64,000 nt of DNA from Xenorhabdus ishibashii (lineage in GTDB: Bacteria; Pseudomonadota; Gammaproteobacteria; Enterobacterales; Enterobacteriaceae): positions 2,232,001 to 2,296,000 of the forward strand of contig NZ_NJAK01000001.1 in the NCBI RefSeq assembly GCF_002632755.1, in the 5' to 3' direction. The stretch's first letter is position 1, and every line of letters starts with the position of its first letter. Made by a program: the position numbers and the translations under genes. The notes beneath the pieces were generated by a model that was not told the origin of the DNA, did no database searches, and saw only the letters and a program-made list of their open reading frames with translations. Positions 1 to 64,000 of this stretch are shown piece by piece.

Positions 1-2
1 AG

Positions 3-1976
3 AAGGCAGAAAAAGCCCATTTGGTTTTGTTGGATAAACTCAAACTGGAAATGGAACAGCGTGAAAAAACCCAGATTGAGCTTGAGCAACAATCGGTACT
101 GTTGCGTTCATTTCTGGATGCTTCTCCTGACTTAGTTTATTACCGCAATGAAGATAATGAATTTTCCGGTTGTAATAGGGCGATGGAATTGCTGACTGGC
201 AAAAGCGAAAAACAGCTTATCGGCCTGACGCCGACCGATGTTTATGATAAAGAAATTGCCAGCAAAGTGATGGAAACCGATGAAAAAGTATTTCGCCACA
301 ATGTCTCCCTGACCTACGAGCAATGGTTAGTTTACCCCGATGGACGCAAGGCCTGCTTTGAACTCAGGAAAGTCCCATTTTATGATCGCGTTGGCAAGCG
401 ACATGGGTTAATGGGATTTGGGCGCGATATAACGGAGCGTAAACGCTATCAGGACGCATTGGAAAACGCCAGCAGGGATAAGACAACGTTTATTTCTACG
501 ATTAGCCACGAGCTTCGTACGCCTTTAAATGGCATTGTGGGCTTGAGCCGAATTCTGATGGATACCGACTTAACACCGGAGCAGTGTAAGTACCTGGAAA
601 CAATCCATGTCAGTGCCATTACCTTGGGTAATATTTTCAATGATATTATAGAGTTAGACAAAATTGAGCGCCGAAAAATCCAACTTGATAACCAACCGGT
701 TGATTTTACTGGCTTCATGACAGATTTAGAGAATATTTCAGGTTTATTAGCGCAGCCGAAGGGGATTAAATTTGTTCTAGAGCCAGAGTTGCCACTACCA
801 ACAAAAGTGCTGACTGATGGAACCCGCTTGCGACAAATTTTGTGGAACCTGATTAGTAATGCCGTGAAATTTACGCCTGAAGGCGAAATTAAAGTGCGTA
901 TCTGGCGTGAAGAAGAAGAGGAACGCCTATTCTTTGAAGTGACGGATTCCGGCATTGGTATTCCTTCTGACGAATTGGAAAAAATCTTTGCCATGTATTA
1001 TCAGGTTAAAGACAGCGCTGGTGGGCACCCTGCAACCGGAACCGGAATTGGCCTTGCTGTTTCGAAGCGCCTTGCCCTTAGTATGGGAGGTGACATTGTG
1101 GTGAAAAGTACGTTAGGCAAAGGTTCTTGCTTTACCTTGTCTGTCGTCGCCCCGACTATGGATGAACATCCAGAAGGGAAGGCCGAACAAGATACTATGC
1201 CACTGCCGGCACTGAATATTTTACTGGTAGAAGATATTGAATTGAATGTCATTGTAGCCCGTTCTGTACTAGAGAAATTGGGGAATAGTGTGGATGTTGC
1301 CATGAATGGCTATGATGCACTGGCAATGTTTGATCCTGATGAATATGACTTAGTGTTACTGGATATCCAATTACCGGATATGACGGGGTTGGATATTTCC
1401 CGCCAATTACACCAACGTTACTCTTCCCAATCGTTGCCTCCTTTGATCGCGCTGACGGCCAATGTATTAAAGGATAAAAAAGAATACCTTGATGCGGGCA
1501 TGGATGATGTTCTCAATAAACCGTTATCTGTCAAAGCATTGACTGCCGTGATTGAAAAGTATTGGGGTAAGGGATCTGATTCTGACAGCACCTTAGTTGA
1601 AGTTGACCTTGTGAATCAGGATGAAGAACGGCTGGATACGGAGATGCTTAACCAATATATCGAATTGGTTGGACCAAAAATGATCACAGACAATCTGGTT
1701 ATTTTTGAAACCATGATGCCAAATTACCTTGCCTTGCTGGATTCCAATATGACTGCCAGAGATCAAAAAGGTATTACGGAGGAGGCGCATAAGATCAAGG
1801 GAGCGGCTGGCTCAGTAGGATTGCGCCATTTGCAGCAATTGGCTCAGCAGATCCAGTCACCGGATTTACCTGCATGGTGGGATAATGTTCAGGAATGGGT
1901 GGATGAGTTAAAGTTGGAATGGAAGCAAGATATAGAAATATTAAGAAATTGGCTATCAAGCGTTACAAAAAAATAA
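3..1976 (+). CDS. arcB: Aerobic respiration hybrid sensor kinase ArcB, 5' end cut by window
   Basis: ArcB is the inner-membrane tripartite sensor kinase that reads quinone redox state and phosphorylates ArcA. The frame is open from base 3, so the N-terminal membrane segments (about 120 residues) lie outside the window. Visible in order are a leucine-zipper-like coiled coil, a PAS domain, the HisKA motif SHELRTPLNG (His near residue 169 of the fragment), an ATPase domain, a receiver domain with phospho-acceptor Asp in LLDIQLPD (near 454), and an HPt domain with His in EEAHKIKGAAGS (near 596). Spacing agrees with E. coli ArcB His292, Asp576 and His717. It is followed by elbB and mtgA as in E. 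coli, and its 3' end overlaps the terminator of the antisense-oriented ArcZ RNA. Confidence 0.97.
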   Translation, partial: KAEKAHLVLLDKLKLEMEQREKTQIELEQQSVLLRSFLDASPDLVYYRNEDNEFSGCNRAMELLTGKSEKQLIGLTPTDVYDKEIASKVMETDEKVFRHNVSLTYEQWLVYPDGRKACFELRKVPFYDRVGKRHGLMGFGRDITERKRYQDALENASRDKTTFISTISHELRTPLNGIVGLSRILMDTDLTPEQCKYLETIHVSAITLGNIFNDIIELDKIERRKIQLDNQPVDFTGFMTDLENISGLLAQPKGIKFVLEPELPLPTKVLTDGTRLRQILWNLISNAVKFTPEGEIKVRIWREEEEERLFFEVTDSGIGIPSDELEKIFAMYYQVKDSAGGHPATGTGIGLAVSKRLALSMGGDIVVKSTLGKGSCFTLSVVAPTMDEHPEGKAEQDTMPLPALNILLVEDIELNVIVARSVLEKLGNSVDVAMNGYDALAMFDPDEYDLVLLDIQLPDMTGLDISRQLHQRYSSQSLPPLIALTANVLKDKKEYLDAGMDDVLNKPLSVKALTAVIEKYWGKGSDSDSTLVEVDLVNQDEERLDTEMLNQYIELVGPKMITDNLVIFETMMPNYLALLDSNMTARDQKGITEEAHKIKGAAGSVGLRHLQQLAQQIQSPDLPAWWDNVQEWVDELKLEWKQDIEILRNWLSSVTKK

Positions 1977-2084
1977 CCCCAACCGAAGTTGGGGTGCGCT
2001 AATACTGCGCCAACACCAGGGAAACTTGTTTACCCGCTTATCTAATGTTTGTTTTCGATGCGGGTAATTAAAGAATTCTTTCAC
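1968..2084 (-). ncRNA. arcZ: Hfq-dependent small RNA ArcZ
   Basis: On the minus strand between elbB and arcB, the 3' half closely matches the conserved core of enterobacterial ArcZ: TTTCCCTGGTGTTGGCGCAG, then a GC-rich hairpin (CCCCAAC, CTTCGG-type loop, GTTGGGG) and a run of seven T that falls inside the last codons of arcB. Position and orientation relative to arcB are the same as in E. coli. The 5' end is estimated from an upstream TATTCT box at about 2087-2092, giving about 117 nt against 121 nt in E. coli. ArcZ activates rpoS and represses motility and other mRNAs; in Xenorhabdus and Photorhabdus it is reported to control natural product synthesis. The exact 5' end is inference. Confidence 0.88.
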
Positions 2085-2163
2085 ATAGAATACAAGTACC
2101 AACATAGCAAAGATAAGAATTTTTGTTACAAGATTCATTAAAATCTGTGATGAAGATTGGTGT

Positions 2164-2183
2164 TTAACCCTCTAAGGGGTTAA
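2164..2183. promoter_or_regulatory. Short inverted repeat upstream of elbB
   Basis: TTAACCC and GGGTTAA form perfect 7-bp arms around a 6-base loop, 30 bases before the elbB start. There is no T-run, so it is more likely an operator or mRNA leader hairpin than a terminator. Function not known. Confidence 0.25.
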
Positions 2184-2212
2184 GCATTAATCTACTACAA
2201 ATGGAGAGGAAT

Positions 2213-2866
2213 ATGAAATCTGTTGCCGTTATATTAAGTGGATGTGGTGTGTACGATGGAAGTGAAATCCACGAATCAGTTCTCACTATGCTCTCTTTAA
2301 GCCGTTTTGGTGCCAAAGTGTCTTTTTTTTCGCCTGATGAAGTGCAACATAATGTTATTAATCATCTTAACGGAGAGGAGAAACAAGAAAACCGCCATAT
2401 GATGGAAGAGTCGGCTCGCATAACACGCGGAAATATACAGCCTTTATCCAAAGTTAATATTGATGAGCTGGATGCGCTCATTATTCCTGGTGGTTTTGGT
2501 GCGGCCAAGAACTTATGTAATTTCGCATCCAAAGGATCAGATTGTGAAATAAATAAAGAATTATTGAGTATAGTGCGAAATATGCATCAGCAAGGTAAAC
2601 CGATGGGTTTCATATGTATTGCCCCTGTTATGGTACCTAAAATATTAGGTAAACCGATAAAAGTAACCATCGGTAATGATCCAGAAACTGTGACTCAAAT
2701 AGAGAGAATGGGTGGAGTACATGTGGAGTGCACTGTTGATGATGTTGTCATTGATTTTGAAAACAAAATTATAACAACGCCCGCTTATATGCTCGCTGAA
2801 TCTTTGGCTCAGGCAGAAAAAGGAATTGATAAATTGGTTAGAAAAATATTGGAAATGATTGAGTAA
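2213..2866 (+). CDS. elbB: ElbB, DJ-1/PfpI-like glyoxalase family protein
   Basis: A 217-residue protein closely matching E. coli ElbB, a DJ-1/PfpI superfamily protein reported to have weak glyoxalase activity and linked to isoprenoid synthesis. The N-terminus [16 protein letters not shown] and the segments [16 protein letters not shown] and GFICIAPVM (nucleophile-elbow Cys) are characteristic. The ATG at 2213 is preferred over an in-frame ATG at 2201 because GGAGAGG lies immediately before it and because it gives the family length. It sits four bases upstream of mtgA, as in the E. coli elbB-mtgA operon. Confidence 0.95.
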
Positions 2867-2870
2867 CAGG

Positions 2871-3623
2871 ATGAGAAATCCTTTTTTAATATTGTGGCGC
2901 TGGCTGAAAAGAATTGCCATATTGATCACGGTTTTGTGGTTTGTTACTGTAATTGCCTTTTCATTTTTGCCAGTGCCGTTTTCTATGGTGATGATAGAGA
3001 GACAAGTCTCTGCTTTAATGTCAATTAATTTGTCTTATGTTTCTCGTTCCTCGTGGATGGATCAGGATCATATTTCACCTTATATGGCGCTAGCTGTCAT
3101 TGCAGCAGAAGATCAAAAATTCCCAAAACATTGGGGATTTGATTTTGAGGCTATCGAAACTGCTATGGCATATAACACAAAATATGAAAAGCGAATTCGA
3201 GGAGCATCGACAATTTCTCAGCAAACAACCAAAAATTTATTTCTCTGGGAAGGTCGTAGTTGGGTAAGAAAAGGATTAGAAGCGGGAATGACCACCGTAC
3301 TGGAATTACTCTGGTCAAAGAAACGCATCTTAACGGTTTATCTTAATATTGCTGAGTTTGGCAACGGTGTTTTTGGTGTGGAGGAAGCGGCTCAGCATTA
3401 CTTTGGCAAGCCTGCCTGCCGATTAACAGCTACTGAATCTGCATTGCTTGCTGCGGTATTGCCAAACCCTCGTCGTTATAAAGTCAATGCGCCTTCCAGA
3501 TACATACTGCAACGTCAGCAATGGATTTTGCGGCAAATGCAGTTAATGGGGGGAATGAATTACTTAAAGCAAAATAACTTGAGGTGGGAGTCGAGTACAA
3601 GATGTGAAATCGGGCGGCATTGA
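2871..3623 (+). CDS. mtgA: Monofunctional peptidoglycan glycosyltransferase MtgA
   Basis: MtgA polymerises glycan strands from lipid II without a transpeptidase domain. One N-terminal membrane helix (about residues 13-35) is followed by a GT51 domain carrying the signature motifs [14 protein letters not shown] (catalytic Glu), [27 protein letters not shown] and [15 protein letters not shown]. Length (about 250 aa) fits the E. coli protein. The ATG at 2871 follows the elbB stop directly; an in-frame TTG at 2859 would overlap elbB and is possible. Translational coupling with elbB is likely. Confidence 0.95.
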
Positions 3624-3644
3624 TCAATGCCGCCTTGATGGTTT

Positions 3645-4220
3645 TTACTTCAGATAAGTAAATGCAGTTGTTACACGTTTTACGCCACTGGTTTCGCTGG
3701 CAATTTTCGCAGCCGCAGCCCCCTCTTGTTGGGTGACGATACCAAACAAAAAGACTTCACCATTTTCTGTCACCACTTTGATGCTGGATGACTTCACGGC
3801 ATCACTGGTTAAAATTTTGGAACGTACTTTGGTCGTCAACCAAGTATCAGTGGATGCTGTACTCAATGTAACAGGATTACCCTGACGGATCTCATTATAT
3901 ACCACATCAGTGCCTTCCACTTTTGAAGCAATCTGTTTTGCCCGTTCAGCCAGTGCCGTATTGGGACTTTGTCCTGTTAAAAGGATCTTGCCTTGATACA
4001 CCGTCACGACCACACGGGCTTGTGCCTTAATTTGTGGGTCTTTGCTGATAGCGTTGCTGACACGGGCTTCCAGCGTGGTGTCGTCAACTTGTTGGCCAAT
4101 GGTTCGTGGATCTGAACCGGCTTTTGTGGCAATCGCTGCGGAACCTACGACGGCGGCACCAATACATCCTTGTAACAACATTGCACTGAAACATACCAAT
4201 AATAGAGAAAATAACCGCAT
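3645..4220 (-). CDS. dolP: Outer membrane lipoprotein DolP (YraP), dual BON domains
   Basis: A 191-aa lipoprotein with a signal peptide ending in a lipobox (MLLQGC, Cys19), followed by two BON domains (about 46-112 and 124-191). DolP supports outer membrane integrity, binds anionic phospholipids at division sites and assists the BAM complex and amidase activation. The repeated pattern of V(Y)xGxxLLTG and GEVFLFGIVTQQEGAAA is typical of BON folds. It is the last gene of the lpoA-yraN-diaA-dolP block, 11 bases downstream of diaA, as in E. coli, where it belongs to the sigma-E regulon. No sigma-E promoter was identified here. Confidence 0.95.
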   Translation of the reverse strand: MRLFSLLLVCFSAMLLQGCIGAAVVGSAAIATKAGSDPRTIGQQVDDTTLEARVSNAISKDPQIKAQARVVVTVYQGKILLTGQSPNTALAERAKQIASKVEGTDVVYNEIRQGNPVTLSTASTDTWLTTKVRSKILTSDAVKSSSIKVVTENGEVFLFGIVTQQEGAAAAKIASETSGVKRVTTAFTYLK

Positions 4221-4231
4221 TACTTGGCTCC

Positions 4232-4822
4232 TTATTCATCCTGATGAGGGAATAACGTGTTGTCGATTAAGTCGCACAGACAGTTGATTGTCAACATATG
4301 AACTTCTTGGATCCTGACGCTGTGATGTGAGGGAATGCGTATTTCAACATCCTGAGGGCCTAGTAAGCCCGCCAGTTCACCGCCATCATAACCTGTCAGC
4401 GCAACGATAGTCATATCACGCGTAACAGCGGCTTCTACCGCTTTGATAATATCTCGACTGTTCCCGTGTGTAGAAATAGCAAGCAGGACGTCTCCAGTTT
4501 GTCCCAAGGCTCTGACTTGTTTGGCGTAGATTTCGTCAGGCTGTTTACTGTTGGCGATAGCGGTGATCACCACATTATCAGTATTCAACGACAGGGCTGG
4601 CAGACTTGGTCGATCCGTTTCAAAGCGATTGATCATGCTGGCGGTAAAACGTTGTGCCGTTGCGGCAGAGCCACCATTCCCACAGCAAAGAATTTTGTTG
4701 CCGCTCAGCAGTGATTGAACCATCATCATCGCGGCGCGTGATATAGCGTCGGGTAATGCTTCTGCTGCTGCGATCTGAGTTTGAATACTTTCTGTAAAAC
4801 AGACTTTAATTCTATCCAGCAC
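4232..4822 (-). CDS. diaA: DnaA initiator-associating protein DiaA (SIS domain)
   Basis: The 196-aa protein is a phosphosugar-isomerase (SIS) fold with the motif [19 protein letters not shown] near residues 40-60, and the segment [16 protein letters not shown]. DiaA forms a tetramer that binds DnaA and promotes ordered loading on oriC. Length and sequence match the E. coli protein. It lies between yraN and dolP as in other enterics. GmhA is a paralogue with the same fold, but the gene context supports DiaA. Confidence 0.94.
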
Positions 4823-4873
4823 GTTATGACCTATGTATATTGGAATTATTTATTTAGCGAGAAAATTGAGGAT

Positions 4874-5257
4874 CTATTGAAATAGACTCTCATTCAGGGT
4901 GAAGGCATTTTTCAGCCATTCAAATTTCTGTCCTGTTATTGCACAAACATCGAAGCGGCATGAGGCCGTTTCCAGACATTCATTGCGTTGGGACAGCCAG
5001 ACAGCGGCTGTATACAAGAGCTTTTTGCGCTTACTTTGGGTAATTGTAGCAATGGCACCACCATATTGCGCATTTCGGCGGAAACGAACTTCAACGAATA
5101 CCCATGTATGCCTGTCACGCATAATCAAATCGATTTCCCCGCCACGAATTGTTACATTCTCAGCAACAAAGACAAGCCCTTGTTTTTGCAAAAACAGTTT
5201 AGCCTGATGCTCATAGTGGCGTCCCAATGTGTAGCTATTGCCTGTTGGTTTTTTCAT
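4874..5257 (-). CDS. yraN: YraN, UPF0102 family endonuclease-like protein
   Basis: 127 residues, UPF0102 family. The PD-(D/E)xK-like core is visible: [10 protein letters not shown] (Asp) followed by WVFVEVRFR (the ExR/K strand), then the [10 protein letters not shown] helix. This resembles Holliday-junction resolvase folds, but a substrate has not been established. It lies between lpoA and diaA in the conserved order. Confidence 0.92.
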
Positions 5258-5292
5258 CCTGAAATGACCACGATATCTTTAATCACAGAAAG

Positions 5293-7089
5293 TTATTTAC
5301 TTCCGGGACTTTCTCCCTGAGCCGTTCCATCTATATTATTGGTATTTCCTGTGTTATCGAGACCTTCCGTGCTATTGGCATTTTCAAGGGTTATGCGACC
5401 ATTATTGAATTTCATCCAAGGTAACTGACGCAGGATAGTACAATTATCCATTATGGATAGTTCCCCCGAAGCACCACTCAAATGAAATTCCATTTCTTGC
5501 TGCATTTGCGTAAATTGATGAGCCAGTGACCATGCATCAATACCCATTGCATAGAGACGCATCAGGGAATAATCATTGGTGAATTTCTTGGCTGCCTGCT
5601 GCATTAACGGTACATTAATGCCTGTCAGCAATGGAATGTCGCTAAACTGTATGCCATCCATTTCCAGACGAAAATCAGCGCCTGAGCCTGCTTTATTACT
5701 ACGTGAACTGGCATAGAGTGCTGGCTTTTTACGGGAGCTGATTGCCATATCGATCATTGGCTTAATAAGTGTCAATTCGTTTGCTGCTGCAACAATATAA
5801 ACGGCATCGACAGGATCCGTGGCTGGAGTTGTGGAAATAACCGGCGTACCCGACAAACGAATGCCGATGCCGCGATTCATAGATCGCCTCATTTCATCCA
5901 GCGTACCAAAAGATTGTTGCAATACCGTCTGCCCCCCCAGCTTTTGCCACTCTTGTGCAAAGGCTTTTACAACTCGGTTACCTAATTCAGTGCGAGGTAT
6001 CAGCACTAAGGGACTGCGTTTTTGTTGTTGCCAGATATGCATGGCGGCATTTCTCGCTTCATCTTCAGGAGAGAGTGAGAAATAACAGATATTCGGCCGT
6101 TTTTGTGGCATATCGAGTTCATTGAGCGCCAGAATATTCAGCGGAGTTTCAATTTGAGCCAATTGTTCCACATTGGGTTTCAATAATGGCCCAATCACCA
6201 GAGTGACACCATCTTGTTTAGCCTGTTCCAGCAACTCGGCAAGGGGCTGGTTGTTGGTGTCATAGACTTTTATAGTCTGATCATTGACAGGAGCATCATT
6301 AATTGTAGAAACGGCTGTCGTTGTCGGAGATGCTGTATCTGTGATCGCACCTGTTTCTGGTTCAGTTGCAGCAGTACCACCGTTCCCTGCGCCTGCCGTG
6401 TTGGCATTTTCAGGATTGGCAGATGGTTCAGCGTTAACAGCACCGCTTGGATCGGTGGCATTTGCTGGCAGTGGCAATGATGGTTTTGGTAATCCTTTTT
6501 GGGCATCAAGAAAACCTTGGCGAATGGCATCACCAAATATTTTGGCCGAACCGCTCAAAGGCAGAAATAACCCAATTGTGGCATGGTTGCCGCTGGCTTC
6601 TTGTAGCATTTGTTGCAGGGCAATAGGTAAACTGTGTGCCGCAGGGTTGTCTGGATAACGGATTTGCCAATCGTGAATAGCGAGGCGAAGTTTATCGAGA
6701 TCCTGTTTATTGTTCTGATAGGTATTGAGTAAATCAAGCCAGCCCTGCAACGTATATTCATTGGCATTAATCACCAATTCACTCATTTGTTGTGGGGAGA
6801 GTTGTGTCAATAATTGCCAGGTCTCATCGAGATTTTTCTGGCGGGCAGCGTCATCTGGCGCGTAGGATGCCAATGCGATATAAGCACGGATAACATCCAA
6901 CGTTGGTTGATTGTGTGCTGCGCCAATAATGGTCTGGTAGCGGTTAATCTCTGCGCTGATCTTATCCTGAGGCTTAGAAGTTGGTTGCCCTTGCTGTGTG
7001 GGCATGGTACACCCTGCAATAATCATAGTTGACAGCAGTGCTGTATAGATTAAACCTGTTTTTAAACGCACAAAAATTGAGGGAAGCAT
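5293..7089 (-). CDS. lpoA: Penicillin-binding protein activator LpoA, short N-terminal domain
   Basis: LpoA is an outer membrane lipoprotein that reaches through the periplasm to activate PBP1A. The start at 7089 (MLPSIFVRLK) aligns with E. coli; an in-frame ATG 27 bases upstream is less likely. A signal peptide with lipobox IIAGC is present. The C-terminal periplasmic-binding-like domain is complete (for example IGLFLPLSGSAKIFGDAI, NICYFSLSPEDEARNAA, PLVLIPRTELGNRVVKAF, DAVYIVAAANELTLIKPM, YAMGIDAWSLAHQF). It contains the usual low-complexity Ala/Pro/Thr insert at about residues 215-275. The protein has about 598 residues against about 678 in E. coli, and nearly all of the deficit is in the N-terminal TPR-like domain just after the lipobox. 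It heads the yraN-diaA-dolP block and diverges from rsmI. Confidence 0.95.
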   Translation of the reverse strand: MLPSIFVRLKTGLIYTALLSTMIIAGCTMPTQQGQPTSKPQDKISAEINRYQTIIGAAHNQPTLDVIRAYIALASYAPDDAARQKNLDETWQLLTQLSPQQMSELVINANEYTLQGWLDLLNTYQNNKQDLDKLRLAIHDWQIRYPDNPAAHSLPIALQQMLQEASGNHATIGLFLPLSGSAKIFGDAIRQGFLDAQKGLPKPSLPLPANATDPSGAVNAEPSANPENANTAGAGNGGTAATEPETGAITDTASPTTTAVSTINDAPVNDQTIKVYDTNNQPLAELLEQAKQDGVTLVIGPLLKPNVEQLAQIETPLNILALNELDMPQKRPNICYFSLSPEDEARNAAMHIWQQQKRSPLVLIPRTELGNRVVKAFAQEWQKLGGQTVLQQSFGTLDEMRRSMNRGIGIRLSGTPVISTTPATDPVDAVYIVAAANELTLIKPMIDMAISSRKKPALYASSRSNKAGSGADFRLEMDGIQFSDIPLLTGINVPLMQQAAKKFTNDYSLMRLYAMGIDAWSLAHQFTQMQQEMEFHLSGASGELSIMDNCTILRQLPWMKFNNGRITLENANSTEGLDNTGNTNNIDGTAQGESPGSK

Positions 7090-7153
7090 ACTGTATCCAG
7101 TGATGTTTTTTTTCAAAGAGGCTCAATTTTAAATCGGTCATTCGGATGAAACA

Positions 7154-8044
7154 ATGAATCAAACCAATCGAGCAGTGGTTACGACATCCACGCTGTATGT
7201 TGTGCCAACCCCTATTGGAAATCTGGGGGATATTACTCAGCGTGCTCTTGAAGTTCTTAAACATGTCGATCTGATTGCAGCCGAAGATACGCGACACACT
7301 GGCTTGTTGCTTCAACATTTTGCCATTAATGCGCGCATGTTCGCACTTCACGATCATAATGAACAGCAAAAAGCAGATCAATTGCTTACGAAACTCGAAC
7401 AAGGAGCGAGCATCGCATTAGTCTCTGATGCTGGTACGCCGTTGATTAACGATCCGGGTTATCACCTGGTTCGCCGTTGCCGTGAAGCCGGTATCAATGT
7501 GGTTCCGCTACCTGGCCCTTGTGCGGCAATTACAGCACTGTCTGCTGCTGGCTTGCCTTCAGATCGTTTTTGTTATGAAGGTTTCTTGCCTGCTAAAAGT
7601 AAAGGACGACAGGATACCCTGCGTGAATTAGCGCAAGAGCCGCGAACGCTGATTTTCTACGAATCGACACACCGTCTGTTGGACAGTTTAGAAGATATTG
7701 TGAAAGTATGGGGTGCCGATCGCTATATCGTGTTGGCACGAGAATTAACCAAAACATGGGAATCGATTCAAGGAATGCCCGCAGGTGAACTTCTGGCATG
7801 GATTAAGGAAGATGAAACTCGTCGCCGTGGAGAAATGGTTCTGATTGTGGAAGGGTATCATAAACCTGCCGAGGATAGCTTGCCACCGGACGCCTTGCGG
7901 ACATTGGCATTATTGCAAAAAGAGCTGCCGTTGAAAAAGGCGGCGGCATTGGCGGCAGAGATCCACGGTGTGAAGAAAAATGCCTTATATCGTTATTCAC
8001 TCGATCAAAACACGACCTTGGGACAAATTGCAGAAGACGTGTGA
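7154..8044 (+). CDS. rsmI: 16S rRNA 2'-O-ribose C1402 methyltransferase RsmI
   Basis: A 296-aa SPOUT-like/tetrapyrrole-methylase fold enzyme that methylates the 2'-O of C1402 of 16S rRNA with SAM. Diagnostic segments are [43 protein letters not shown] (here [19 protein letters not shown]), and [18 protein letters not shown]. It is divergent from lpoA across 64 bases, as in E. coli. rnpB begins 42 bases after its stop. Confidence 0.96.
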
Positions 8045-8073
8045 AAACCCTATACATTGGATATTAAACCTCT

Positions 8074-8079
8074 TATAAT
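8074..8079 (+). promoter_or_regulatory. -10 box of the rnpB promoter
   Basis: TATAAT, a consensus sigma-70 -10 hexamer, 7 bases before the predicted 5' end of RNase P RNA. The -35 region is weak (TATACA about 17 bases upstream). The following bases are GC-rich (CCGCGCC), which would suit a stringent-type discriminator. Confidence 0.6.
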
Positions 8080-8086
8080 CCGCGCC

Positions 8087-8470
<384 letters not shown>

Positions 8471-8478
8471 TAGATTTT

Positions 8479-8515
8479 GCCCTATAGAGCAGATGCTTTA
8501 TAGGGCTTTTTCTTT
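8479..8515 (+). terminator. Rho-independent terminator of rnpB
   Basis: GCCCTATA and TATAGGGC pair across a 12-base loop and are followed by TTTTTCTTT, directly after the RNase P RNA 3' end. Confidence 0.85.
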
Positions 8516-8530
8516 ATAAATAGGGAACTT

Positions 8531-9235
8531 CTAGTCAGCCAAATCAATCAGCAGTCCCTGAAATGGCGTCCCCGCTTGTACTATCACTTTCTGCTCTTCC
8601 TGAATAAATACACCATCCCCACATTTAATCCTTACATCCTTGCTTTGGTTGCCATTAATTATTGCATTACCACTGATGGATTGCAGATAAGCATGTTTAC
8701 CACGTAAAGGCAGAATTTGGCTGTCATGAGGTTTAAGTGCGAGATAGCTTATCCACGCTTGTTGGCGCAGATGCATGCTATTGTTTGCTGACGTAGGAGA
8801 GGCCAGTAATGTCAGCGGCTTATTTTTTGGCAGAACTCTATGCTGTAATGGTTGTGCTTCTTGCTGAGGACAGGCATTTAGCCAGAGTTGTAGCCGTGTC
8901 AATGGGAGTATATCGTTGGTATTTTGCTCACTGTAACGGTTCCCTTGACGAGCAGAAAATAGCAAACAGTCCCCTTGGCGTGCATGGAAGTGATTGCCTT
9001 CACTGTCCCGATATTGGGCTTCTCCTTGCAGGATAATATTCAGGACGTCAACATGGGGGTAAGATTTGGGTTGGAACTCGGCTTTCGGCGCCAAAACTTC
9101 CTGATTAAGAACACGCAGCGTCCGGTAGTTCAAAAATTTTGGGTCAAAATAGTGACCAAATGAAAAAGTATAGCGAGCCCGTAACCAGCCATAATCGGCT
9201 TGTCCGCATTGATTTGCTGTTCTCATTATTATCAT
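8531..9235 (-). CDS. yhaK: YhaK, pirin-family bicupin
   Basis: A 234-aa bicupin of the pirin family, strongly similar to E. coli YhaK from its first residues (RTANQCGQADYGWL, ARYTFSFGHYFDP). The N-terminal cupin shows LNQEVLAP and PHVDVLNIIL. E. coli YhaK has been described as a cytoplasmic redox sensor. It is divergent from the LysR gene yhaJ across 112 bases, matching the E. coli arrangement and suggesting YhaJ control. Confidence 0.94.
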   Translation of the reverse strand: MIIMRTANQCGQADYGWLRARYTFSFGHYFDPKFLNYRTLRVLNQEVLAPKAEFQPKSYPHVDVLNIILQGEAQYRDSEGNHFHARQGDCLLFSARQGNRYSEQNTNDILPLTRLQLWLNACPQQEAQPLQHRVLPKNKPLTLLASPTSANNSMHLRQQAWISYLALKPHDSQILPLRGKHAYLQSISGNAIINGNQSKDVRIKCGDGVFIQEEQKVIVQAGTPFQGLLIDLAD

Positions 9236-9347
9236 GCTGTTATCTCTTTAACCATAGATCTATGACTGTCGATCTTAATTATCTGGACGTTGAAATGTTA
9301 GCCAGTTAATCTGGTGACTATATTCAAAATTCCTGATTGAGAAAAAT

Positions 9348-10244
9348 ATGGGCAAAGAGCGTGCGCTTACTTTGGAATCCCTGCGGGTAATGGATGCGAT
9401 AGACCGACGGGGAAGTTTTGCTGCGGCGGCAGATGAGTTAGGGCGAGTTCCTTCTGCGCTGAGTTATACCATGCAGAAATTGGAAGAGGAATTAGATGTT
9501 GTACTGTTTGATCGCTCTGGTCATCGCACGAAATTTACTAATGTTGGACGGATGCTATTGGAGCGAGGGCGGTTATTGCTTGAAGCTGCGGATAAATTGA
9601 CAGCCGATGCAGAAGCGCTCGCTCGTGGTTGGGAAACACACCTGACTATTGTATGTGAAGCGTTGTTCCCAATGGCATCGCTGTTTCCTCTCGTGGATAA
9701 ATTGGCGGCGAAGTCGAATACACAACTCTCGTTAATGACGGAAGTATTAGCAGGTGCCTGGGAACGTCTGGAAACAGGATATGCTGATATTGTGATTGCA
9801 CCCGATCTTCATTTCAGGGCTTCCGCCGAAGTGAATTCACGGGCACTTTATTCTATTAACAATGTCTATGTTGCCAGTGCAGATCACCCTATTCATCATG
9901 AACCCGAACCCTTGTCTGATGCCACACGGGTGAAATATCGTGGAATAGCTGTCGCTGATACGGCAAGGGAACGTCCGGTGTTGACGGTTAAGTTATTGGA
10001 TAAACAACCACGTTTGACGGTGAGTTCACTGGAAAATAAGCGTCAGGCGCTTTTGGCCGGATTGGGAGTGGCGACCATGCCATACCCTATGATTGAACAA
10101 GATATTGCCGAAGGTCGTTTGCGGGTGATTGGTTCGGAATACAGCCATGAAACCAACATTATCATGGCATGGCGGCGTGATAGTATGGGAGAAGCGAAGT
10201 CTTGGTGTTTACGTGAAATTCCTAAATTGTTTGCAAGGCAATAA
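9348..10244 (+). CDS. yhaJ: LysR-type regulator YhaJ
   Basis: 298 aa, with an N-terminal winged HTH (about residues 7-65: LESLRVMDAIDRRGSFAAAA, ADELGRVPSALSYTMQKLE) and a C-terminal effector-binding domain. It matches YhaJ, which in E. coli activates virulence and aromatic-compound responsive genes and its divergent neighbour yhaK. The intergenic region with yhaK carries several dyads, but no single operator could be assigned. Confidence 0.93.
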   Translation: MGKERALTLESLRVMDAIDRRGSFAAAADELGRVPSALSYTMQKLEEELDVVLFDRSGHRTKFTNVGRMLLERGRLLLEAADKLTADAEALARGWETHLTIVCEALFPMASLFPLVDKLAAKSNTQLSLMTEVLAGAWERLETGYADIVIAPDLHFRASAEVNSRALYSINNVYVASADHPIHHEPEPLSDATRVKYRGIAVADTARERPVLTVKLLDKQPRLTVSSLENKRQALLAGLGVATMPYPMIEQDIAEGRLRVIGSEYSHETNIIMAWRRDSMGEAKSWCLREIPKLFARQ

Positions 10245-10310
10245 CCTGTGTGAAAAAACAGTTAAGGTGTGTGCCGCCAAGATAATAAAGCGAATGTAGC
10301 GAATATCAAA

Positions 10311-10348
10311 AGCCCCTTACTGCGAATACACCGTAAGGGGCTATAAAA
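10311..10348. terminator. Bidirectional terminator between yhaJ and yqjF
   Basis: AGCCCCTTAC and GTAAGGGGCT form a perfect 10-bp stem. An A-rich stretch lies on the left (ATCAAAAG) and on the right (ATAAAAAG), so it could serve both convergent genes. Confidence 0.6.
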
Positions 10349-10373
10349 AGGGTAATGCTCTGTTTTTCTTCGA

Positions 10374-10769
10374 TTACCAGTTTTTCTTCATTACATGGTC
10401 GATACTGAATCTCCCTGGTCCCATCATAGCCAGTAGTAGGTAGCCTGCGCCGATGGAGAAATTTTTCAAAAACATAGTCATGTTCATGCCATTTGAAAAG
10501 TCGCTATGGAACAGAAGCGCGGTCAGAATACAGAAAATAAATGTAAACACAGCCGTAGTGCGGGTCAATAAGCCGAGCATCACAGCAATTCCGCCCCCCA
10601 GTTCAAGTAAGATAGTCAGTGGCAAGAGAATTCCTGGCACTTGCATAGCTTCCATAAACTCCTTCGTTCCTGCATAGGCATCACCTAATTTTCCATATCC
10701 TGCGATAATGAAAAGAACGGATATTAAAATACGGGAAACTAATAGGCCACTATCTTCAAATTTTTTCAT
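10374..10769 (-). CDS. yqjF: YqjF, DoxX-family inner membrane protein
   Basis: 131 aa, four predicted membrane helices, DoxX family. Segments SRILISVLFIIAGYGKLG and PLTILLELGGGIAVMLGLLTR are typical of the quinol-oxidase-subunit-like DoxX/YqjF group. In E. coli yqjF lies near yqjCDEK and responds to aromatic compounds through YhaJ; here it stands close to both yhaJ and the yqjK-E-D block, supporting the assignment. Confidence 0.9.
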   Translation of the reverse strand: MKKFEDSGLLVSRILISVLFIIAGYGKLGDAYAGTKEFMEAMQVPGILLPLTILLELGGGIAVMLGLLTRTTAVFTFIFCILTALLFHSDFSNGMNMTMFLKNFSIGAGYLLLAMMGPGRFSIDHVMKKNW

Positions 10770-10961
10770 GATTGTCTCCTCAAATACCGCAGGTCGCGAT
10801 AAAAAAGTATCTGTTTAGATTTTATTGTCCAAAAAATGGACTGAATAGCACGATTTGTTAATCATTATCTGATGGAAGGTATTCTAAAGAGAGGGATTAT
10901 TTGTTGATAGTAAGGAATATTAACTATTTCATGCAGTTTTTTTGAAGGAAATTCATTGATA

Positions 10962-11255
10962 TTAATTTTTGTATAACGTGTTTCGTACGATTTTGATGAT
11001 CCCTAACATATTGATTATATGACGTGACCAGCGATAAACCTGCCTGGGGTGGCGGAGTCCATAAAGAAGGGCAAGGCCAGAACCGATGGCGACATAGGGC
11101 TTAAAAGCAACAAGAGTTTGCCAGCACTTATCGTATGGTTGTGCCACTTCAAGCCAGTTCCGGCTATATGCAGCAATTAATTGTCGTTGTTGCTGGATCT
11201 CTTCTAATAACTGCTGCTTTCGCAATTTTCTCTGGTGATACCCCGATTTATTCAT
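10962..11255 (-). CDS. yqjK: YqjK-like protein
   Basis: 97 aa beginning MNKSGYHQRKLRKQQLL, with a basic amphipathic N-terminal helix and a hydrophobic stretch near residues 53-70 (PYVAIGSGLALLYGL). It resembles E. coli YqjK. The start at 11255 gives an 8-base overlap with the yqjE stop, which implies translational coupling; a longer reading frame upstream begins inside yqjE and was not chosen. It is the third gene of the minus-strand yqjD-yqjE-yqjK operon. Confidence 0.85.
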   Translation of the reverse strand: MNKSGYHQRKLRKQQLLEEIQQQRQLIAAYSRNWLEVAQPYDKCWQTLVAFKPYVAIGSGLALLYGLRHPRQVYRWSRHIINMLGIIKIVRNTLYKN

Positions 11256-11649
11256 GAGAATCATCCTCCAGCATTTTGCGGTCAACATGCAATTGTGCTC
11301 GAGTCGCGTTAAGAAAGGTCAGTTTTCGAGCCTTTTTTATCGTCCATATTGCACTAAAAACGGCGAGGAGCAGTAACATTCCAGCAGTGATAGCTATTAC
11401 CGTTATTCGGTAGGCTGGATCGGTGGCCCAGAATATCAGCACCAATAGGCACATCAGGCCAAAGCCCGCGAATAATAATGTTAATCCTACCAGCAGTAGC
11501 AGTTGTACTAGTGTTGCTGTTCCTTCTTCCAACTCAACAGCAATGAGTTGGATACGAGTTTCAACTGTGTGAACAGCAATTGCCGCTACTCGCCGTACAG
11601 TATCAAAGAGCCCTTTTCCTGGGCCTTTGGAGTGAGGGGACTGTGTCAT
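11248..11649 (-). CDS. yqjE: YqjE, inner membrane protein of the phage-holin III superfamily
   Basis: 133 aa with two membrane helices (about residues 46-72 and 78-103), preceded by a basic amphipathic segment and followed by a charged tail. It matches E. coli YqjE. It begins one base after yqjD stops and overlaps yqjK. YqjD/ElaB-type proteins tether ribosomes to the membrane in stationary phase; YqjE is thought to work alongside, but its activity is not known. Confidence 0.9.
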   Translation of the reverse strand: MTQSPHSKGPGKGLFDTVRRVAAIAVHTVETRIQLIAVELEEGTATLVQLLLLVGLTLLFAGFGLMCLLVLIFWATDPAYRITVIAITAGMLLLLAVFSAIWTIKKARKLTFLNATRAQLHVDRKMLEDDSHE

Positions 11650-11650
11650 G

Positions 11651-11956
11651 TTAGCGCCTTGAAAGCAGAACGCCTAATACAACGCCAACTGCTGCACCTA
11701 TACCGACACCAGCCCACGGATTTTCGCGAACATAACTATCCGCATGACCTGCAATTTCTTTCGTTTGACCTACTAGCTTATCGCCAGCTTCACTGAGCGT
11801 AGTACGCGCATTTTTCAGCGTTCTTTCTGCCTTGCTGCGTAGTTTTTCCAGTTCTGCTTTTGAATTATCACCGGAGCTATTGAGGACTTCTTCTAGCGTA
11901 TCCGCAAGAGATTGTAATTCAGCACGTAGATCTTCAGAGCTTTTCTTTTGTGGCAT
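11651..11956 (-). CDS. yqjD: YqjD/ElaB (DUF883) ribosome-associated membrane-anchored protein
   Basis: 101 aa. A long acidic/charged helix (SSEDLRAELQSLADTLEEVL) leads to a C-terminal membrane anchor ending VREN-PWAGVGIGAAVGVVLGVLLSRR, the hallmark of the ElaB/YqjD/YgaM family, in which a glycine-rich tail anchor brings 70S ribosomes to the membrane. The upstream base pairs carry a good ribosome site (AGGAGACAGG-type). It is the first gene of the yqjD-E-K operon. Confidence 0.92.
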   Translation of the reverse strand: MPQKKSSEDLRAELQSLADTLEEVLNSSGDNSKAELEKLRSKAERTLKNARTTLSEAGDKLVGQTKEIAGHADSYVRENPWAGVGIGAAVGVVLGVLLSRR

Positions 11957-12116
11957 TGCCTGTCTCCTTAAATATACGATGGATGAATTTCAAACATAGA
12001 CGCTTTTATCAAGAGATGAAAGTGAAGTGGGTGAAAAATTGTCACGGATTTACATTAAGTGATAATGTTTTTTGGCTGAATGACAGTGAACCAGACGAGT
12101 TTGCAGGAGGAAACAT

Positions 12117-12860
12117 ATGTTCCAGTTTACCGAATTTGAAAAAGTTTTAAGAACTGATAACCCCCACTATGAGCGTATCCGACATAGTGAGTTACATGAT
12201 GTCGTCAATCTGGTCAGTAGGGGGAATACTTTCCGGGTGGAACAGTTGGTATCAGTGATGAATAAAGTATCACCCGAACGGTGGAAGAAGTACTCAAAAA
12301 CGAGGAGCTATTTGATCAGAGAATGCCCTATGTTGCTTGAACTATTAGCTCCCAAGATAATCGGATTCCATACACTCAACATGAGAAAAGGTGCCGGTGG
12401 CTACATTATTCACGATTTGATCTGGACGAGCAGTACTGGTGTATTGGAAGACCTGAGACATAAAAACGTTCGTGTGCGCGAAAAGGTTTACTGGCAAGCC
12501 CCTGACAATAGTGTACAACCCTATGTGGTCGAGGATTACCGTAGGCAGGGAGAGCACTATGGTGTGGGTAATGCTGTCGAGACGCAAGGTTGGGTTGGTC
12601 AAAACACCGATAGCCATGATGCAGCCGGGCCATTTTCTCCTGATGTGCTGAAACTTAGAGATTCCGACGAAGTAGAGTTCGTGGTAAACCAGACCTACCA
12701 GCAAACCAACGGTGCCAGCCAAAACTGGATCGATATTCCTCTCTGCTCCTATCGGATTCTGCGAAGAGCAAAATGTATAGGTGGAAAAATTCAGTTTACC
12801 ATCAAAAAGGAGAACACAATACTCCCGAACGATAGACTAAGTAATATGGTTGAGATATAG
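12117..12860 (+). CDS. Unknown protein, C-terminus formed by a MITE
   Basis: A 247-aa protein that I do not recognise. It is soluble, with no signal peptide or membrane segment. The N-terminal third (FTEFEKVLRTDNPHYERIRH) is charged and helical. The rest is rich in aromatic residues (YWQAPDN, EDYRRQGEHYGVG) and looks beta-rich, with a repeated ..RVREKVYW/..YRILRRAK pattern. A strong ribosome site (AGGAGG) lies before the ATG. The stop codon TAG at 12858-12860 lies within the first bases of an IS630-type miniature element, so the native C-terminus may have been altered. It sits between two yqj genes where E. coli has none, so it is probably acquired or lineage-specific. Confidence 0.7.
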   Translation: MFQFTEFEKVLRTDNPHYERIRHSELHDVVNLVSRGNTFRVEQLVSVMNKVSPERWKKYSKTRSYLIRECPMLLELLAPKIIGFHTLNMRKGAGGYIIHDLIWTSSTGVLEDLRHKNVRVREKVYWQAPDNSVQPYVVEDYRRQGEHYGVGNAVETQGWVGQNTDSHDAAGPFSPDVLKLRDSDEVEFVVNQTYQQTNGASQNWIDIPLCSYRILRRAKCIGGKIQFTIKKENTILPNDRLSNMVEI

Positions 12861-12960
12861 CAGAATAACCATAATTTGACGTAGCCTACCTACTTCATAA
12901 GTAATGCAGTCTTGTCATTCATACTAAAACGTTATGTCATATTATTTTGGTTCTGCTATA
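12856..12960. repeat. IS630-type MITE, about 101 bp plus TA flanks
   Basis: The left end starts TATAGCAGAATAACCATAAT and the right end, read on the other strand, starts TATAGCAGAACCAAAATAAT. These ends match the termini of the IS630 copies near 27.5 and 42.2 kb in this window (TATAGCAGAATCA and TATAGCTAAATCAT). It has TA on both sides, as expected for Tc1/mariner-IS630 insertions, and no coding capacity. It is therefore a non-autonomous derivative probably mobilised by that IS630. Confidence 0.75.
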
Positions 12961-13045
12961 CCAAGTAAGCGTTCTGCAGTACAGTAGGACTGTCGCTGTG
13001 AGACAAAGATGAATAGATAAAGTTAGATGAACCAAAAGATCAATT

Positions 13046-13082
13046 CCCTGTGGTATATTTCGCGACCATACCACAGGGAAAC
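13046..13082 (-). terminator. Hairpin after yqjA
   Basis: TTCCCTGTGGTA and TACCACAGGGAA form a perfect 12-bp stem 19 bases beyond the yqjA stop. A clear T-run is absent, so termination is inferred from position and stem strength. Confidence 0.45.
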
Positions 13083-13100
13083 TAAAGGGAAAATAAAACG

Positions 13101-13772
13101 TTATGATAGAGGTTTATTAGCGCGCTTTTTGCGCCAAATAACAGCCAGGCTTCCAATTAAACCAATGAGTAATAGACACACAGGTAACAAAACCAAAAAA
13201 CTCATCAGATATTCTTCATATCGGCGGAACAGAGGGCTTTTACCAAGGGCATAACCTAATGTTGTTAGAATAAGCACCCACATGAACCCGCTAAGCCAGT
13301 TGAATATTTGAAAACGTCCATTTTTTAGCCCTGCAAGCCCCGCCAGTGTTGGCAGTAATGTCCTGATAAAGGCAAGAAAACGACCTATCAGAAGAGCCGA
13401 TAAGCCATGACGATGGAATAAGTTATGGGCACGTTGATGATAATGTGCAGGAAGATGTGACAGCCAGCCCTGAACCAATTTTGTATTGCCAAGCCATTTC
13501 CCCTGAAGATATCCGATCCAGCAGCCGAGGCTGGCTCCGATGGTGAGAATGACTAAAGTTATAGGAAAACTCATAGTCTCTTTTGCAATTAGAACACCGA
13601 CTAATATCAGCAGGCTATCGCCTGGTAAAAAGGCCGCAGGTAGTATCCCGTTTTCCAGAAACAGGATGGTAAATAGTAGTATGTAGATTACCCATACCAA
13701 CGATGGATTAGCCAGTGTTTCGTAATCTTGGTGCCAGAGTGCATAAATAAGGTCTGTTACAATTTCCATCAA
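13101..13772 (-). CDS. yqjA: YqjA, DedA-family membrane transporter-like protein
   Basis: 223 aa, multi-pass DedA/VTT family protein (motifs LENGILPAAFLPGDSLLIL and GASLGCWIGYLQGKW, then FGRF/IGRFLAFIRTLLPTLAG). In E. coli YqjA and YghB are redundant and needed for division, drug and alkali tolerance and membrane energetics, and DedA proteins are implicated in lipid-carrier flipping. It lies near yqjDEK and sstT as expected, although the unknown gene and MITE intervene. Confidence 0.92.
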   Translation of the reverse strand: MMEIVTDLIYALWHQDYETLANPSLVWVIYILLFTILFLENGILPAAFLPGDSLLILVGVLIAKETMSFPITLVILTIGASLGCWIGYLQGKWLGNTKLVQGWLSHLPAHYHQRAHNLFHRHGLSALLIGRFLAFIRTLLPTLAGLAGLKNGRFQIFNWLSGFMWVLILTTLGYALGKSPLFRRYEEYLMSFLVLLPVCLLLIGLIGSLAVIWRKKRANKPLS

Positions 13773-14396
13773 ATGTTCCTAAAACACGGATTAAGGATTA
13801 AATCTTACTTTTATGGTGCATTTATGGTTAATTTCTATTAACTACGTTGTAAGCAAAAGTCATTAATATCATGTGTCATAAAATGATCTCGAAATCCCTT
13901 CAAGATGGCATAAAGATCGACTGGCACACTTTAACAAAATCAGCAGTATCGAGACAGGAAATTTTGCTGACCAATTGAACATTTACCTAAATGTAAAAAT
14001 TAATTCATTCAGATATTTCAATTAATTAATCGACCGATGAAATTTTACAAAATAGCATTAACGAGTAATTGTCGTGTGTAATGGCTAAATTGATATCTCT
14101 TGTCAGTTAATTTCACTTTTGCTATTTGATTAATAGTGGAAAGTAATTTCGCTATGCTATTCATTTTAGATAAATAGCTGCGCTTATTGTTGAAATCGAT
14201 TTTTAGTAATCGATTGAATTAATAGATTAATTTTTTATTTCTTGTGGTGACGACTATGACATCATGAATATCTCAGGATGTATTAGATGAGAAAATTGCA
14301 GTTTCGATCACACAAATGTAATCGAATTGTTATCAATTGATAGGTTATCTGTATATTGCAATCAATTACTCTTTGTCGTTCTCTATGGATAAAGCT
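13773..14396. other. AT-rich intergenic region upstream of sstT
   Basis: About 620 bases between the divergent yqjA and sstT genes. It is AT-rich and contains no convincing reading frame, RNA motif or repeat. Promoters for both genes should lie here, but no consensus pair is clear enough to call. Confidence 0.5.
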
Positions 14397-15641
14397 ATGA
14401 AAAAACAACAAACAGGCTTTGTACAGTCTATTGCACAAGGAAGTCTGGTAAAACAAATCCTTGTCGGATTAATACTAGGGATAGTACTGGCATGGCTGGC
14501 ACCTTCCGCAGCTAAGTCAGTTGAATTGTTAGGGACACTCTTTGTAGGAGCGTTGAAAGCGGTAGCTCCTGTTTTGGTGTGGATCTTGGTCATGTCTTCG
14601 ATAGCGAACCACAAGGTAGGTCAGAAAAGCAATATTCGCCCCATTCTGGTCTTGTATCTGGTAGGCACATTTTGTGCCGCTGTTGTGGCTGTCATTGGTA
14701 GTTTGTTGTTTCCATCAACGTTGGCTCTGGTGACGAATGACACTCATGTGTCACCCCCTTCAAATATCTTTGAAGTCTTAAGGGGATTGCTGATCAATAT
14801 CGTTGCTAACCCGATTGAGGCGATATTAAAAGGAAACTACGTTGGGATTCTGGCATGGTCGATTAGTTTGGGTATTGCTTTACGTCATGCCAACGAATCA
14901 ACTAAGGTATTGCTCCAAGATCTGTCAGGGGCAGTGACACAACTTGTACGTGTTGTTATCCGTCTGGCACCTGTTGGTATTTTCGGACTGGTTTCCTCAA
15001 CAATTGCTACTACAGGTTTTGAAACCTTGCTCGGTTATGCTCACCTGTTAGCCGTATTAATTGGTTGCATGATTGTCGTTGCGCTGATTGTCAACCCATT
15101 GATTGTCTTTTGGAAAATCCGCCGTAACCCTTATCCTCTGGTTTTTGCTTGCTTACGCGAAAGTGGCGTAACGGCGTTCTTCACCCGTAGCTCAGCAGCC
15201 AATATTCCTGTGAATATGGCAATGTGCCGACGCATGAAACTCAGTGAGGATACTTATTCTGTTTCCATCCCCTTGGGAGCCACCATTAATATGGCGGGGG
15301 CGGCAGTAACGATTACCGTATTGACATTAGCGGCAGTGAATACTCTGAGCATACCCGTAGACATCCCTCAAGCGATATTTCTGAGTGTCGTTTCTGTTAT
15401 TGCAGCATGTGGAGCATCAGGAGTTGCTGGTGGATCATTATTGTTGATCCCTCTGGCATGTAGCATGTTCGGTATTTCCAATGAAATAGCCATGCAGGTT
15501 GTTGCTGTAGGTTTTATTATTGGAGTATTGCAGGACTCTGCTGAGACAGGCCTAAACTCTTCCACCGATGTGCTGTTTACCGCAGCCGCTTGTCAGGCCG
15601 AAGAGTCTCGTACAGTGGCTGATCGACTGGCGCAGCGTTAA
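14397..15641 (+). CDS. sstT: Sodium/serine-threonine symporter SstT
   Basis: A DAACS-family transporter taking up serine and threonine with Na+ across the inner membrane. About 414 aa with about eight to nine membrane helices and the two re-entrant hairpin regions; the conserved segments [20 protein letters not shown] and [17 protein letters not shown] are visible. The start at 14397 (MKKQQTGF) gives the family length; in-frame starts at 14385 and 14337 exist, and the ribosome site is weak for all of them. Confidence 0.95.
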
Positions 15642-15675
15642 TCATGAGTTGGAATTAAGCGTAGTTGGCATAAGC

Positions 15676-15714
15676 ATGGTGATAATGAATTGAATACAAA
15701 TTATCACCATTTTT
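15676..15714 (+). terminator. Rho-independent terminator of sstT
   Basis: ATGGTGATAAT and ATTATCACCAT form an 11-bp perfect stem followed by TTTT. It lies between convergent sstT and fadH and probably serves sstT. Confidence 0.8.
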
Positions 15715-15729
15715 GCTTTGAGATTTGAT

Positions 15730-18087
<2,358 letters not shown>

Positions 18088-18687
18088 ATGATGAAAAAAA
18101 TAACAGATTGGGTTACGTTAACCGGAAAAAGTGTGACTTTAATACCTTTGTCACATACCAGACATGATGAATTTGTTCGTGCTATTGAGGATGGACAGTT
18201 ACATAGACTGTGGTATGCCAGTGTACCGGATCCCGCAAATGTTCATGCTGAAATTGAACGTCGTTTAACTTTGCATGCCAAGGGTAGCATGTTGCCTTTT
18301 GCTGTCATCAATAACGCAACGGGGATGGCAGTTGGTATGACAACTTATATGAATATCAATGCGAATATTCCCCGCTTGGAAATTGGTTCTACATGGTATG
18401 CGCATTCTGTTCAACGTACTGCGATTAATACGGAAGCAAAATTTTTACTGTTACAGTATGCATTTGAGGAACTGGAATGTGTTGCCGTGGAACTCCGTAC
18501 CCATTTTTTAAATCACCAAAGCCGCAAGGCGATCGAACGATTGGGAGCAAAACTGGATGGTATTTTGCGTCATCACTTACGAGCCAAAGATGGTTCGATA
18601 AGGGATACTTGCGTTTATAGCATTCTGTTTAATGAATGGCCCGCCATTAAAACGCATCTTACATGGTTAATGACGAAGCCACGTTGA
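18088..18687 (+). CDS. GNAT N-acetyltransferase, RimJ/RimL type
   Basis: 199 aa of the RimJ/RimL-like GNAT family (Acetyltransf_3): N-terminal VTLTGKSVTLIPLS, the strand EIGSTWYAHSVQRTAINTEAK that forms the acetyl-CoA site region, and the C-terminal signature NHQSRKAIERLGAKLDGILRHHLRAKDG. Relatives acetylate the N-terminus of ribosomal or other proteins; the substrate here is unknown. A strong ribosome site (GGAGGAA) precedes the ATG. Confidence 0.85.
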   Translation: MMKKITDWVTLTGKSVTLIPLSHTRHDEFVRAIEDGQLHRLWYASVPDPANVHAEIERRLTLHAKGSMLPFAVINNATGMAVGMTTYMNINANIPRLEIGSTWYAHSVQRTAINTEAKFLLLQYAFEELECVAVELRTHFLNHQSRKAIERLGAKLDGILRHHLRAKDGSIRDTCVYSILFNEWPAIKTHLTWLMTKPR

Positions 18688-18719
18688 GTGTCTACTTGGT
18701 ATTTCTTTCTAGCAGGAAA

Positions 18720-19658
18720 TCAGTCGGTCTCCAGGGATGCCTTGATATTGTTTTCCAGCTCATCCAGTAATTGATAGCGACGGCGATATTCGGCGCGTTT
18801 TTTACTGGGGATCTCATCTAAAGATTTTCTTTCTATGAATGATGGCAGATGGAATTCATTATTTTCCTTTCTGATACCACTTAGAGATTCCCAGAAAGAA
18901 TTATAATCGGCTACCATCTGATTTTTCTTTTTATGCCAATAACGGATGCTACGGTAGATATGAGTCTCGTTACTGGCTGCCAGGATTTGTTCACAACTCA
19001 TATGATCGGCAAAACGACAAATCGCCTCAATCAACAGGCGTTTAGGGAATAGTCCATAACATTCTTTAGTCGCATGGCGGATAATCTCCAGAGAATTATC
19101 CCCTTTAGTTGGCCCTTGTAGTGCACCAATAAAGAGTGTCTGTTTGCCATCAATCGTTAATAAAGTGAAAGCGCATTTGGCCAGAGTGACATTCTCCGCG
19201 GTAGTCATATATAGGGAGAGTTCACCTTCTTTATTCAGGTTGTCCAGTGCATCAACATATATCAGAAATGTTTCATTTTTCCCTTGAATGGTTGCCAGTA
19301 AATAAGCATTAACATCAAAAATCCGACTAATAATAGTAGACTCTAACTGTTTGAATAGTATTTGATAATGATCATTCAGGGCGCCGACAATCTGGTTGCG
19401 CTTAAAATTAATGCTTAAGTATGGGCGATGCAATTTGCAAGGCCAACTGGGTTGTTTTTTCAGAATATCCAAATAATTTGGCGTCTTGGTGATACCATTC
19501 AAAAGTTTTAATGTAGAGACAGGAGTCATAAGACTGCGTAGGGCAAATTTAGCGCGGTAGCTGGAGGAATGCCAATATATCCCAGGCATAGTACGTTTTC
19601 CGATAAGACTAGCAAACAGCGTTATTCCTGAAGACGAAGGGTGTTGTAAATTACTCAT
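18720..19658 (-). CDS. VirK/YbjX family (DUF535) protein
   Basis: 312 aa matching the DUF535 family that includes Shigella VirK and E. coli/Salmonella YbjX. Typical segments are AKFALRSLMTPVSTLKLL, CKLHRPYLSINF, EGELSLYMTTAENVTLAKCAF, FIGALQGP and SNETHIYRS-RYWHKKK. VirK supports late steps of virulence factor localisation in Shigella, and Salmonella VirK/YbjX affect resistance to cationic peptides; the biochemical activity is not known. No signal peptide is visible. Confidence 0.87.
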   Translation of the reverse strand: MSNLQHPSSSGITLFASLIGKRTMPGIYWHSSSYRAKFALRSLMTPVSTLKLLNGITKTPNYLDILKKQPSWPCKLHRPYLSINFKRNQIVGALNDHYQILFKQLESTIISRIFDVNAYLLATIQGKNETFLIYVDALDNLNKEGELSLYMTTAENVTLAKCAFTLLTIDGKQTLFIGALQGPTKGDNSLEIIRHATKECYGLFPKRLLIEAICRFADHMSCEQILAASNETHIYRSIRYWHKKKNQMVADYNSFWESLSGIRKENNEFHLPSFIERKSLDEIPSKKRAEYRRRYQLLDELENNIKASLETD

Positions 19659-19691
19659 TAATACTCAAACTCGACAAAAATAAAAAATATT

Positions 19692-19834
19692 TATACCCAC
19701 TGGATTTCAAGTTGTAGCACGGTGGCAAGAGAACAAGTCCCCAAGAATATAGCGAACTCTGTGTTTAGAACACTACGTGACTAAGGGGAGTGGACGTAGC
19801 CGACAAAGCTGTAACTTGAAAGGTGATGGGAATA
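19692..19834. repeat. MITE-like palindromic repeat, about 143 bp
   Basis: The ends are inverted repeats: TATACCCACTGGATTTCAAG on the left and, on the opposite strand, TATTCCCATCACCTTTCAAG on the right, each continuing into TTGTAGC or TTACAGC. The interior has no gene. Similar intergenic repeats with TATACCC...TTTCAAGTT ends are scattered in Xenorhabdus and Photorhabdus genomes as far as I recall; copy number was not tested. It lies upstream of the virK-like gene. Confidence 0.65.
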
Positions 19835-20016
19835 GACAAACTGCATTATATCATTGATCTATCAAATTCTACTCAAATGTTTACAAAACATGCCATTACT
19901 TTAAATTTATTTATTTTTATAGTAAAGAGTATTATTTGATACATTATTCCTTAAATTATATTTTTATTTTATTTATTTATCTTATTTATATATTATTTTT
20001 TAACATTCTGATTTTT
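19835..20016. other. Very AT-rich intergenic spacer
   Basis: A stretch of about 180 bases made almost entirely of A and T between the repeat and the end of the acetyltransferase gene. No feature is seen beyond its composition, which could bind H-NS. Confidence 0.4.
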
Positions 20017-20451
20017 TCAAACCAGTTTCATATGTAATAGAGGAAATGGATTCCCTTGGCCGTCAAGCTCTGAACGAGAAAATACCTGAAATCCCATATA
20101 TTGGTAGAAGCCGACGCCTTGTTTATTTTGCTCGTTTACATCCAATTCGTTAATCTGTAATTCGTTGATAGCAAATTGCAGTAACATCTTACCGACCCCT
20201 GTTCCCCGCACTTGTGGTTCAATAAACAACATTTCGACTCGATGTTGATCGGTACTAATAAATCCGACGATATTATCTTTTTCATCTATCGCCTTATAAA
20301 CAGCGAGACTGGGCAAATAATCGTTAAGGATTTGTGGGCGTAAAACCTCAATCATGGCCTTGGGCAAGAAATCATGAGTAGCAAGTACAGAGGCTTCCCA
20401 AATCTGAATTAGTGTCAAAAAATCAGCTTTGGTGGCTTGTTGTATTTTCAT
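20017..20451 (-). CDS. GNAT N-acetyltransferase, YjaB-like
   Basis: 144 aa, compact GNAT domain. It resembles E. coli YjaB: IWEASVLATHDFLP near the N-terminus, the acetyl-CoA P-loop region VEMLFIEPQVRGTGVGKMLL (motif A), NEQNKQGVGFYQYMGF and the C-terminal SELDGQGNPFPLLHM. Substrate unknown. It is probably transcribed alone or with the upstream MFS gene, from which it is separated by about 70 bases. Confidence 0.86.
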   Translation of the reverse strand: MKIQQATKADFLTLIQIWEASVLATHDFLPKAMIEVLRPQILNDYLPSLAVYKAIDEKDNIVGFISTDQHRVEMLFIEPQVRGTGVGKMLLQFAINELQINELDVNEQNKQGVGFYQYMGFQVFSRSELDGQGNPFPLLHMKLV

Positions 20452-20522
20452 TTCATATCCCTAAATTTTTCTGCTGTTTTTGGTTTCAGGTTGAATGTTT
20501 TTTCGGCTAGCTTATTTTTTCA

Positions 20523-21707
20523 CTAGCTTGCTAATACACGATCTTTGCGGCGCAAGCTCGCCAGCAGCATATAAATCGCAGTAGCCAATAACACAATGAA
20601 AAAGAAACTCATCAACCCATTGTGCTGAGCTTTAAAGTAGTGCTGTAGCATGAAATGGCTTGCGCTCAGTGGCCCAATGGCGGAACCGATACTGTAACTT
20701 AACAACATGACCTGGCTTGCCGCTACAATATAGGACGCATCCAGCTTGTCACAAGCAAGGGTGATCGCAATGGGATACAGCGCAAAAGACGACATTCCCA
20801 AAAGAGCCAATGCTACTATCATGGCAATGTAATGTTCAAAGAGATAGGTTATTCCTACAGCAAATACCCCCAGTAATGAGACCATTGCCAATAGAAAAGT
20901 TTTGCTCATGATGACGGACAGCTTGCTGATAATCGGTTGTATGACCATTCCGCCCAAAATAATGGCTGCCATCAATACACCGACTTGATCAGTACTGAAA
21001 TGACTTTGGCTTAGTGATAGAGGCATTAAACCATAGATAGTGCCCATAACGATACCAGATGTCATGCAGCCAACGATCGCGGGTTTACTGAATCTATTGA
21101 TTTTTCTCAACGATACACTTTGGTGTTGGAGTGTCGGAGGCTGACCATGACGCACGAATAATGGAGGCAAAATCGCGACAAACAGCAGTGCCGAAATCAC
21201 CATAAAAGGGAGCGTTCCCTGAGTGCCGACAGACCCAATCAATAATTGCCCTACCGTTGTCCCCCCGTAAAGGGAAGTCATATAAAAGCTCAGTCGTTTG
21301 GCACGCTCTTTGGGATTATCGCCGATCAATAACCAAGATTCGACCACGACAAAGACACCGGCAACGGCCACGCCTGCAACGCACCGCACAAATAACCAAA
21401 TTTCTTTATTTGGAAAAAAAGGTAATACAATGACAGTCGCTGATAAAAGCAACAAAAAAACAATAAAAGAAAGACGGTGACCTATTTTGGCAATAACAGG
21501 TTCAATCATCATTGAACCGATTAATAAACCGACATAATAAGCACTCGCTAACCAACTAGCATAAACCGTATCAATGTTGAAACTTGCCATCGACAGAGGA
21601 ATTAAGCTCATTAGGTAACCAGAAGCAATTGCAAAAACAGTCAAGCCGGTGACAGGTACCAATGCACTGTCATTCTTGCGCAGCAGTTTCACTACTGTCG
21701 TCTCCAC
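20523..21707 (-). CDS. MFS transporter, YcaD-like
   Basis: 394 aa with about twelve membrane helices, an MFS exporter similar to the YcaD family. The segments RCVAGVAVAGVFVVVESWLL, YGGTTVGQLLIGSVG, GTIYGLMPLSLSQ and SSFALYPIAITLACD correspond well to YcaD. The substrate is not known. The ATG at 21707 begins METTVVKLL; no strong ribosome site was seen. Confidence 0.83.
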   Translation of the reverse strand: METTVVKLLRKNDSALVPVTGLTVFAIASGYLMSLIPLSMASFNIDTVYASWLASAYYVGLLIGSMMIEPVIAKIGHRLSFIVFLLLLSATVIVLPFFPNKEIWLFVRCVAGVAVAGVFVVVESWLLIGDNPKERAKRLSFYMTSLYGGTTVGQLLIGSVGTQGTLPFMVISALLFVAILPPLFVRHGQPPTLQHQSVSLRKINRFSKPAIVGCMTSGIVMGTIYGLMPLSLSQSHFSTDQVGVLMAAIILGGMVIQPIISKLSVIMSKTFLLAMVSLLGVFAVGITYLFEHYIAMIVALALLGMSSFALYPIAITLACDKLDASYIVAASQVMLLSYSIGSAIGPLSASHFMLQHYFKAQHNGLMSFFFIVLLATAIYMLLASLRRKDRVLAS

Positions 21708-22353
21708 ATAAAAAATCAGTCAGAAATGCGCTGCTTGTCATCAAATTTTTGCCGAATGGCGGTCACGGTATATGCCAAGGACTGGAATATATCTTGGTGA
21801 TTTAAGCAGTATAGGTAAGTCACTCAATAACCTTGAGCGGTGCGGACTATAGCCCTTTCTTACAAAGAGATACAACGAGAAAAACTGATACTTATGAATG
21901 AAAAGATTTATGGAAAAAGGAAAGTTATGGTTGGAGCTGAAAGAAGTCTGGTGTATGTATTAGGGGGCATCAGCCCCTGTTTTTATTTTGGCTATTGGGG
22001 AGGGGTAAACGGTGTTCAGGTTTGTGATAAATTCAACCCGCATGTTGCATTAAACATCAATGTGCCCTAAAAATGGTTGAAAGCGTCCTGTGATCAACTA
22101 TTTCAATCCGGTAAAATTCGGAGCAAAATAGAGCACGTCGTTATCATTCATAAAATAGTAATAAAAAATGACATATTGTCATTGTTTCAGCTTTCAATTT
22201 GGGCTTACTGCGTTTATGATGCGCGCTTCGTATTTTCAACCGGCGCCACTGGCTTTGAGCTTTAGCGGAGAAATGATGTCTCCTGCTAGCTAACACAGTC
22301 TTTTCCCGTGGCGGTTCTATCTGCATTATTCCAAGGGATAGATGATAGCATAA
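21708..22353. other. Intergenic region between MFS gene and potA
   Basis: About 645 bases. It holds a plus-strand terminator-like hairpin near 21962 and the potA promoter region. A 76-codon frame at 21840-22070 runs through the hairpin and lacks a ribosome site, so it was not called as a gene. A short RNA or leader ending at the hairpin is possible. Confidence 0.45.
21962..21989 (+). terminator. Rho-independent terminator-like hairpin in the potA upstream region
   Basis: AGGGG and CCCCT pair across GCATCAG and are followed by GTTTTTATTTT. It lies on the plus strand with no recognised gene upstream in that orientation, so it may end a small RNA or short peptide transcript. Confidence 0.55.
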
Positions 22354-23469
22354 ATGACTGAGAACACCTCTCTGACACCACTCGTTGAATTGAAAGCCTT
22401 GAGTAAGGGCTTCGACGGTAAACAAGTTATTTCACAGCTCGATCTGACAATCAATGATGGCGAGTTCCTGACCATTCTTGGGCCATCCGGTTGTGGCAAA
22501 ACCACAGTACTTCGTCTGATTGCAGGGCTAGAAGATGCAGACAGTGGCAAAATTTTATTGGAAGGGCAGGATATTACCGATATTCCCGCCGAGCACCGTC
22601 ATGTTAATACGGTTTTCCAAAGTTATGCCCTGTTCCCTCACATGACCGTATTTGAAAATGTCGCTTTTGGACTTCGGATGCAGAAAACACCGGAAAAAGA
22701 GATTGCTCCGCGTGTTGAGGAAGCATTACGCATGGTTCAGCTTGAAGAGTTTGCCCAGCGTAAACCTACCCAGCTTTCCGGCGGCCAACAGCAACGTGTG
22801 GCGATTGCCCGTGCGGTTGTTAATAAACCGAAAGTCTTACTGCTGGATGAATCGCTGTCTGCGCTCGATTACAAATTGCGCAAGCAGATGCAAAATGAGC
22901 TAAAGGCGCTCCAGCGTAAGCTCGGCATCACCTTTATCTTCGTGACACACGATCAGGAAGAAGCGCTGGTCATGTCAGACCGCATCGTGGTGATGCGTAA
23001 CGGACGCATTGAACAGGATGGCTCTCCACGTGAGATTTACGAAGAGCCGAAAAACCTGTTTGTTGCCCGCTTTATCGGCGAAATCAATATCTTTGATGCT
23101 GAAGTGTTGCATCGTATTGATGAACAGCGGATACGCGCCAATGTTGAAGGTCACGAGTGCGATATTTTCACGCCGTTGCCGGTGACGGTCGGGCAAACAC
23201 TGAGCGTGTTGCTGCGTCCGGAAGATTTGCGCGTGGAAGAGATCAACAACGGTGAGCAGGTATCGGGTCTGATTGGTTATGTTCGTGAGCGTAACTACAA
23301 GGGTATGACATTGGATTCCGTGGTCGAAATGGAAAATGGCAAGATGGTCATGGTAAGCGAATTCTTCAACGAAGACGATCCTGATGTTGACCATTCCCTG
23401 AACCAGAAAATTGCCGTCACTTGGGTAGAAAGCTGGGAGGTTGTGCTGGTCGATGAAGAAGACGCGTAA
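22354..23469 (+). CDS. potA: Spermidine/putrescine ABC transporter ATPase PotA
   Basis: 371-aa ATPase of the PotABCD polyamine importer. The nucleotide-binding domain shows Walker [11 protein letters not shown]-loop [11 protein letters not shown], signature LSGGQQQRV, Walker [12 protein letters not shown] (the Ser in DES is normal for PotA) and switch His in [11 protein letters not shown]-terminal TOBE-like domain ([11 protein letters not shown]) follows. It is the first gene of potABCD. Confidence 0.97.
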
Positions 23470-24313
23470 ACTATTCCAGAATATCGTCATTACGGGCATC
23501 GTATCTTGGCTGATGCTGTTCGTCTTTTTGCCGAATTTGATGATCATCGGAACCAGCTTCCTGACTCGTGATGATGCCAATTTAGTGCAGATGATATTTT
23601 CACTGGATAATTATACCCGATTGTTCGATCCGCTGTATGCCGAGGTGCTGCTGCATTCACTGAATATGGCGATTGTAGCGACGCTCTGCTGTCTGGTGAT
23701 TGGCTATCCATTCGCTTTTTTCTTGGCTCGCATGTCGAAGAAACTGCGTCCGCTGATGCTATTCCTGTTGATCGTACCGTTTTGGACGAACTCATTAATC
23801 CGTATTTATGGTTTGAAGATGTTCCTCAGTACTCGCGGGTATCTGAATGATTTTCTGATGTGGGTGGGGATTATCGATAAGCCGTTGCGCATCATGTATA
23901 CCCCTGAAGCGGTTATATTGGGGCTGGTTTATATCTTGCTGCCGTTTATGGTGATGCCGCTCTATTCCAGTATTGAGAAGCTGGATAAATCTTGTCTGGA
24001 AGCGGCGCGCGATTTGGGGGCGGGGAAATTGCAAACCTTTATCCGCATCATTGTGCCACTGACGATGCCGGGCATTATCGCCGGTTGTTTACTGGTATTG
24101 TTGCCAGCGATGGGGCTGTTCTACGTGGCTGACTTGATGGGCGGGGCAAAGAACCTGCTGATCGGTAACGTGATTAAGAGCCAATTCCTCAATATCCGCG
24201 ATTGGCCGTTTGGGGCGGCAACCAGTATCTGTTTGACGCTGGTAATGGGGCTGATGTTGTTGGTTTATTATCGCGCGGCTAAGCTGCTGAACAAGAAGGT
24301 GGAGCTGGAATGA
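23453..24313 (+). CDS. potB: Spermidine/putrescine ABC permease PotB
   Basis: 286-aa inner membrane permease with six helices and the EAA loop [20 protein letters not shown]. The start at 23453 (MKKTRK) overlaps the end of potA by 17 bases, with GGGAGG about 12 bases upstream; E. coli PotB is annotated from a later residue, so a downstream start cannot be excluded. The conserved core [20 protein letters not shown] matches E. coli PotB. Confidence 0.96.
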
Positions 24314-25089
24314 TCGGACGCCTGTTGCGCGGTGGCTTCATGACCATCGTTTATGCTTACCTGTATATCCCGATTATTATCCTGTTGGTAAGTTCGTTTA
24401 ACCAATCACGCTTTGGCATTCGCTGGCAGGGTTTTACCACCGAATGGTATAGCTTACTGTTCTCCAATGATAGCCTGCTTCAAGCAGCAGGCCATTCCCT
24501 GACGATGGCGGTAACTTCCGCCACATTTGCGACCTTGATTGGCTCTCTGACTGCGGTGGCTCTGTATCGTTACTCATTCCGCGGCAAGAAGTTTGTTGGC
24601 GGTATGCTGTTTGTCGTGATGATGTCGCCAGATATCGTGATGGCGATTTCCTTGCTGGTACTGTTTATGCTGCTCGGCGTCTCGTTGGGATTCTGGTCGC
24701 TGCTGTTTTCGCATATCACCTTCTGTTTGCCGTTTGTGGTTATAACGGTTTACTCGCGCCTGAAAGATTTCGATGTCAAAATGCTGGAAGCGGCGCGTGA
24801 TCTGGGTGCGGGTGAATTGACTATCCTGCGAAAAATCATCCTGCCGTTGGCGATGCCGGCTGTGATGGCAGGTTGGTTACTGAGCTTTACCCTATCGATG
24901 GATGATGTGGTGGTTTCCTCATTTGTGACGGGGCCAAGCTATGAGATCTTGCCACTTAAGATCTATTCAATGGTAAAAGTGGGAATTTCACCGGAAGTGA
25001 ACGCATTGGCAACGATTTTATTACTTATGTCGTTGGTTTTAGTGCTGATTAGCCAATTTGTGATGCGTGATCGCACAGGTAAGTCTTAA
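24310..25089 (+). CDS. potC: Spermidine/putrescine ABC permease PotC
   Basis: 259-aa permease partner of PotB, starting [12 protein letters not shown] as in E. coli. It has six helices and the EAA loop [20 protein letters not shown]. Its ATGA start overlaps the potB stop by four bases, indicating translational coupling. Confidence 0.97.
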   Translation: MIGRLLRGGFMTIVYAYLYIPIIILLVSSFNQSRFGIRWQGFTTEWYSLLFSNDSLLQAAGHSLTMAVTSATFATLIGSLTAVALYRYSFRGKKFVGGMLFVVMMSPDIVMAISLLVLFMLLGVSLGFWSLLFSHITFCLPFVVITVYSRLKDFDVKMLEAARDLGAGELTILRKIILPLAMPAVMAGWLLSFTLSMDDVVVSSFVTGPSYEILPLKIYSMVKVGISPEVNALATILLLMSLVLVLISQFVMRDRTGKS

Positions 25090-25232
25090 TCTTCTTTTAA
25101 GCACCAATCTACAACGTAACAACTGGCTTTACCCCACAAAATATGGCTTTTATAATAGCCGTTTTTTGGGGGGTAGGTTCACGCAGAACCTATATACGAT
25201 ACTAAACGCACTCACTGCGTGGAAAACATGAT

Positions 25233-26285
25233 ATGAAAAAGTGGTTTTATCTTTTGGCCGCTGGGATGATGGCATTAAACATTGGCTCTGTAAATGCCGC
25301 TGATGATGATGATGGCAAAACGCTGTATTTCTATAACTGGACTGAATACGTTCCGCCTGGTTTGCTCAACCAGTTCACCAAAGAGACTGGGATTAAGGTG
25401 ATTTATTCCACCTATGAATCCAATGAGAGCATGTACACCAAGCTGAAAACCTATAAAGACGGCGCTTATGATATAGTGGTTCCATCCACTTACTTTGTCT
25501 CAAAGATGAGTAAAGAAGGGATGTTGCAAAAAATCGACACCAGCAAATTGAACAACTTCCGTAACCTTGATCCTAACCTGCTTCATAAGTCTTTTGACCC
25601 GAATAACGATTATTCTATCCCTTATATTTGGGGCGCCACGGCGATTGGCGTCAATAAAGAGAATATTGATCCCAAGTCCCTCTCTTCTTGGGCTGACCTT
25701 TGGAAACCAGAGTACAAAAACAGCTTGGTACTGACTGACGATGCGCGTGAAGTCTTCCAGATGGCGTTGCTGAAATTAGGGTATTCCGGCAATACCACTG
25801 ATCCAAAAGAGATTGAAGCCGCTTATCAGGAACTGAGAAAACTGATGCCCAATGTACTGGCATTTAACTCTGACAACCCAGCCAACCCATTTATGGAAGG
25901 CGAGGCGGATATCGGTATGATGTGGAACGGCTCTGCTTATGTTGCGCGTCAGGCGGGTACACCGGTTGAGATTATCTGGCCGAAAGAAGGCGGAATTTTC
26001 TGGATGGATAGTCTGGCGATTCCAGCGAATGCCAAGAATGTCGATGGCGCGATGAAATTGATCGATTTCTTGTTGCGTCCTGAAATTGCGGCACAGGTTG
26101 CCAAGAAAATTGGTTACCCAACGCCGAATCTGGAAGCGAAAAAATTACTGCCAAAATCCATGACAGAAGACAAAACCCTGTACCCAGATGAAGCGGTGAT
26201 CAAGAAAGGCGAATGGCAGAGTGATGTTGGCAATGCCAATATTCTGTACGAAGAGTATTTCCAAAAATTGAAAGCAAGCCAGTGA
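25233..26285 (+). CDS. potD: Spermidine/putrescine-binding periplasmic protein PotD
   Basis: 350-aa periplasmic binding protein with a Sec signal peptide (MKKWFYLLAAGMMALNIGS, cleavage near VNA-AD). Residues of the polyamine site are present: Trp/Tyr in YNWTEYVPPG, Ser/Tyr in VVPSTYFV, Asp/Glu in LTDDAREVF, Trp in GMMWNGSA, and Trp/Asp in IFWMDSLAIP. It lies 143 bases after potC, a gap that may hold an internal promoter. A terminator follows. Confidence 0.97.
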   Translation: MKKWFYLLAAGMMALNIGSVNAADDDDGKTLYFYNWTEYVPPGLLNQFTKETGIKVIYSTYESNESMYTKLKTYKDGAYDIVVPSTYFVSKMSKEGMLQKIDTSKLNNFRNLDPNLLHKSFDPNNDYSIPYIWGATAIGVNKENIDPKSLSSWADLWKPEYKNSLVLTDDAREVFQMALLKLGYSGNTTDPKEIEAAYQELRKLMPNVLAFNSDNPANPFMEGEADIGMMWNGSAYVARQAGTPVEIIWPKEGGIFWMDSLAIPANAKNVDGAMKLIDFLLRPEIAAQVAKKIGYPTPNLEAKKLLPKSMTEDKTLYPDEAVIKKGEWQSDVGNANILYEEYFQKLKASQ

Positions 26286-26307
26286 GCTGAAATCAGGTTG
26301 AATTGTT

Positions 26308-26329
26308 AGGGAGCTTTAGCTCCCTTTTA
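26308..26329 (+). terminator. Rho-independent terminator of potABCD
   Basis: AGGGAGC and GCTCCCT pair across a four-base loop, followed by TTTT. Convergent with the HNH gene. Confidence 0.8.
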
Positions 26330-26342
26330 ATATGCTTGAAGG

Positions 26343-27215
26343 TTATTCTTTAAAGACTTGGTTGCGATGCCAGTCGATAAAATTTTCCAACGGATGATAG
26401 TCTTTATTCAGGGGAAGCAGTATTGGCTGTTTTGCAAAATCCCAGAAAAGTTGCCTTACCATCGGGCCTCCATTAATACTTTCTGAAACCAGTAAATGCA
26501 TATTATTGTCAAGACTGATTGAACCCATATCGAATGCTGAATGATGCAGCGAACAAAGGGCAAGCCCGTTGTTTACGGTACAAGGGCCGCCGTATTGTTT
26601 CCATTTGATGTGTGCAGCCTCCAGACCAACGGGAGTACTGTCATGCCGCAAGTTGTAGCCACATATCGCACATTCGTAGTTATAGGCGCGCAATATTTGC
26701 TGACGAAAATGGGGATCACGTATTTTGCGGATATCACTTAAAGAGAAATCCAATTGGTTGGCAAGCAGCTCCTGTATGCTATCTGGGAAATGCTCACTCA
26801 GGATTTGTTGAGCCAGTTTATTGATGACAGTATGTTTCTTGCGTAATAACTGATAGCTTGGTTGGTCGAAACCACCTTTGATGCCAAATTCAATCAATTC
26901 ACGCTTTGGTGGCTCCTTGCTGCCTTTTTGTGGCGTACAAAGCTCAGTATTTTGCAATTCCCAAAACCCGTCACCACGCAATCGCCAGAAAGGTAAAGAG
27001 GGATAATGATTTTTGCGTCTTGGGCCAAAGTTATTAAGTAGCTCCAGTAATGGCTGGTGGATCTCCTCCCCATAATCAAACAGTCGTTCATGGCCTTTCT
27101 GATATTGAGAGAGCACATACAGTAACAATAACGGCTTATGTGGTGCACGTTGATCACCCTTGCGCCAAATAGAAAGGTTTGAGATTGCGACTTGGAGTTG
27201 TTTGATTGTAAGCAT
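26343..27215 (-). CDS. Predicted phosphorothioated-DNA-binding HNH restriction endonuclease
   Basis: 290 aa. The N-terminal region resembles the sulfur-binding (SBD) domain of ScoMcrA-type enzymes, with the family motif APHKPLLLLYVL near residues 24-35 and FGPRRKNHYPSLPFWRL further on. The C-terminal HNH domain shows CAICG, LEAAHIKW (catalytic His) and NNGLALCSLHHSAFDMG. Such proteins cut DNA carrying Dnd phosphorothioate marks or other modifications. No dnd genes are visible in the window, so it would defend against foreign modified DNA. The start at 27215 (MLTIKQLQ) is chosen by homology; an in-frame ATG lies 63 bases upstream. Confidence 0.8.
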   Translation of the reverse strand: MLTIKQLQVAISNLSIWRKGDQRAPHKPLLLLYVLSQYQKGHERLFDYGEEIHQPLLELLNNFGPRRKNHYPSLPFWRLRGDGFWELQNTELCTPQKGSKEPPKRELIEFGIKGGFDQPSYQLLRKKHTVINKLAQQILSEHFPDSIQELLANQLDFSLSDIRKIRDPHFRQQILRAYNYECAICGYNLRHDSTPVGLEAAHIKWKQYGGPCTVNNGLALCSLHHSAFDMGSISLDNNMHLLVSESINGGPMVRQLFWDFAKQPILLPLNKDYHPLENFIDWHRNQVFKE

Positions 27216-27280
27216 GTAAGCTGTTTGATTAATGAGTAACGGTATTGCGATCATGCTCGCAAAAGCCATAGAGGGCAAGG

Positions 27281-27528
27281 TGTTGGTAACCGTTATTCAA
27301 AGGCTTGTTTTAATTAACAAGTGATCTGAGACTTATGTCATTTAGTTACTTAACCCGATATATGGACACCGATTTAATTCAAGTGGGTGAGTAAATTTTT
27401 TTGACAACGTAGTCGCAAACATCTATTCGGCTTCAGTGAGCCCTGATGAAAATCCGCACTCTCTGTCCTCATTAATTCAACAGTCTCGATAGACTGATCG
27501 GGTTACCAGGTTCACAGAGAGTCGGTAC
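27281..27528. other. Left boundary zone of the accessory region
   Basis: About 250 bases between the nuclease gene and the first IS630 copy. No reading frame or recognisable repeat is seen. The upstream part of the toxin gene broken by the IS is not present here. Confidence 0.4.
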
Positions 27529-28442
27529 TATAGCTAAATCATATCAATATGACATAATATCTAAACCTAAGATGACAAGGCATAAAATGAGATGGGCTAC
27601 AGCTTAGATTTTCGAAAGAGAGTATTGGCATACAAAGACAAGCATTCGTTGACTTTTGAACAAACGAGTGCCCATTTTGAAGTCTCCATGCGCACCTTGT
27701 TCCGGTGGTGCAATCAGATAGAACCTTGCATGACCCGCAATAAACCTGCCACGAAAATCCCTGATGCAGTGCTCATGGCGGATGTCCAACACTTTCCCGA
27801 TGACTATCAATGGGAAAGAGCAAAACGTTTAGGTGTCTCACAATCGGCTATTCATTATGCCTTGAAACGGCTTCGGATCACCCATAAAAAAAACGTTAAA
27901 ACACCCTCGCGCTGATCTTCAGGCTCGTCAGGTATTTATCGAGCGCATCAGCGACTATGAGCGGGCTGGCAGGCCGATTGTGTATTTGGATGAAAGTGGT
28001 TTTGCTCAGTCGATGCCACGTCAACATGGCTATTCGGAAAAAGGGTTACGCTGTTTTGGTTCGCATGACTGGCACGCAAAAGGCCGTATCAACGTCATTG
28101 GTGCCATTCTCGAAAATACCTTCGTCACCTTAAGCTTGTTTACCGAGAATATTAATGCCGATGTTTTTTATGCGTGGATGACACAAGATTTGCTGCCAAA
28201 GCTTCCACACGGCACCGTGATAGTGATGGACAATGCGCCTTTCCATAAACGGAATGACACGGCACAAGCGATAGCAGACAGCAGATGTCAACTGGAATGG
28301 CTTCCCGCTTATAGTCCGGATTTGAACCCAATAGAACACAAATGGGGCGGAGCAAAAGCGATCAGGAGGCAAAAAAGATGTTCGGTTGATGAGTTGTTTA
28401 CGGAGCATATTGAATATGTCAGGTTATGATGATTCTGCTATA
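27529..28442 (+). mobile_element. IS630-family insertion sequence, copy 1
   Basis: About 914 bp including TA flanks. The left end TATAGCTAAATCATATCAAT and the right end (read inverted) TATAGCAGAATCATCATAAC are related inverted repeats, as in IS630/Tc1-mariner elements. It carries one transposase gene broken near an A8 tract. It is the most complete copy; partial copies of the same element lie at 33.0-34.1 and 42.2-42.5 kb. Confidence 0.88.
27592..28429 (+). pseudogene. IS630-family transposase, two frames
   Basis: The first frame (27592-27915, MGYSLDFRKRVL...) holds the N-terminal HTH region. The second (to 28429) holds the DDE catalytic domain: VYLDESGFAQS (first Asp), VIVMDNAPFHKR (second Asp), SPDLNPIEHKWGG (Glu). 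The frames meet just after eight consecutive A (27886-27893); restoring a single protein needs a +1 (or -2) shift. Several IS630-type elements use programmed frameshifting, so this may be a controlled shift or a plain mutation. The 33.7-kb copy has the same A8 tract, which favours either an ancestral lesion or programming. Confidence 0.82.
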
Positions 28443-29160
28443 TGGTGAGCCTAATGGTTCATTCTTAGCTCCTCAGGGAACGCCTTATGAACAAAGAGCA
28501 CTGGCACCAGGTGCAAGAGCTGAAAAATACTATGAATATGAAGTTATAAAACCTTTACCTGTATTGCAGGGGAAAATCGCACCAGCCTTTGAACATCCGG
28601 GAGGCGGAATGCAAATTTTACCTGCTCTTGAAGAACGGGTTAACGTGCAATGGCTTATAGACAATAAATATATTAAAGAAGTTAGTACGGGATTAAAATC
28701 ACCCAAGACAGGGAAATTTGATGGGAAATCACTGCCTAATGCTGATAAAGGAGCCAAATCGGAATCCGTAGGAAAAACTACAAGCGGTGCAGAAAATGTC
28801 GCCACTTATCCTAAATTGAAAGAGGATCTTACGAAGCAAAACCTCAATCATATTGCTTCACAGGATCAGAGGTTAGAGGCTGCAATTAAGGGAAGTGGTA
28901 CAAGAAATCCTAACTTCTCTGTTGGTTCAGGAACACGGGAAGAAGCTGATCGATTAGGAAAAATATGGGTAGGTGATGGCGCTAAATTAACCACAGATGG
29001 TAAAGGTTGGGTGAGTGCTGATGGTACTCGTGTTTACCGTTTTCCCAAAGAAAAACCAAATACTCCGGCAGAGTTTACTAATACTGGTATACAGGCTAAC
29101 TTTGAAATATTAAAAGATGGTAAAAGAGTAAGTAATGGGCATATGGATGTAACAAAATGA
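28426..29160 (+). pseudogene. Polymorphic toxin tail: TNT-domain remnant fused to a CDI-type toxin domain
   Basis: 244 codons. The first 80 residues match the C-terminal part of a TNT (tuberculosis necrotizing toxin, NAD glycohydrolase) domain: YGEPNGSFLAPQGTPYEQR, then KPLPVLQGKIAPAF and PGGGMQI. The N-terminal portion with the usual DRYG Arg is replaced by the right end of IS630, and the frame opens with an ATGA overlapping the transposase stop. After a linker comes a second C-terminal domain common in CdiA/filamentous haemagglutinin toxins (YPKLKEDLTKQNLNHIASQD, SGTREEADRLGKIWVGDGA, WVSADGTRVYRF). It overlaps the Imm8 gene by four bases. The secreted carrier part is missing, so it cannot act as an exported toxin, though the second toxin domain may be intact. 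Confidence 0.75.
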
Positions 29161-29510
29161 AAGGTCAATTAAAATCGATGGGAGTTAATTCAGCTGATTT
29201 TAGTTTAGATAATTATCAGCCTGAAGAAGAGAGTTCTTTTGGGTTATGGGTAAATCTTTGTATTGGACCAGATGATAACTCAGGTGGACATGATTATCAG
29301 GTCCTTATCTGTACACCTGAATGGCTATGCAAGAATAAATGGCAGCCCGAATTAATGCGGCATATGCTTCTGGTACGTAAATATGATCTGAATGAAATCA
29401 CAAAGACAATTACTGACTATATTGATCAATGTGAAGGTAATAACTGGATGGAAATAGCCCAAAAGCTTTCCCGGGTTTTTGCCTGGGAATATGAGGATTA
29501 TCAACCTTAA
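29157..29510 (+). CDS. Imm8-family immunity protein
   Basis: 117 aa with the Imm8 family pattern: FSLDNYQPEEESSFGLWVNL near the N-terminus, VLICTPEWL in the middle and GNNWMEIAQKLSRVFAWEYEDY at the end. Its ATGA start overlaps the toxin frame, the usual toxin-immunity arrangement. It presumably neutralises the second toxin domain of the preceding frame. The lowered GC content is shared with the toxin. Confidence 0.82.
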   Translation: MKGQLKSMGVNSADFSLDNYQPEEESSFGLWVNLCIGPDDNSGGHDYQVLICTPEWLCKNKWQPELMRHMLLVRKYDLNEITKTITDYIDQCEGNNWMEIAQKLSRVFAWEYEDYQP

Positions 29511-29642
29511 AAAGAATCCCGGCCATGAGCTGGGAGCTTCTTTTTAGTGCCGATTGTGCTCAACGAGTCGGATAATCGTAAGACTGTAACCGTCCGGTGA
29601 TCTCAACTTGCTTTGTCAGATAAGAACAAAGTGGGATTTAGC

Positions 29643-29692
29643 TAAACGGGTTCCCCAGGCCAGGGCAGGAGTTCATTCAAGCGGTTGGACAG
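29643..29692 (-). mobile_element. Short IS66 tail fragment
   Basis: CCAGGCCAGGGCAGGAGTTC and the bases after it closely resemble the IS66-derived stretch at about 30396-30445 (CTCAGGCCAGAGCAGGCGTT). It separates the first toxin-immunity pair from the second. Confidence 0.5.
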
Positions 29693-29884
29693 TTGCCTCC
29701 ATTCAACTCCATTAAAGGTACTCAAGCAATGTATTCTGGATCGGTGATTCCTAAATCTTTTGAAATGTCATTACCAAACGGGAAAAAAGTATGGATACAC
29801 GGACATGCTACTGAACATATGGTGGAGTATGTTGCATCAAAAGTTGTTACACATACATCTGAGGCTGTTAGGTTTATCAGCTAA
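29693..29884 (+). pseudogene. C-terminal fragment of a second polymorphic toxin
   Basis: A 63-codon frame containing GSVIPKSFEMSLPNGKKVWI and HGHATEHMVEYVASK, with the look of the end of an Rhs or CDI toxin (His-rich catalytic patch). It has no upstream delivery region and starts next to an IS66 scrap. It precedes an Imm63 gene, which supports a toxin origin. The family of the toxin domain was not recognised. Confidence 0.45.
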
Positions 29885-29925
29885 CAAGACTTTGAGGAAT
29901 AAATATATTAATGAGGTTGACTAAA

Positions 29926-30339
29926 ATGATGCTTTCGTTTGATGAAATACAAAAAAAAGTTAATGAATTAGGCGCAAAAATCAATCTCCACTATAGAGAT
30001 CTACACATTTTTGCAGGATCTCCGGGAGATGGCAGACCTCATATTACTTTCGACGATAATCAATATAATTATGTTTATGCTGAAAGGGGATTCGAATTTT
30101 CCAGAAAAGTAACTTCATCACTGGATGAATTGCTTTATTGGATCATGTCTGATTTTGTTCATGGAGTAGCATTTCAATATGAACTGAAACATCGCATTGA
30201 AAATAGAGACGGGAGACGTATTGCTTTTCCGATGATAGTAGATCTTATGGGGGAACTCAAGCCAGCATGGAAATTAAGAGCACAAAATGAGATTGATGAA
30301 ACACTTTCCAGAAGTCCCTATGACGACAAGCAGTATTAA
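29926..30339 (+). CDS. Imm63-family immunity protein
   Basis: About 137 aa with the Imm63 pattern: YNYVYAERGFEFSRKVTSSL, DELLYWIMSDFVH, YELKHRIENRDGRRIAF, and an acidic C-terminus SPYDDKQY. The start at 29926 follows GAGG; an in-frame ATG at 29911 is possible. It lies 42 bases after a toxin-tail fragment and may now serve as an orphan immunity gene. Confidence 0.8.
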   Translation: MMLSFDEIQKKVNELGAKINLHYRDLHIFAGSPGDGRPHITFDDNQYNYVYAERGFEFSRKVTSSLDELLYWIMSDFVHGVAFQYELKHRIENRDGRRIAFPMIVDLMGELKPAWKLRAQNEIDETLSRSPYDDKQY

Positions 30340-30395
30340 TGATAAAGATCCGGAATTTCAACGTGGCCAACCTTGTTCATAATTTAGCCAAATGG

Positions 30396-30677
30396 CTTCT
30401 CAGGCCAGAGCAGGCGTTCATTCAACCGATGGCTGTTTGGCCAGATGGGTAATCGGTGCAAGGCATCACGTAACCAGACCCAGAGATCATGACCATACCA
30501 TTCCCTTTCCAGCAAATTCATCACCTCACCATGGCTGCTCGCTGCCCTGTGGCTAGTGAACCCGAAAACAGCCTGTTTTCTCGCCCCACGACCACACCCC
30601 GGATCGTATTTTCCAGTCCGGTTGTTGTCTATCGGAACCCGACCATCATTCAGATAGCACACCAGCACAACCAGCAC
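30396..30677 (-). pseudogene. IS66-family transposase (TnpC) C-terminal remnant
   Basis: On the minus strand, YLNDGRVPIDNNRTGKYDPG matches the conserved IS66 TnpC segment around the catalytic Glu region (YLxDGRxPIDNN), with the typical tail DALHRLPIWPNSHRLNERLL-PEKP. No other part of the element is present. Confidence 0.72.
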
Positions 30678-30872
30678 AGAGTGTCAATGTATAGGTTATA
30701 TTAATTATGAGCATCCCACAAGCCTGTCTACATTATAAACAGAGAAAACTACCATTGTTTCTATCATGAAAATAATGTTTTTTTCCTCCACACTTCACCA
30801 TCAAACAAACATTTGACCTCGCTCAATCCAATCGATAAGGTATTTAACTGTTACTAATGATCCATTGCCTGT

Positions 30873-30978
30873 AAGGATCAGCGTTAAGTGGCGAAGTAAA
30901 ACTCCCGTAGCCTGAAAGGGAGTGCATGTCATGCGGTACATCTGCGCACTTTTGGAAGCAGATATCATCAGACACCTA
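30873..30978 (-). other. Conserved element, copy A (possible short coding sequence)
   Basis: Read on the minus strand it shares runs such as ATCTGCTTCCAAA, GCAGATGTACCGCA and CAGGCTACGGGAGTTTT with 50090-50190. One minus frame preserves the pattern ISASK..QMYR..C.P.QATGV..RH...ILTG.GS with mostly conservative changes, which suggests a small protein of about 30-45 residues, but no clear start is visible. Confidence 0.45.
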
Positions 30979-31139
30979 ACCCATCGTCTGAGGATGAAAG
31001 TTTCCCGGTGTGATTCATCACCGGCTATTCACACAACAGAGCAAAACAGGCCCTGTCATTACGTTGAATGAGACCATTCTCATCAGTACAACATTTATCT
31101 GTATTTTCAATTCATCACGATAAACGTCCTCAATATTGC

Positions 31140-31185
31140 GCGGCGTCACTTGTGTTGAAGCGCAGCGATTACCAAGTGACGCCGC
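31140..31185. promoter_or_regulatory. Inverted repeat upstream of Integrase_1 gene A
   Basis: GCGGCGTCACTTG and CAAGTGACGCCGC form perfect 13-bp arms with a 20-base loop. The related repeat GGCGTCACTTT/AAAGTGACGCC occurs upstream of Integrase_1 gene B. It could be a recombinase binding site (att or res-like), an operator, or an RNA hairpin. Confidence 0.6.
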
Positions 31186-31608
31186 AAAGCGACCAACGTC
31201 CAGAGCACGTAGAGCCTGACTTTACGGCCGATTTGAACCCCGCATTACTCAGTGAAACCACTCAAAACAGACCATTAACCGCCATTTTGTTTGATTGATA
31301 AACGATCGTCTTATCGGATTTTCAACCCACTGCCTGATTGCAGGCTGATGCAGTAAAAATTAAGGAGAGATTCATCACGTCAAGATAATGAGGCGTTCAT
31401 CCTGAGCTGATCAGGCCCTGAACGGGGAGCATGTCATCGCTGTGCTGAGCACGCCGCGAGCTCCTGCAATAACTCAACACAATTCCGCCCTGCTACACAT
31501 TGTCTGACGCACCACGGAACGGTGAACCTGAACCGACACGCAGGGAATTGTTTTAAAAACGACTCAAAAAATGAATAAAACACAAGCAAAGCAGCAGGAG
31601 AGGCGAGA

Positions 31609-32526
31609 ATGGCGCAGGGATCGACACGTTCAAAGGTTGAGCAGTTCAGAAAAGCCTTTATTACTCATGCCCGACAGGCGGGCGGAAGTTTTGTGACAGT
31701 GGCTGATCGTGAGCGGATTGCCCGGTATTTCCTTGATTATTTAAAAAATAATGGCATCAAACTCCGGCAAATGGATAGCCTGAAGGTGAAATATATTGAG
31801 CGCTACATCGCTGAACGGAAAGCTCACCATATTAATCACCGGACATTGCAAAATGAAATGTCGGTGCTGCGAGCCATTTTAGCGCGGGCGGGAAAGCACA
31901 AGCTGGCTGATCCCGATAATGCCCGCCTGAGTAACCGGGCATTGGGTATCGCTGAGACGAGCCGCAAGGGAATGAAAACGGCGTTGACACCGGCCGCGTT
32001 CCGGGAAATTTTTCAGCAGGTGGAACAAAAAGACCGGCGCGTGGCAGCGGTGATGCAACTGGCTTATGTACTGGGGCTGCGCACCAAAGAAGCAATCGAA
32101 GCCTATAAATCGTTAGCGACCTGGAAAAAAGCGCTGGAAAACGGGCATACCTCTGTGCGGGTGGTGTTCGGCACCAAAGGCGGACGTCCAAGACAAACGG
32201 TCATACTGGATCGGGAAGCCCTGCAACACGCGATTGCTTATGCGGAACGCGAGCAGGCCGGGCGTAGCGGCAAATTGATTGATAAGCCTACTATCACCCA
32301 GGCCATAGATCGCTATCGGTATATTGTCAGAAGGGCAGGACTGAGCGGCAAGAAAGCCCCACACAGTATGCGCTACCATTTTGCCCAGCAATCTGGTGAA
32401 CATTACACCGCGCAGGGCTTCAGCGAGCAGGAAGCACAGGCCCTGGTCTCGATGGATTTGGGGCATGGCGATGGGCGCGGGCGCTATATCCGGCAGGTGT
32501 ATTACCGGAATATTGAGGGCGAATAA
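31609..32526 (+). CDS. Integrase_1-family tyrosine recombinase, gene A
   Basis: 305 aa. An N-terminal SAM-like core-binding domain (about 1-110) is followed by a catalytic domain of the Integrase_1 type. Catalytic residues can be read in order: Arg in LGLRTKEA, Lys in FGTKGGRPR, HSMRYHFAQ (HxxR), LGHGDGRGRY (His), and Tyr in IRQVYYRN. It begins with a good ribosome site (AGGAGAGG). It is a paralogue of the gene at 48550-49419, sharing FGTKGGRPRQT and SMDLGHGDGRGRY. Its real substrate is unknown. Confidence 0.85.
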   Translation: MAQGSTRSKVEQFRKAFITHARQAGGSFVTVADRERIARYFLDYLKNNGIKLRQMDSLKVKYIERYIAERKAHHINHRTLQNEMSVLRAILARAGKHKLADPDNARLSNRALGIAETSRKGMKTALTPAAFREIFQQVEQKDRRVAAVMQLAYVLGLRTKEAIEAYKSLATWKKALENGHTSVRVVFGTKGGRPRQTVILDREALQHAIAYAEREQAGRSGKLIDKPTITQAIDRYRYIVRRAGLSGKKAPHSMRYHFAQQSGEHYTAQGFSEQEAQALVSMDLGHGDGRGRYIRQVYYRNIEGE

Positions 32527-32630
32527 AAGTGTACTGATTTATACACGACCTGACCTTATGGTAGGTGCAATACAACTGAATCTTACATTTGGCTAACCAT
32601 TCATCATCTATCTCTAACTTATTTTTGCCC

Positions 32631-32978
32631 GTGCGACCTGAAGTCGTATGAAGCGTTGTTCACCACGAGAAGTGAACCACCTGTATCACCAGGTGACCCT
32701 AGGATTCTGAATAAAGCAGCGGATCCGACAATGTAACGAAATTCGGCCACAAGGCTGAATGGGAATCGAATCGTGAGAGGAGATTCTTCCTGATAACCAC
32801 AGATTGGGTAAGTGCTAGGGTGTCAGTATGATGAACATATGTGAATCCATGTAAGGTACGTTATATGAGAAACAGCGGAAGTGGTTAATACGCTGTGGCC
32901 AAAATGGCAACGAGAGTTGGAAAGAAGTTGGGCAGTACTCTTTCGTGATCGATAAACTCTCCGTACTAGAGTGGGCAA
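32631..32978 (+). mobile_element. Group II intron 5' fragment (domain I)
   Basis: Starting with GTGCGACCTGAAGTCGTATG, the canonical GUGYG 5' end of bacterial group II introns, then ACCACCTGTATCACCAGGTG and CCTAGGATTCTGAATAAAGC, which resemble domain I of the enterobacterial class. It stops where the IS630 copy-2 relic begins. No intron-encoded reverse transcriptase or 3' domains V/VI are present, so it is a dead 5' fragment. Assignment is by remembered sequence character, without a structure calculation. Confidence 0.6.
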
Positions 32979-33017
32979 ATGCCTGACGCGCCTGAAGATC
33001 AGCGCGAGGGTGTTTTA

Positions 33018-33743
33018 TACCAATCGCCATTGAAGATGCTTGATTTCTTATTCAAACCAGATCATGCTTGCAACCATGAAAATTCCTCTGACACCAGAAC
33101 AAAAACACGCCCTTGAATTGATGCATGATACTACTCGCGACAGTCGAGTCTGTGATCGCATTAAGGCGGTGCTTTTGGCCTCAGAAGGTTGGACTGCTCA
33201 GATGATTGCACAGGCCTTGCGTATTCATGAAAGTACGGTCAGCCGTCACCTGAAAGATTTTATCGCGCAGGAAAAGCTCACCCCAGAAAATGGCGGCTCT
33301 GAAAGCCATCTCTCTGCCGAACAAACCGCCGCCCTGATTGATTATTTGACCGCCAATTTGATGCATACCACAACCCAAATTGTGGCCTATGTCCAAGCCC
33401 GTTGGCAGGTTTCTTTCAGCGTGGGCGGAATGACAAAATGGCTTCACCGGCAAGGTTTCAGCTATAAAAAACCCAAGGGTGTTCCTCATAAATTCGATGC
33501 GCACAAACAGCAACAATTTATTGATGACTACAAGGCGCTGAAAGAGGAATCCGATAGAGCGATTGTGGAAGTATATGAATGAGCAAGTGCGTAACAATAT
33601 CTATTTTCCGGATGCGAAGACCTTCCGTGAAACTCTTCGTCACTTTTTTCATGTCACTTTGCCAGAAAAAGCGAAAGAGCTCACGACTCGACTGACTGAT
33701 AATTTTCAGATTTTAAAACCTGCATCTTCAAGTTAGATTGGTA
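33018..33743 (+). mobile_element. Second IS630-family type, 726-bp internal-deletion derivative nested in copy 2
   Basis: The ends are TACCAATCGCCATTGAAGAT and, inverted, TACCAATCTAACTTGAAGAT. It is flanked by TA on each side (33016-33017 and 33744-33745), and joining the flanks restores the sequence of IS630 copy 1 exactly. The enclosed transposase lacks its middle, so it can only move if supplied in trans. Confidence 0.85.
33076..33736 (+). pseudogene. IS630-type transposase with internal deletion
   Basis: N-terminal HTH half starts MKIPLTPEQKHALELMHDTT and runs to about codon 168; the C-terminal tail resumes in another frame as MNEQVRNNIYFPDAKTF and RETLRHFFHVTLPEKAKEL. The DDE core between these (roughly 120 or more residues in relatives) is gone. 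Confidence 0.82.
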
Positions 33744-34050
33744 TAACGTTTTTTTTATGGGTGATCCGAAGCCGTTTCAAGGCGTAATGAATAGCCGATT
33801 GTGAGACACCTAAACGTTTTGCTCTTTCCCATTGATAGTCATCGGGAAAGTTTTGGACATCCGCAATGAGCACCGCATCAGGGATTTTCGTGGCGGGTTT
33901 ATCGCGGGTCATGCAAGGTTCTATCTTATTGCACCACCGAAACAAGGTGCGCATGGAGATTTCAAAATGGGCACTCGTTTGTTCGAAAGTCAACGAATGC
34001 TTGTCTTTGTATGCCAGTACCCGCTTTCGAAAATCTAAGCTGTAGCCCAT
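33744..34050 (-). pseudogene. IS630 transposase N-terminal half (copy 2)
   Basis: Starts MGYSLDFRKRVLAYKDKHSL and is nearly identical to copy 1 through RLRITHKKN, where the nested element begins just beyond the A8 tract. It lacks the catalytic domain and is inactive. The coordinates exclude the nested insertion. Confidence 0.8.
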
Positions 34051-34194
34051 CTCGTGTTATGCCTTGTCGTCTAGGGGTTAGGTATTATGTCATATTAATA
34101 TGATTTGGCTATATCATCCACACAGCAGATTGAAGATTCTGTCTCCGAGAGAATATTGCAGCGAGTTAAAAATGAAATGGCGATTACACAAAAT

Positions 34195-34475
34195 GGTAAA
34201 CAAGGTCCCTGCAAAAATTGGCAAACGTAGTATTGATAGTTTTAGCACGCGCGATCTTCTTGTACCTATCAAAGTAGTTGAGGCTATAGGACGTCTTGAA
34301 GTGGCTTCACGTATTCAGCAGCGTACTAATGCGATTATGCGTTATGCAGTGCAAAGCGGTTTGAGCGATTACAACCCGGCCCAGGAGATGGCAGGAGCAG
34401 TTGCTTCAAGCAATCGTGTCTATCGTCCAGCGCTTGATTTGAAACGCTTACCTGAATTACTCCACCGAATTGTAT
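34195..34475 (+). pseudogene. P4-type integrase, middle fragment
   Basis: Contains IGKRSIDSFSTRDLLVPIK, GRLEVASRIQQRTNAIMRYA and QSGLSDYNPAQEMAGAV, matching the core-binding region of P4-family integrases. The upstream DUF4102 domain and downstream catalytic residues are absent. It ends exactly where an IS-end repeat starts (34476). It hints at a former P4-like island distinct from the one at 47.7-61.4 kb. Confidence 0.75.
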
Positions 34476-34538
34476 TTGCCCCCACTAAAACGGGCATTTT
34501 TAACTGTCCCTATTAAGAGCATGATATTCTCTCGGTGA
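34476..34538. repeat. IS-end direct repeat, copy A
   Basis: Begins TTGCCCCCACTAAAACGGGC and ends TCTCTCGGTGA. Copy B at 42018-42080 has the same orientation and length, differing at about nine of 63 positions. It looks like one terminus of an IS3-group element. The pair brackets the restriction-modification island. Confidence 0.7.
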
Positions 34539-34580
34539 TAGCAATTTTAGCTAATTTTGCTAGAATCCAAGGTCATTTCT

Positions 34581-34839
34581 ATGAATCGTATTGAGTATAT
34601 TATGAACAAAGTGATTATAGAAGAGATCAAGCAAGCTCTTACCTCGGCTCCACGTAACGGATTTATGGCTGAACTTCACTTACAGTCTATTAAGTATGCT
34701 GAAGAGTTAGGCAATATAACAGCAAGAGAATTCTGTGAAGAGTTAGGTCTTAAACCTAGCTACGGGCACAGAGTTTAGCAAGATGAGAAATCTTACGATT
34801 CGACTCAAAGTTGCTGGTCTAGTTACGGAGAAAATCTAA
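34581..34839 (+). pseudogene. Small HTH regulator-like gene with a single-base frameshift
   Basis: The frame from 34581 reads MNRIEYIMNKVIIEEIKQAL and ITAREFCEELGLKPSYG, then goes out of frame at GGG (34763-34766). Deleting one G gives TEFSKMRNLTIRLKVAGL and a stop at 34839, the usual end for this family of small proteins preceding helicase or restriction genes. It could be a sequencing error or a real lesion. The ribosome site AAGG is about 8 bases upstream of the ATG. It probably regulated the operon below. Confidence 0.6.
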
Positions 34840-34844
34840 TCACT

Positions 34845-35343
34845 ATGCTCATTGATAACGTAACGACCAAAGTCTCAGATACACTTACCGATACGATTCA
34901 ACTGAATGATAAGCTTTCCGTCATGATGGGGCTTTTTTCTATCTACGCCTTTGATCATCTCAAAGATTCTTTAAATAAGATAGATTCGGCTCGATTGCTC
35001 TTCTCGCAAGCCAAAGGGTTTGATGCTCAGAGCATCACTTCACCTTTTGGTTCGCTCAATGGTTCAGAACTAGAAAACAAAATCCGCAATCAGCTAAACC
35101 AAAAAGCAATAGCAAAAGAGTTTGCCCGTTGGTTAGAGGAAAAAGTTGCTGTGCGTTTGGTTAAACAAGCAGGAGCGTTCATCAACACATAATGCACGTT
35201 TCTTCATCTTCAAACTCAGTAGCGATTAATGGTGCTCAATTTAACGGTCAAGGCATAGGTCTAACTGAGACAAATGGTTTTGATATGATCGGCCTCGCTA
35301 ACTCTGAACAAGCGAAAGAGCTACTTGGTTTTTTCAATAGGGT
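34845..35343 (+). pseudogene. Helicase N-terminal PLD-like domain remnant
   Basis: The first frame (MLIDNVTTKVSDTLTDTIQL, KLSVMMGLFSIYAFDHLKDS, FARWLEEKVAVRLVKQ) matches the N-terminal phospholipase-D-like domain of large SNF2/DEAD helicases found beside type III-like restriction genes. It shifts frame near 35190 and continues as VSSSSNSVAINGAQFNG, TETNGFDMIGLANSEQAKEL and LGFFNRV, corresponding to the second half of the PLD domain. The entire helicase motor is missing; the frame joins a DUF4391 fragment at about 35343. Confidence 0.7.
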
Positions 35344-35826
35344 AAGCGAATCAGTCAGGCAGATAATTCAAAATTGGTCATTGAACATTATTACAATAGT
35401 CAATGGTTCAACATTGGAAGTTTGAAGAACAATGAGAACAAATTTTTGAACGATTTTTCGCTGAAAAATGTATCAAACATCAATTTTTTTGAACTGTATC
35501 AGAATTTTATTTCTATGATTATAAATTTAGAAGTAAGCCACCTGTCTCATACTTATGTCCCTCTAAATACACATATATTTAAGAATGACTTATTGAGTCA
35601 TTCTTTTAATCAAGAGATTAACGTTAATCGAAAGTTTATCCTTAATAAAATTAAAGAGCTTGAATTAGAACTTAATGCCATAAAAAAGAAGATTAAGGAT
35701 GAAACGCAAATGAAAGAAAAGTTAGCGTTGAACTTCAAAGCTAAAAATATTAAAGATGAATTGTCAATCTTAAAAACAAGTATTTTAAATATAATTATAG
35801 TAGGTGAAAAGGATGCCAATTTATAA
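35344..35826 (+). pseudogene. DUF4391 protein, C-terminal half
   Basis: The open frame reads KRISQADNSKLVIEHYYN from the junction, then NFFELYQNFISMIINLEVS and a long coiled coil with KIKELELELNAIKKKIKDE. This is the layout of the C-terminal part of DUF4391 proteins, which normally sit between such helicases and mod genes. The N-terminal half is deleted. The region downstream of a TTG at 35374 could be translated as a 150-residue protein, but function is doubtful. Confidence 0.65.
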
Positions 35827-36604
35827 AGATATAGGCAATGATAGGCTGGCAGCTATTGAGTGGGCAAGTAAAAAGCTTGATAACTCTATTGATAGACCAA
35901 ATATGAATAGTAGAGGTATCTCGGAAGCCTTAGATGACAAAATAATGGGAGATGTAGCAACCATTGCAGTGTGTAAGTATCTCCGAGAAGTGGGTTTTGC
36001 TGCAATTGCTTATGACCAGATTAGAAACGATGATTTTAAAAATCCAGATCCCGGGTGGGATGTTGCAGTTTCGAAGGATAAGAGATTACTAAATCATTGG
36101 GCTAACATGACTGATGAACCTACAATTGTCCCTAGCTTTGCATTATCCGTATCTGTAAAATCATCTAGATTACCAAAGGGTGATGATATCTATAGTGCTA
36201 TCCAAAGAAGAGATTTTAAGATTTTCAACTTAAATAATAATCAAATTTCTTTAGATTTAACTGCTGATATTGAAACTCAGGTTTACTATGAACTAGAAAA
36301 AACTCAGTTGCATAACTTACAAGTAATGCATCGAGATGTTGTTGAGGCAACTCTTGATAGAAAAAATTGTAAAGTAATAGATGAAAAATTAATGATACAT
36401 TTTCGGTATAGTCAATGTATCTTATCAAGGTGGAACTTTTCTCAGGATATTATCACGAAGACCAATATGAGACTTCAAAAAAATCAGGGCATCACTTGGA
36501 GTTCTTTTGGGAAAAGTATGTGGATTGCACCTCTGTTGGAAGGTTACTCTTTTCAAAAGATTGGCATCTTAAATGATAAGCTAAGTAAATTGACTGTTAG
36601 GTAA
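35813..36604 (+). CDS. Putative PD-(D/E)xK-like protein of the restriction island
   Basis: 263 aa, not assigned to a known family. The stretch GDVATIAVCKYLREVGFAAI followed by NPDPGWDVAVSKD and, about 30 residues later, FALSVSVKSSRLPKGDD resembles a PD-(D/E)xK nuclease core (Glu/Asp helix, Asp, then SxK). The C-terminal half is beta-rich with no visible motif. The ATG at 35813 overlaps the DUF4391 end; a GTG nine bases upstream is possible. It is followed 45 bases later by mod, so it likely belongs to the same operon. A nuclease role is inference only. Confidence 0.55.
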   Translation: MPIYKDIGNDRLAAIEWASKKLDNSIDRPNMNSRGISEALDDKIMGDVATIAVCKYLREVGFAAIAYDQIRNDDFKNPDPGWDVAVSKDKRLLNHWANMTDEPTIVPSFALSVSVKSSRLPKGDDIYSAIQRRDFKIFNLNNNQISLDLTADIETQVYYELEKTQLHNLQVMHRDVVEATLDRKNCKVIDEKLMIHFRYSQCILSRWNFSQDIITKTNMRLQKNQGITWSSFGKSMWIAPLLEGYSFQKIGILNDKLSKLTVR

Positions 36605-36649
36605 TGTGCATATTTTGTAATGGCTTTGTAAATGTTTTGAGGGGTTGAT

Positions 36650-38485
36650 GTGGAAAAAATTATATTAAGCAATGAAGAAGCATCTAGTTTGAATGTTACA
36701 GAAATGAATATTCAACAGATAAAGAACCTCTTTCCAGAAGCGTTTTCTGAAGGAGTGATCGACTTTGATACTTTAAGATCTCTTCTTTTAGAAAATGGTG
36801 CCAAAATATACGATCAAAAAGAAGAACGTTTTGGTTTTACTTGGGCAGGGAAAAGTAGAGCAAGGCAGATTGCACAAACAGTATCGAATGGAACTTTAAG
36901 ACCTTCTTTTGAGAATTTTAACTCTGATTTCTTTTCAGATAATGTCTTTGTAGAAGGCGATAATCTCGAAGTTTTAAAGTTGTTACAGAAATCATATCAT
37001 AAATCAATTAAATTGATCTATATAGATCCACCATATAACACTGGCAAAGACTTTGTATATAAAGACAATTTTCATGATAATTTAACAAATTACTTTAAGC
37101 AAACAGGTCAGTTGGATGAGTTTGGTAGAAAGTTAAGCACAAACTCTGAAACATCAGGACGCTATCACTCAGATTGGTTATCTATGATGTATCCAAGACT
37201 TAAGCTTGCGAGAAACCTTTTATCAGAAGATGGTGCAATATTTATTTCTATAGATGATGGTGAGCAAAGTAATCTTAAACAAATATGTGACGAGATATTC
37301 GGAGAAGACAACTTTGTTAATAATATAATTTGGCAGAAAAAATATTCTCCACAAAATGATGCCAAATGGTTGTCCGATAACCACGACTTCATACTCTGCT
37401 ATGCGAAAAACAAAAGTATCTGGCGACCAAATTTATTAGCTAGGACAGATAAACAAAATACGGCATACAAAAACCCTGACAATGATCCTCGTGGTGACTG
37501 GAAGTCAACTGATTTATCAGTCAAAACTTACTCTCTCAACAATGATTATGAAATAACTACGCCATCTGGACGTATTGTAACACCGCCTGAATCAAGATGT
37601 TGGAGTGTAAGTAAAGAAAAGTTTGCAGAACTTGTTGCCGACAACAGAATTTGGTTTGGGGCTTCTGGTAACAATGTCCCCTCATTAAAGAAATTTATAA
37701 CGGAAGTAAAAGATGGTGTAACACCTCTAACGCTATGGACTTATGAAGAGGTAGGGCATAATCAAACAGCCAAACAGGAGCTAAAAAAACTCTTTCCAGA
37801 TTCAAAAGAAGTATTCGATACACCAAAGCCGGTATCACTGATTAACAGAATTATCGACATTGGTTCTGACAAAGATTCAATCATTTTGGATTTCTTTGCA
37901 GGCAGTGGTACTACAGCTCATGCTGTGATGGAAAAAAATAGCAAAGATAATGGAAAAAGACGATTTATAACGGTTCAATTACCAGAACCTACAGGAAAAA
38001 GTGAGTTCAAGTTTATTTCAGATTTTACTTACGAAAGAATTTCAAGAGCAAGTAAAGCTCTTGGTTATAAAATTCCAATGAAATTTAGACTTGATTCTAC
38101 CAATATTAGAACTTGGGACGCAGACTTTGACAATCTAGAACAAGTGCTTCAACAAGCTACCAAGTCAATCAAAGATGGTCGTTCTAGCGAAGATGTTTTA
38201 TATGAAATCTTCCTAAAATATGGCTATGAATTAACCACACCAGTAAAAACTGAAACTGTGAACGGTAAAACCGTCTTTATAGTTGGTACAGGTGCTTTGA
38301 TTGTTTGCCTAGATGATGAAATCACGACTGAAACGGTAGAAGGTATCGCCAAGCTGAAAGCTGAGTTAGCCCCTGAAACGACTCAAGTAGTTTTCAAAGA
38401 TGAAGGCTTTGCTGATGATAGAGTTAAAACCAATGCTATTCAGATCTTGAAACAAGCTGGAATCGAAGATGTTAAGAGCATTTAA
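36650..38485 (+). CDS. Type III restriction-modification methyltransferase (Mod)
   Basis: 611 aa, DNA adenine N6-methyltransferase of the beta class: motif IV DPPYNTGKDF (Asp near residue 126) precedes the SAM motif I FFAGSGTTAHAV (about 413-424). The variable region between them is the target recognition domain. Mod also sets specificity for the nuclease. The GTG start at 36650 is preceded by GAGGGG. It is intact and is followed after 10 bases by res. Codon use is AT-rich compared with the core. Confidence 0.93.
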   Translation: MEKIILSNEEASSLNVTEMNIQQIKNLFPEAFSEGVIDFDTLRSLLLENGAKIYDQKEERFGFTWAGKSRARQIAQTVSNGTLRPSFENFNSDFFSDNVFVEGDNLEVLKLLQKSYHKSIKLIYIDPPYNTGKDFVYKDNFHDNLTNYFKQTGQLDEFGRKLSTNSETSGRYHSDWLSMMYPRLKLARNLLSEDGAIFISIDDGEQSNLKQICDEIFGEDNFVNNIIWQKKYSPQNDAKWLSDNHDFILCYAKNKSIWRPNLLARTDKQNTAYKNPDNDPRGDWKSTDLSVKTYSLNNDYEITTPSGRIVTPPESRCWSVSKEKFAELVADNRIWFGASGNNVPSLKKFITEVKDGVTPLTLWTYEEVGHNQTAKQELKKLFPDSKEVFDTPKPVSLINRIIDIGSDKDSIILDFFAGSGTTAHAVMEKNSKDNGKRRFITVQLPEPTGKSEFKFISDFTYERISRASKALGYKIPMKFRLDSTNIRTWDADFDNLEQVLQQATKSIKDGRSSEDVLYEIFLKYGYELTTPVKTETVNGKTVFIVGTGALIVCLDDEITTETVEGIAKLKAELAPETTQVVFKDEGFADDRVKTNAIQILKQAGIEDVKSI

Positions 38486-38495
38486 GGGATAAATT

Positions 38496-41400
38496 ATGTC
38501 TGAAATGAAGATAAAGTTTAATCCTGATCTAGCGCATCAAAAAGATGCGATTAATGCGGTAGTAGGTATATTTGAAGGACAGGAAACATTCCAATCTAAT
38601 TTTTCTGTTTCATTAAATACGCTTGCTAATGAGCAGTTAGGCTTATTCGCAAAGAACAATGATATTGGTGTTGCAAACGCTCTTACTCTTTTGCCAGAAG
38701 AATTGTACGAAAACACACGAAATGTCCAGATTATTAATGGATTATTGCAAACTGAAACATCAAAGCAAGCTCTTCCAAGTCTCGATTTCACAATTGAGAT
38801 GGAAACTGGAACGGGTAAAACCTACGTTTATCTGCGTAGCATATTTGAACTGAATCAACGTCATGGACTAACCAAGTTCATCATTGTTGTTCCTTCTGTT
38901 GCGATCAAAGAGGGTGTTTATAAATCTCTGCAAATAACAGAAGAGCATTTTAGAAAAGAGTATAAGAATGTCCAGTATGATTACTTTGTATACGACTCTT
39001 CTAAGCGTGAGCAAGTAAGAAACTTCGCAACAAATGATTATATCCAGATCATGGTAATCAACATTGACGCTTTTAGTAAGTCTTTCATTGATCCAGAGAA
39101 AGAAACTACTGCAAACTTGATTCACCGAACCGATGATCGATTGAACGGTATGAAGCCAATTGAGTTCATTCAAGCGACTAATCCAGTTGTTTTGATTGAT
39201 GAACCTCAATCCGTGGCATCTACAGCGAACCGTAAAAAAGCAATTGCTAGTTTAAACCCTCTGTGCACATTCCGTTATTCAGCAACACTGACTGAAAAGT
39301 TTAATTTACTTTATAAGCTTGATTCGATTGATGCTTATGCTCGACAGCTTGTTAAACAGATTGAAGTTGCGTCATTGGAAGTTAAAGACCATCACAATCA
39401 AGCTTATATTAAGTTGATTAGTGTCGATAACAAAAAGTCACCAATCACAGCGAAGGTTGAGATTGATGCTCAAACCAAAACGGGTAAGTTACAGCCACGT
39501 AAGACAATAACAGTTAAGAGTGGAACGGATTTATTTGAAGCTTCAGGTGGTCGCACAGTGTACGAAGGATATGTAATCAATGACATTTATTGTGAGGAAG
39601 GTAATGAATATATCGATTTTACAAGCCGTGATGACATTATCGAGCTAGGACAAGCAATCGGTGAAGTTGATCAAGACACTTACAAGCGTTTGCAAATCTC
39701 TAAAACTGTTGAAGAACATCTAGAAAAAGAACTTAAATTTTTCAAAAAAATTACTACTGGCGTTGATGTAATGGATCACTCTAAAGTGATGAGTCAGAAA
39801 GGTATCAAAGTTCTTAGCTTGTTCTTTATCGACAAAGTAGCAAACTACCGTGGCTATACAAAAGATGGTGTGCCGATCCAAGGTAAGTTTGCACAGTGGT
39901 TTGAAGAAGAGTTCATTCAACAACTTAGAAAACCAAAGTATCGTGTCTTATACCCGTCTATTTGGGATAAGGATAGTTCAGGTAAGCTGGTTTTGAATGA
40001 GCAAGCCTTAAAAGAATTGGCAAGTTCAGTTCACAATGGCTATTTTGCTCAAGACAAGAAAAAAGATGCAACAGGAAGTCCTCTTTTCGCTGAATCTAAG
40101 TTAGCGGCTAATGGTGAAGGTGGTAAAACTGCTGCTGATGAATCAGCCTATAACTTGATTATGAAAGATAAAGAGAAGCTACTTTCTATTGATGAGAAAT
40201 TACGCTTTATCTTTAGCCACTCAGCACTGAAAGAGGGTTGGGATAACCCTAACGTATTCCAGATATGCACGTTGAACGAAACCAATTCGGTAATGAAGAA
40301 ACGACAAGAGATTGGTCGTGGTTTGCGTTTAGCAGTAGATCAATCGGGTGAACGTGTTCCTTACGGCTTTGAAGTTAATACTCTTACTGTTATGGCGAAC
40401 GAATCTTACGAGCAGTTTGTATCAGAACTTCAAAAAGAAATTGAGAAAGAAGAAGGTATTAAGTTTGGTGCTATTGAAAAACATCAATTTGCTAATATCC
40501 TTATTTCTAAGGAGTTTGATAAAAAAGAGTTTCTTGGTGCTAAAAAATCAGAAGAGATCTACCAACATCTAGCCGATACAGGTTACATCGACAAGAACGG
40601 TAAGATCCAAGATTCACTTAAGGCTGATCTAGCTGATAACTCAGTGAGTCTTCCGGACAGTGTAAAAGAATACTCTGATGCAATTTTAGCAACACTCACC
40701 AAAGTGTCTAAAGGCTTGAGCATTAAGAAGCATGAAGAGAAGAAGACGGCAACTCTGCGTGAAGATAATGGTAAGCAGGTTGTTCTTGGCGATGATTTTA
40801 AGGCTCTTTGGGATCGTATTAAGTATAAAACGACTTATAGAGTAGATTTTAGCGTTGCTGAATTAGTTGAAAAATGTATCAAAGAAATTTGTGCGTCAGT
40901 CGCTGTAGCGAGTGCGAAATTTGAATACAAGAAAGTCAAAGTTGCTATAACAGAAGCGGAACTTGAAACATTTGATGAAGAGTCAAAGATTCAATACTAC
41001 CGTAATAGAAACTTCCAATTGCCTGATGTTGTGACTTATCTAGAGTCAAATACAAACCTAACGCGTAAGACCGTAGTTCAAATCTTGCTTGGCTTAGGTG
41101 ACAAACTGGAAGCGTTCAAGAATAACCCTCAACGTTTTATCGAACTGGCTAGTGAAGTGATCCGTAAACAAATGCGTCTCGCAATTGTCGATGGTATTAC
41201 TTACCACCGTATCGGTGATGAAGAGTATTATGCTCAAGAGTTGTTCCAAGAAGAAGAGCTCACGGGCTACCTCAAGAATATGGTAGGAGCAAATAAGTCT
41301 GTTTACGACTACATCATTTGTGATTCAGACACAGAGATCGAATTTGCTGAAAAACTTGAAGCATCGTCTGATGTTAAGCTTTATGCAAAACTACCTGCTT

Positions 41401-41678
41401 GGTTCAAGATTGATACCCCTCTAGGCAGTTATAACCCCGATTGGGCGGTTTTAATCGACAAAGAAGATGGTATGGATGATCAGCTCTACTTTGTAGTAGA
41501 AACGAAATCTAGTATCTTCTCCGATGATTTGAGAGCGTCTGAACAGGCAAAAATTAACTGTGGTATGGCTCACTTTGAAGCATTGTCGAAAGATAAAGAG
41601 GGTAATGCTCTTGAGAATCCTGCTAAGTTCGTCAAGGCTGATTCTTATGATACTTTCGCAACACACCTAGAAGAATAA
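38496..41678 (+). CDS. Type III restriction endonuclease subunit (Res)
   Basis: 1060 aa. The helicase part shows Walker A METGTGKT (about residues 104-111), DEPQ (Asp235, an unusual DExx variant typical of type III Res) and YSATLTEKFN. A later helicase motif EIGRGLRLAVDQ is present. The C-terminal PD-(D/E)xK nuclease is visible as YNPDWAVLI followed by YFVVETKS (about 980-1005). Together with Mod it would cleave unmethylated DNA after translocation between inversely oriented sites. The gene appears intact. Confidence 0.93.
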   Translation: MSEMKIKFNPDLAHQKDAINAVVGIFEGQETFQSNFSVSLNTLANEQLGLFAKNNDIGVANALTLLPEELYENTRNVQIINGLLQTETSKQALPSLDFTIEMETGTGKTYVYLRSIFELNQRHGLTKFIIVVPSVAIKEGVYKSLQITEEHFRKEYKNVQYDYFVYDSSKREQVRNFATNDYIQIMVINIDAFSKSFIDPEKETTANLIHRTDDRLNGMKPIEFIQATNPVVLIDEPQSVASTANRKKAIASLNPLCTFRYSATLTEKFNLLYKLDSIDAYARQLVKQIEVASLEVKDHHNQAYIKLISVDNKKSPITAKVEIDAQTKTGKLQPRKTITVKSGTDLFEASGGRTVYEGYVINDIYCEEGNEYIDFTSRDDIIELGQAIGEVDQDTYKRLQISKTVEEHLEKELKFFKKITTGVDVMDHSKVMSQKGIKVLSLFFIDKVANYRGYTKDGVPIQGKFAQWFEEEFIQQLRKPKYRVLYPSIWDKDSSGKLVLNEQALKELASSVHNGYFAQDKKKDATGSPLFAESKLAANGEGGKTAADESAYNLIMKDKEKLLSIDEKLRFIFSHSALKEGWDNPNVFQICTLNETNSVMKKRQEIGRGLRLAVDQSGERVPYGFEVNTLTVMANESYEQFVSELQKEIEKEEGIKFGAIEKHQFANILISKEFDKKEFLGAKKSEEIYQHLADTGYIDKNGKIQDSLKADLADNSVSLPDSVKEYSDAILATLTKVSKGLSIKKHEEKKTATLREDNGKQVVLGDDFKALWDRIKYKTTYRVDFSVAELVEKCIKEICASVAVASAKFEYKKVKVAITEAELETFDEESKIQYYRNRNFQLPDVVTYLESNTNLTRKTVVQILLGLGDKLEAFKNNPQRFIELASEVIRKQMRLAIVDGITYHRIGDEEYYAQELFQEEELTGYLKNMVGANKSVYDYIICDSDTEIEFAEKLEASSDVKLYAKLPAWFKIDTPLGSYNPDWAVLIDKEDGMDDQLYFVVETKSSIFSDDLRASEQAKINCGMAHFEALSKDKEGNALENPAKFVKADSYDTFATHLEE

Positions 41679-41729
41679 ATGTAATGGGTAGTCACATCGT
41701 GGCTACCAATTTTACAGAATGAGAATGAT

Positions 41730-41772
41730 ATGGAATTCAAAAAAATTCAAAACATTAAACAACTTGTATGTT
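41730..41772 (+). pseudogene. Possible 5' stub of an AAA-ATPase gene after res
   Basis: The frame starts MEFKKIQNIKQL, the way many AAA ATPase (RloC-like, AAA_13) proteins linked to restriction systems begin. It then becomes unrelated sequence and stops. The rest of the gene is missing. Confidence 0.3.
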
Positions 41773-41799
41773 TGGGCCGATGCAAAGTTTGAAGTCATT

Positions 41800-42017
41800 G
41801 GAATAAACCGTACGAGATTCAGTTCGCCAGTCGGCCCTCTCTGTCAGCTGTATTAGCTCAAACTCGATCTGATGAGATGGACGTCCCGTATGGCGTCAAT
41901 TGTACCAAAATGAAATAAGCATATTCATTTTATGGGAGCGTCCATCATGTATCATAAAATTCTCGGTATTGATCTCGCTAAATCTGTTTTTCAGCTTTGT
42001 TTGCTTACTGGTTGTAG
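41800..42017 (+). mobile_element. IS110-family element 5' fragment
   Basis: The frame at 41947 reads MYHKILGIDLAKSVFQLC, the RuvC-like first strand (with catalytic Asp) of IS110 transposases, preceded by an upstream region typical of these elements. It is cut after 23 codons by the IS-end repeat at 42018. The left limit is approximate. Confidence 0.7.
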
Positions 42018-42080
42018 TTGCCCCCACTAAAACGGACATTTTTAGCTTGCCATATTGAGAGCCCGATACTCTCTCGGTGA
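42018..42080. repeat. IS-end direct repeat, copy B
   Basis: Begins TTGCCCCCACTAAAACGGAC, the same as copy A at 34476 apart from scattered changes, and in the same orientation. Sequence to about 42150 continues into what reads on the minus strand as YNNHHPHS, an end typical of IS3-family transposases (YNxxRPH). Confidence 0.7.
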
Positions 42081-42156
42081 CATCATTTTCAACCACACTG
42101 TGTGGATGGTGGTTATTATATACATTCTGTTCCGGTAAAAAACCTGTCTCAACAAC

Positions 42157-42482
42157 TATAGCAGAATCAACATAACCTGACATATTCAATATGTTCCGTA
42201 AACAACTCATCAACTGAACATCTTTTTTGCCTCCTTATCGCTTTTGCTCCGCCCCATTTGTGTCAAATCCGGGCTATAAGCGGGAAGCCATTCCAGTTGA
42301 CATCTGCTGTCTGCTATCGCTTGTGTCGTGTCATTCCGTTTATGGAAAGGCGCATTATCCATCACTATCACTGCTCCGTGTGGAAGCTTTGGCAGCAAAT
42401 CTTGCGTCATCCACGTATAAAAAACATCGGCATTAATATTCTCGGTAAATAAGCTTAAGGTGACGAAGGTATTTTCGAGAAT
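42157..42482 (-). mobile_element. IS630 copy 3, C-terminal fragment
   Basis: Starts with TATAGCAGAATCAACATAAC, the right terminus of the IS630 in copy 1, and holds on the minus strand the C-terminal transposase half (TQDLLPKLPHGAVIVMDNAP, LEWLPAYSPDLTQ) with small deletions that destroy the NPIEH motif. It ends at 42482 within a segment equal to copy 1 (TATTTTCGAGAATG). Confidence 0.8.
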
Positions 42483-42891
42483 GAGCGAAGCTTTCTCGGT
42501 TATGGAGGTGGTGCAGCGGCTGAAGGTTATCCATTTACTGGGGGACTGGCCGGTGTCGGAGACTCCATCCGGTCAGGTGGTGTGTGTGTTTTTTCCGTTA
42601 ACCGTCATGATTTATGACGCCGGGGACAGAAAAGTGCTCGGTGGCCGGTTTTATGACGAAATTGTCTGGGCGCAGCCGGTGACGCTGGCCTCAGCGCGCC
42701 TGTCACTGGAAAAGCGACAGCAGCAGTTGTGTCAGTCGGCGGTATTTGAGCAGAGCTGGCAGAATATCCCGGCCGCCCGGGCATTGTGGCATGAGGCGCA
42801 CTTACTGTCGCTGCATGGGGTTTCGCCCCGTTATCAACAGTGCCGTGAAGTGCAGGATATTCTCCGGCACAGCACGACAGTCAGTATTTAA
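42481..42891 (+). CDS. Unknown ICE-associated protein
   Basis: 136 aa, unrecognised. Its ATG at 42481 coincides with the last bases of the IS630 fragment, so the native start may have been upstream and lost; an in-frame start inside the IS relic (42460) would add seven residues. The sequence is Gln/Leu/Val-rich, soluble, with DWPVSETPSGQVVCVFF, VMIYDAGDRKVLGGRFYDE and a helical C-terminal half. It is GC-rich like the following genes and ends 17 bases before the CbtA-like gene, suggesting one transcription unit. Confidence 0.6.
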   Translation: MSEAFSVMEVVQRLKVIHLLGDWPVSETPSGQVVCVFFPLTVMIYDAGDRKVLGGRFYDEIVWAQPVTLASARLSLEKRQQQLCQSAVFEQSWQNIPAARALWHEAHLLSLHGVSPRYQQCREVQDILRHSTTVSI

Positions 42892-42907
42892 CGTGTGAGA
42901 TATTACT

Positions 42908-43216
42908 ATGGCACCTTTACGTTTAACCGTCTGGCAGGTGATTGCCGGCACGCTGCTGAAACGGCATTTTGGCCTGAACCTGAATGATACGGCCCTGTGT
43001 GATGCTGACACGGTGGCTGAACTGATGGCCAGTGGCGTCCAGCCCTTTGAAGCCATCAATGCGTTGGTGGATAAATACGATTTAACCCGGCTGAATGCGC
43101 AGGGTATCCAGAGCAGTACACCGTATCTGGGTATTCATGATGAACTGAGGGCGATTTTCGACAGCGGTATTACCGAAACGCTGCTCAGTCAGGACACCGG
43201 GTCACAGCCCGAATAA
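42908..43216 (+). CDS. CbtA/YeeV-family toxin homologue
   Basis: 102 aa. The segment LTVWQVIAGTLLKRHFGLNL, NDTALCDADTVAELMASGV and EAINALVDKYDLTRLN aligns across its length with the CbtA (YeeV) toxin, whose E. coli form inhibits FtsZ and MreB polymerisation in type IV toxin-antitoxin systems. The usual adjacent antitoxin (CbeA/YeeU) is not present upstream; the preceding unknown gene does not resemble it. A role as toxin is inferred from family only. Confidence 0.78.
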   Translation: MAPLRLTVWQVIAGTLLKRHFGLNLNDTALCDADTVAELMASGVQPFEAINALVDKYDLTRLNAQGIQSSTPYLGIHDELRAIFDSGITETLLSQDTGSQPE

Positions 43217-43305
43217 CCTATTTTTCAATCACCCATCGGGGGAGCGGTGCCCTGATGGCGCGGTTCCTCCGGTTTATGCTTATTCATCCAATGAGGAACC
43301 TGACC

Positions 43306-44229
43306 ATGGCAGAATGGTATACTAATCAACTGGACATCACCGGTAAGTCGGTGTGTATTGACGTAATGCAGCAATGGGTCTGCGGGGAAGAACCCCCCCG
43401 TTACCGCCAGGCGGTACAGCAAAGCCTGCGGCTGTTTCTGGCCGGCTGTGCGGGGATACTGAAACCGACTAAACCGCAAACCTATGCGCCTTACCCGGCA
43501 CTGGTGTGCGGCACGGCGGCGCCGACGGCACAGAACCTGGCCTTTGAACAGTGGCTTAAGTTGTTGCAGGATAATGTGCCGTTAAACAGTGACAACATTA
43601 AACGGACCGATAACCTGTACCGCCAGTCCTGTCTCAGCCTGGTGCGCTGGGACAATGTACCGGCGCCGGCGCGTGACATTATCACCCGTCTCCTGACCCG
43701 CCAGTATACCGACTGGTTTGGCATGGTGGGCTGGTCTGAAACTATCGATATCGGCGCGTGCTGGGATAAGCTGAACACTTACCCTGAATCGGCGCAGCCC
43801 TGCGATATGCTGATGATAATGCCGACCTGCCTTGCCACCGAGATTAACGGCAACAGTGGCTTGCTCAAAGGCATCGCGACTCCGGCGCAGTTTTACGACG
43901 CGCAATACGGTATGGAATGGCCGTTGGGTCACCATGTCCGCTGGGAGCGCCGGCATGTCAGCAGCCTGACCGTGCGCTTTGATTCCCCCTGGGCACCCCC
44001 GTCGGCCGAACTGATGGGCGAGCTGTCATCGGTGTTTGACTGTGAAATCCGCCACTGGTACAGCGAACCGTCAGGAAGCCTCAAAGGTTACGATTGCTAT
44101 GACCAGGGTGAGCATGTGGACAGTGGCAACGGGCTGTCAGGACGGGAGAACCGGCCTGCGCTTTATCTGGTCAACGATGACAAACGGGCGGTGAACCTGC
44201 CCGTGCCGGCCATTGCCGTTGGGCAGTAA
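43306..44229 (+). CDS. DUF1281/Api92-like ferredoxin-fold protein of ICEs
   Basis: 307 aa. MAEWYTNQLDITGKSVCIDV is the usual start of a group of ICE- and plasmid-borne proteins with a DUF1281-type N-terminal domain and an Api92-like ferredoxin-fold C-terminus (RRHVSSLTVRFDSPWAPPSA, FDCEIRHWYSEPSGSLKGYD). The biochemical function is unknown. The start at 43306 has GAGGA upstream; a longer frame from 43255 lacks this. Confidence 0.65.
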   Translation: MAEWYTNQLDITGKSVCIDVMQQWVCGEEPPRYRQAVQQSLRLFLAGCAGILKPTKPQTYAPYPALVCGTAAPTAQNLAFEQWLKLLQDNVPLNSDNIKRTDNLYRQSCLSLVRWDNVPAPARDIITRLLTRQYTDWFGMVGWSETIDIGACWDKLNTYPESAQPCDMLMIMPTCLATEINGNSGLLKGIATPAQFYDAQYGMEWPLGHHVRWERRHVSSLTVRFDSPWAPPSAELMGELSSVFDCEIRHWYSEPSGSLKGYDCYDQGEHVDSGNGLSGRENRPALYLVNDDKRAVNLPVPAIAVGQ

Positions 44230-44330
44230 CGCATTGCTTATTTAAACTATACCAACCGAATGGGGAAGCACGTTCCCCTTTCGGGACGCGTTTTCCTTTT
44301 TCTTTTTTTGTTCTTCAGGGAAAACAGGTG

Positions 44331-45020
44331 ATGGCATCTCAACCCGATTATCAGAAAGACTTTATTTCTTTGTTTAACCAGACGGCACGTGACCACCGTC
44401 GTTATCAGGTTTTTCAGGATTTTTGCAATTGTGCAATGACCGCCATTCACAATAAATACCATTATTGTGAGGCGCTGGAGCAGTATTACCTGAAAACCAT
44501 CAATAAGTACGAACGGGAGGATGTTGACCGGATTGTAGAACTCTTTTCCTGTACCGTGCTGGGACTGGCGCAGGAACCCGGTGATTTTCTGGGCAGTGTG
44601 TTTATGGCGCTTGATTTAGGTAATAAAGAACTTAATCAGTTTTTTACCCCCTGGTGCGTGGCCAGAATGATGGCGGAGATGCAGTTGCAGGATGTCTCTG
44701 CACGCTTGCAGGAGAAACCCTTTGTCACCCTGTACGAGCCGGCCTGTGGGGCGGGTTGTATGACGCTGGCCGCTGCCGACGTCTTGAGAGCGCAGGGGCA
44801 TGATCCGTTATGCAGTCTGTGGGTATCAGCGATTGATATTGATCCGCTGGCCGCGGTGATGGCCTACATCCAGCTTGCCCTGACCGGCATTCCGGCCGCG
44901 GTCACCATTGGCAATGCCCTGCATGATGGCGGCAGTCAGCGAACCCGCTATACACCGGCACATTATCTGGGTAACTGGTCGAACCGTTTACGGGAGCATC
45001 AACAGCCACAGGCAGCCTGA
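44331..45020 (+). CDS. N6 DNA methylase-like protein, incomplete
   Basis: 229 aa. ELNQFFTPWCVARMM and VTLYEPACGAGCMTLAAADV match the start and SAM-binding motif I of type I N6-methylase (HsdM-like) domains, followed by AIDIDPLAAVMAYIQLAL (motif II region). The expected catalytic NPPF/Y motif is not seen; the protein ends soon after YTPAHYLGNW. Similar short proteins are common in SPI-7-type ICEs. It may bind SAM without methylating DNA, or act with a partner. GTG at 44328 is an alternative start. Confidence 0.72.
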   Translation: MASQPDYQKDFISLFNQTARDHRRYQVFQDFCNCAMTAIHNKYHYCEALEQYYLKTINKYEREDVDRIVELFSCTVLGLAQEPGDFLGSVFMALDLGNKELNQFFTPWCVARMMAEMQLQDVSARLQEKPFVTLYEPACGAGCMTLAAADVLRAQGHDPLCSLWVSAIDIDPLAAVMAYIQLALTGIPAAVTIGNALHDGGSQRTRYTPAHYLGNWSNRLREHQQPQAA

Positions 45021-45248
45021 ATTTTTCTCAGTATTTATTCTATTGTTCTCATGCGCCTTTCGGGGCGCTTTCTTACTTTTGAGTAGTATTAATGCATTGA
45101 TTTATAATTAGAATTAAAGTGACCCGGTAAATGAATCCATGGATGAATCGGGTCAGTTTAATTTTCATTTTCGCAAAAAGAGTTTCTCCTTGTTTCCGAT
45201 TGGGATCCACCGACACTGAGCCCAATTTGAACCGAAAGAGGAAAGACC

Positions 45249-46280
45249 ATGTTTGAACGTTTTAAATCGCATTTTGCCCGCCAGTCTGCCACACCGCAAA
45301 AATCCCCCGAGCAACAACCGGCCGCTATTCGTGACAGCCGGGGCTATTTCCGGCCGCAATCGGCTGACGAGTTACTGGCAACGCCCCTGCGCCGCCAGTG
45401 TCTTCAGCAATTATGGCAAAACAGTGCCTTGCCGGAAGGGCTGTATCAGCGTTTCTATCTTGCACCGGTGAAGCAATTACTGGGCAGTGTCCAGCAAGTA
45501 CCCGCTACGTCGGAAGGTGACTGGTCAGGGGCAGGGGGATTTGCCGACCTGACGCTGCAATTTACCACCTGTGCCGTGCGGCTGGCGAAAGGGCATCTGT
45601 TACCACCGGGGGCGGCACCCGAAACGCAGGCGGCACAGAGCCTGTTGTGGCAGGCGGTGGTGTTCTGGGCGGCGTTGTTTTACCACCTGCCGTTATTGCG
45701 GCAGCTCGAAGGAGAACTGGAAGACGGGCATGTCTGGCAACCGGGCATGGGTATCCCCGATAAACCGTTTCGTTTCCGTTTTCGCGCACCGGAGAACATA
45801 CCGTCGGTTCCGCAGGAAGTGTTGCTGGCTGCCTGTTTGTTACCAGAAAAAGCCATGATGTGGCTGGTGAGCGTACCGGCAGTCTGGCATTGTCTGATGC
45901 AGCATCTCAATGGGCGTCCCTCCACTGTTCCGCTGATAGATACCTTACTTCAGGATGCGGCCGGGCAGGTTCATTCCCCTTTGTGGGTGAAACCGACGGT
46001 TTCGCTGTCTCCGGTGACGGAGACGGCGTTCTCTGCCGACTGTAACTCTGTGCCGGAAACGGCATCTCCGCCTCCCGTCAGTGATATAACAAGCCCGCTG
46101 CCATCTCCCTCTGACGATACCCTGACATTATTATCCTTATTTCAGTCACCTGATGGGTCTTCGCCGCAAAATCAGGGAAAAAGTCACCCCCCTGCCTCGA
46201 AACTGACCAAATGGTCAAAACGGGAGAAAGAAAGTATTGCCCCTGACAGTCACCTGCATTCATCATTTAAAGATAAATAA
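45249..46280 (+). CDS. TraI_2/MobH-type relaxase domain protein, degenerate
   Basis: 343 aa. The pattern PLRRQCLQQLWQNSALPEGL, YQRFYLAPVKQLLGSVQQVP and KGHLLPPGAAPETQ is that of the N-terminal TraI_2 domain of ICE relaxases (MobH family). The metal-binding His cluster expected after the LPAS segment is replaced by GDWSGAGG, and the HDLGK segment reads FYHLPLL, so nuclease activity is unlikely. The C-terminal third is Ser/Pro/Thr-rich and ends with a basic tail. It is either a decayed relaxase or a specialised accessory form. A strong ribosome site (AGAGGAAAG) is present. Confidence 0.72.
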   Translation: MFERFKSHFARQSATPQKSPEQQPAAIRDSRGYFRPQSADELLATPLRRQCLQQLWQNSALPEGLYQRFYLAPVKQLLGSVQQVPATSEGDWSGAGGFADLTLQFTTCAVRLAKGHLLPPGAAPETQAAQSLLWQAVVFWAALFYHLPLLRQLEGELEDGHVWQPGMGIPDKPFRFRFRAPENIPSVPQEVLLAACLLPEKAMMWLVSVPAVWHCLMQHLNGRPSTVPLIDTLLQDAAGQVHSPLWVKPTVSLSPVTETAFSADCNSVPETASPPPVSDITSPLPSPSDDTLTLLSLFQSPDGSSPQNQGKSHPPASKLTKWSKREKESIAPDSHLHSSFKDK

Positions 46281-46338
46281 TTCAAACAGTTATTTTTATT
46301 TTATTGCCGCGAATTGTTTTTGGACAGGAAACGGCAGG

Positions 46339-47388
46339 ATGAGCCGAGGAAAAAATAATATGTTGCACACAGCAGAACCCCTCAGTTGGGAAGCGCTATT
46401 AGAAGAGTACTTTTTTTCACATATCCTGCGACCGGATACCGAATGGAGTTATCGTAAGGTCACACGGGGTTTTATCCGGTTTATGGGGGAAGCGGTATCA
46501 CCGGCGCAGATCACTCACCGGGATGTGTTGCGGTGGCGGCGCCATCTTCTGGTGGAAAAAAAGCAGTCGAGCCATACCTGGAACAATAAGGTAGCCCACC
46601 TGCGGGCGATTTTTAATTTCGGTATGGCGCAAAAATTGCTGCCCCACACCGACAACCCGTTTAACCACGCCGTGGTTAAAAAAGAGAAGAAAAAGAAGAA
46701 GATTTTGAGTCAGTCGCAGATAACCCGTATTAACCTGTTGATGGGGAAGTTTGCGGAAGAAGAAAGAACCGACGTGATGCCACGGGGAGGGCGGTGTGCG
46801 CTGTACCCAACCTGGTATTGGTCAACCGTGCTGGCGACATTGCGCTTTACGGGGATGCGCCAGAACCAGTTACTGCACCTGCGGCTGCGGGATATTAACC
46901 TGGAAAGCAATTATATTGAACTGGGGCTGGAAGGCAGTAAAAACCACAGCGAATGGGAGATACCGATTATTCCGCAACTCAAACCCTGGCTGGCACAACT
47001 CGTGGCAAGGGCGATGGCTGCCGGTGCTGAAGGCCACGATCCAATTTTCGATCTCAGCCGGTTAAGTGTGCCGCACCCCAGCCGGCTTTCCCGTTACCAA
47101 TATGATATCAATCGGGAAAAACAACAGCTCCGTTCTTTCTTTCGTCGGCTGTCCAGGGAGTGTGATTTTGCCGTCTCGCCTCACCGTTTTCGCCATACCG
47201 TGGCCACGACGCTGATGAAAGCGCCGGATCGGAACCTGCCGTTGGTGAAAAGATTACTGGGGCATCGTAATGTCGCGACCACGATGGAGTACATTGATCT
47301 CGATATGGAAGTGACGGGGAAAACACTGGAGCGGGAGCTGGGATTGTACACCGATCGTTCTGATGAGCCTGCCGGTGAGAAGGAATAA
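46339..47388 (+). CDS. ICE tyrosine integrase
   Basis: 349 aa site-specific recombinase. N-terminal SAM-like domain (about 20-110, LEEYFFSHILRPDTEWSYRK) and catalytic domain with Arg in FTGMRQNQLLHLRLRD, Lys in LEGSKNHSEW, HRFRHTVATTLM (HxxR), LLGHRNVATTMEYI (His and Tyr). It matches the integrases of PFGI-1/SPI-7-type ICEs. It lies some 350 bases left of the att repeat at 47736, so it may have used the same tRNA-Phe site. ATG at 46360 is an alternative. Confidence 0.87.
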   Translation: MSRGKNNMLHTAEPLSWEALLEEYFFSHILRPDTEWSYRKVTRGFIRFMGEAVSPAQITHRDVLRWRRHLLVEKKQSSHTWNNKVAHLRAIFNFGMAQKLLPHTDNPFNHAVVKKEKKKKKILSQSQITRINLLMGKFAEEERTDVMPRGGRCALYPTWYWSTVLATLRFTGMRQNQLLHLRLRDINLESNYIELGLEGSKNHSEWEIPIIPQLKPWLAQLVARAMAAGAEGHDPIFDLSRLSVPHPSRLSRYQYDINREKQQLRSFFRRLSRECDFAVSPHRFRHTVATTLMKAPDRNLPLVKRLLGHRNVATTMEYIDLDMEVTGKTLERELGLYTDRSDEPAGEKE

Positions 47389-47735
47389 AGCGGATTAAAA
47401 AAATCAGGGCAGATCGCAGGATGGATTAAGGAGGAGATAGCGTGAGCTGCCCTGCATCAACAGTGATGGGATGGAAAAAAGCGTTCATGCTGATCCGGTA
47501 TCCCGTCGTGAAGTTTTCACCTGACTTGACATCAGAATCAATTACTGAAATCATTACCTTAAACAAGAAAAGGGCAACTGATAAAACAGCCACCCTGTCA
47601 TCTTGTCTTAAATGTTCTTATCGACTAAACAGTACAAATTGAACTGATTAGGCTTTAACATTTAATTAACTATTGATTCTTTTTCGCGCTTTTGTCAGGA
47701 AATTTAATAACCTAGGACAAACCCGCATGGAAATT
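47389..47735. other. Spacer between ICE integrase and att repeat
   Basis: About 350 bases. A 66-codon frame at 47442 starts with GTG-less, weak context and looks like chance. The stretch becomes AT-rich near 47640. Nothing else seen. Confidence 0.4.
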
Positions 47736-47758
47736 TGGTGCCCGGAGGCGGAATCGAA
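47736..47758. repeat. att repeat, left end of the tRNA-Phe island
   Basis: A 23-bp sequence starting TGGTGCCCGGAGGCGG is identical to the 3' end of the tRNA-Phe gene at 61391-61413 (same orientation). This is the pattern left by integration of a P4-like island into a tRNA 3' end. Confidence 0.9.
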
Positions 47759-48024
47759 AAACATTGTAACTCGTTGAATATGCAAAGTCTATAACCTGAC
47801 TTTCCTTTTATGCCCCTTTTAATGCCCCCAGATTTTTTTGCTTACCGTTTCTTTTTTATCTAACTGATTTTGCTTATTTATATCATTCATTGTGCGCTTT
47901 TTAATCATCTTAAAGCAAAAAAGCCGTGAGGGTTAAAAATGGTCAAATTGGGCTGCCATTTTACACTCAGGGCTTGATATAAAAAATGTTCATTTTTACG
48001 ACATCGATCACAAATTGAAGCGGG
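47759..48024. other. Left internal spacer of the island
   Basis: About 270 AT-rich bases between the att repeat and the Ner-like gene. No gene or clear repeat seen. Confidence 0.4.
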
Positions 48025-48294
48025 TTATTCCTGTGGCTTAGAGCGGGCTTTCCTTTCTAATAATTCACCAGTATAAGAATCGAAATAACGGCTTGGCCAG
48101 ATTTCTGAGGGATGGATACCGAGATAATTTGCGATAATCCACTCGCCTTTAGGCCACTGCCTGCTGAGTGCATTTGCTAATGTTGATGAACTGAGTCCCG
48201 CTTCACGAGAGACCGCCGCTAAGGTTGTACCGCGCTTACGTAATGCAGCAATAATATCGGCCTGATGCCAATCATTCCTAACGTTATTATTCAT
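48025..48294 (-). CDS. Ner/Nlp (SfsB)-family HTH regulator
   Basis: 89 aa. NDWHQADIIAALRKRGTTLA, VSREAGLSSSTLANALSRQW, and NYLGIHPSEIWPSRYF match the lambda-repressor-like HTH of the Mu Ner / E. coli SfsB (Nlp) family. Ner represses phage early promoters. It probably controls the island's left part or Integrase_1 gene B. The ATG at 48294 has a weak GGGG upstream site. Confidence 0.85.
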   Translation of the reverse strand: MNNNVRNDWHQADIIAALRKRGTTLAAVSREAGLSSSTLANALSRQWPKGEWIIANYLGIHPSEIWPSRYFDSYTGELLERKARSKPQE

Positions 48295-48549
48295 TCCTGC
48301 TACCCCTTTCCATTAATTAATATTGATGGTGGCGATTCAGACAGGGTTAGCAGACCGGCGCTTACTCCGGCGAGACGTGAGTCTCCCCCACCTGAATCGC
48401 CATAGAAAAGGCGAATGCAGGCACACTGGTAAAACATCTTACCAGTGTATAAGCGCACAAGGCTGCTAAACCTTGACCATTAGATTGTGCTAATGGCGGG
48501 AATACTTTAACTGATTGTTTTATCTAACTCAATAACTGAACGGCTAAGT

Positions 48550-49419
48550 TTAACAGCTATAAACCCGCTCTACATAACGCCCGCGACCATCACCGTGCCC
48601 TAAATCCATTGATACCAGTGCTCTTGCTTCCTGACGGCTAAACCCCTTTTGTTGGTAAAAATTAAGCGCATCCTGCGCCCACGCATAGCGCAGACTATGA
48701 GGAGAATAGCGGCCTGTTAAACCAATCTTTGTGGTATGCGTCCGCCAGTAATTCATGGCTTGTTTGAGATCCGGTTTATCAATCAACCTGCCGCCACGTT
48801 GTTCTGCAATAACAATCGCCTGTTCAACAGCCTCTTTCACCGCTGCGATATCCAGTACGCGGGTTTGCCTTGGCCGGCCGCCTTTTGTACCGAAGACAAC
48901 ATGCAGTTTCGGTTCTGATTGCTCTAACTGTTTACGCCAGCTTTTCAATGAAGCACTGCATTGCACCGCTTCCTGAGAACGTAATCCCAGCAATCGGGCG
49001 AGTTTCAGTGTGACGGCAAATCCAACATCACGTTCTAGTGCCTTCTGATAAACAACCTGAAACGTGGCATCAGGGATCGCTTGTTTTGTTCCGGCGCGGC
49101 TGGTGCCGCTTAATCCCAATGCCTGATTGCTTAAACGCGGCGAGGTTTCCAGCTTCTCCCGACCTGCCATGCGAAAGATATTACGCAGTGCAGCCATTTC
49201 ATTTTGCACCGTTCGCTTGGCAATCCCCTGAGACAAACGGGCATCAACATACTGTTCCACATGCTTGGCTTTCAAATTCTTAAGGCTTTTCACCTGAATA
49301 TTCAGGCTCAATAACAACGCGCCCAAACGTTCGGCGATCTGAATGCGATCATGGCAGGTCTTATGGCTGCCGCCGCCTTGCCGGGCAAAAAATTTTAATT
49401 CCTTAATCAATCGACTCAT
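48550..49419 (-). CDS. Integrase_1-family tyrosine recombinase, gene B
   Basis: 289 aa, paralogue of the gene at 31609-32526. Catalytic residues: LGLRSQEAVQC (Arg), FGTKGGRPRQTR (Lys), YSPHSLRYAWAQD (HxxR), SMDLGHGDGRGRYVERVY (His and Tyr). The start at 49419 (MSRLIKEL) has GGGAGAAG upstream and fits gene A in length; the longer frame to 49569 lacks support. It is inside the tRNA-Phe island but the element already has a P4 integrase, so its role may differ, for example as a resolvase, invertase or directionality partner. Confidence 0.84.
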   Translation of the reverse strand: MSRLIKELKFFARQGGGSHKTCHDRIQIAERLGALLLSLNIQVKSLKNLKAKHVEQYVDARLSQGIAKRTVQNEMAALRNIFRMAGREKLETSPRLSNQALGLSGTSRAGTKQAIPDATFQVVYQKALERDVGFAVTLKLARLLGLRSQEAVQCSASLKSWRKQLEQSEPKLHVVFGTKGGRPRQTRVLDIAAVKEAVEQAIVIAEQRGGRLIDKPDLKQAMNYWRTHTTKIGLTGRYSPHSLRYAWAQDALNFYQQKGFSRQEARALVSMDLGHGDGRGRYVERVYSC

Positions 49420-49724
49420 TAGCTTCTCCCGCGACCTATACCTGACAACATGCAATCTCTGGCGCGCGACCATTCTGGCAAAACAGAAAAACCTGCTTTG
49501 CCCTTGATCGATATCTGTGCGCCAGAGTGAACGCAAGTTGAGGTATTGCGGGGTATCGGTTGAGTACACGGTACTGCCGCCTGTATGAACAGGTCATCCC
49601 CACCGGCGAAAAGCCAGCCTCGATATCGTCAAGTTCTCCTTTTTCAATCTAAAAATGCAGTGTCAGATTCACTGAGTGGTGAAGCAGGCGTGAGCCTGTC
49701 AGAGTTGTGTTGCCCTTTAGTTGC

Positions 49725-49762
49725 GGCGTCACTTTCAGCGGTAACCCGCAAAAAGTGACGCC
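49725..49762. promoter_or_regulatory. Inverted repeat upstream of Integrase_1 gene B
   Basis: GGCGTCACTTT and AAAGTGACGCC form perfect 11-bp arms with a 16-base loop. It is the counterpart of the 13-bp-arm repeat at 31140-31185. Confidence 0.6.
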
Positions 49763-50089
49763 TTGAGTTTTCAAACAATCAGTAAAGACTATGCAAGTGT
49801 TGAAATACCAACGGGTACAGCAAAACGCCGCCAGATTCAATGTCAAACGGTAGTCATGCGTTAATGGTTTAGCGGTAGAACAATTGTCTGTTGAATAATT
49901 CAGACAGGGCTAGATAAAAGTATGAACGGATGCGCAAAAGCCATCCAGTTGTTCATTGAAGATAAACAGGATTTATGTTGATTTGAAAAGTCAGTGTATG
50001 AACCCACGTTCAACACCCTTCGGCGACAAGATAACAACACCTTTTGGGCGTATTTTTAGTTTAAGAAACCTTCATTATCAGACAAGGGG

Positions 50090-50190
50090 TTTATGTCTGA
50101 CAATATCTGCTTCCAAAGGTGGGCAGATGTACCGCAATGCTTGCTCTCCCTTGCAGGCTACGGGAGTTTTCATTCGCCACCCGAAGGCGA
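50090..50190 (+). other. Conserved element, copy B (possible short coding sequence)
   Basis: Homologous to the reverse complement of 30873-30978. One plus frame reads ISASKGGQMYRNACSPLQAT and GVFIRHPKAILTGEGSFL and stops at 50219; changes between copies in that frame are mostly conservative. Another frame (SDNICFQRWADVP) is also partly conserved, so coding is uncertain. Confidence 0.45.
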
Positions 50191-50480
50191 TCCTGACAGG
50201 CGAGGGATCATTTTTGTAGAGAAAGATATTAACGGTCAGACAGGCGAGAGTCAAACCGTTAAGGATTCCTGCCAGCCTGATTTTTGCCTGAATTACCGTG
50301 CATATGCCGATGATCCCCCTATATTCTGCCAGCACCAGCCAAAAACTGGATTTAATTCGTTAATTAATTTGATTGATTAATGTGTAGAATAAATGTGCTT
50401 TTCTGTTCAGCTATGCATTTTATCTCGCTGAGATTCAGCATGATACTGAAGCCTAATTGATAAAACACAAGTTAAATTCA

Positions 50481-52238
50481 ATGAAAAACAACAAAGAATC
50501 GCTTTATCTAAAAGAGCGCGCTTACCTGAGAGAGCTGGCTGAGCACATCGCGAAAGAGTCACCGCATCTGGCTGAGTTTCTGGTTTCCTCTCATGACCCT
50601 GATATTGCCCGTGTTTTCGAAGCCTTTGCGTTTTTGATTGCCAATCTGCGGGACAAGCTGGAAGATAATTTTCCCGAAATTGTTCACGGCATTCTCTCCC
50701 GTATCTGGCCGTTAGCCCTGTCTCCTATTCCACCGACGACGATAGTACAATTTACGCCCACAGATGATGAACATCAGGGCACTGCCGAGATCCCGATCAG
50801 TACATCGGTGTCTGCCAGCCTTAACGGGCAGTTGATCAACTTTAAAACCTGCCGTCCTTTACATATTGAACCGTTGATTGTCCAGGAGCGCGCAGTCAGG
50901 AAAACCGGCACTCACAGTGAAATTATTCTGACCCTGTGCCAGACCGGCACGGCATCCCCGGTCTGGCAAAGTGGCGCATTAACTTTTTTCCTTGGCACTG
51001 ACACCGAAAAGGCCGCCCAGCTCAGTCTGTGGCTGGATCAACATATTTGTGAGGTCAGCCTGAACACGCAGGGCAAGCAGCGAAAGCTGCGCGGTTTTCC
51101 TTATGGCTGGCATGATCTGCTTGATAGTCCGGTACTGCCTGTGCCCAAAAATACGTATTCCGGTCTGCAACCGTTGGTGGAATATTATGCACTATCCCAA
51201 CTGTATAACTTTGTCACGCTGGATATCAGCAGCAGTTGCGCAAAAGTCCCGCTGAATGACGATGGCACGTTTGAGCTGATTTTGCGTTTCGGGGGCGAAT
51301 TGCCACTGGAGGATGTCGAGGGGGCATTTTTGTTGGGTTGTGTGCCGGCGATCCATCTGGAAAACCAGGCCAGCCCGCCTGTCCGGTTGGAAGCCGGTAA
51401 TCACCGCTATCCGCTGCCATTGGGGGGATCGGTGTGCTTGTACCGGCTGCGGGAGGTTCAGGTGGTGGTACAGCCCGAAGACAGGGAGCAGCGTGGCACG
51501 CCTTATCACTGGCTGCCGATTGAGCAGTTTGTTCCCGCAGGGCGTTTTTTCGATGATGATGCACAGCCCGACACGTTTTACTACCAGCTCCAGACCGAGC
51601 AGGATTTTCTGGGCAGGATCCAACATCGGCTGTGTTTTTTTGATTTGACCGGTAAACCGGCAAACAACTTACCTGCCATTGAGGTTTCGTGTTATTTCAC
51701 TGGCTACCATGAACAGGCGCTGGGATTAACGCAAGATACTATTACCGTGACGCAAGAAAATTCGCCGTCTCATCTCAGCGTCCACAATATCACGCCGGTC
51801 ACCACTGATTATCCGCCATTGTTACAGGAAAATAACGGCTGGCCGCTGCTTTCCTGTCTTTCCAGCCCACCGATGATGCTGTTTGCCACCGACAGCCTGA
51901 AACAGTTTCTCCGGTTGTTTGACCCGTATGCTGACACGCATCGCCCCTTGAGCCGTCAGTTCCAGCAACACATTGACGGCATTGTACAGGTGGAAGAGCG
52001 TCTGACTGACCGGATGCGGCGGGGGCGCCCCATTCGCGGGCATTTACTCTCACTGACGCTGAACCCTGATTGTTATCGTAATCAGGGAGAAATGTATCGC
52101 TTCTGCCGGTTAATCAATCAGGCACTGGCTTGTTTTATCACCCAATCTTCGTTTGTCATGCTGGAGATTTTCACCCCTGACAGTCACAAGGGGCTATGGC
52201 AGTTCTGGCATGTCGATGGGTTACGCCCGGCCATGTAA
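50481..52238 (+). CDS. tssF: T6SS baseplate subunit TssF (VasA/ImpG)
   Basis: 585 aa. The N-terminus LYLKERAYLRELAEHIAKES and the following FAFLIANLRDKLEDNFPEIV, SRIWPLALSPIPPTTIVQF are the TssF/VasA signature. TssF forms the wedge of the T6SS baseplate with TssG, TssE and TssK. The C-terminus (GEMYRFCRLINQALACFITQ) is also family-like and the length is complete. None of the other structural tss genes is near, so it is an orphan next to vgrG. The ATG at 50481 is used; an in-frame TTG at 50457 exists. Confidence 0.9.
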   Translation: MKNNKESLYLKERAYLRELAEHIAKESPHLAEFLVSSHDPDIARVFEAFAFLIANLRDKLEDNFPEIVHGILSRIWPLALSPIPPTTIVQFTPTDDEHQGTAEIPISTSVSASLNGQLINFKTCRPLHIEPLIVQERAVRKTGTHSEIILTLCQTGTASPVWQSGALTFFLGTDTEKAAQLSLWLDQHICEVSLNTQGKQRKLRGFPYGWHDLLDSPVLPVPKNTYSGLQPLVEYYALSQLYNFVTLDISSSCAKVPLNDDGTFELILRFGGELPLEDVEGAFLLGCVPAIHLENQASPPVRLEAGNHRYPLPLGGSVCLYRLREVQVVVQPEDREQRGTPYHWLPIEQFVPAGRFFDDDAQPDTFYYQLQTEQDFLGRIQHRLCFFDLTGKPANNLPAIEVSCYFTGYHEQALGLTQDTITVTQENSPSHLSVHNITPVTTDYPPLLQENNGWPLLSCLSSPPMMLFATDSLKQFLRLFDPYADTHRPLSRQFQQHIDGIVQVEERLTDRMRRGRPIRGHLLSLTLNPDCYRNQGEMYRFCRLINQALACFITQSSFVMLEIFTPDSHKGLWQFWHVDGLRPAM

Positions 52239-52282
52239 CCGATTAAGGAACGCATGACGTCAACCATAAGGAAAACATTAAC

Positions 52283-54289
52283 ATGAAAAGTGGATTACGC
52301 TTTGTCTGCCACATCGCCGGTGTGCCGGAAGACACTTTTGCTGTGGGGGAGTTTTCCCTGCAAGAGGGATTATCCGAACTCTTTACCCTGAACATGACAC
52401 TGGTCAGAACGGGCAACCCGAATCCGTTTAAACCACAGGCAGAGATTGATTTGGCCTCGCTGCTGATGCAGGAAGCGGTACTGCAAATCTTTCACGGGGC
52501 AACCGAGCAGCGCAAAATCACCGGCATCACCTCCCATGCGGACTGGGTGGGCACCGATGGTAATAAGACAATCTATTCCGTCACCGTCCGCCCTGCCTGC
52601 TGGCGGCTGACGCTCAATCAGGACAGCCGAATTTATCATCAGCAAAATGTGCCGGCCATTTTAAACAGCCTGCTGAAAAAACATCGGGTGAAAGCCGATT
52701 CGAAGCTCTACGATGTGCATCAGGAGCGGGAATATGTGACCCAGAAACGGGAATCCGATTATGCATTTTTCAGCCGGTTAGCCGCGGAAGAAGGTATCAG
52801 TTTCTGGTTTGAGGATGATACGCTGTTTTTCAGTGACAGCCATCTGGGTATGACCGCTGGCTTACCGCTGCAATACCAGCCCCAGCCGGAAACCGCGCAT
52901 GGGGTAGATACGATTTATCAGGTACGGTTAGGCGTCGGCATGAGTCCGCAGCGCAGCCTGCACAAAGATTTCAACCCCGAAAACCCGCGCTATCACCTCT
53001 CCCATATGCACAGCAGCGAAGGTTTCCGCGATTTTGGTAGCCAGACCCCCTATACCGTGTTTGAAAGTTACGGGCGTTTTCAGAAAGATGCCGCCGCCAT
53101 CCCATTTTTAAAATACCGGCAGGAAGCGCTGGACAACCAGAAACAGACCGGCAGCGGTAGCAGTAACTGCATCAAACTGATGCCGGGCAAAATTTTCGAG
53201 ATAAAAAATCATCCCCATAAACTGCTTAATGTTCGCTGGCAGGTGGTCGGTATCAGCCATCACGGTCGCTGCCCGCAGGCATTGGGAAATGATGCCGGTG
53301 AAGGCACCACGCTTTCCAACCAGTTCAGTTTTATTTCCGGTCTGGATGATTATCGTCCGCCTTTCCACTACAAGCCTCTGGCAGATGGCGATGAAACTGC
53401 CATCGTGGTCGGTCCGGAAGGTGAGGAAATCTTCGTTAATAAAGACGGGGCGATTAAAGTCCATTTTCACTGGAACCGCTATGACCCACCGGATGATGGT
53501 GCCTCGTGCTGGGTGCGCGTAGCTCAGGGCTGGAATGGTAACGGCTTTGGTTTTATGGCGATACCCCGTATCGGGCAGGAAGTGATTATCTCTTACCTGA
53601 ACGGCGATATCGACCGCCCCATCGTCACCGGCTGTGTCTATAACGGCCTGAACCGCCCACCACTGGATTTGCCGGCTCAAAAAACTCGTACCACGTTTAA
53701 AACCAAAACCCACAAAGGCAAAGGCTTTAACGAACTGCGCTTTGAGGATGCGAAAGACAGCGAAGAAATCTATCTCCACGGCCAGAAAGATCTGACTGCC
53801 CATATCGAAAACGATTCCTACTGGCATATCAAACATGACCAGAAGAGCCGCATCGATAACAACCGTTACCACGATATCCGCGCCGATGACCATCATCAGG
53901 TCGCCGGTTCGCGCAAAATCACCACCGAAGGGGATGTCTCCCACCGGATTGCCGGCAGCCAGCATATCCAGACCGGCGACGCGACTGTGATTGACAGCGG
54001 ACAGGAAATCCACCTGAAAAGTGGCGGCAAGGTCGTACTGGAAGCGGCAGCCGAAATCACGCTGAAAGTGGGTGGCAGTTTTCTCAAAGTCACACCGGGC
54101 GGCATTCTCTGCTCACCGATTAATGTTGGACAAGGTTCAGGCGGCAGCGGGCGCGGGGTTTCACTGCAATTACCGGAGGGGGTGGAGCCATTGCCGATGG
54201 TGGAATTTCCGGTCAAAAAATATTGTGCATTGCAGGCTCAGGAGAATGCAGCCTGGGTGATTAAATCCCCGCAGGGAGGTCAGTCATGA
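52283..54289 (+). CDS. vgrG: T6SS spike protein VgrG (TssI)
   Basis: 668 aa. A gp27-like N-terminal half (residues about 1-380; EGLSELFTLNMTLV, KKHRVKADSKLYDVHQEREY, AEEGISFWFEDDTL), a gp5 OB-fold with WVRVAQGWNGNGFGFMAIPR, IGQEVIISYLNGDIDRPIVT, and a beta-helix needle (ENDSYWHIKHDQKSRI, LKSGGKVVLEAAAEITLK). The tail past about residue 620 is short and carries no extra enzymatic domain. It overlaps the DUF4123 gene by four bases, as expected for a VgrG loaded through an adaptor. Confidence 0.95.
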   Translation: MKSGLRFVCHIAGVPEDTFAVGEFSLQEGLSELFTLNMTLVRTGNPNPFKPQAEIDLASLLMQEAVLQIFHGATEQRKITGITSHADWVGTDGNKTIYSVTVRPACWRLTLNQDSRIYHQQNVPAILNSLLKKHRVKADSKLYDVHQEREYVTQKRESDYAFFSRLAAEEGISFWFEDDTLFFSDSHLGMTAGLPLQYQPQPETAHGVDTIYQVRLGVGMSPQRSLHKDFNPENPRYHLSHMHSSEGFRDFGSQTPYTVFESYGRFQKDAAAIPFLKYRQEALDNQKQTGSGSSNCIKLMPGKIFEIKNHPHKLLNVRWQVVGISHHGRCPQALGNDAGEGTTLSNQFSFISGLDDYRPPFHYKPLADGDETAIVVGPEGEEIFVNKDGAIKVHFHWNRYDPPDDGASCWVRVAQGWNGNGFGFMAIPRIGQEVIISYLNGDIDRPIVTGCVYNGLNRPPLDLPAQKTRTTFKTKTHKGKGFNELRFEDAKDSEEIYLHGQKDLTAHIENDSYWHIKHDQKSRIDNNRYHDIRADDHHQVAGSRKITTEGDVSHRIAGSQHIQTGDATVIDSGQEIHLKSGGKVVLEAAAEITLKVGGSFLKVTPGGILCSPINVGQGSGGSGRGVSLQLPEGVEPLPMVEFPVKKYCALQAQENAAWVIKSPQGGQS

Positions 54290-55071
54290 CTGATTCTACC
54301 CAAAAAACAAGCTGGGCAACCTGGCTGGGCGGATCTGACAAATCGCCAGTTTACCTGATGATCAACCCGCTTTCGGTGCCTAATCCTGTCAACACGCTCT
54401 ATGTGAACAACTGGGTTGAACAGGCTTTCCCCCTGTATAGCGGTACATCGCTTGCTCACCTGATGGAGCAGGGACCGTGGCTTATTCAGCCGAAAATGGA
54501 CTGTCTGTCCACGTTTGCTCGTCTGCTCGACCACCGCGCGTTCAGTGACGGCAGTTGGGGCTGGGCATACCGTAGCGATACGGGCTGGCAGGCACAACTG
54601 GATCACTGGCAACGTCACCAGCTCGTGACCCTGCGGGATGAACAGGTCGTCTTCCGGCTCATGGATACGCGTATTCTGCGGGTATTGATGCCCGCGATGC
54701 AGCCGACAGACTGGACATCTCTGCTTAACCCGGTCACTGAGCTGATGGTGGATATGCCTGAACCGACGGTTTTTCTTCGACCGACACAATGCCCGTTCAG
54801 CCAGATTGAACGCCCTTTTGTACTGGAGCCGCACCTGATTGCCGCGTGGGAACAGTCCGATTTTGCACTGGAAGGACTCGCAAAAACGCTGATGTATGAA
54901 CTGTGGGAAGCACAGGGCGAACTGGCACTGAAGCGGGATACTCCCGAAGGTACTTTGATCCGTGACCTTGAAAAATGGCTGCGTCAGCACCGCCAACAGG
55001 GTTCACGTTTACAGGCGCTGACCCTCCATGACTTTCTGGCAGGAAGCGAGATTGATGCACAACGTACTTAA
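54286..55071 (+). CDS. DUF4123 T6SS adaptor/chaperone
   Basis: 261 aa, DUF4123 family. Such proteins (Tap/Tec type) load a particular effector onto its VgrG and are not secreted. Recognisable parts are YLMINPLSVPN near the start, CLSTFARLLDHRAFSDGSWG, HWQRHQLVTLRDEQVVFRLM and DTRILRVLMPAMQ. It lies between vgrG and the effector, 20 bases before the latter, so it most likely serves that effector. Confidence 0.88.
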   Translation: MTDSTQKTSWATWLGGSDKSPVYLMINPLSVPNPVNTLYVNNWVEQAFPLYSGTSLAHLMEQGPWLIQPKMDCLSTFARLLDHRAFSDGSWGWAYRSDTGWQAQLDHWQRHQLVTLRDEQVVFRLMDTRILRVLMPAMQPTDWTSLLNPVTELMVDMPEPTVFLRPTQCPFSQIERPFVLEPHLIAAWEQSDFALEGLAKTLMYELWEAQGELALKRDTPEGTLIRDLEKWLRQHRQQGSRLQALTLHDFLAGSEIDAQRT

Positions 55072-55091
55072 TCAATAAAGGATTTAACCGA

Positions 55092-56906
55092 ATGAGTGAC
55101 ACAGGAAGATTAGATTGTGTTCCCTGCAATACATTCAAACACTGGCTGGAATTTCAGTTATTGGATAGTCAGGGCAAGCCATTAATCGGTATTCCCTATC
55201 ACCTGAAAAGCCGGGATGGGGTGATCAAGGCCAATGGCGTGACGAATGGTCAGGGGGTTCTGCGGGAAGAAAATTTATCGCCGTTGCCCATGACCCTGCA
55301 TGTGAATGCGCAGAAACTGGCCGACCAATTGGTTGAAAAACATTCTGTTGCAGCGGTGAAAAATGAAAAAGCATCGGGTTCCTCCCCCGCGATTATGCCG
55401 GGCGAACTCAGTGATGGACTGCCGAAGATCGAAGGCTGGACAGAAGAAGCCCTGCAAACAAAATATTACACTGACCGCGAATATCCGGGCATCACGGTGA
55501 TACCCGAACATAACCGCCGGCATGTGATAGCCGTCGAACGTATTGTGAAACCAGTATTTGCAAAATCCTGCCTGCAACCTTTGGGTTGCACCGATGCGGG
55601 TACAGAAACCGAGCCCGCAGCCAATTTTGGTCAATTGCAGGTTTACCTGCCAGCACCCACATCGCAGGCACCCGCAACGGCTTCTGCGGCGCAGGATAAA
55701 AACACGCCGCCATGGTATATGGTGCCGATAGGATGGCTGCTTGATCAAGTGGTGCCACCGGCACAAGCCCATCCGCTGGTGTTTCAGGCAATGGAAACGC
55801 AGATGGCATTGGGTGCGGCAGTGGGTACGGCGAGTAATAACGATGGATCATGGGAAACCGAAAGCGCTCCGCCACTGATTTCTGAGAAAGAGAAGCTGTT
55901 CATGGCCGCCATTGTCTCTTCCACACCGACGGACCGGGCACAGTTAGCCTGGGGGGCTCTGAAACGGGCATTTGGCGCTGACAGTGACACGGCTCAACAC
56001 CAGCTCGAAAGACTGAAACAACTGGCTGATCAAAAAGGCCGTGCAGAGACCCGTGTTCGCTATCGTTTTGTGGAGGATGAGAAGAGCGGAAAAGTGAAGG
56101 TGGTTGGTTACCATACCCGCGAAGGAAGTGGTATGGATACGGTTAAAGTGCGTCACGTGAAGCAAACCGCACCGGGAACATACGAATTTCGGGAGGATGG
56201 CGCGGATTCGCCTATACTGGTCTGGTACACTAACGCGTCGTCAATGTATAAGGCATTATCACCGCAGGAATTACCTCAATATTTTAACCAGCGTGGTACG
56301 CCAATCAATGTCAACACTGTGCCGCTTGATGATCCGAGCATGACCGGTCAAACACCCGGCCTGGAAATCCCAGAGCAGCCAACGTGGCGGGACGGTGTGA
56401 TGGGTAACCCGCAGCAAGATCCGAATGAAATGGCGGGGAACAAAACAGAAACGCCAATATCGGATGGAACAGACCGCGGGCCAACGAAGACGACTACACC
56501 GGTACAGGAGAGTGATTTCCGAGATTATATTCTGATTTTCCCGATTGAGGGCGTGCCGGCGGTTTATGTTTATTTGAGTAAAATTGAAGAGCTTGATTCA
56601 GATAAGTATACTCGTCGCCAATTAGATCGAAAGTTCAAACATGCAAAAGATTTTGGTATTGACAGTACAAGAAAAAATAAAGAAACATTAACTCAGTTTA
56701 GGGATGCCATTGAAGAACATTTGAACGATGCTGAAACTTTCGAAAAAGGAACATATTTGTTAGAAAATGGCAGTAAAGTTTTTTTTAATACTAAAACAAA
56801 TAATGTTGTAGTAATAGGGAATGATGGAATGTTCTTATCCTGTTGGAAATTAAGTCCAGGAACTGCACAATATGAAAATTATATTGAAAAGGATACCTTA
56901 AGATGA
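55092..56906 (+). CDS. T6SS effector with S-type pyocin and colicin D-type tRNase domains
   Basis: 604 aa. N-terminal domain (about 1-90, FKHWLEFQLLDSQGKPLIGI) of the type found in VgrG-linked cargo. A middle Ala/Pro-rich region follows, then an S-type pyocin-like domain (about 310-400: RVRYRFVEDEKSGKVKVVGY, SPILVWYTNA), a linker, and a C-terminal domain (about 505-604) matching colicin D: LDRKFKHAKDFGIDSTRKNK, FRDAIEEHLNDAETFEKGTY, VFFNTKTNNVVVIGNDGMFL. Colicin D cleaves the anticodon loop of tRNA-Arg, and its catalytic His corresponds to His517 here (FKHA). The DNA turns AT-rich from about 56540, just where the toxin domain begins, a sign of C-terminal module exchange. It has no receptor-binding or translocation domain, so delivery by the T6SS is inferred from the operon. 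Confidence 0.88.
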   Translation: MSDTGRLDCVPCNTFKHWLEFQLLDSQGKPLIGIPYHLKSRDGVIKANGVTNGQGVLREENLSPLPMTLHVNAQKLADQLVEKHSVAAVKNEKASGSSPAIMPGELSDGLPKIEGWTEEALQTKYYTDREYPGITVIPEHNRRHVIAVERIVKPVFAKSCLQPLGCTDAGTETEPAANFGQLQVYLPAPTSQAPATASAAQDKNTPPWYMVPIGWLLDQVVPPAQAHPLVFQAMETQMALGAAVGTASNNDGSWETESAPPLISEKEKLFMAAIVSSTPTDRAQLAWGALKRAFGADSDTAQHQLERLKQLADQKGRAETRVRYRFVEDEKSGKVKVVGYHTREGSGMDTVKVRHVKQTAPGTYEFREDGADSPILVWYTNASSMYKALSPQELPQYFNQRGTPINVNTVPLDDPSMTGQTPGLEIPEQPTWRDGVMGNPQQDPNEMAGNKTETPISDGTDRGPTKTTTPVQESDFRDYILIFPIEGVPAVYVYLSKIEELDSDKYTRRQLDRKFKHAKDFGIDSTRKNKETLTQFRDAIEEHLNDAETFEKGTYLLENGSKVFFNTKTNNVVVIGNDGMFLSCWKLSPGTAQYENYIEKDTLR

Positions 56907-57175
56907 GTTTAAAATTGATTAACCTTGCTAAATATTTTTGTGCTCATGACATTGATGCTGATGAGTTTACAGATAGATACATTTCTTTATGGATGGATGA
57001 AAGAGATAATAATCAATTAGTAATTGATGGCAAAAAAGTTGATGAGGTTAGCTCTTCAATATTTTGTTTTGCAGATATGTATAATCCTGATTCAGATAGA
57101 AGACCTTCTGAATTTGATGAAAATGAGTTAAGACTGAAGGTTAAATCTATTTTGCATAAATATAATCTTGATTAA
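56903..57175 (+). CDS. Colicin D-type immunity protein
   Basis: 90 aa, acidic. LINLAKYFCAHDIDADEFTD, FCFADMYNPDSDRRPSEFDE and LRLKVKSILHKYNLD align with ImmD, the colicin D immunity protein (Colicin_immun family), which occupies the tRNase active site. It overlaps the effector by four bases (ATGA) and shares its AT-rich composition. Confidence 0.9.
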   Translation: MSLKLINLAKYFCAHDIDADEFTDRYISLWMDERDNNQLVIDGKKVDEVSSSIFCFADMYNPDSDRRPSEFDENELRLKVKSILHKYNLD

Positions 57176-57203
57176 ATAACACCTGACGCGCTGCGCTTGT
57201 CAT

Positions 57204-57245
57204 CTCCGTGCTACCGGGCTAATACATTAACCCGGTAGCACGGAG
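57204..57245 (+). terminator. Hairpin after the immunity gene
   Basis: CTCCGTGCTACCGGG and CCCGGTAGCACGGAG form a perfect 15-bp stem with a 12-base loop. There is no T-run, so it may end the effector operon by Rho or stabilise its mRNA. Confidence 0.45.
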
Positions 57246-57277
57246 AGCTAGAAAAATACCTGCCAGAAAAAATATTT

Positions 57278-57395
57278 CCTCACCTGCTCCTCATTTTTCT
57301 CCTCACTTTTTCCATATATATGCGAAAAAAGTGAGGAAAACGGTGAGCAGTAAAATCCCTCTCCTCACCGCTCCTCACTTTATGACTCACTTTTT
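57278..57395. other. Candidate iteron-type origin region
   Basis: A 118-base stretch with at least seven copies of a CCTCAC/CTCCTCAC motif on either strand (near 57278, 57288, 57299, 57329 inverted, 57343 inverted, 57361, 57370, 57384), each usually followed by a T-run. An AT-rich palindromic core CCATATATATGCG is in the middle. It lies directly after the primase-helicase gene, as origins or crr sites do in P4-like elements. Assignment is inference. Confidence 0.4.
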
Positions 57396-59499
57396 AATCT
57401 TCATTATTCTGGTTAACAATGCTAAGTTCCTGTCCATTGCGGATAATCAATCTCTCTTGCTCTAACTTGGTCAACCAGCGGCTGAAATTCTTCACATTCA
57501 CGCCCATAGATTTTAAATCATCACGGACAAGGGCAATGCTGCAATGCTCTTTTAAGGCGGTACGAGACCGGATGCACTGCCACAATACTGTATGATTATC
57601 GGTCTTATTGGAAACATGATCGATTTCTTCCTCCTCAACCGGATCACGTGGTCTGTCAATCAGCGCCAATGACGTAATATCCTCACCATCTTTATCGGTA
57701 AAAAGTTCAACTACGCGCATGTCATAAGCTTTGGTTTCCGGTTCTTCGGCATCTTTCATTTTGGTGCAGGTGATAACCAACGCACCGCCTCTTTTCCCTT
57801 CCCGGTTGATCCGATATTCAACATCCAGCGCCGCACGAAAGGCACTGGAACCTCTTGCGCCTTTGCTTTCATCCTTGCCGGAATGGTGAACCACGAGAAT
57901 GCTTGCGCCTGTTTTAGCTTTCAGCTCGTCACAACCCCGGACAAACGCGCCCATATCTTTTGAATCATTTTCATCAGCGCCGCCAAAACAGCGGGCTAAG
58001 GTGTCCAGAATAATCAGGCGTACCGGTTCGCCTGTTTCAGACTCAACTTGTTGGGCGGCAATCACCAGTTCATGCACTTCGGCAGGCGAGGCCGGAAAAA
58101 CCGGCGTATTAATCAGATACATACTTTCAACTGCCTGACCGTTGACGATTTCCCATGCTTTGATGCGCCGGGGCACACCAATCCCGCCTTCGCCGACAAC
58201 GTACAGCACAGAACCCTGAGCAACCTGTTTACCTGCCCATGGCTTACCCGTGGCAATATGACAACCCCATGCGCCTGCCAGAAAACTTTTATATGACCCG
58301 CTAGCTCCGTAAATGCTGCATAAGGAATGTGCTGGAATAATACCTTTAACAACATAGTCCAACTGAGCGTCAAATCCTTCTGAGCCAACGGATAGGGGTA
58401 ATTTTGTCTTACGCTTTGGATAAAGCGTTTCTACATTGTGATAATTGTGGTTTTCTGTTGCGTGACTGTTCATTGATTTCCCCACTTGATACAAATATTT
58501 ACTGAATGCCTGCTTTGCTGCCTCATTACCATGATGCTGACGATAATCGTCCCAGTCGGCTTTATGCTTTGTAGGCGGTAATGTGACCCAACCATTCACC
58601 GCAAGGGCAGCTTTTTCTGCTGAGATCTTGCCGACATTCACTTTGGGTTTGCCGTTTTTATCCAGTTCGTCAGGATGATGCCAGTCATTATCTGCGGCAA
58701 TAATGATTTTGGTGTCCGGCCAGCGTTCCCGAATGGATTTGGCAACAGAAGATAAATTGCCCTCATCCAGCGCCGCCAGAACAGTGCCTTTATAGAGCTG
58801 GCTAACCGTGAGTGCTGTGGCGTAACCTTCGGTGATAATTACCGTCTCCGGATGCTCTTCCAGCACTGTCAAGGGAATAAACGCGCCTTTTTTCTGGCTG
58901 CCGGGGAAGAATTTTTTCTCGCCATTGGGTTTAATGATCTGCGCACCGGTGACTTTTTTATCCAGAGTTGTCAGTGCCAACACTGTCGAATTATCAAACA
59001 GTAGCCGCTGATCAAGATGTTGCAGACCCTTTGTAGCCAGATAGGGTGATTGCCCGGCGACAGTTTGCGCCATCAGTGCCGCCACTCTTTCGGCAATCGG
59101 TTGTGTTGGACAATGGGTTTCTTTGGCTGGCTTGGGAGCTGGCAAAGGTAGTGCCAGTACGTTAGCGACAACTTTTGCCGCCTCAATAACAGAGATCCCG
59201 TTGGTTCTTGCCACCAAATCAAGCCCATCACCATAGTTCGGGGTATCACACTGGCGGCAATGCCAGTTGCCATGATGGTGATCATCGATAAAGTGAAAAT
59301 GGTCAGTACCACCGCAAATAGGGCAAGCGCCATGTTTTCCCTTTACGGGGATATCAATACCACAAGCGGGCAACAGATTTTGCCAGGAATACATAGCTGA
59401 GGTTTTGACGGTTTGGATAAGATCAAGCGGTTTTTGGCTGCCTGATGTTTTTTGAACTGTAAATTTGGGGCGAGTTTGGGTATGCTGTGTATCAGCCAT
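57394..59499 (-). CDS. P4-like primase-helicase
   Basis: 701 aa. Zinc-binding domain with CPIC (Cys59, Cys62) and CRQC (Cys81, Cys84), as in P4 alpha-type primases. A Toprim domain follows (about 210-300: VIITEGYATALTVSQLY, AALDEGNLSSVAKS, IIIAADND). The C-terminal AAA_25/RepA-like ATPase shows GASGSYKSFLAG (Walker A), VVGEGGIGVPRR, LIILDTLARCFGG (Walker B) and VVHHSGKDESKGARGSSAFR. A short winged-helix-like tail ends the protein. It likely replicates the excised island. It ends in the last repeat of the candidate origin. Confidence 0.88.
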   Translation of the reverse strand: MADTQHTQTRPKFTVQKTSGSQKPLDLIQTVKTSAMYSWQNLLPACGIDIPVKGKHGACPICGGTDHFHFIDDHHHGNWHCRQCDTPNYGDGLDLVARTNGISVIEAAKVVANVLALPLPAPKPAKETHCPTQPIAERVAALMAQTVAGQSPYLATKGLQHLDQRLLFDNSTVLALTTLDKKVTGAQIIKPNGEKKFFPGSQKKGAFIPLTVLEEHPETVIITEGYATALTVSQLYKGTVLAALDEGNLSSVAKSIRERWPDTKIIIAADNDWHHPDELDKNGKPKVNVGKISAEKAALAVNGWVTLPPTKHKADWDDYRQHHGNEAAKQAFSKYLYQVGKSMNSHATENHNYHNVETLYPKRKTKLPLSVGSEGFDAQLDYVVKGIIPAHSLCSIYGASGSYKSFLAGAWGCHIATGKPWAGKQVAQGSVLYVVGEGGIGVPRRIKAWEIVNGQAVESMYLINTPVFPASPAEVHELVIAAQQVESETGEPVRLIILDTLARCFGGADENDSKDMGAFVRGCDELKAKTGASILVVHHSGKDESKGARGSSAFRAALDVEYRINREGKRGGALVITCTKMKDAEEPETKAYDMRVVELFTDKDGEDITSLALIDRPRDPVEEEEIDHVSNKTDNHTVLWQCIRSRTALKEHCSIALVRDDLKSMGVNVKNFSRWLTKLEQERLIIRNGQELSIVNQNNED

Positions 59500-59607
59500 A
59501 ATTTTTACCTTGCTTAATGGTTGTTGGTCAGACGCCTCGTAGTGTTGGTCGCACTTCGGGGCGTTGTGTTTTTATGTTACGTGTCTTATGTCATCTTCTT
59601 TTCTGTG

Positions 59608-59814
59608 TTATGCCGCCCGTGATTCTGCGATACGCTGGGCGATCCAGTCATCAATCTCTGATTCAGTAAAAGCCACTGAACGTGGGCCGATTTTGACCTG
59701 CTGCGGGAATTCTCCGTCGCTAATCAGTTTGTAGATCCATGCTTTGCTGTAACTCGTTCTGCGTTGCACTTCTGGCAAACGAATCAGGCTTGTTTTCAAT
59801 GCTGCCATTGTCAT
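59608..59814 (-). CDS. AlpA-family transcriptional regulator
   Basis: 68 aa MerR-like wHTH of the AlpA/Phage_AlpA family: SLIRLPEVQRRTSYSKAWIY, LISDGEFPQQVKIGPRSVAF, SEIDDWIAQRI. AlpA-type proteins activate island excision and replication genes. The start at 59814 follows GGAGAAG. It sits between the integrase and primase genes. Confidence 0.9.
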   Translation of the reverse strand: MTMAALKTSLIRLPEVQRRTSYSKAWIYKLISDGEFPQQVKIGPRSVAFTESEIDDWIAQRIAESRAA

Positions 59815-59953
59815 GTCACTTCTCCTGTTACCCAGTCCCTGAAATGTCATCGTGGACGTTGTTTGATGACAGGCGGATTATTTAAAAAGCAAGACTTAAT
59901 GAACAGCGTTAATTGTTTTTCTTCCGATGAAAATTAACGGGTTGCAAATTGTA

Positions 59954-61225
59954 CTAGCGGTTTTTCCTGTCACGCAGCGGTTTGGCGAAGTCATAGGGTG
60001 TGATTGGCTTTTCCCTGTTCGCATCCAGATAATCCGCCCACCACTGCACCATCAGCCGCCGTTCATCCAGATGTTTGGATGTATGAATATACGCCGCCCG
60101 GACGTTGTTTCGTTCGATATGGCTTAACTGACGCTCGATGGCGTCATCGCTCCACAGGCCGGATTCGCCCATTGCACCGCGCGCCATTGTGCGGAAGCCA
60201 TGCCCGCAGATATCGGTTTGGGTGTCGTAGCCCATATTGCGTAACGCACTATTGACGGTGTTTTCACTCATGACTTTCGCGGAATTATGATCGCTTGGGA
60301 ACATCACTTCGCAGTTACCACTTAGTACGTGCAATTCTTTGAATAACGAGACTGCTTGACGGCTCAGGGGCACAATATGCTCCGTTTTCATTTTCATGCC
60401 GCGCTCAGAAAAGCGAACGCCTTTGATGGGTTTTCGTGTAGCGGGAATTTTCCAGACCGCGTTTTCAAGGTCGATTTCCTGCCAGCGGGCAAATCTCAGC
60501 TCACTGGAGCGGACAAACGTCAGCAGCGCCAGTTCTACCGCGATTTTGGTCAGTAAGCGCCCGCGATAGGAAGATAAGCGGGCTAAAAAGTCAGGCAAGT
60601 CTTCATGGGGTAGTGCGGGATGGTGACGGGATTTTGTGGTGGTGAGTGCGCCGGCCATGTCGTTAGCAGGGTTTGTTTCCAGAATATCGTTCTGGACGGC
60701 ATAGCGCATGATAGCGGTGATACGCTGGCGTAGCCGTTGTGCTATATCGTGTTTGCCCTGTTCATCAATGGCTTTGACGGGGGCTAAAAGCTGGCTGGTG
60801 CGTAACGTGGTAATATCGCGTGCGCCGATATGCGGGAAAATAGACTGCTCAAGGCTGCGCAGCACTGTTTGGCTATGTCTGTCACTCCAGCGTTTGTTAC
60901 TGGCGTGCCATGCGCGGGCGACTTCTTCAAACGAGTTCACTTTGGCAGGCGTTGGGGTGCCTTTCTTTTCGGCTTTGGGATCGATGCCCTGAGCCATCAG
61001 CTTTTTGGCCTCATCGCGTTTAGCGCGGGCATCGGCTAATGATACAGCGGGATAAACACCGAATGCCAGTCGGTCTTCTTTCTTATCGGTCGGACGATAA
61101 TATTTCATCCGCCAGTACTTCGAGCCGCGAGCAGTGACTTCTAAATAGAGACCGCCGCCATCGGCAAGTTTGTAGGTTTTTTCTTTGGGCTTTGCAGTTT
61201 CGATTTGCCGAGCGTTTAGTTTCAT
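59954..61225 (-). CDS. P4-type integrase of the tRNA-Phe island
   Basis: 423 aa. It starts MKLNARQIETAKPKEKTYKL with the DUF4102 arm-binding domain (LADGGGLYLEV), then a core-binding domain and a C-terminal catalytic domain: TFVRSSELRFARWQEI (Arg), ICGHGFRTMARGAM (HxxR), LSHIERNNVRAAYI (His, Tyr). Such integrases insert elements into tRNA 3' ends; the adjacent tRNA-Phe and the 23-bp repeats agree. ATG at 61237 (four residues longer) is an alternative; the frame further up to 61435 overlaps the tRNA and is not used. Confidence 0.92.
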   Translation of the reverse strand: MKLNARQIETAKPKEKTYKLADGGGLYLEVTARGSKYWRMKYYRPTDKKEDRLAFGVYPAVSLADARAKRDEAKKLMAQGIDPKAEKKGTPTPAKVNSFEEVARAWHASNKRWSDRHSQTVLRSLEQSIFPHIGARDITTLRTSQLLAPVKAIDEQGKHDIAQRLRQRITAIMRYAVQNDILETNPANDMAGALTTTKSRHHPALPHEDLPDFLARLSSYRGRLLTKIAVELALLTFVRSSELRFARWQEIDLENAVWKIPATRKPIKGVRFSERGMKMKTEHIVPLSRQAVSLFKELHVLSGNCEVMFPSDHNSAKVMSENTVNSALRNMGYDTQTDICGHGFRTMARGAMGESGLWSDDAIERQLSHIERNNVRAAYIHTSKHLDERRLMVQWWADYLDANREKPITPYDFAKPLRDRKNR

Positions 61226-61390
61226 TATTAAGGGCATCCTTGTAATCGAACGGTAAGTGCCCCGAATTATGCCCTTCGCTGCATCTTGATTGCAACAGAC
61301 GAAACTAGACCTAAAAATAAGAATGGATGTTGATTTTGCAGGATTTGCTAAGAATTGTTTGACTGGGCTGGACTTCACTGGAAGTTGAAG

Positions 61391-61413
61391 TGGTGCCCGG
61401 AGGCGGAATCGAA
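61391..61413. repeat. att repeat, right end (in tRNA-Phe)
   Basis: Identical over 23 bp to 47736-47758, mismatching at the next base on both sides. It spans the CCA end, acceptor strand and T-arm of the tRNA. Confidence 0.9.
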
Positions 61414-61466
61414 CCACCGACACGGGGATTTTCAATCCCCTGCTCTACCGACTGAGCTATCCGGGC
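61391..61466 (-). tRNA. tRNA-Phe (anticodon GAA)
   Basis: Minus-strand 76-nt tRNA: GCCCGGATAGCTCAGTCGGT at the 5' end, anticodon loop in GGGGATTGAAAATCCCC with GAA, T-loop GGTTCGATTCC, and an encoded CCA end. Its 3' 23 bases are the right att site of the island. The T-stem (GGTGG/CCGCC) contains one T-G pair and differs from E. coli, consistent with replacement of the 3' end by island-borne sequence. Confidence 0.96.
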
Positions 61467-61595
61467 TAACGGGGCGCATTAAACCGTATTCAGCCTAATC
61501 CGTCAAACACTTTCTGCGAAAAAACTATAGAAATTGATTGTTTGCTGTATTTTTATACCAGTTTGGTGTGGTTATTCAGCTAGGGACACTTTTTA

Positions 61596-62168
61596 TTAAC
61601 TTAATGCCCCATGTTTTCGGCATTTTGCGATGGTTAGAATATCTTGAGCCAAAATTTTTGCAGTGATCACATCTTCAAGGTTTCTTTTCACTAATAGCTT
61701 ACTAAGACACCCCTCAAGGATAAGTTCCATCTGTTGGGCAACTTGCTTACTGTCGTCAATATCAAGTTGTTGTAATAATTCTTCCGTGTAATGGAAAGAG
61801 TTTTGTTTTTGTAATTCGGCCAATTGGTGGATTGGATGGTCAACGTCAGGAAAAGTGCTGCAGGCAGCAATAAACAGACAGCCTGGATAACGCTGTTCCC
61901 GTACTTTTTCCTTGAGGGCATCGTAACGTGCCAGTAATTTTTGTTCAGGGTTTAAGGTATTATCCAACAGGGTTTGACGCTGCCAGATTTCAATTTGCTG
62001 ACTGTGGTAGCGCAGGCAGTCGTAGAGCAAGGCTTCACGATCAGGCCAAAAATGTTTTATATGGTCGGTTTCAATATTAAAAGGAGTTAAAAGTGTCTCT
62101 AGTGTCGCTGACAGGCCATGTTGCTCTAATAAATTCAGGACATGGCTAAGCATATGTTCACGTTGCAC
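61596..62168 (-). CDS. yjdC: TetR-family regulator YjdC
   Basis: 190 aa. It matches E. coli YjdC (also called RcdB), in particular FWPDREALLYDCLRYHSQQI, QKLLARYDALKEKVREQRYP, GCLFIAACSTFPDVDHPIHQ and a conserved C-terminal helix KQVAQQMELILEGCLSKLLV. The N-terminal HTH is less conserved. It is next to dsbD as in E. coli and forms the core border of the tRNA-Phe island. Confidence 0.93.
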   Translation of the reverse strand: MQREHMLSHVLNLLEQHGLSATLETLLTPFNIETDHIKHFWPDREALLYDCLRYHSQQIEIWQRQTLLDNTLNPEQKLLARYDALKEKVREQRYPGCLFIAACSTFPDVDHPIHQLAELQKQNSFHYTEELLQQLDIDDSKQVAQQMELILEGCLSKLLVKRNLEDVITAKILAQDILTIAKCRKHGALS

Positions 62169-62192
62169 GGTGGTTCTCCTTCCAGATTATTT

Positions 62193-63965
62193 TTATTGTA
62201 GATGTTGTAATTGTTGTACATGCTGGTTAAAACGCTGAGCGTCCATAAATCCATTGACTCGCGAACCAGTTAGCTCTTTTCCCTTATCGAAAAACAAGAT
62301 CGTGGGGAGTCCCAAGACTTGCATTTTTTGCAACAATTCTTTTTGTTTTGGGGCGTTATCCGTGACATCTGCCTGTAATAAGAGAAATTGGCTTAATTGT
62401 GCCTGTACTTGTGGATCACTGAAAGTATATTTTTCAAACTCTTTGCAGGCTACACACCAATCAGCATACAGATCCAACATAATCGGTCGATGATGATTTT
62501 CAGTCAGAATTTGACTTAATTCTTGCCAATCAGAGACTTGTTGAAATTGCAAAGTGGTTTTTTGCTGTTCTGCCGCTGGGTTTCCCCATACCCAATCTTG
62601 TAAAGGACGTGAAGCGATGAGTGCCAAAACTAGCAATAGGGCTTGTAAAGTCCGCACCCAGCCGTTTTTGCTGTTTAAGGTTAATGCGAACGCCCAACTG
62701 AGGAAAGATACTGCCAATATGCTCCACAATCTTATGCCCCATGTGTCACCAAGTACGCGTTCTAGCAGGAAGGCTGGCAAGGCCAATATAATAAATCCGA
62801 AAGCCTCTTTAACGTATTGCATCCACGGGCCGCTGCGTGGCAGGAGTTTGTGACCAAATAGTGTGACGGCGATAAGCGGTAAGCCCATTCCCAAGGCATA
62901 GAGGTACAAGGTCAAGCCGCCGACCAATGTATTACCGCTTTGAGCGATATAAAGCAAAATAGCACTGAGCGGTGCGGTCGTGCAGGGAGAAGCGATTAAC
63001 CCAGCCAAGGCTCCCATCACAAATACACCAATATAAGAGCCGCTTTGCTGTTGGTTGCTCCAATCTACGAGGCGGGTTTGGAGCGAAGAAGGAAGTTGTA
63101 GTGTATATAGACCAAACATTGATAAGGCGAGCAAGATAAACAGCACTGACAGCCCTACGAGAATGTAAGGATTTTGCAAGGCAGCTTGAAACTGTAAGCC
63201 AGCCGCCGCGACGATTAAACCAAGTATTGTGTAAGTGAGCGCCATTCCCTGAACGTAACTCATGGCGAGCCAAAAGATCCTTTTTAGGCTTTCAGGACGT
63301 TTTTGACCCAAAATAATGCTGGAAATCAGCGGATACATGGGCAGTATGCAGGGAGTAAACGCAATGCCAATGCCAATTAATAACGCCCAGAGTGGCGAAA
63401 ATGGCACATCATGGGATTCGGATGATATATCTCCCTGTTGCAAAGGTGCTTGTGAGGATACGTCTTCTTTATTTGTAACTATGTTGGTTGGTATCGCGGT
63501 TCCATTACTTGATAGGGGGGAGGCAGTAACAGCTTGCAATGGTATGTTTAGGGTCTCAGGTGGATAACAATAACCCGCTTCTGCACATCCTTGATATGTG
63601 ACCTGGAGAGAGCTGTCGTTGGTGGCAGACAGAATGGGAATATCAATCTGTGCCGATTGAAAATAGACTTCTGTCTTGCCAAAAAACTCATCTTCATGAT
63701 CTACACCTTTAGCGTATGTAATTTTACCCAATGATGTTTCTTGGTTAGGAATGATGTTGAATTGTTTTCGATAAAGGTAATAACCGGATTTAATATCCCA
63801 GTTCAGCGTGAGTTTATTTCCTTGTTGCTGAAAATCAAACATGAATGCCTGCTCAGCAGGAAGGTAGAGACTTTTCCCTGATTGCTCAAACAGTGCGCTA
63901 GCTTTGTCAGGAGACAGAGCGATGCTACTGAACAATAGAAACAACATAAGAATACGTTTCATCAT
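62193..63965 (-). CDS. dsbD: Thiol:disulfide interchange protein DsbD
   Basis: 590 aa. DsbD carries electrons from cytoplasmic thioredoxin to periplasmic DsbC/DsbG and CcmG. A signal peptide (about 1-24) leads to the N-terminal periplasmic domain with its Cys pair (CAEAGYC, about 127 and 133), eight membrane helices with the membrane Cys in [10 protein letters not shown] and SPCTTAPLS, and a C-terminal thioredoxin-like domain with WCVACKEF. The start may be the first or second of two adjacent ATG codons. cutA, its usual neighbour, would lie beyond the window. Confidence 0.96.
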
Positions 63966-64000
63966 AAGATAATCTTTAACCTGCCTGTATCGTGAGTTTG

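Follow-up and report, generated by a model that had tools for sequence, protein, structure and literature searches.

A gene cassette of the insect-associated bacterium Xenorhabdus ishibashii is best explained as encoding an effector-immunity pair, the effector being a polymorphic T6SS cargo protein with a colicin D-type tRNase tail, an interpretation that we hold with high confidence. The cassette lies in the 64,000-nucleotide stretch of DNA analysed here (the window), which belongs to a 3.86 Mb genome in 5 contigs, and its genes follow one another in an operon-like order: a tssF-like gene (50457..52238 (+); T6SS_TssF, E 4.9e-68), a full-length vgrG gene for the T6SS spike (52283..54289 (+); TIGR03361, 538 bits for a cut-off of 186), a DUF4123 adaptor gene, of a kind also named Tap/TEC (54286..55071 (+); PF13503, E 2.8e-17), the effector gene (55092..56906 (+), 604 aa) and an ImmD-type immunity gene (56903..57175 (+), 90 aa). 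The last two share an ATGA, a 4-bp overlap at the effector stop codon, and are followed by a strong inverted repeat (57203..57246 (+), with 21-nt arms that are 95% complementary) that is a possible transcription terminator. The ORFs bear out the first-pass annotation of this DNA in its limits for the pair (55092..57175), in its placing of the effector behind vgrG and DUF4123 genes, and in the overlap of an ImmD-like gene with the end of the effector gene.

The C-terminal tail of the effector (aa 497-604; 56580..56903 (+)) is a colicin D-type nuclease, as had been claimed from the sequence. Profile searches returned all three of the expected families, namely Colicin_D (PF11429) at effector aa 510-594 (E 5.4e-12; 46.4 bits, cut-off 25), Pyocin_S (PF06958) at effector aa 309-442 (E 5.6e-22; 79.2 bits, cut-off 22.5) and Colicin_immun (PF09204) at aa 1-86 of the 90-aa protein (E 1.9e-21). 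Among PDB chains, the effector matched colicin D (5znm_A, E 8.8e-39; 1v74_A, E 1e-34), with 59 of 101 tail residues identical in the 5znm/1v74-search alignment. The histidine of the FKHA motif, previously singled out as catalytic, is His517 and aligns with colicin D His611, for whose role the accessible part of PMC9990079 is the source. Besides H611 (H517), colicin D K608 (K514), K610 (K516), D614 (D520), S677 (S583) and W679 (W585) are kept, and K607 corresponds to Arg513; four of the five active residues named as essential in the available text of PMC3482391 (K607, K608, H611, D614 and S677) are thus identical in the tail. A model of the last 109 residues (37 aligned sequences) has a mean pLDDT of 94.2, and the PDB structure search, which used this tail model only, placed it at an rmsd of 0.6-0.7 Å from 5znm, 1v74, 1tfo and 1tfk, a fit that leaves His517 at the nuclease site; the next match after the colicin D chains was a CDI toxin (8ey4_A, TM 0.53). 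The full-length effector model is too poor (mean pLDDT 38.9) for the fold of the N-terminal part to be read from it.

Colicin D itself cuts tRNA-Arg in the anticodon loop, between 38 and 39, and the tail probably cuts tRNA-Arg too. Belonging to this family does not by itself settle where the tail cuts, as the accessible part of PMC9990079 describes Colicin_D-family CDI toxins as acceptor-stem cutters. These toxins, the replacement of K607 by Arg and the 42 of 101 tail residues unlike colicin D are what speaks for the alternative that the tRNase of the T6SS effector has a different target or cut site, for instance the acceptor stem. We consider this unlikely, as the six other site residues checked are all kept, the tail falls with colicin D on the bacteriocin side of the trees described below, away from the CDI/Rhs tails, and its model is much closer to colicin D than to 8ey4_A by the values given above.

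The 90-aa gene likely encodes the antidote to this putative tRNA-Arg nuclease. Its product matches the ImmD chain 1tfk_B (E 4.7e-8), at only 33% identity to ImmD; in an alignment of 19 it comes closest to an unpaired ImmD-like ORF of Serratia inhibens (L061, 58%) and to another in genome G162 (L104, 57%). Genome G222 (L102:3639-5526) has one Colicin_D gene followed by five ImmD-like genes in a row, and in another Xenorhabdus (G397, L110:5465-8317) an interrupted Colicin_D ends an 821-aa ORF and is followed by an ImmD-like ORF.

Delivery by a T6SS is the best inference for the effector, since its N-terminal family is found behind DUF4123 genes and with other toxins. Relatives of the effector occur in 22 of 30 Xenorhabdus genomes, 12 of these 22 matching by the N-terminal part only, and the best 30 loci contain 28 ORFs with the N-terminal part (25 distinct, the window's own included). 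Among the 23 distinct N-terminal ORFs of these loci with at least 600 bp of upstream sequence, 21 (the window's included) directly follow a DUF4123 ORF and 20 share their locus with VgrG, the ORFs of L033 and L046 having neither. A sister cassette in the same genome joins the N-terminal family (39% identical) to a Lipase_3 toxin, with a PAAR gene next in line. From these comparisons, the N-terminal part seems to serve for delivery whichever warhead it carries, and aa 1 to about 155 (55092..55556 (+)) are its probable T6SS loading part, given the DUF4123 gene upstream in relatives. As for the secretion machinery, the genome gives two VipB and two TssG matches: the C1 cluster, at about 1.90 Mb, has VipA, VipB, gp25, TssF, VasE, DotU, a ClpB-like AAA protein, Hcp and VasL/ImpA, and the C2 cluster has VipB and TssG, the two genes looked for.

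The same observations bear on whether the gene could instead encode a free S-type bacteriocin that lysis would release and an outer-membrane receptor would import, the T6SS genes being its neighbours by chance. Pyocin_S together with Colicin_D is indeed the architecture of bacteriocin-like proteins from Serratia and Pseudomonas, but aa 1-300 have no Pfam receptor or Cloacin-type match (E up to 1; an undescribed domain is possible there), and the N-terminal family occurs behind DUF4123/VgrG and bears a lipase in the sister cassette. We reject a free bacteriocin, to which we leave a very slim chance, on the ground that the family of the N-terminus is linked to DUF4123.

Within the effector, the first-pass annotation correctly saw an S-type pyocin-like domain ahead of the nuclease (Pyocin_S, 56016..56417 (+)) and held that receptor-binding and translocation regions were absent. 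The latter stands for the outer-membrane parts, for which aa 1-300 gave no match, and fails for the inner membrane, since Pyocin_S is described in the accessible part of PMC9040868 as an inner-membrane translocation domain. This part of the effector is a translocation module common to bacteriocin and T6SS systems. A DPY-like motif (defined as D-X4-FP-X8-Y in the available text of PMC5536347) is present at aa 478-494, where D478, F483 and P484 fit and the tyrosine stands at X7 (Y492) or X9 (Y494), not at X8; R323, D478, P484 and Y492 are invariant in 24 aligned proteins, 4 of them bacteriocin-like.

The sequence shows that nuclease and immunity protein form an exchangeable low-GC module, attached at codon 496 to a conserved delivery part, immediately past the DPY region of Pyocin_S. 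In twelve Xenorhabdus relatives, picked from the 119 proteins of the protein search, the match to the effector extends as far as YVYL(S/N) (aa 492-496), and its tail after aa 496 is found in none of the 12; one protein, P0001 from X. taiwanensis, is 98% identical across 82% of the effector. The GC content falls from 52.3% ahead of codon 497 to 30.3% in the tail, and the immunity gene has 27.8%. In the same genome, two broken copies of the effector gene lie next to the C1 T6SS cluster (L025); their DNA is 99.4% identical to it over 815 and 466 bp, the identity stopping in both cases at 56578/56579 of the window, and each copy runs into a different tail and small ORF. The same tail module, with the same junction, is found in X. 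beddingii DSM 4764 (L094:6656-7123) as an orphan that comes after a different effector and small ORF; unlike the window gene it is a truncated remnant, with 28 of 28 residues identical from aa 496, and it matches the window at 41 of 57 bases before the junction, 79 of 82 after it and 28 of 99 beyond the truncation. CDI systems have orphan toxin modules, and the X. beddingii layout resembles them. Polymorphic toxins are marked by a conserved N-terminus, by toxin modules that vary at the C-terminus and by orphan modules, and this family has all three.

It is possible, although we lean against it, that the end of the Pyocin_S domain, made up of the DPY region and the YVYLS codons after it, is a shared recombination socket by which free bacteriocins and T6SS effectors exchange nuclease-immunity modules. 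The window gene would then be a natural colicin D-T6SS chimera and the first demonstrated case of an anticodon nuclease fired by a T6SS, and the same inner-membrane step would serve the bacteriocin and T6SS routes.

Judging from the phylogenetic trees, the nuclease clusters with proteins of the bacteriocin-like kind and not with CDI/Rhs toxins. A 47-row tree unites the window tail with all 20 Pyocin_S-labelled tails (100/98, the bootstrap not being settled), with three further rows inside this group and the CDI and Rhs tails apart. Its labels are for L015, L017 and L070 given without a Pfam scan, for P0120-P0123 taken from precomputed domains and for five of the ten CDI tails (L082, L087, L089, L090 and L016) taken from ORF length or the look of the sequence. 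A 38-row tree including colicin D puts the window tail on the same side, colicin D being inside the group, with weaker support (90/77), and flags the window tail for unusual letter make-up. A constraint that put the window tail into one clade together with six others (five FHA/PT-VENN and one Rhs) was rejected (p-AU 3.8e-7), which is weak support since these six are themselves not one clade. A CDI/Rhs origin of the tail is not supported by the 47-row tree. Both trees, along with the break in identity and GC at codon 496, back the suggestion of the first-pass annotation that a warhead has putatively moved from a bacteriocin to a contractile machine.

Scanning one genome per species for the tail gave 40 relatives, and the X. 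beddingii remnant is the only one of them with VgrG and DUF4123 in its flanks. The 30 relatives examined with Pfam comprise 13 with Colicin_D and Pyocin_S, 5 of the haemagglutinin/PT-VENN type, 1 Rhs, 1 Mu-F and 10 with nothing recognised. A protein search with the tail region gave 4 proteins from 74 candidates, none of which has PAAR, VgrG or Hcp in the Pfam column. Colicin_D is uncommon: the family sample has it in 15 of 392 genomes and the class sample in 7 of 369 (own genome included), and the five further Xenorhabdus genomes listed for the family sample gave no match; a control of the profile on 14 named genomes gave one match, in Methanosarcina acetivorans. No VgrG or DUF4123 was found across the 19 loci of the neighbour survey, where neighbours were sought with single-sequence phmmer references (VgrG, DUF4123, Hcp and PAAR) within the flanks, so that distant T6SS genes could escape. 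The family sample has 16 Colicin_D places, one of which is the window itself, and 11 were examined with larger flanks; of the remaining four, L014, L018 and L020 sit on contigs equal in length to those of L067, L089 and L093, which the neighbour search covered, and L016 is a 3.2-kb locus outside that search. The class sample has seven places outside the own genome, in six genomes (L111-L117), with flanks of about 1.5 kb or less.

In the mechanism that we propose, the DUF4123 adaptor would load the N-terminal domain onto the co-encoded VgrG, and a T6SS encoded elsewhere in the genome would fire the loaded effector. Once in the prey periplasm, Pyocin_S may help the tail to cross the inner membrane, by analogy with pyocin G and colicin D. 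The freed tail would then cut tRNA through its catalytic residue His517, the most likely site being the anticodon loop of tRNA-Arg isoacceptors, and translation would presumably stop as a result. The ImmD-type protein would protect the producer by occupying the tRNA-binding cleft, as expected from the ImmD family.

Several known systems share parts of this arrangement. The colicin D/ImmD system of E. coli (1v74, 1tfk, 1tfo, 5znm) has a similar nuclease domain, active site and ImmD-type immunity, whereas the window effector is without a recognised outer-membrane receptor part and lies in a VgrG-DUF4123 operon. The nearest nucleases, 63-64% identical and in the same domain order, are those of the Serratia and Pseudomonas Pyocin_S and Colicin_D proteins (L061, L058, P0120-P0123), whose N-termini are other than that of the window effector; L058 and L061 have an ImmD-like ORF behind them, as does the window effector, but unlike it no VgrG or DUF4123 was found in their flanks. 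Two T6SS effectors also resemble the window effector according to the accessible parts of their reports: VPA1263 of Vibrio parahaemolyticus (PMC9602870) has Pyocin_S before a bacteriocin-type nuclease, but with a MIX/LysM N-terminus and an HNH DNase where the window tail is of the tRNase type, and YPK_0952 of Yersinia pseudotuberculosis (PMC11237486) is a pyocin-like effector with an immunity protein, but a DNase. CdiA-CT EC3006 and Kp342 are, like the window tail, tRNases of the Colicin_D (PF11429) family, but in the available text of PMC9990079 they are delivered by CDI and described as cutting the acceptor stem, unlike our reading of the window tail. The trees were built from sequences other than these two, and further CDI-type tails stand on a separate branch in the 47-row tree.

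Anticodon nucleases are well known in colicins, as are tRNases in CDI. Colicin_D was already listed in T6SS effectors in 2022 (accessible part of PMC9040868), so the general combination is not new. The accessible part of a 2023 review table of nucleic-acid toxins (PMC9990079) has no tRNase in its T6SS rows, and the Tox-Colicin D entry in the available text of a 2012 survey (PMC3482391) gives T2SS, T5SS, cloacin, TcdB/TcaC, PVC and MuF, not T6SS; the open-licence literature, searched in part, yielded no tested T6SS colicin D effector. In the window, a colicin D-type catalytic domain stands behind a spike and near-identical sister proteins bear other warheads. The sharp socket and these sisters make it a useful test case, as matched sister pairs could probe the need for Pyocin_S in the inner-membrane passage of T6SS effectors, a question that PMC9040868, in its accessible part, leaves open.

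The cassette sits on a 13.7-kb stretch between two identical 23-bp direct repeats, a left att-like repeat (47736..47758) and a right one (61391..61413) that is the 3' end of a tRNA-Phe gene (61391-61466 (-)). Between them are also genes for a Toprim/AAA primase-helicase (57394..59499 (-)), an AlpA-type regulator (59608..59850 (-)) and a tyrosine integrase (59954..61435 (-)), the true start of the last being probably further in, since the first-start ORF overlaps the tRNA. An integrase, an AlpA protein and a Toprim/AAA primase between repeats make an integrated island most likely. Such an island could also be moving a decayed or silent cassette, its gene non-working like the broken copies at C1:1.92 Mb, and the low GC content of the tail would suit that; but the vgrG, DUF4123, effector and immunity ORFs are open with near full-length family matches and the catalytic residues are intact, which makes decay rather improbable, and we retain a working T6SS effector cassette as our reading.

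Beside the C1 T6SS cluster, the vgrG gene (L025:2567-10443, C1:1.92 Mb) is without its first 193 residues, and the cassette pieces after it are interrupted by deletions and by ORFs that, by their look, are presumably transposase-like. Given this truncated vgrG and the broken pieces, the island copies may supply a working spike. The tssF-like gene that comes first in the repeated tssF-vgrG-DUF4123-effector cassette scores 251.5 bits with the NCBIfam profile, under the cut-off of 260.3, and sits outside the two main T6SS clusters of the genome. Further copies precede vgrG at C1:134790 (98%) and C1:2673598 (94%, aa 60-593), with a remnant at C1:1920560 and a distant tssF-vgrG pair at C1:803876 (loci L118, L119, L025 and L120), and no tssF-like gene was seen in the X. 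beddingii locus L094. Each such spike would have a private baseplate gene; a tssF outside both complete T6SS loci is also described for X. griffiniae in the accessible part of PMC11566119.

Other genes of note in the window are an ORF with a TNT (tuberculosis necrotizing toxin) domain (28426-29160 (+), E 5.4e-26), perhaps a second polymorphic toxin, a type III restriction-modification-like pair with N6_N4 methylase and ResIII/RE_endonuc (36650-41678 (+)), and a gene for an HNH_2 endonuclease-like protein (26343-27278 (-)).
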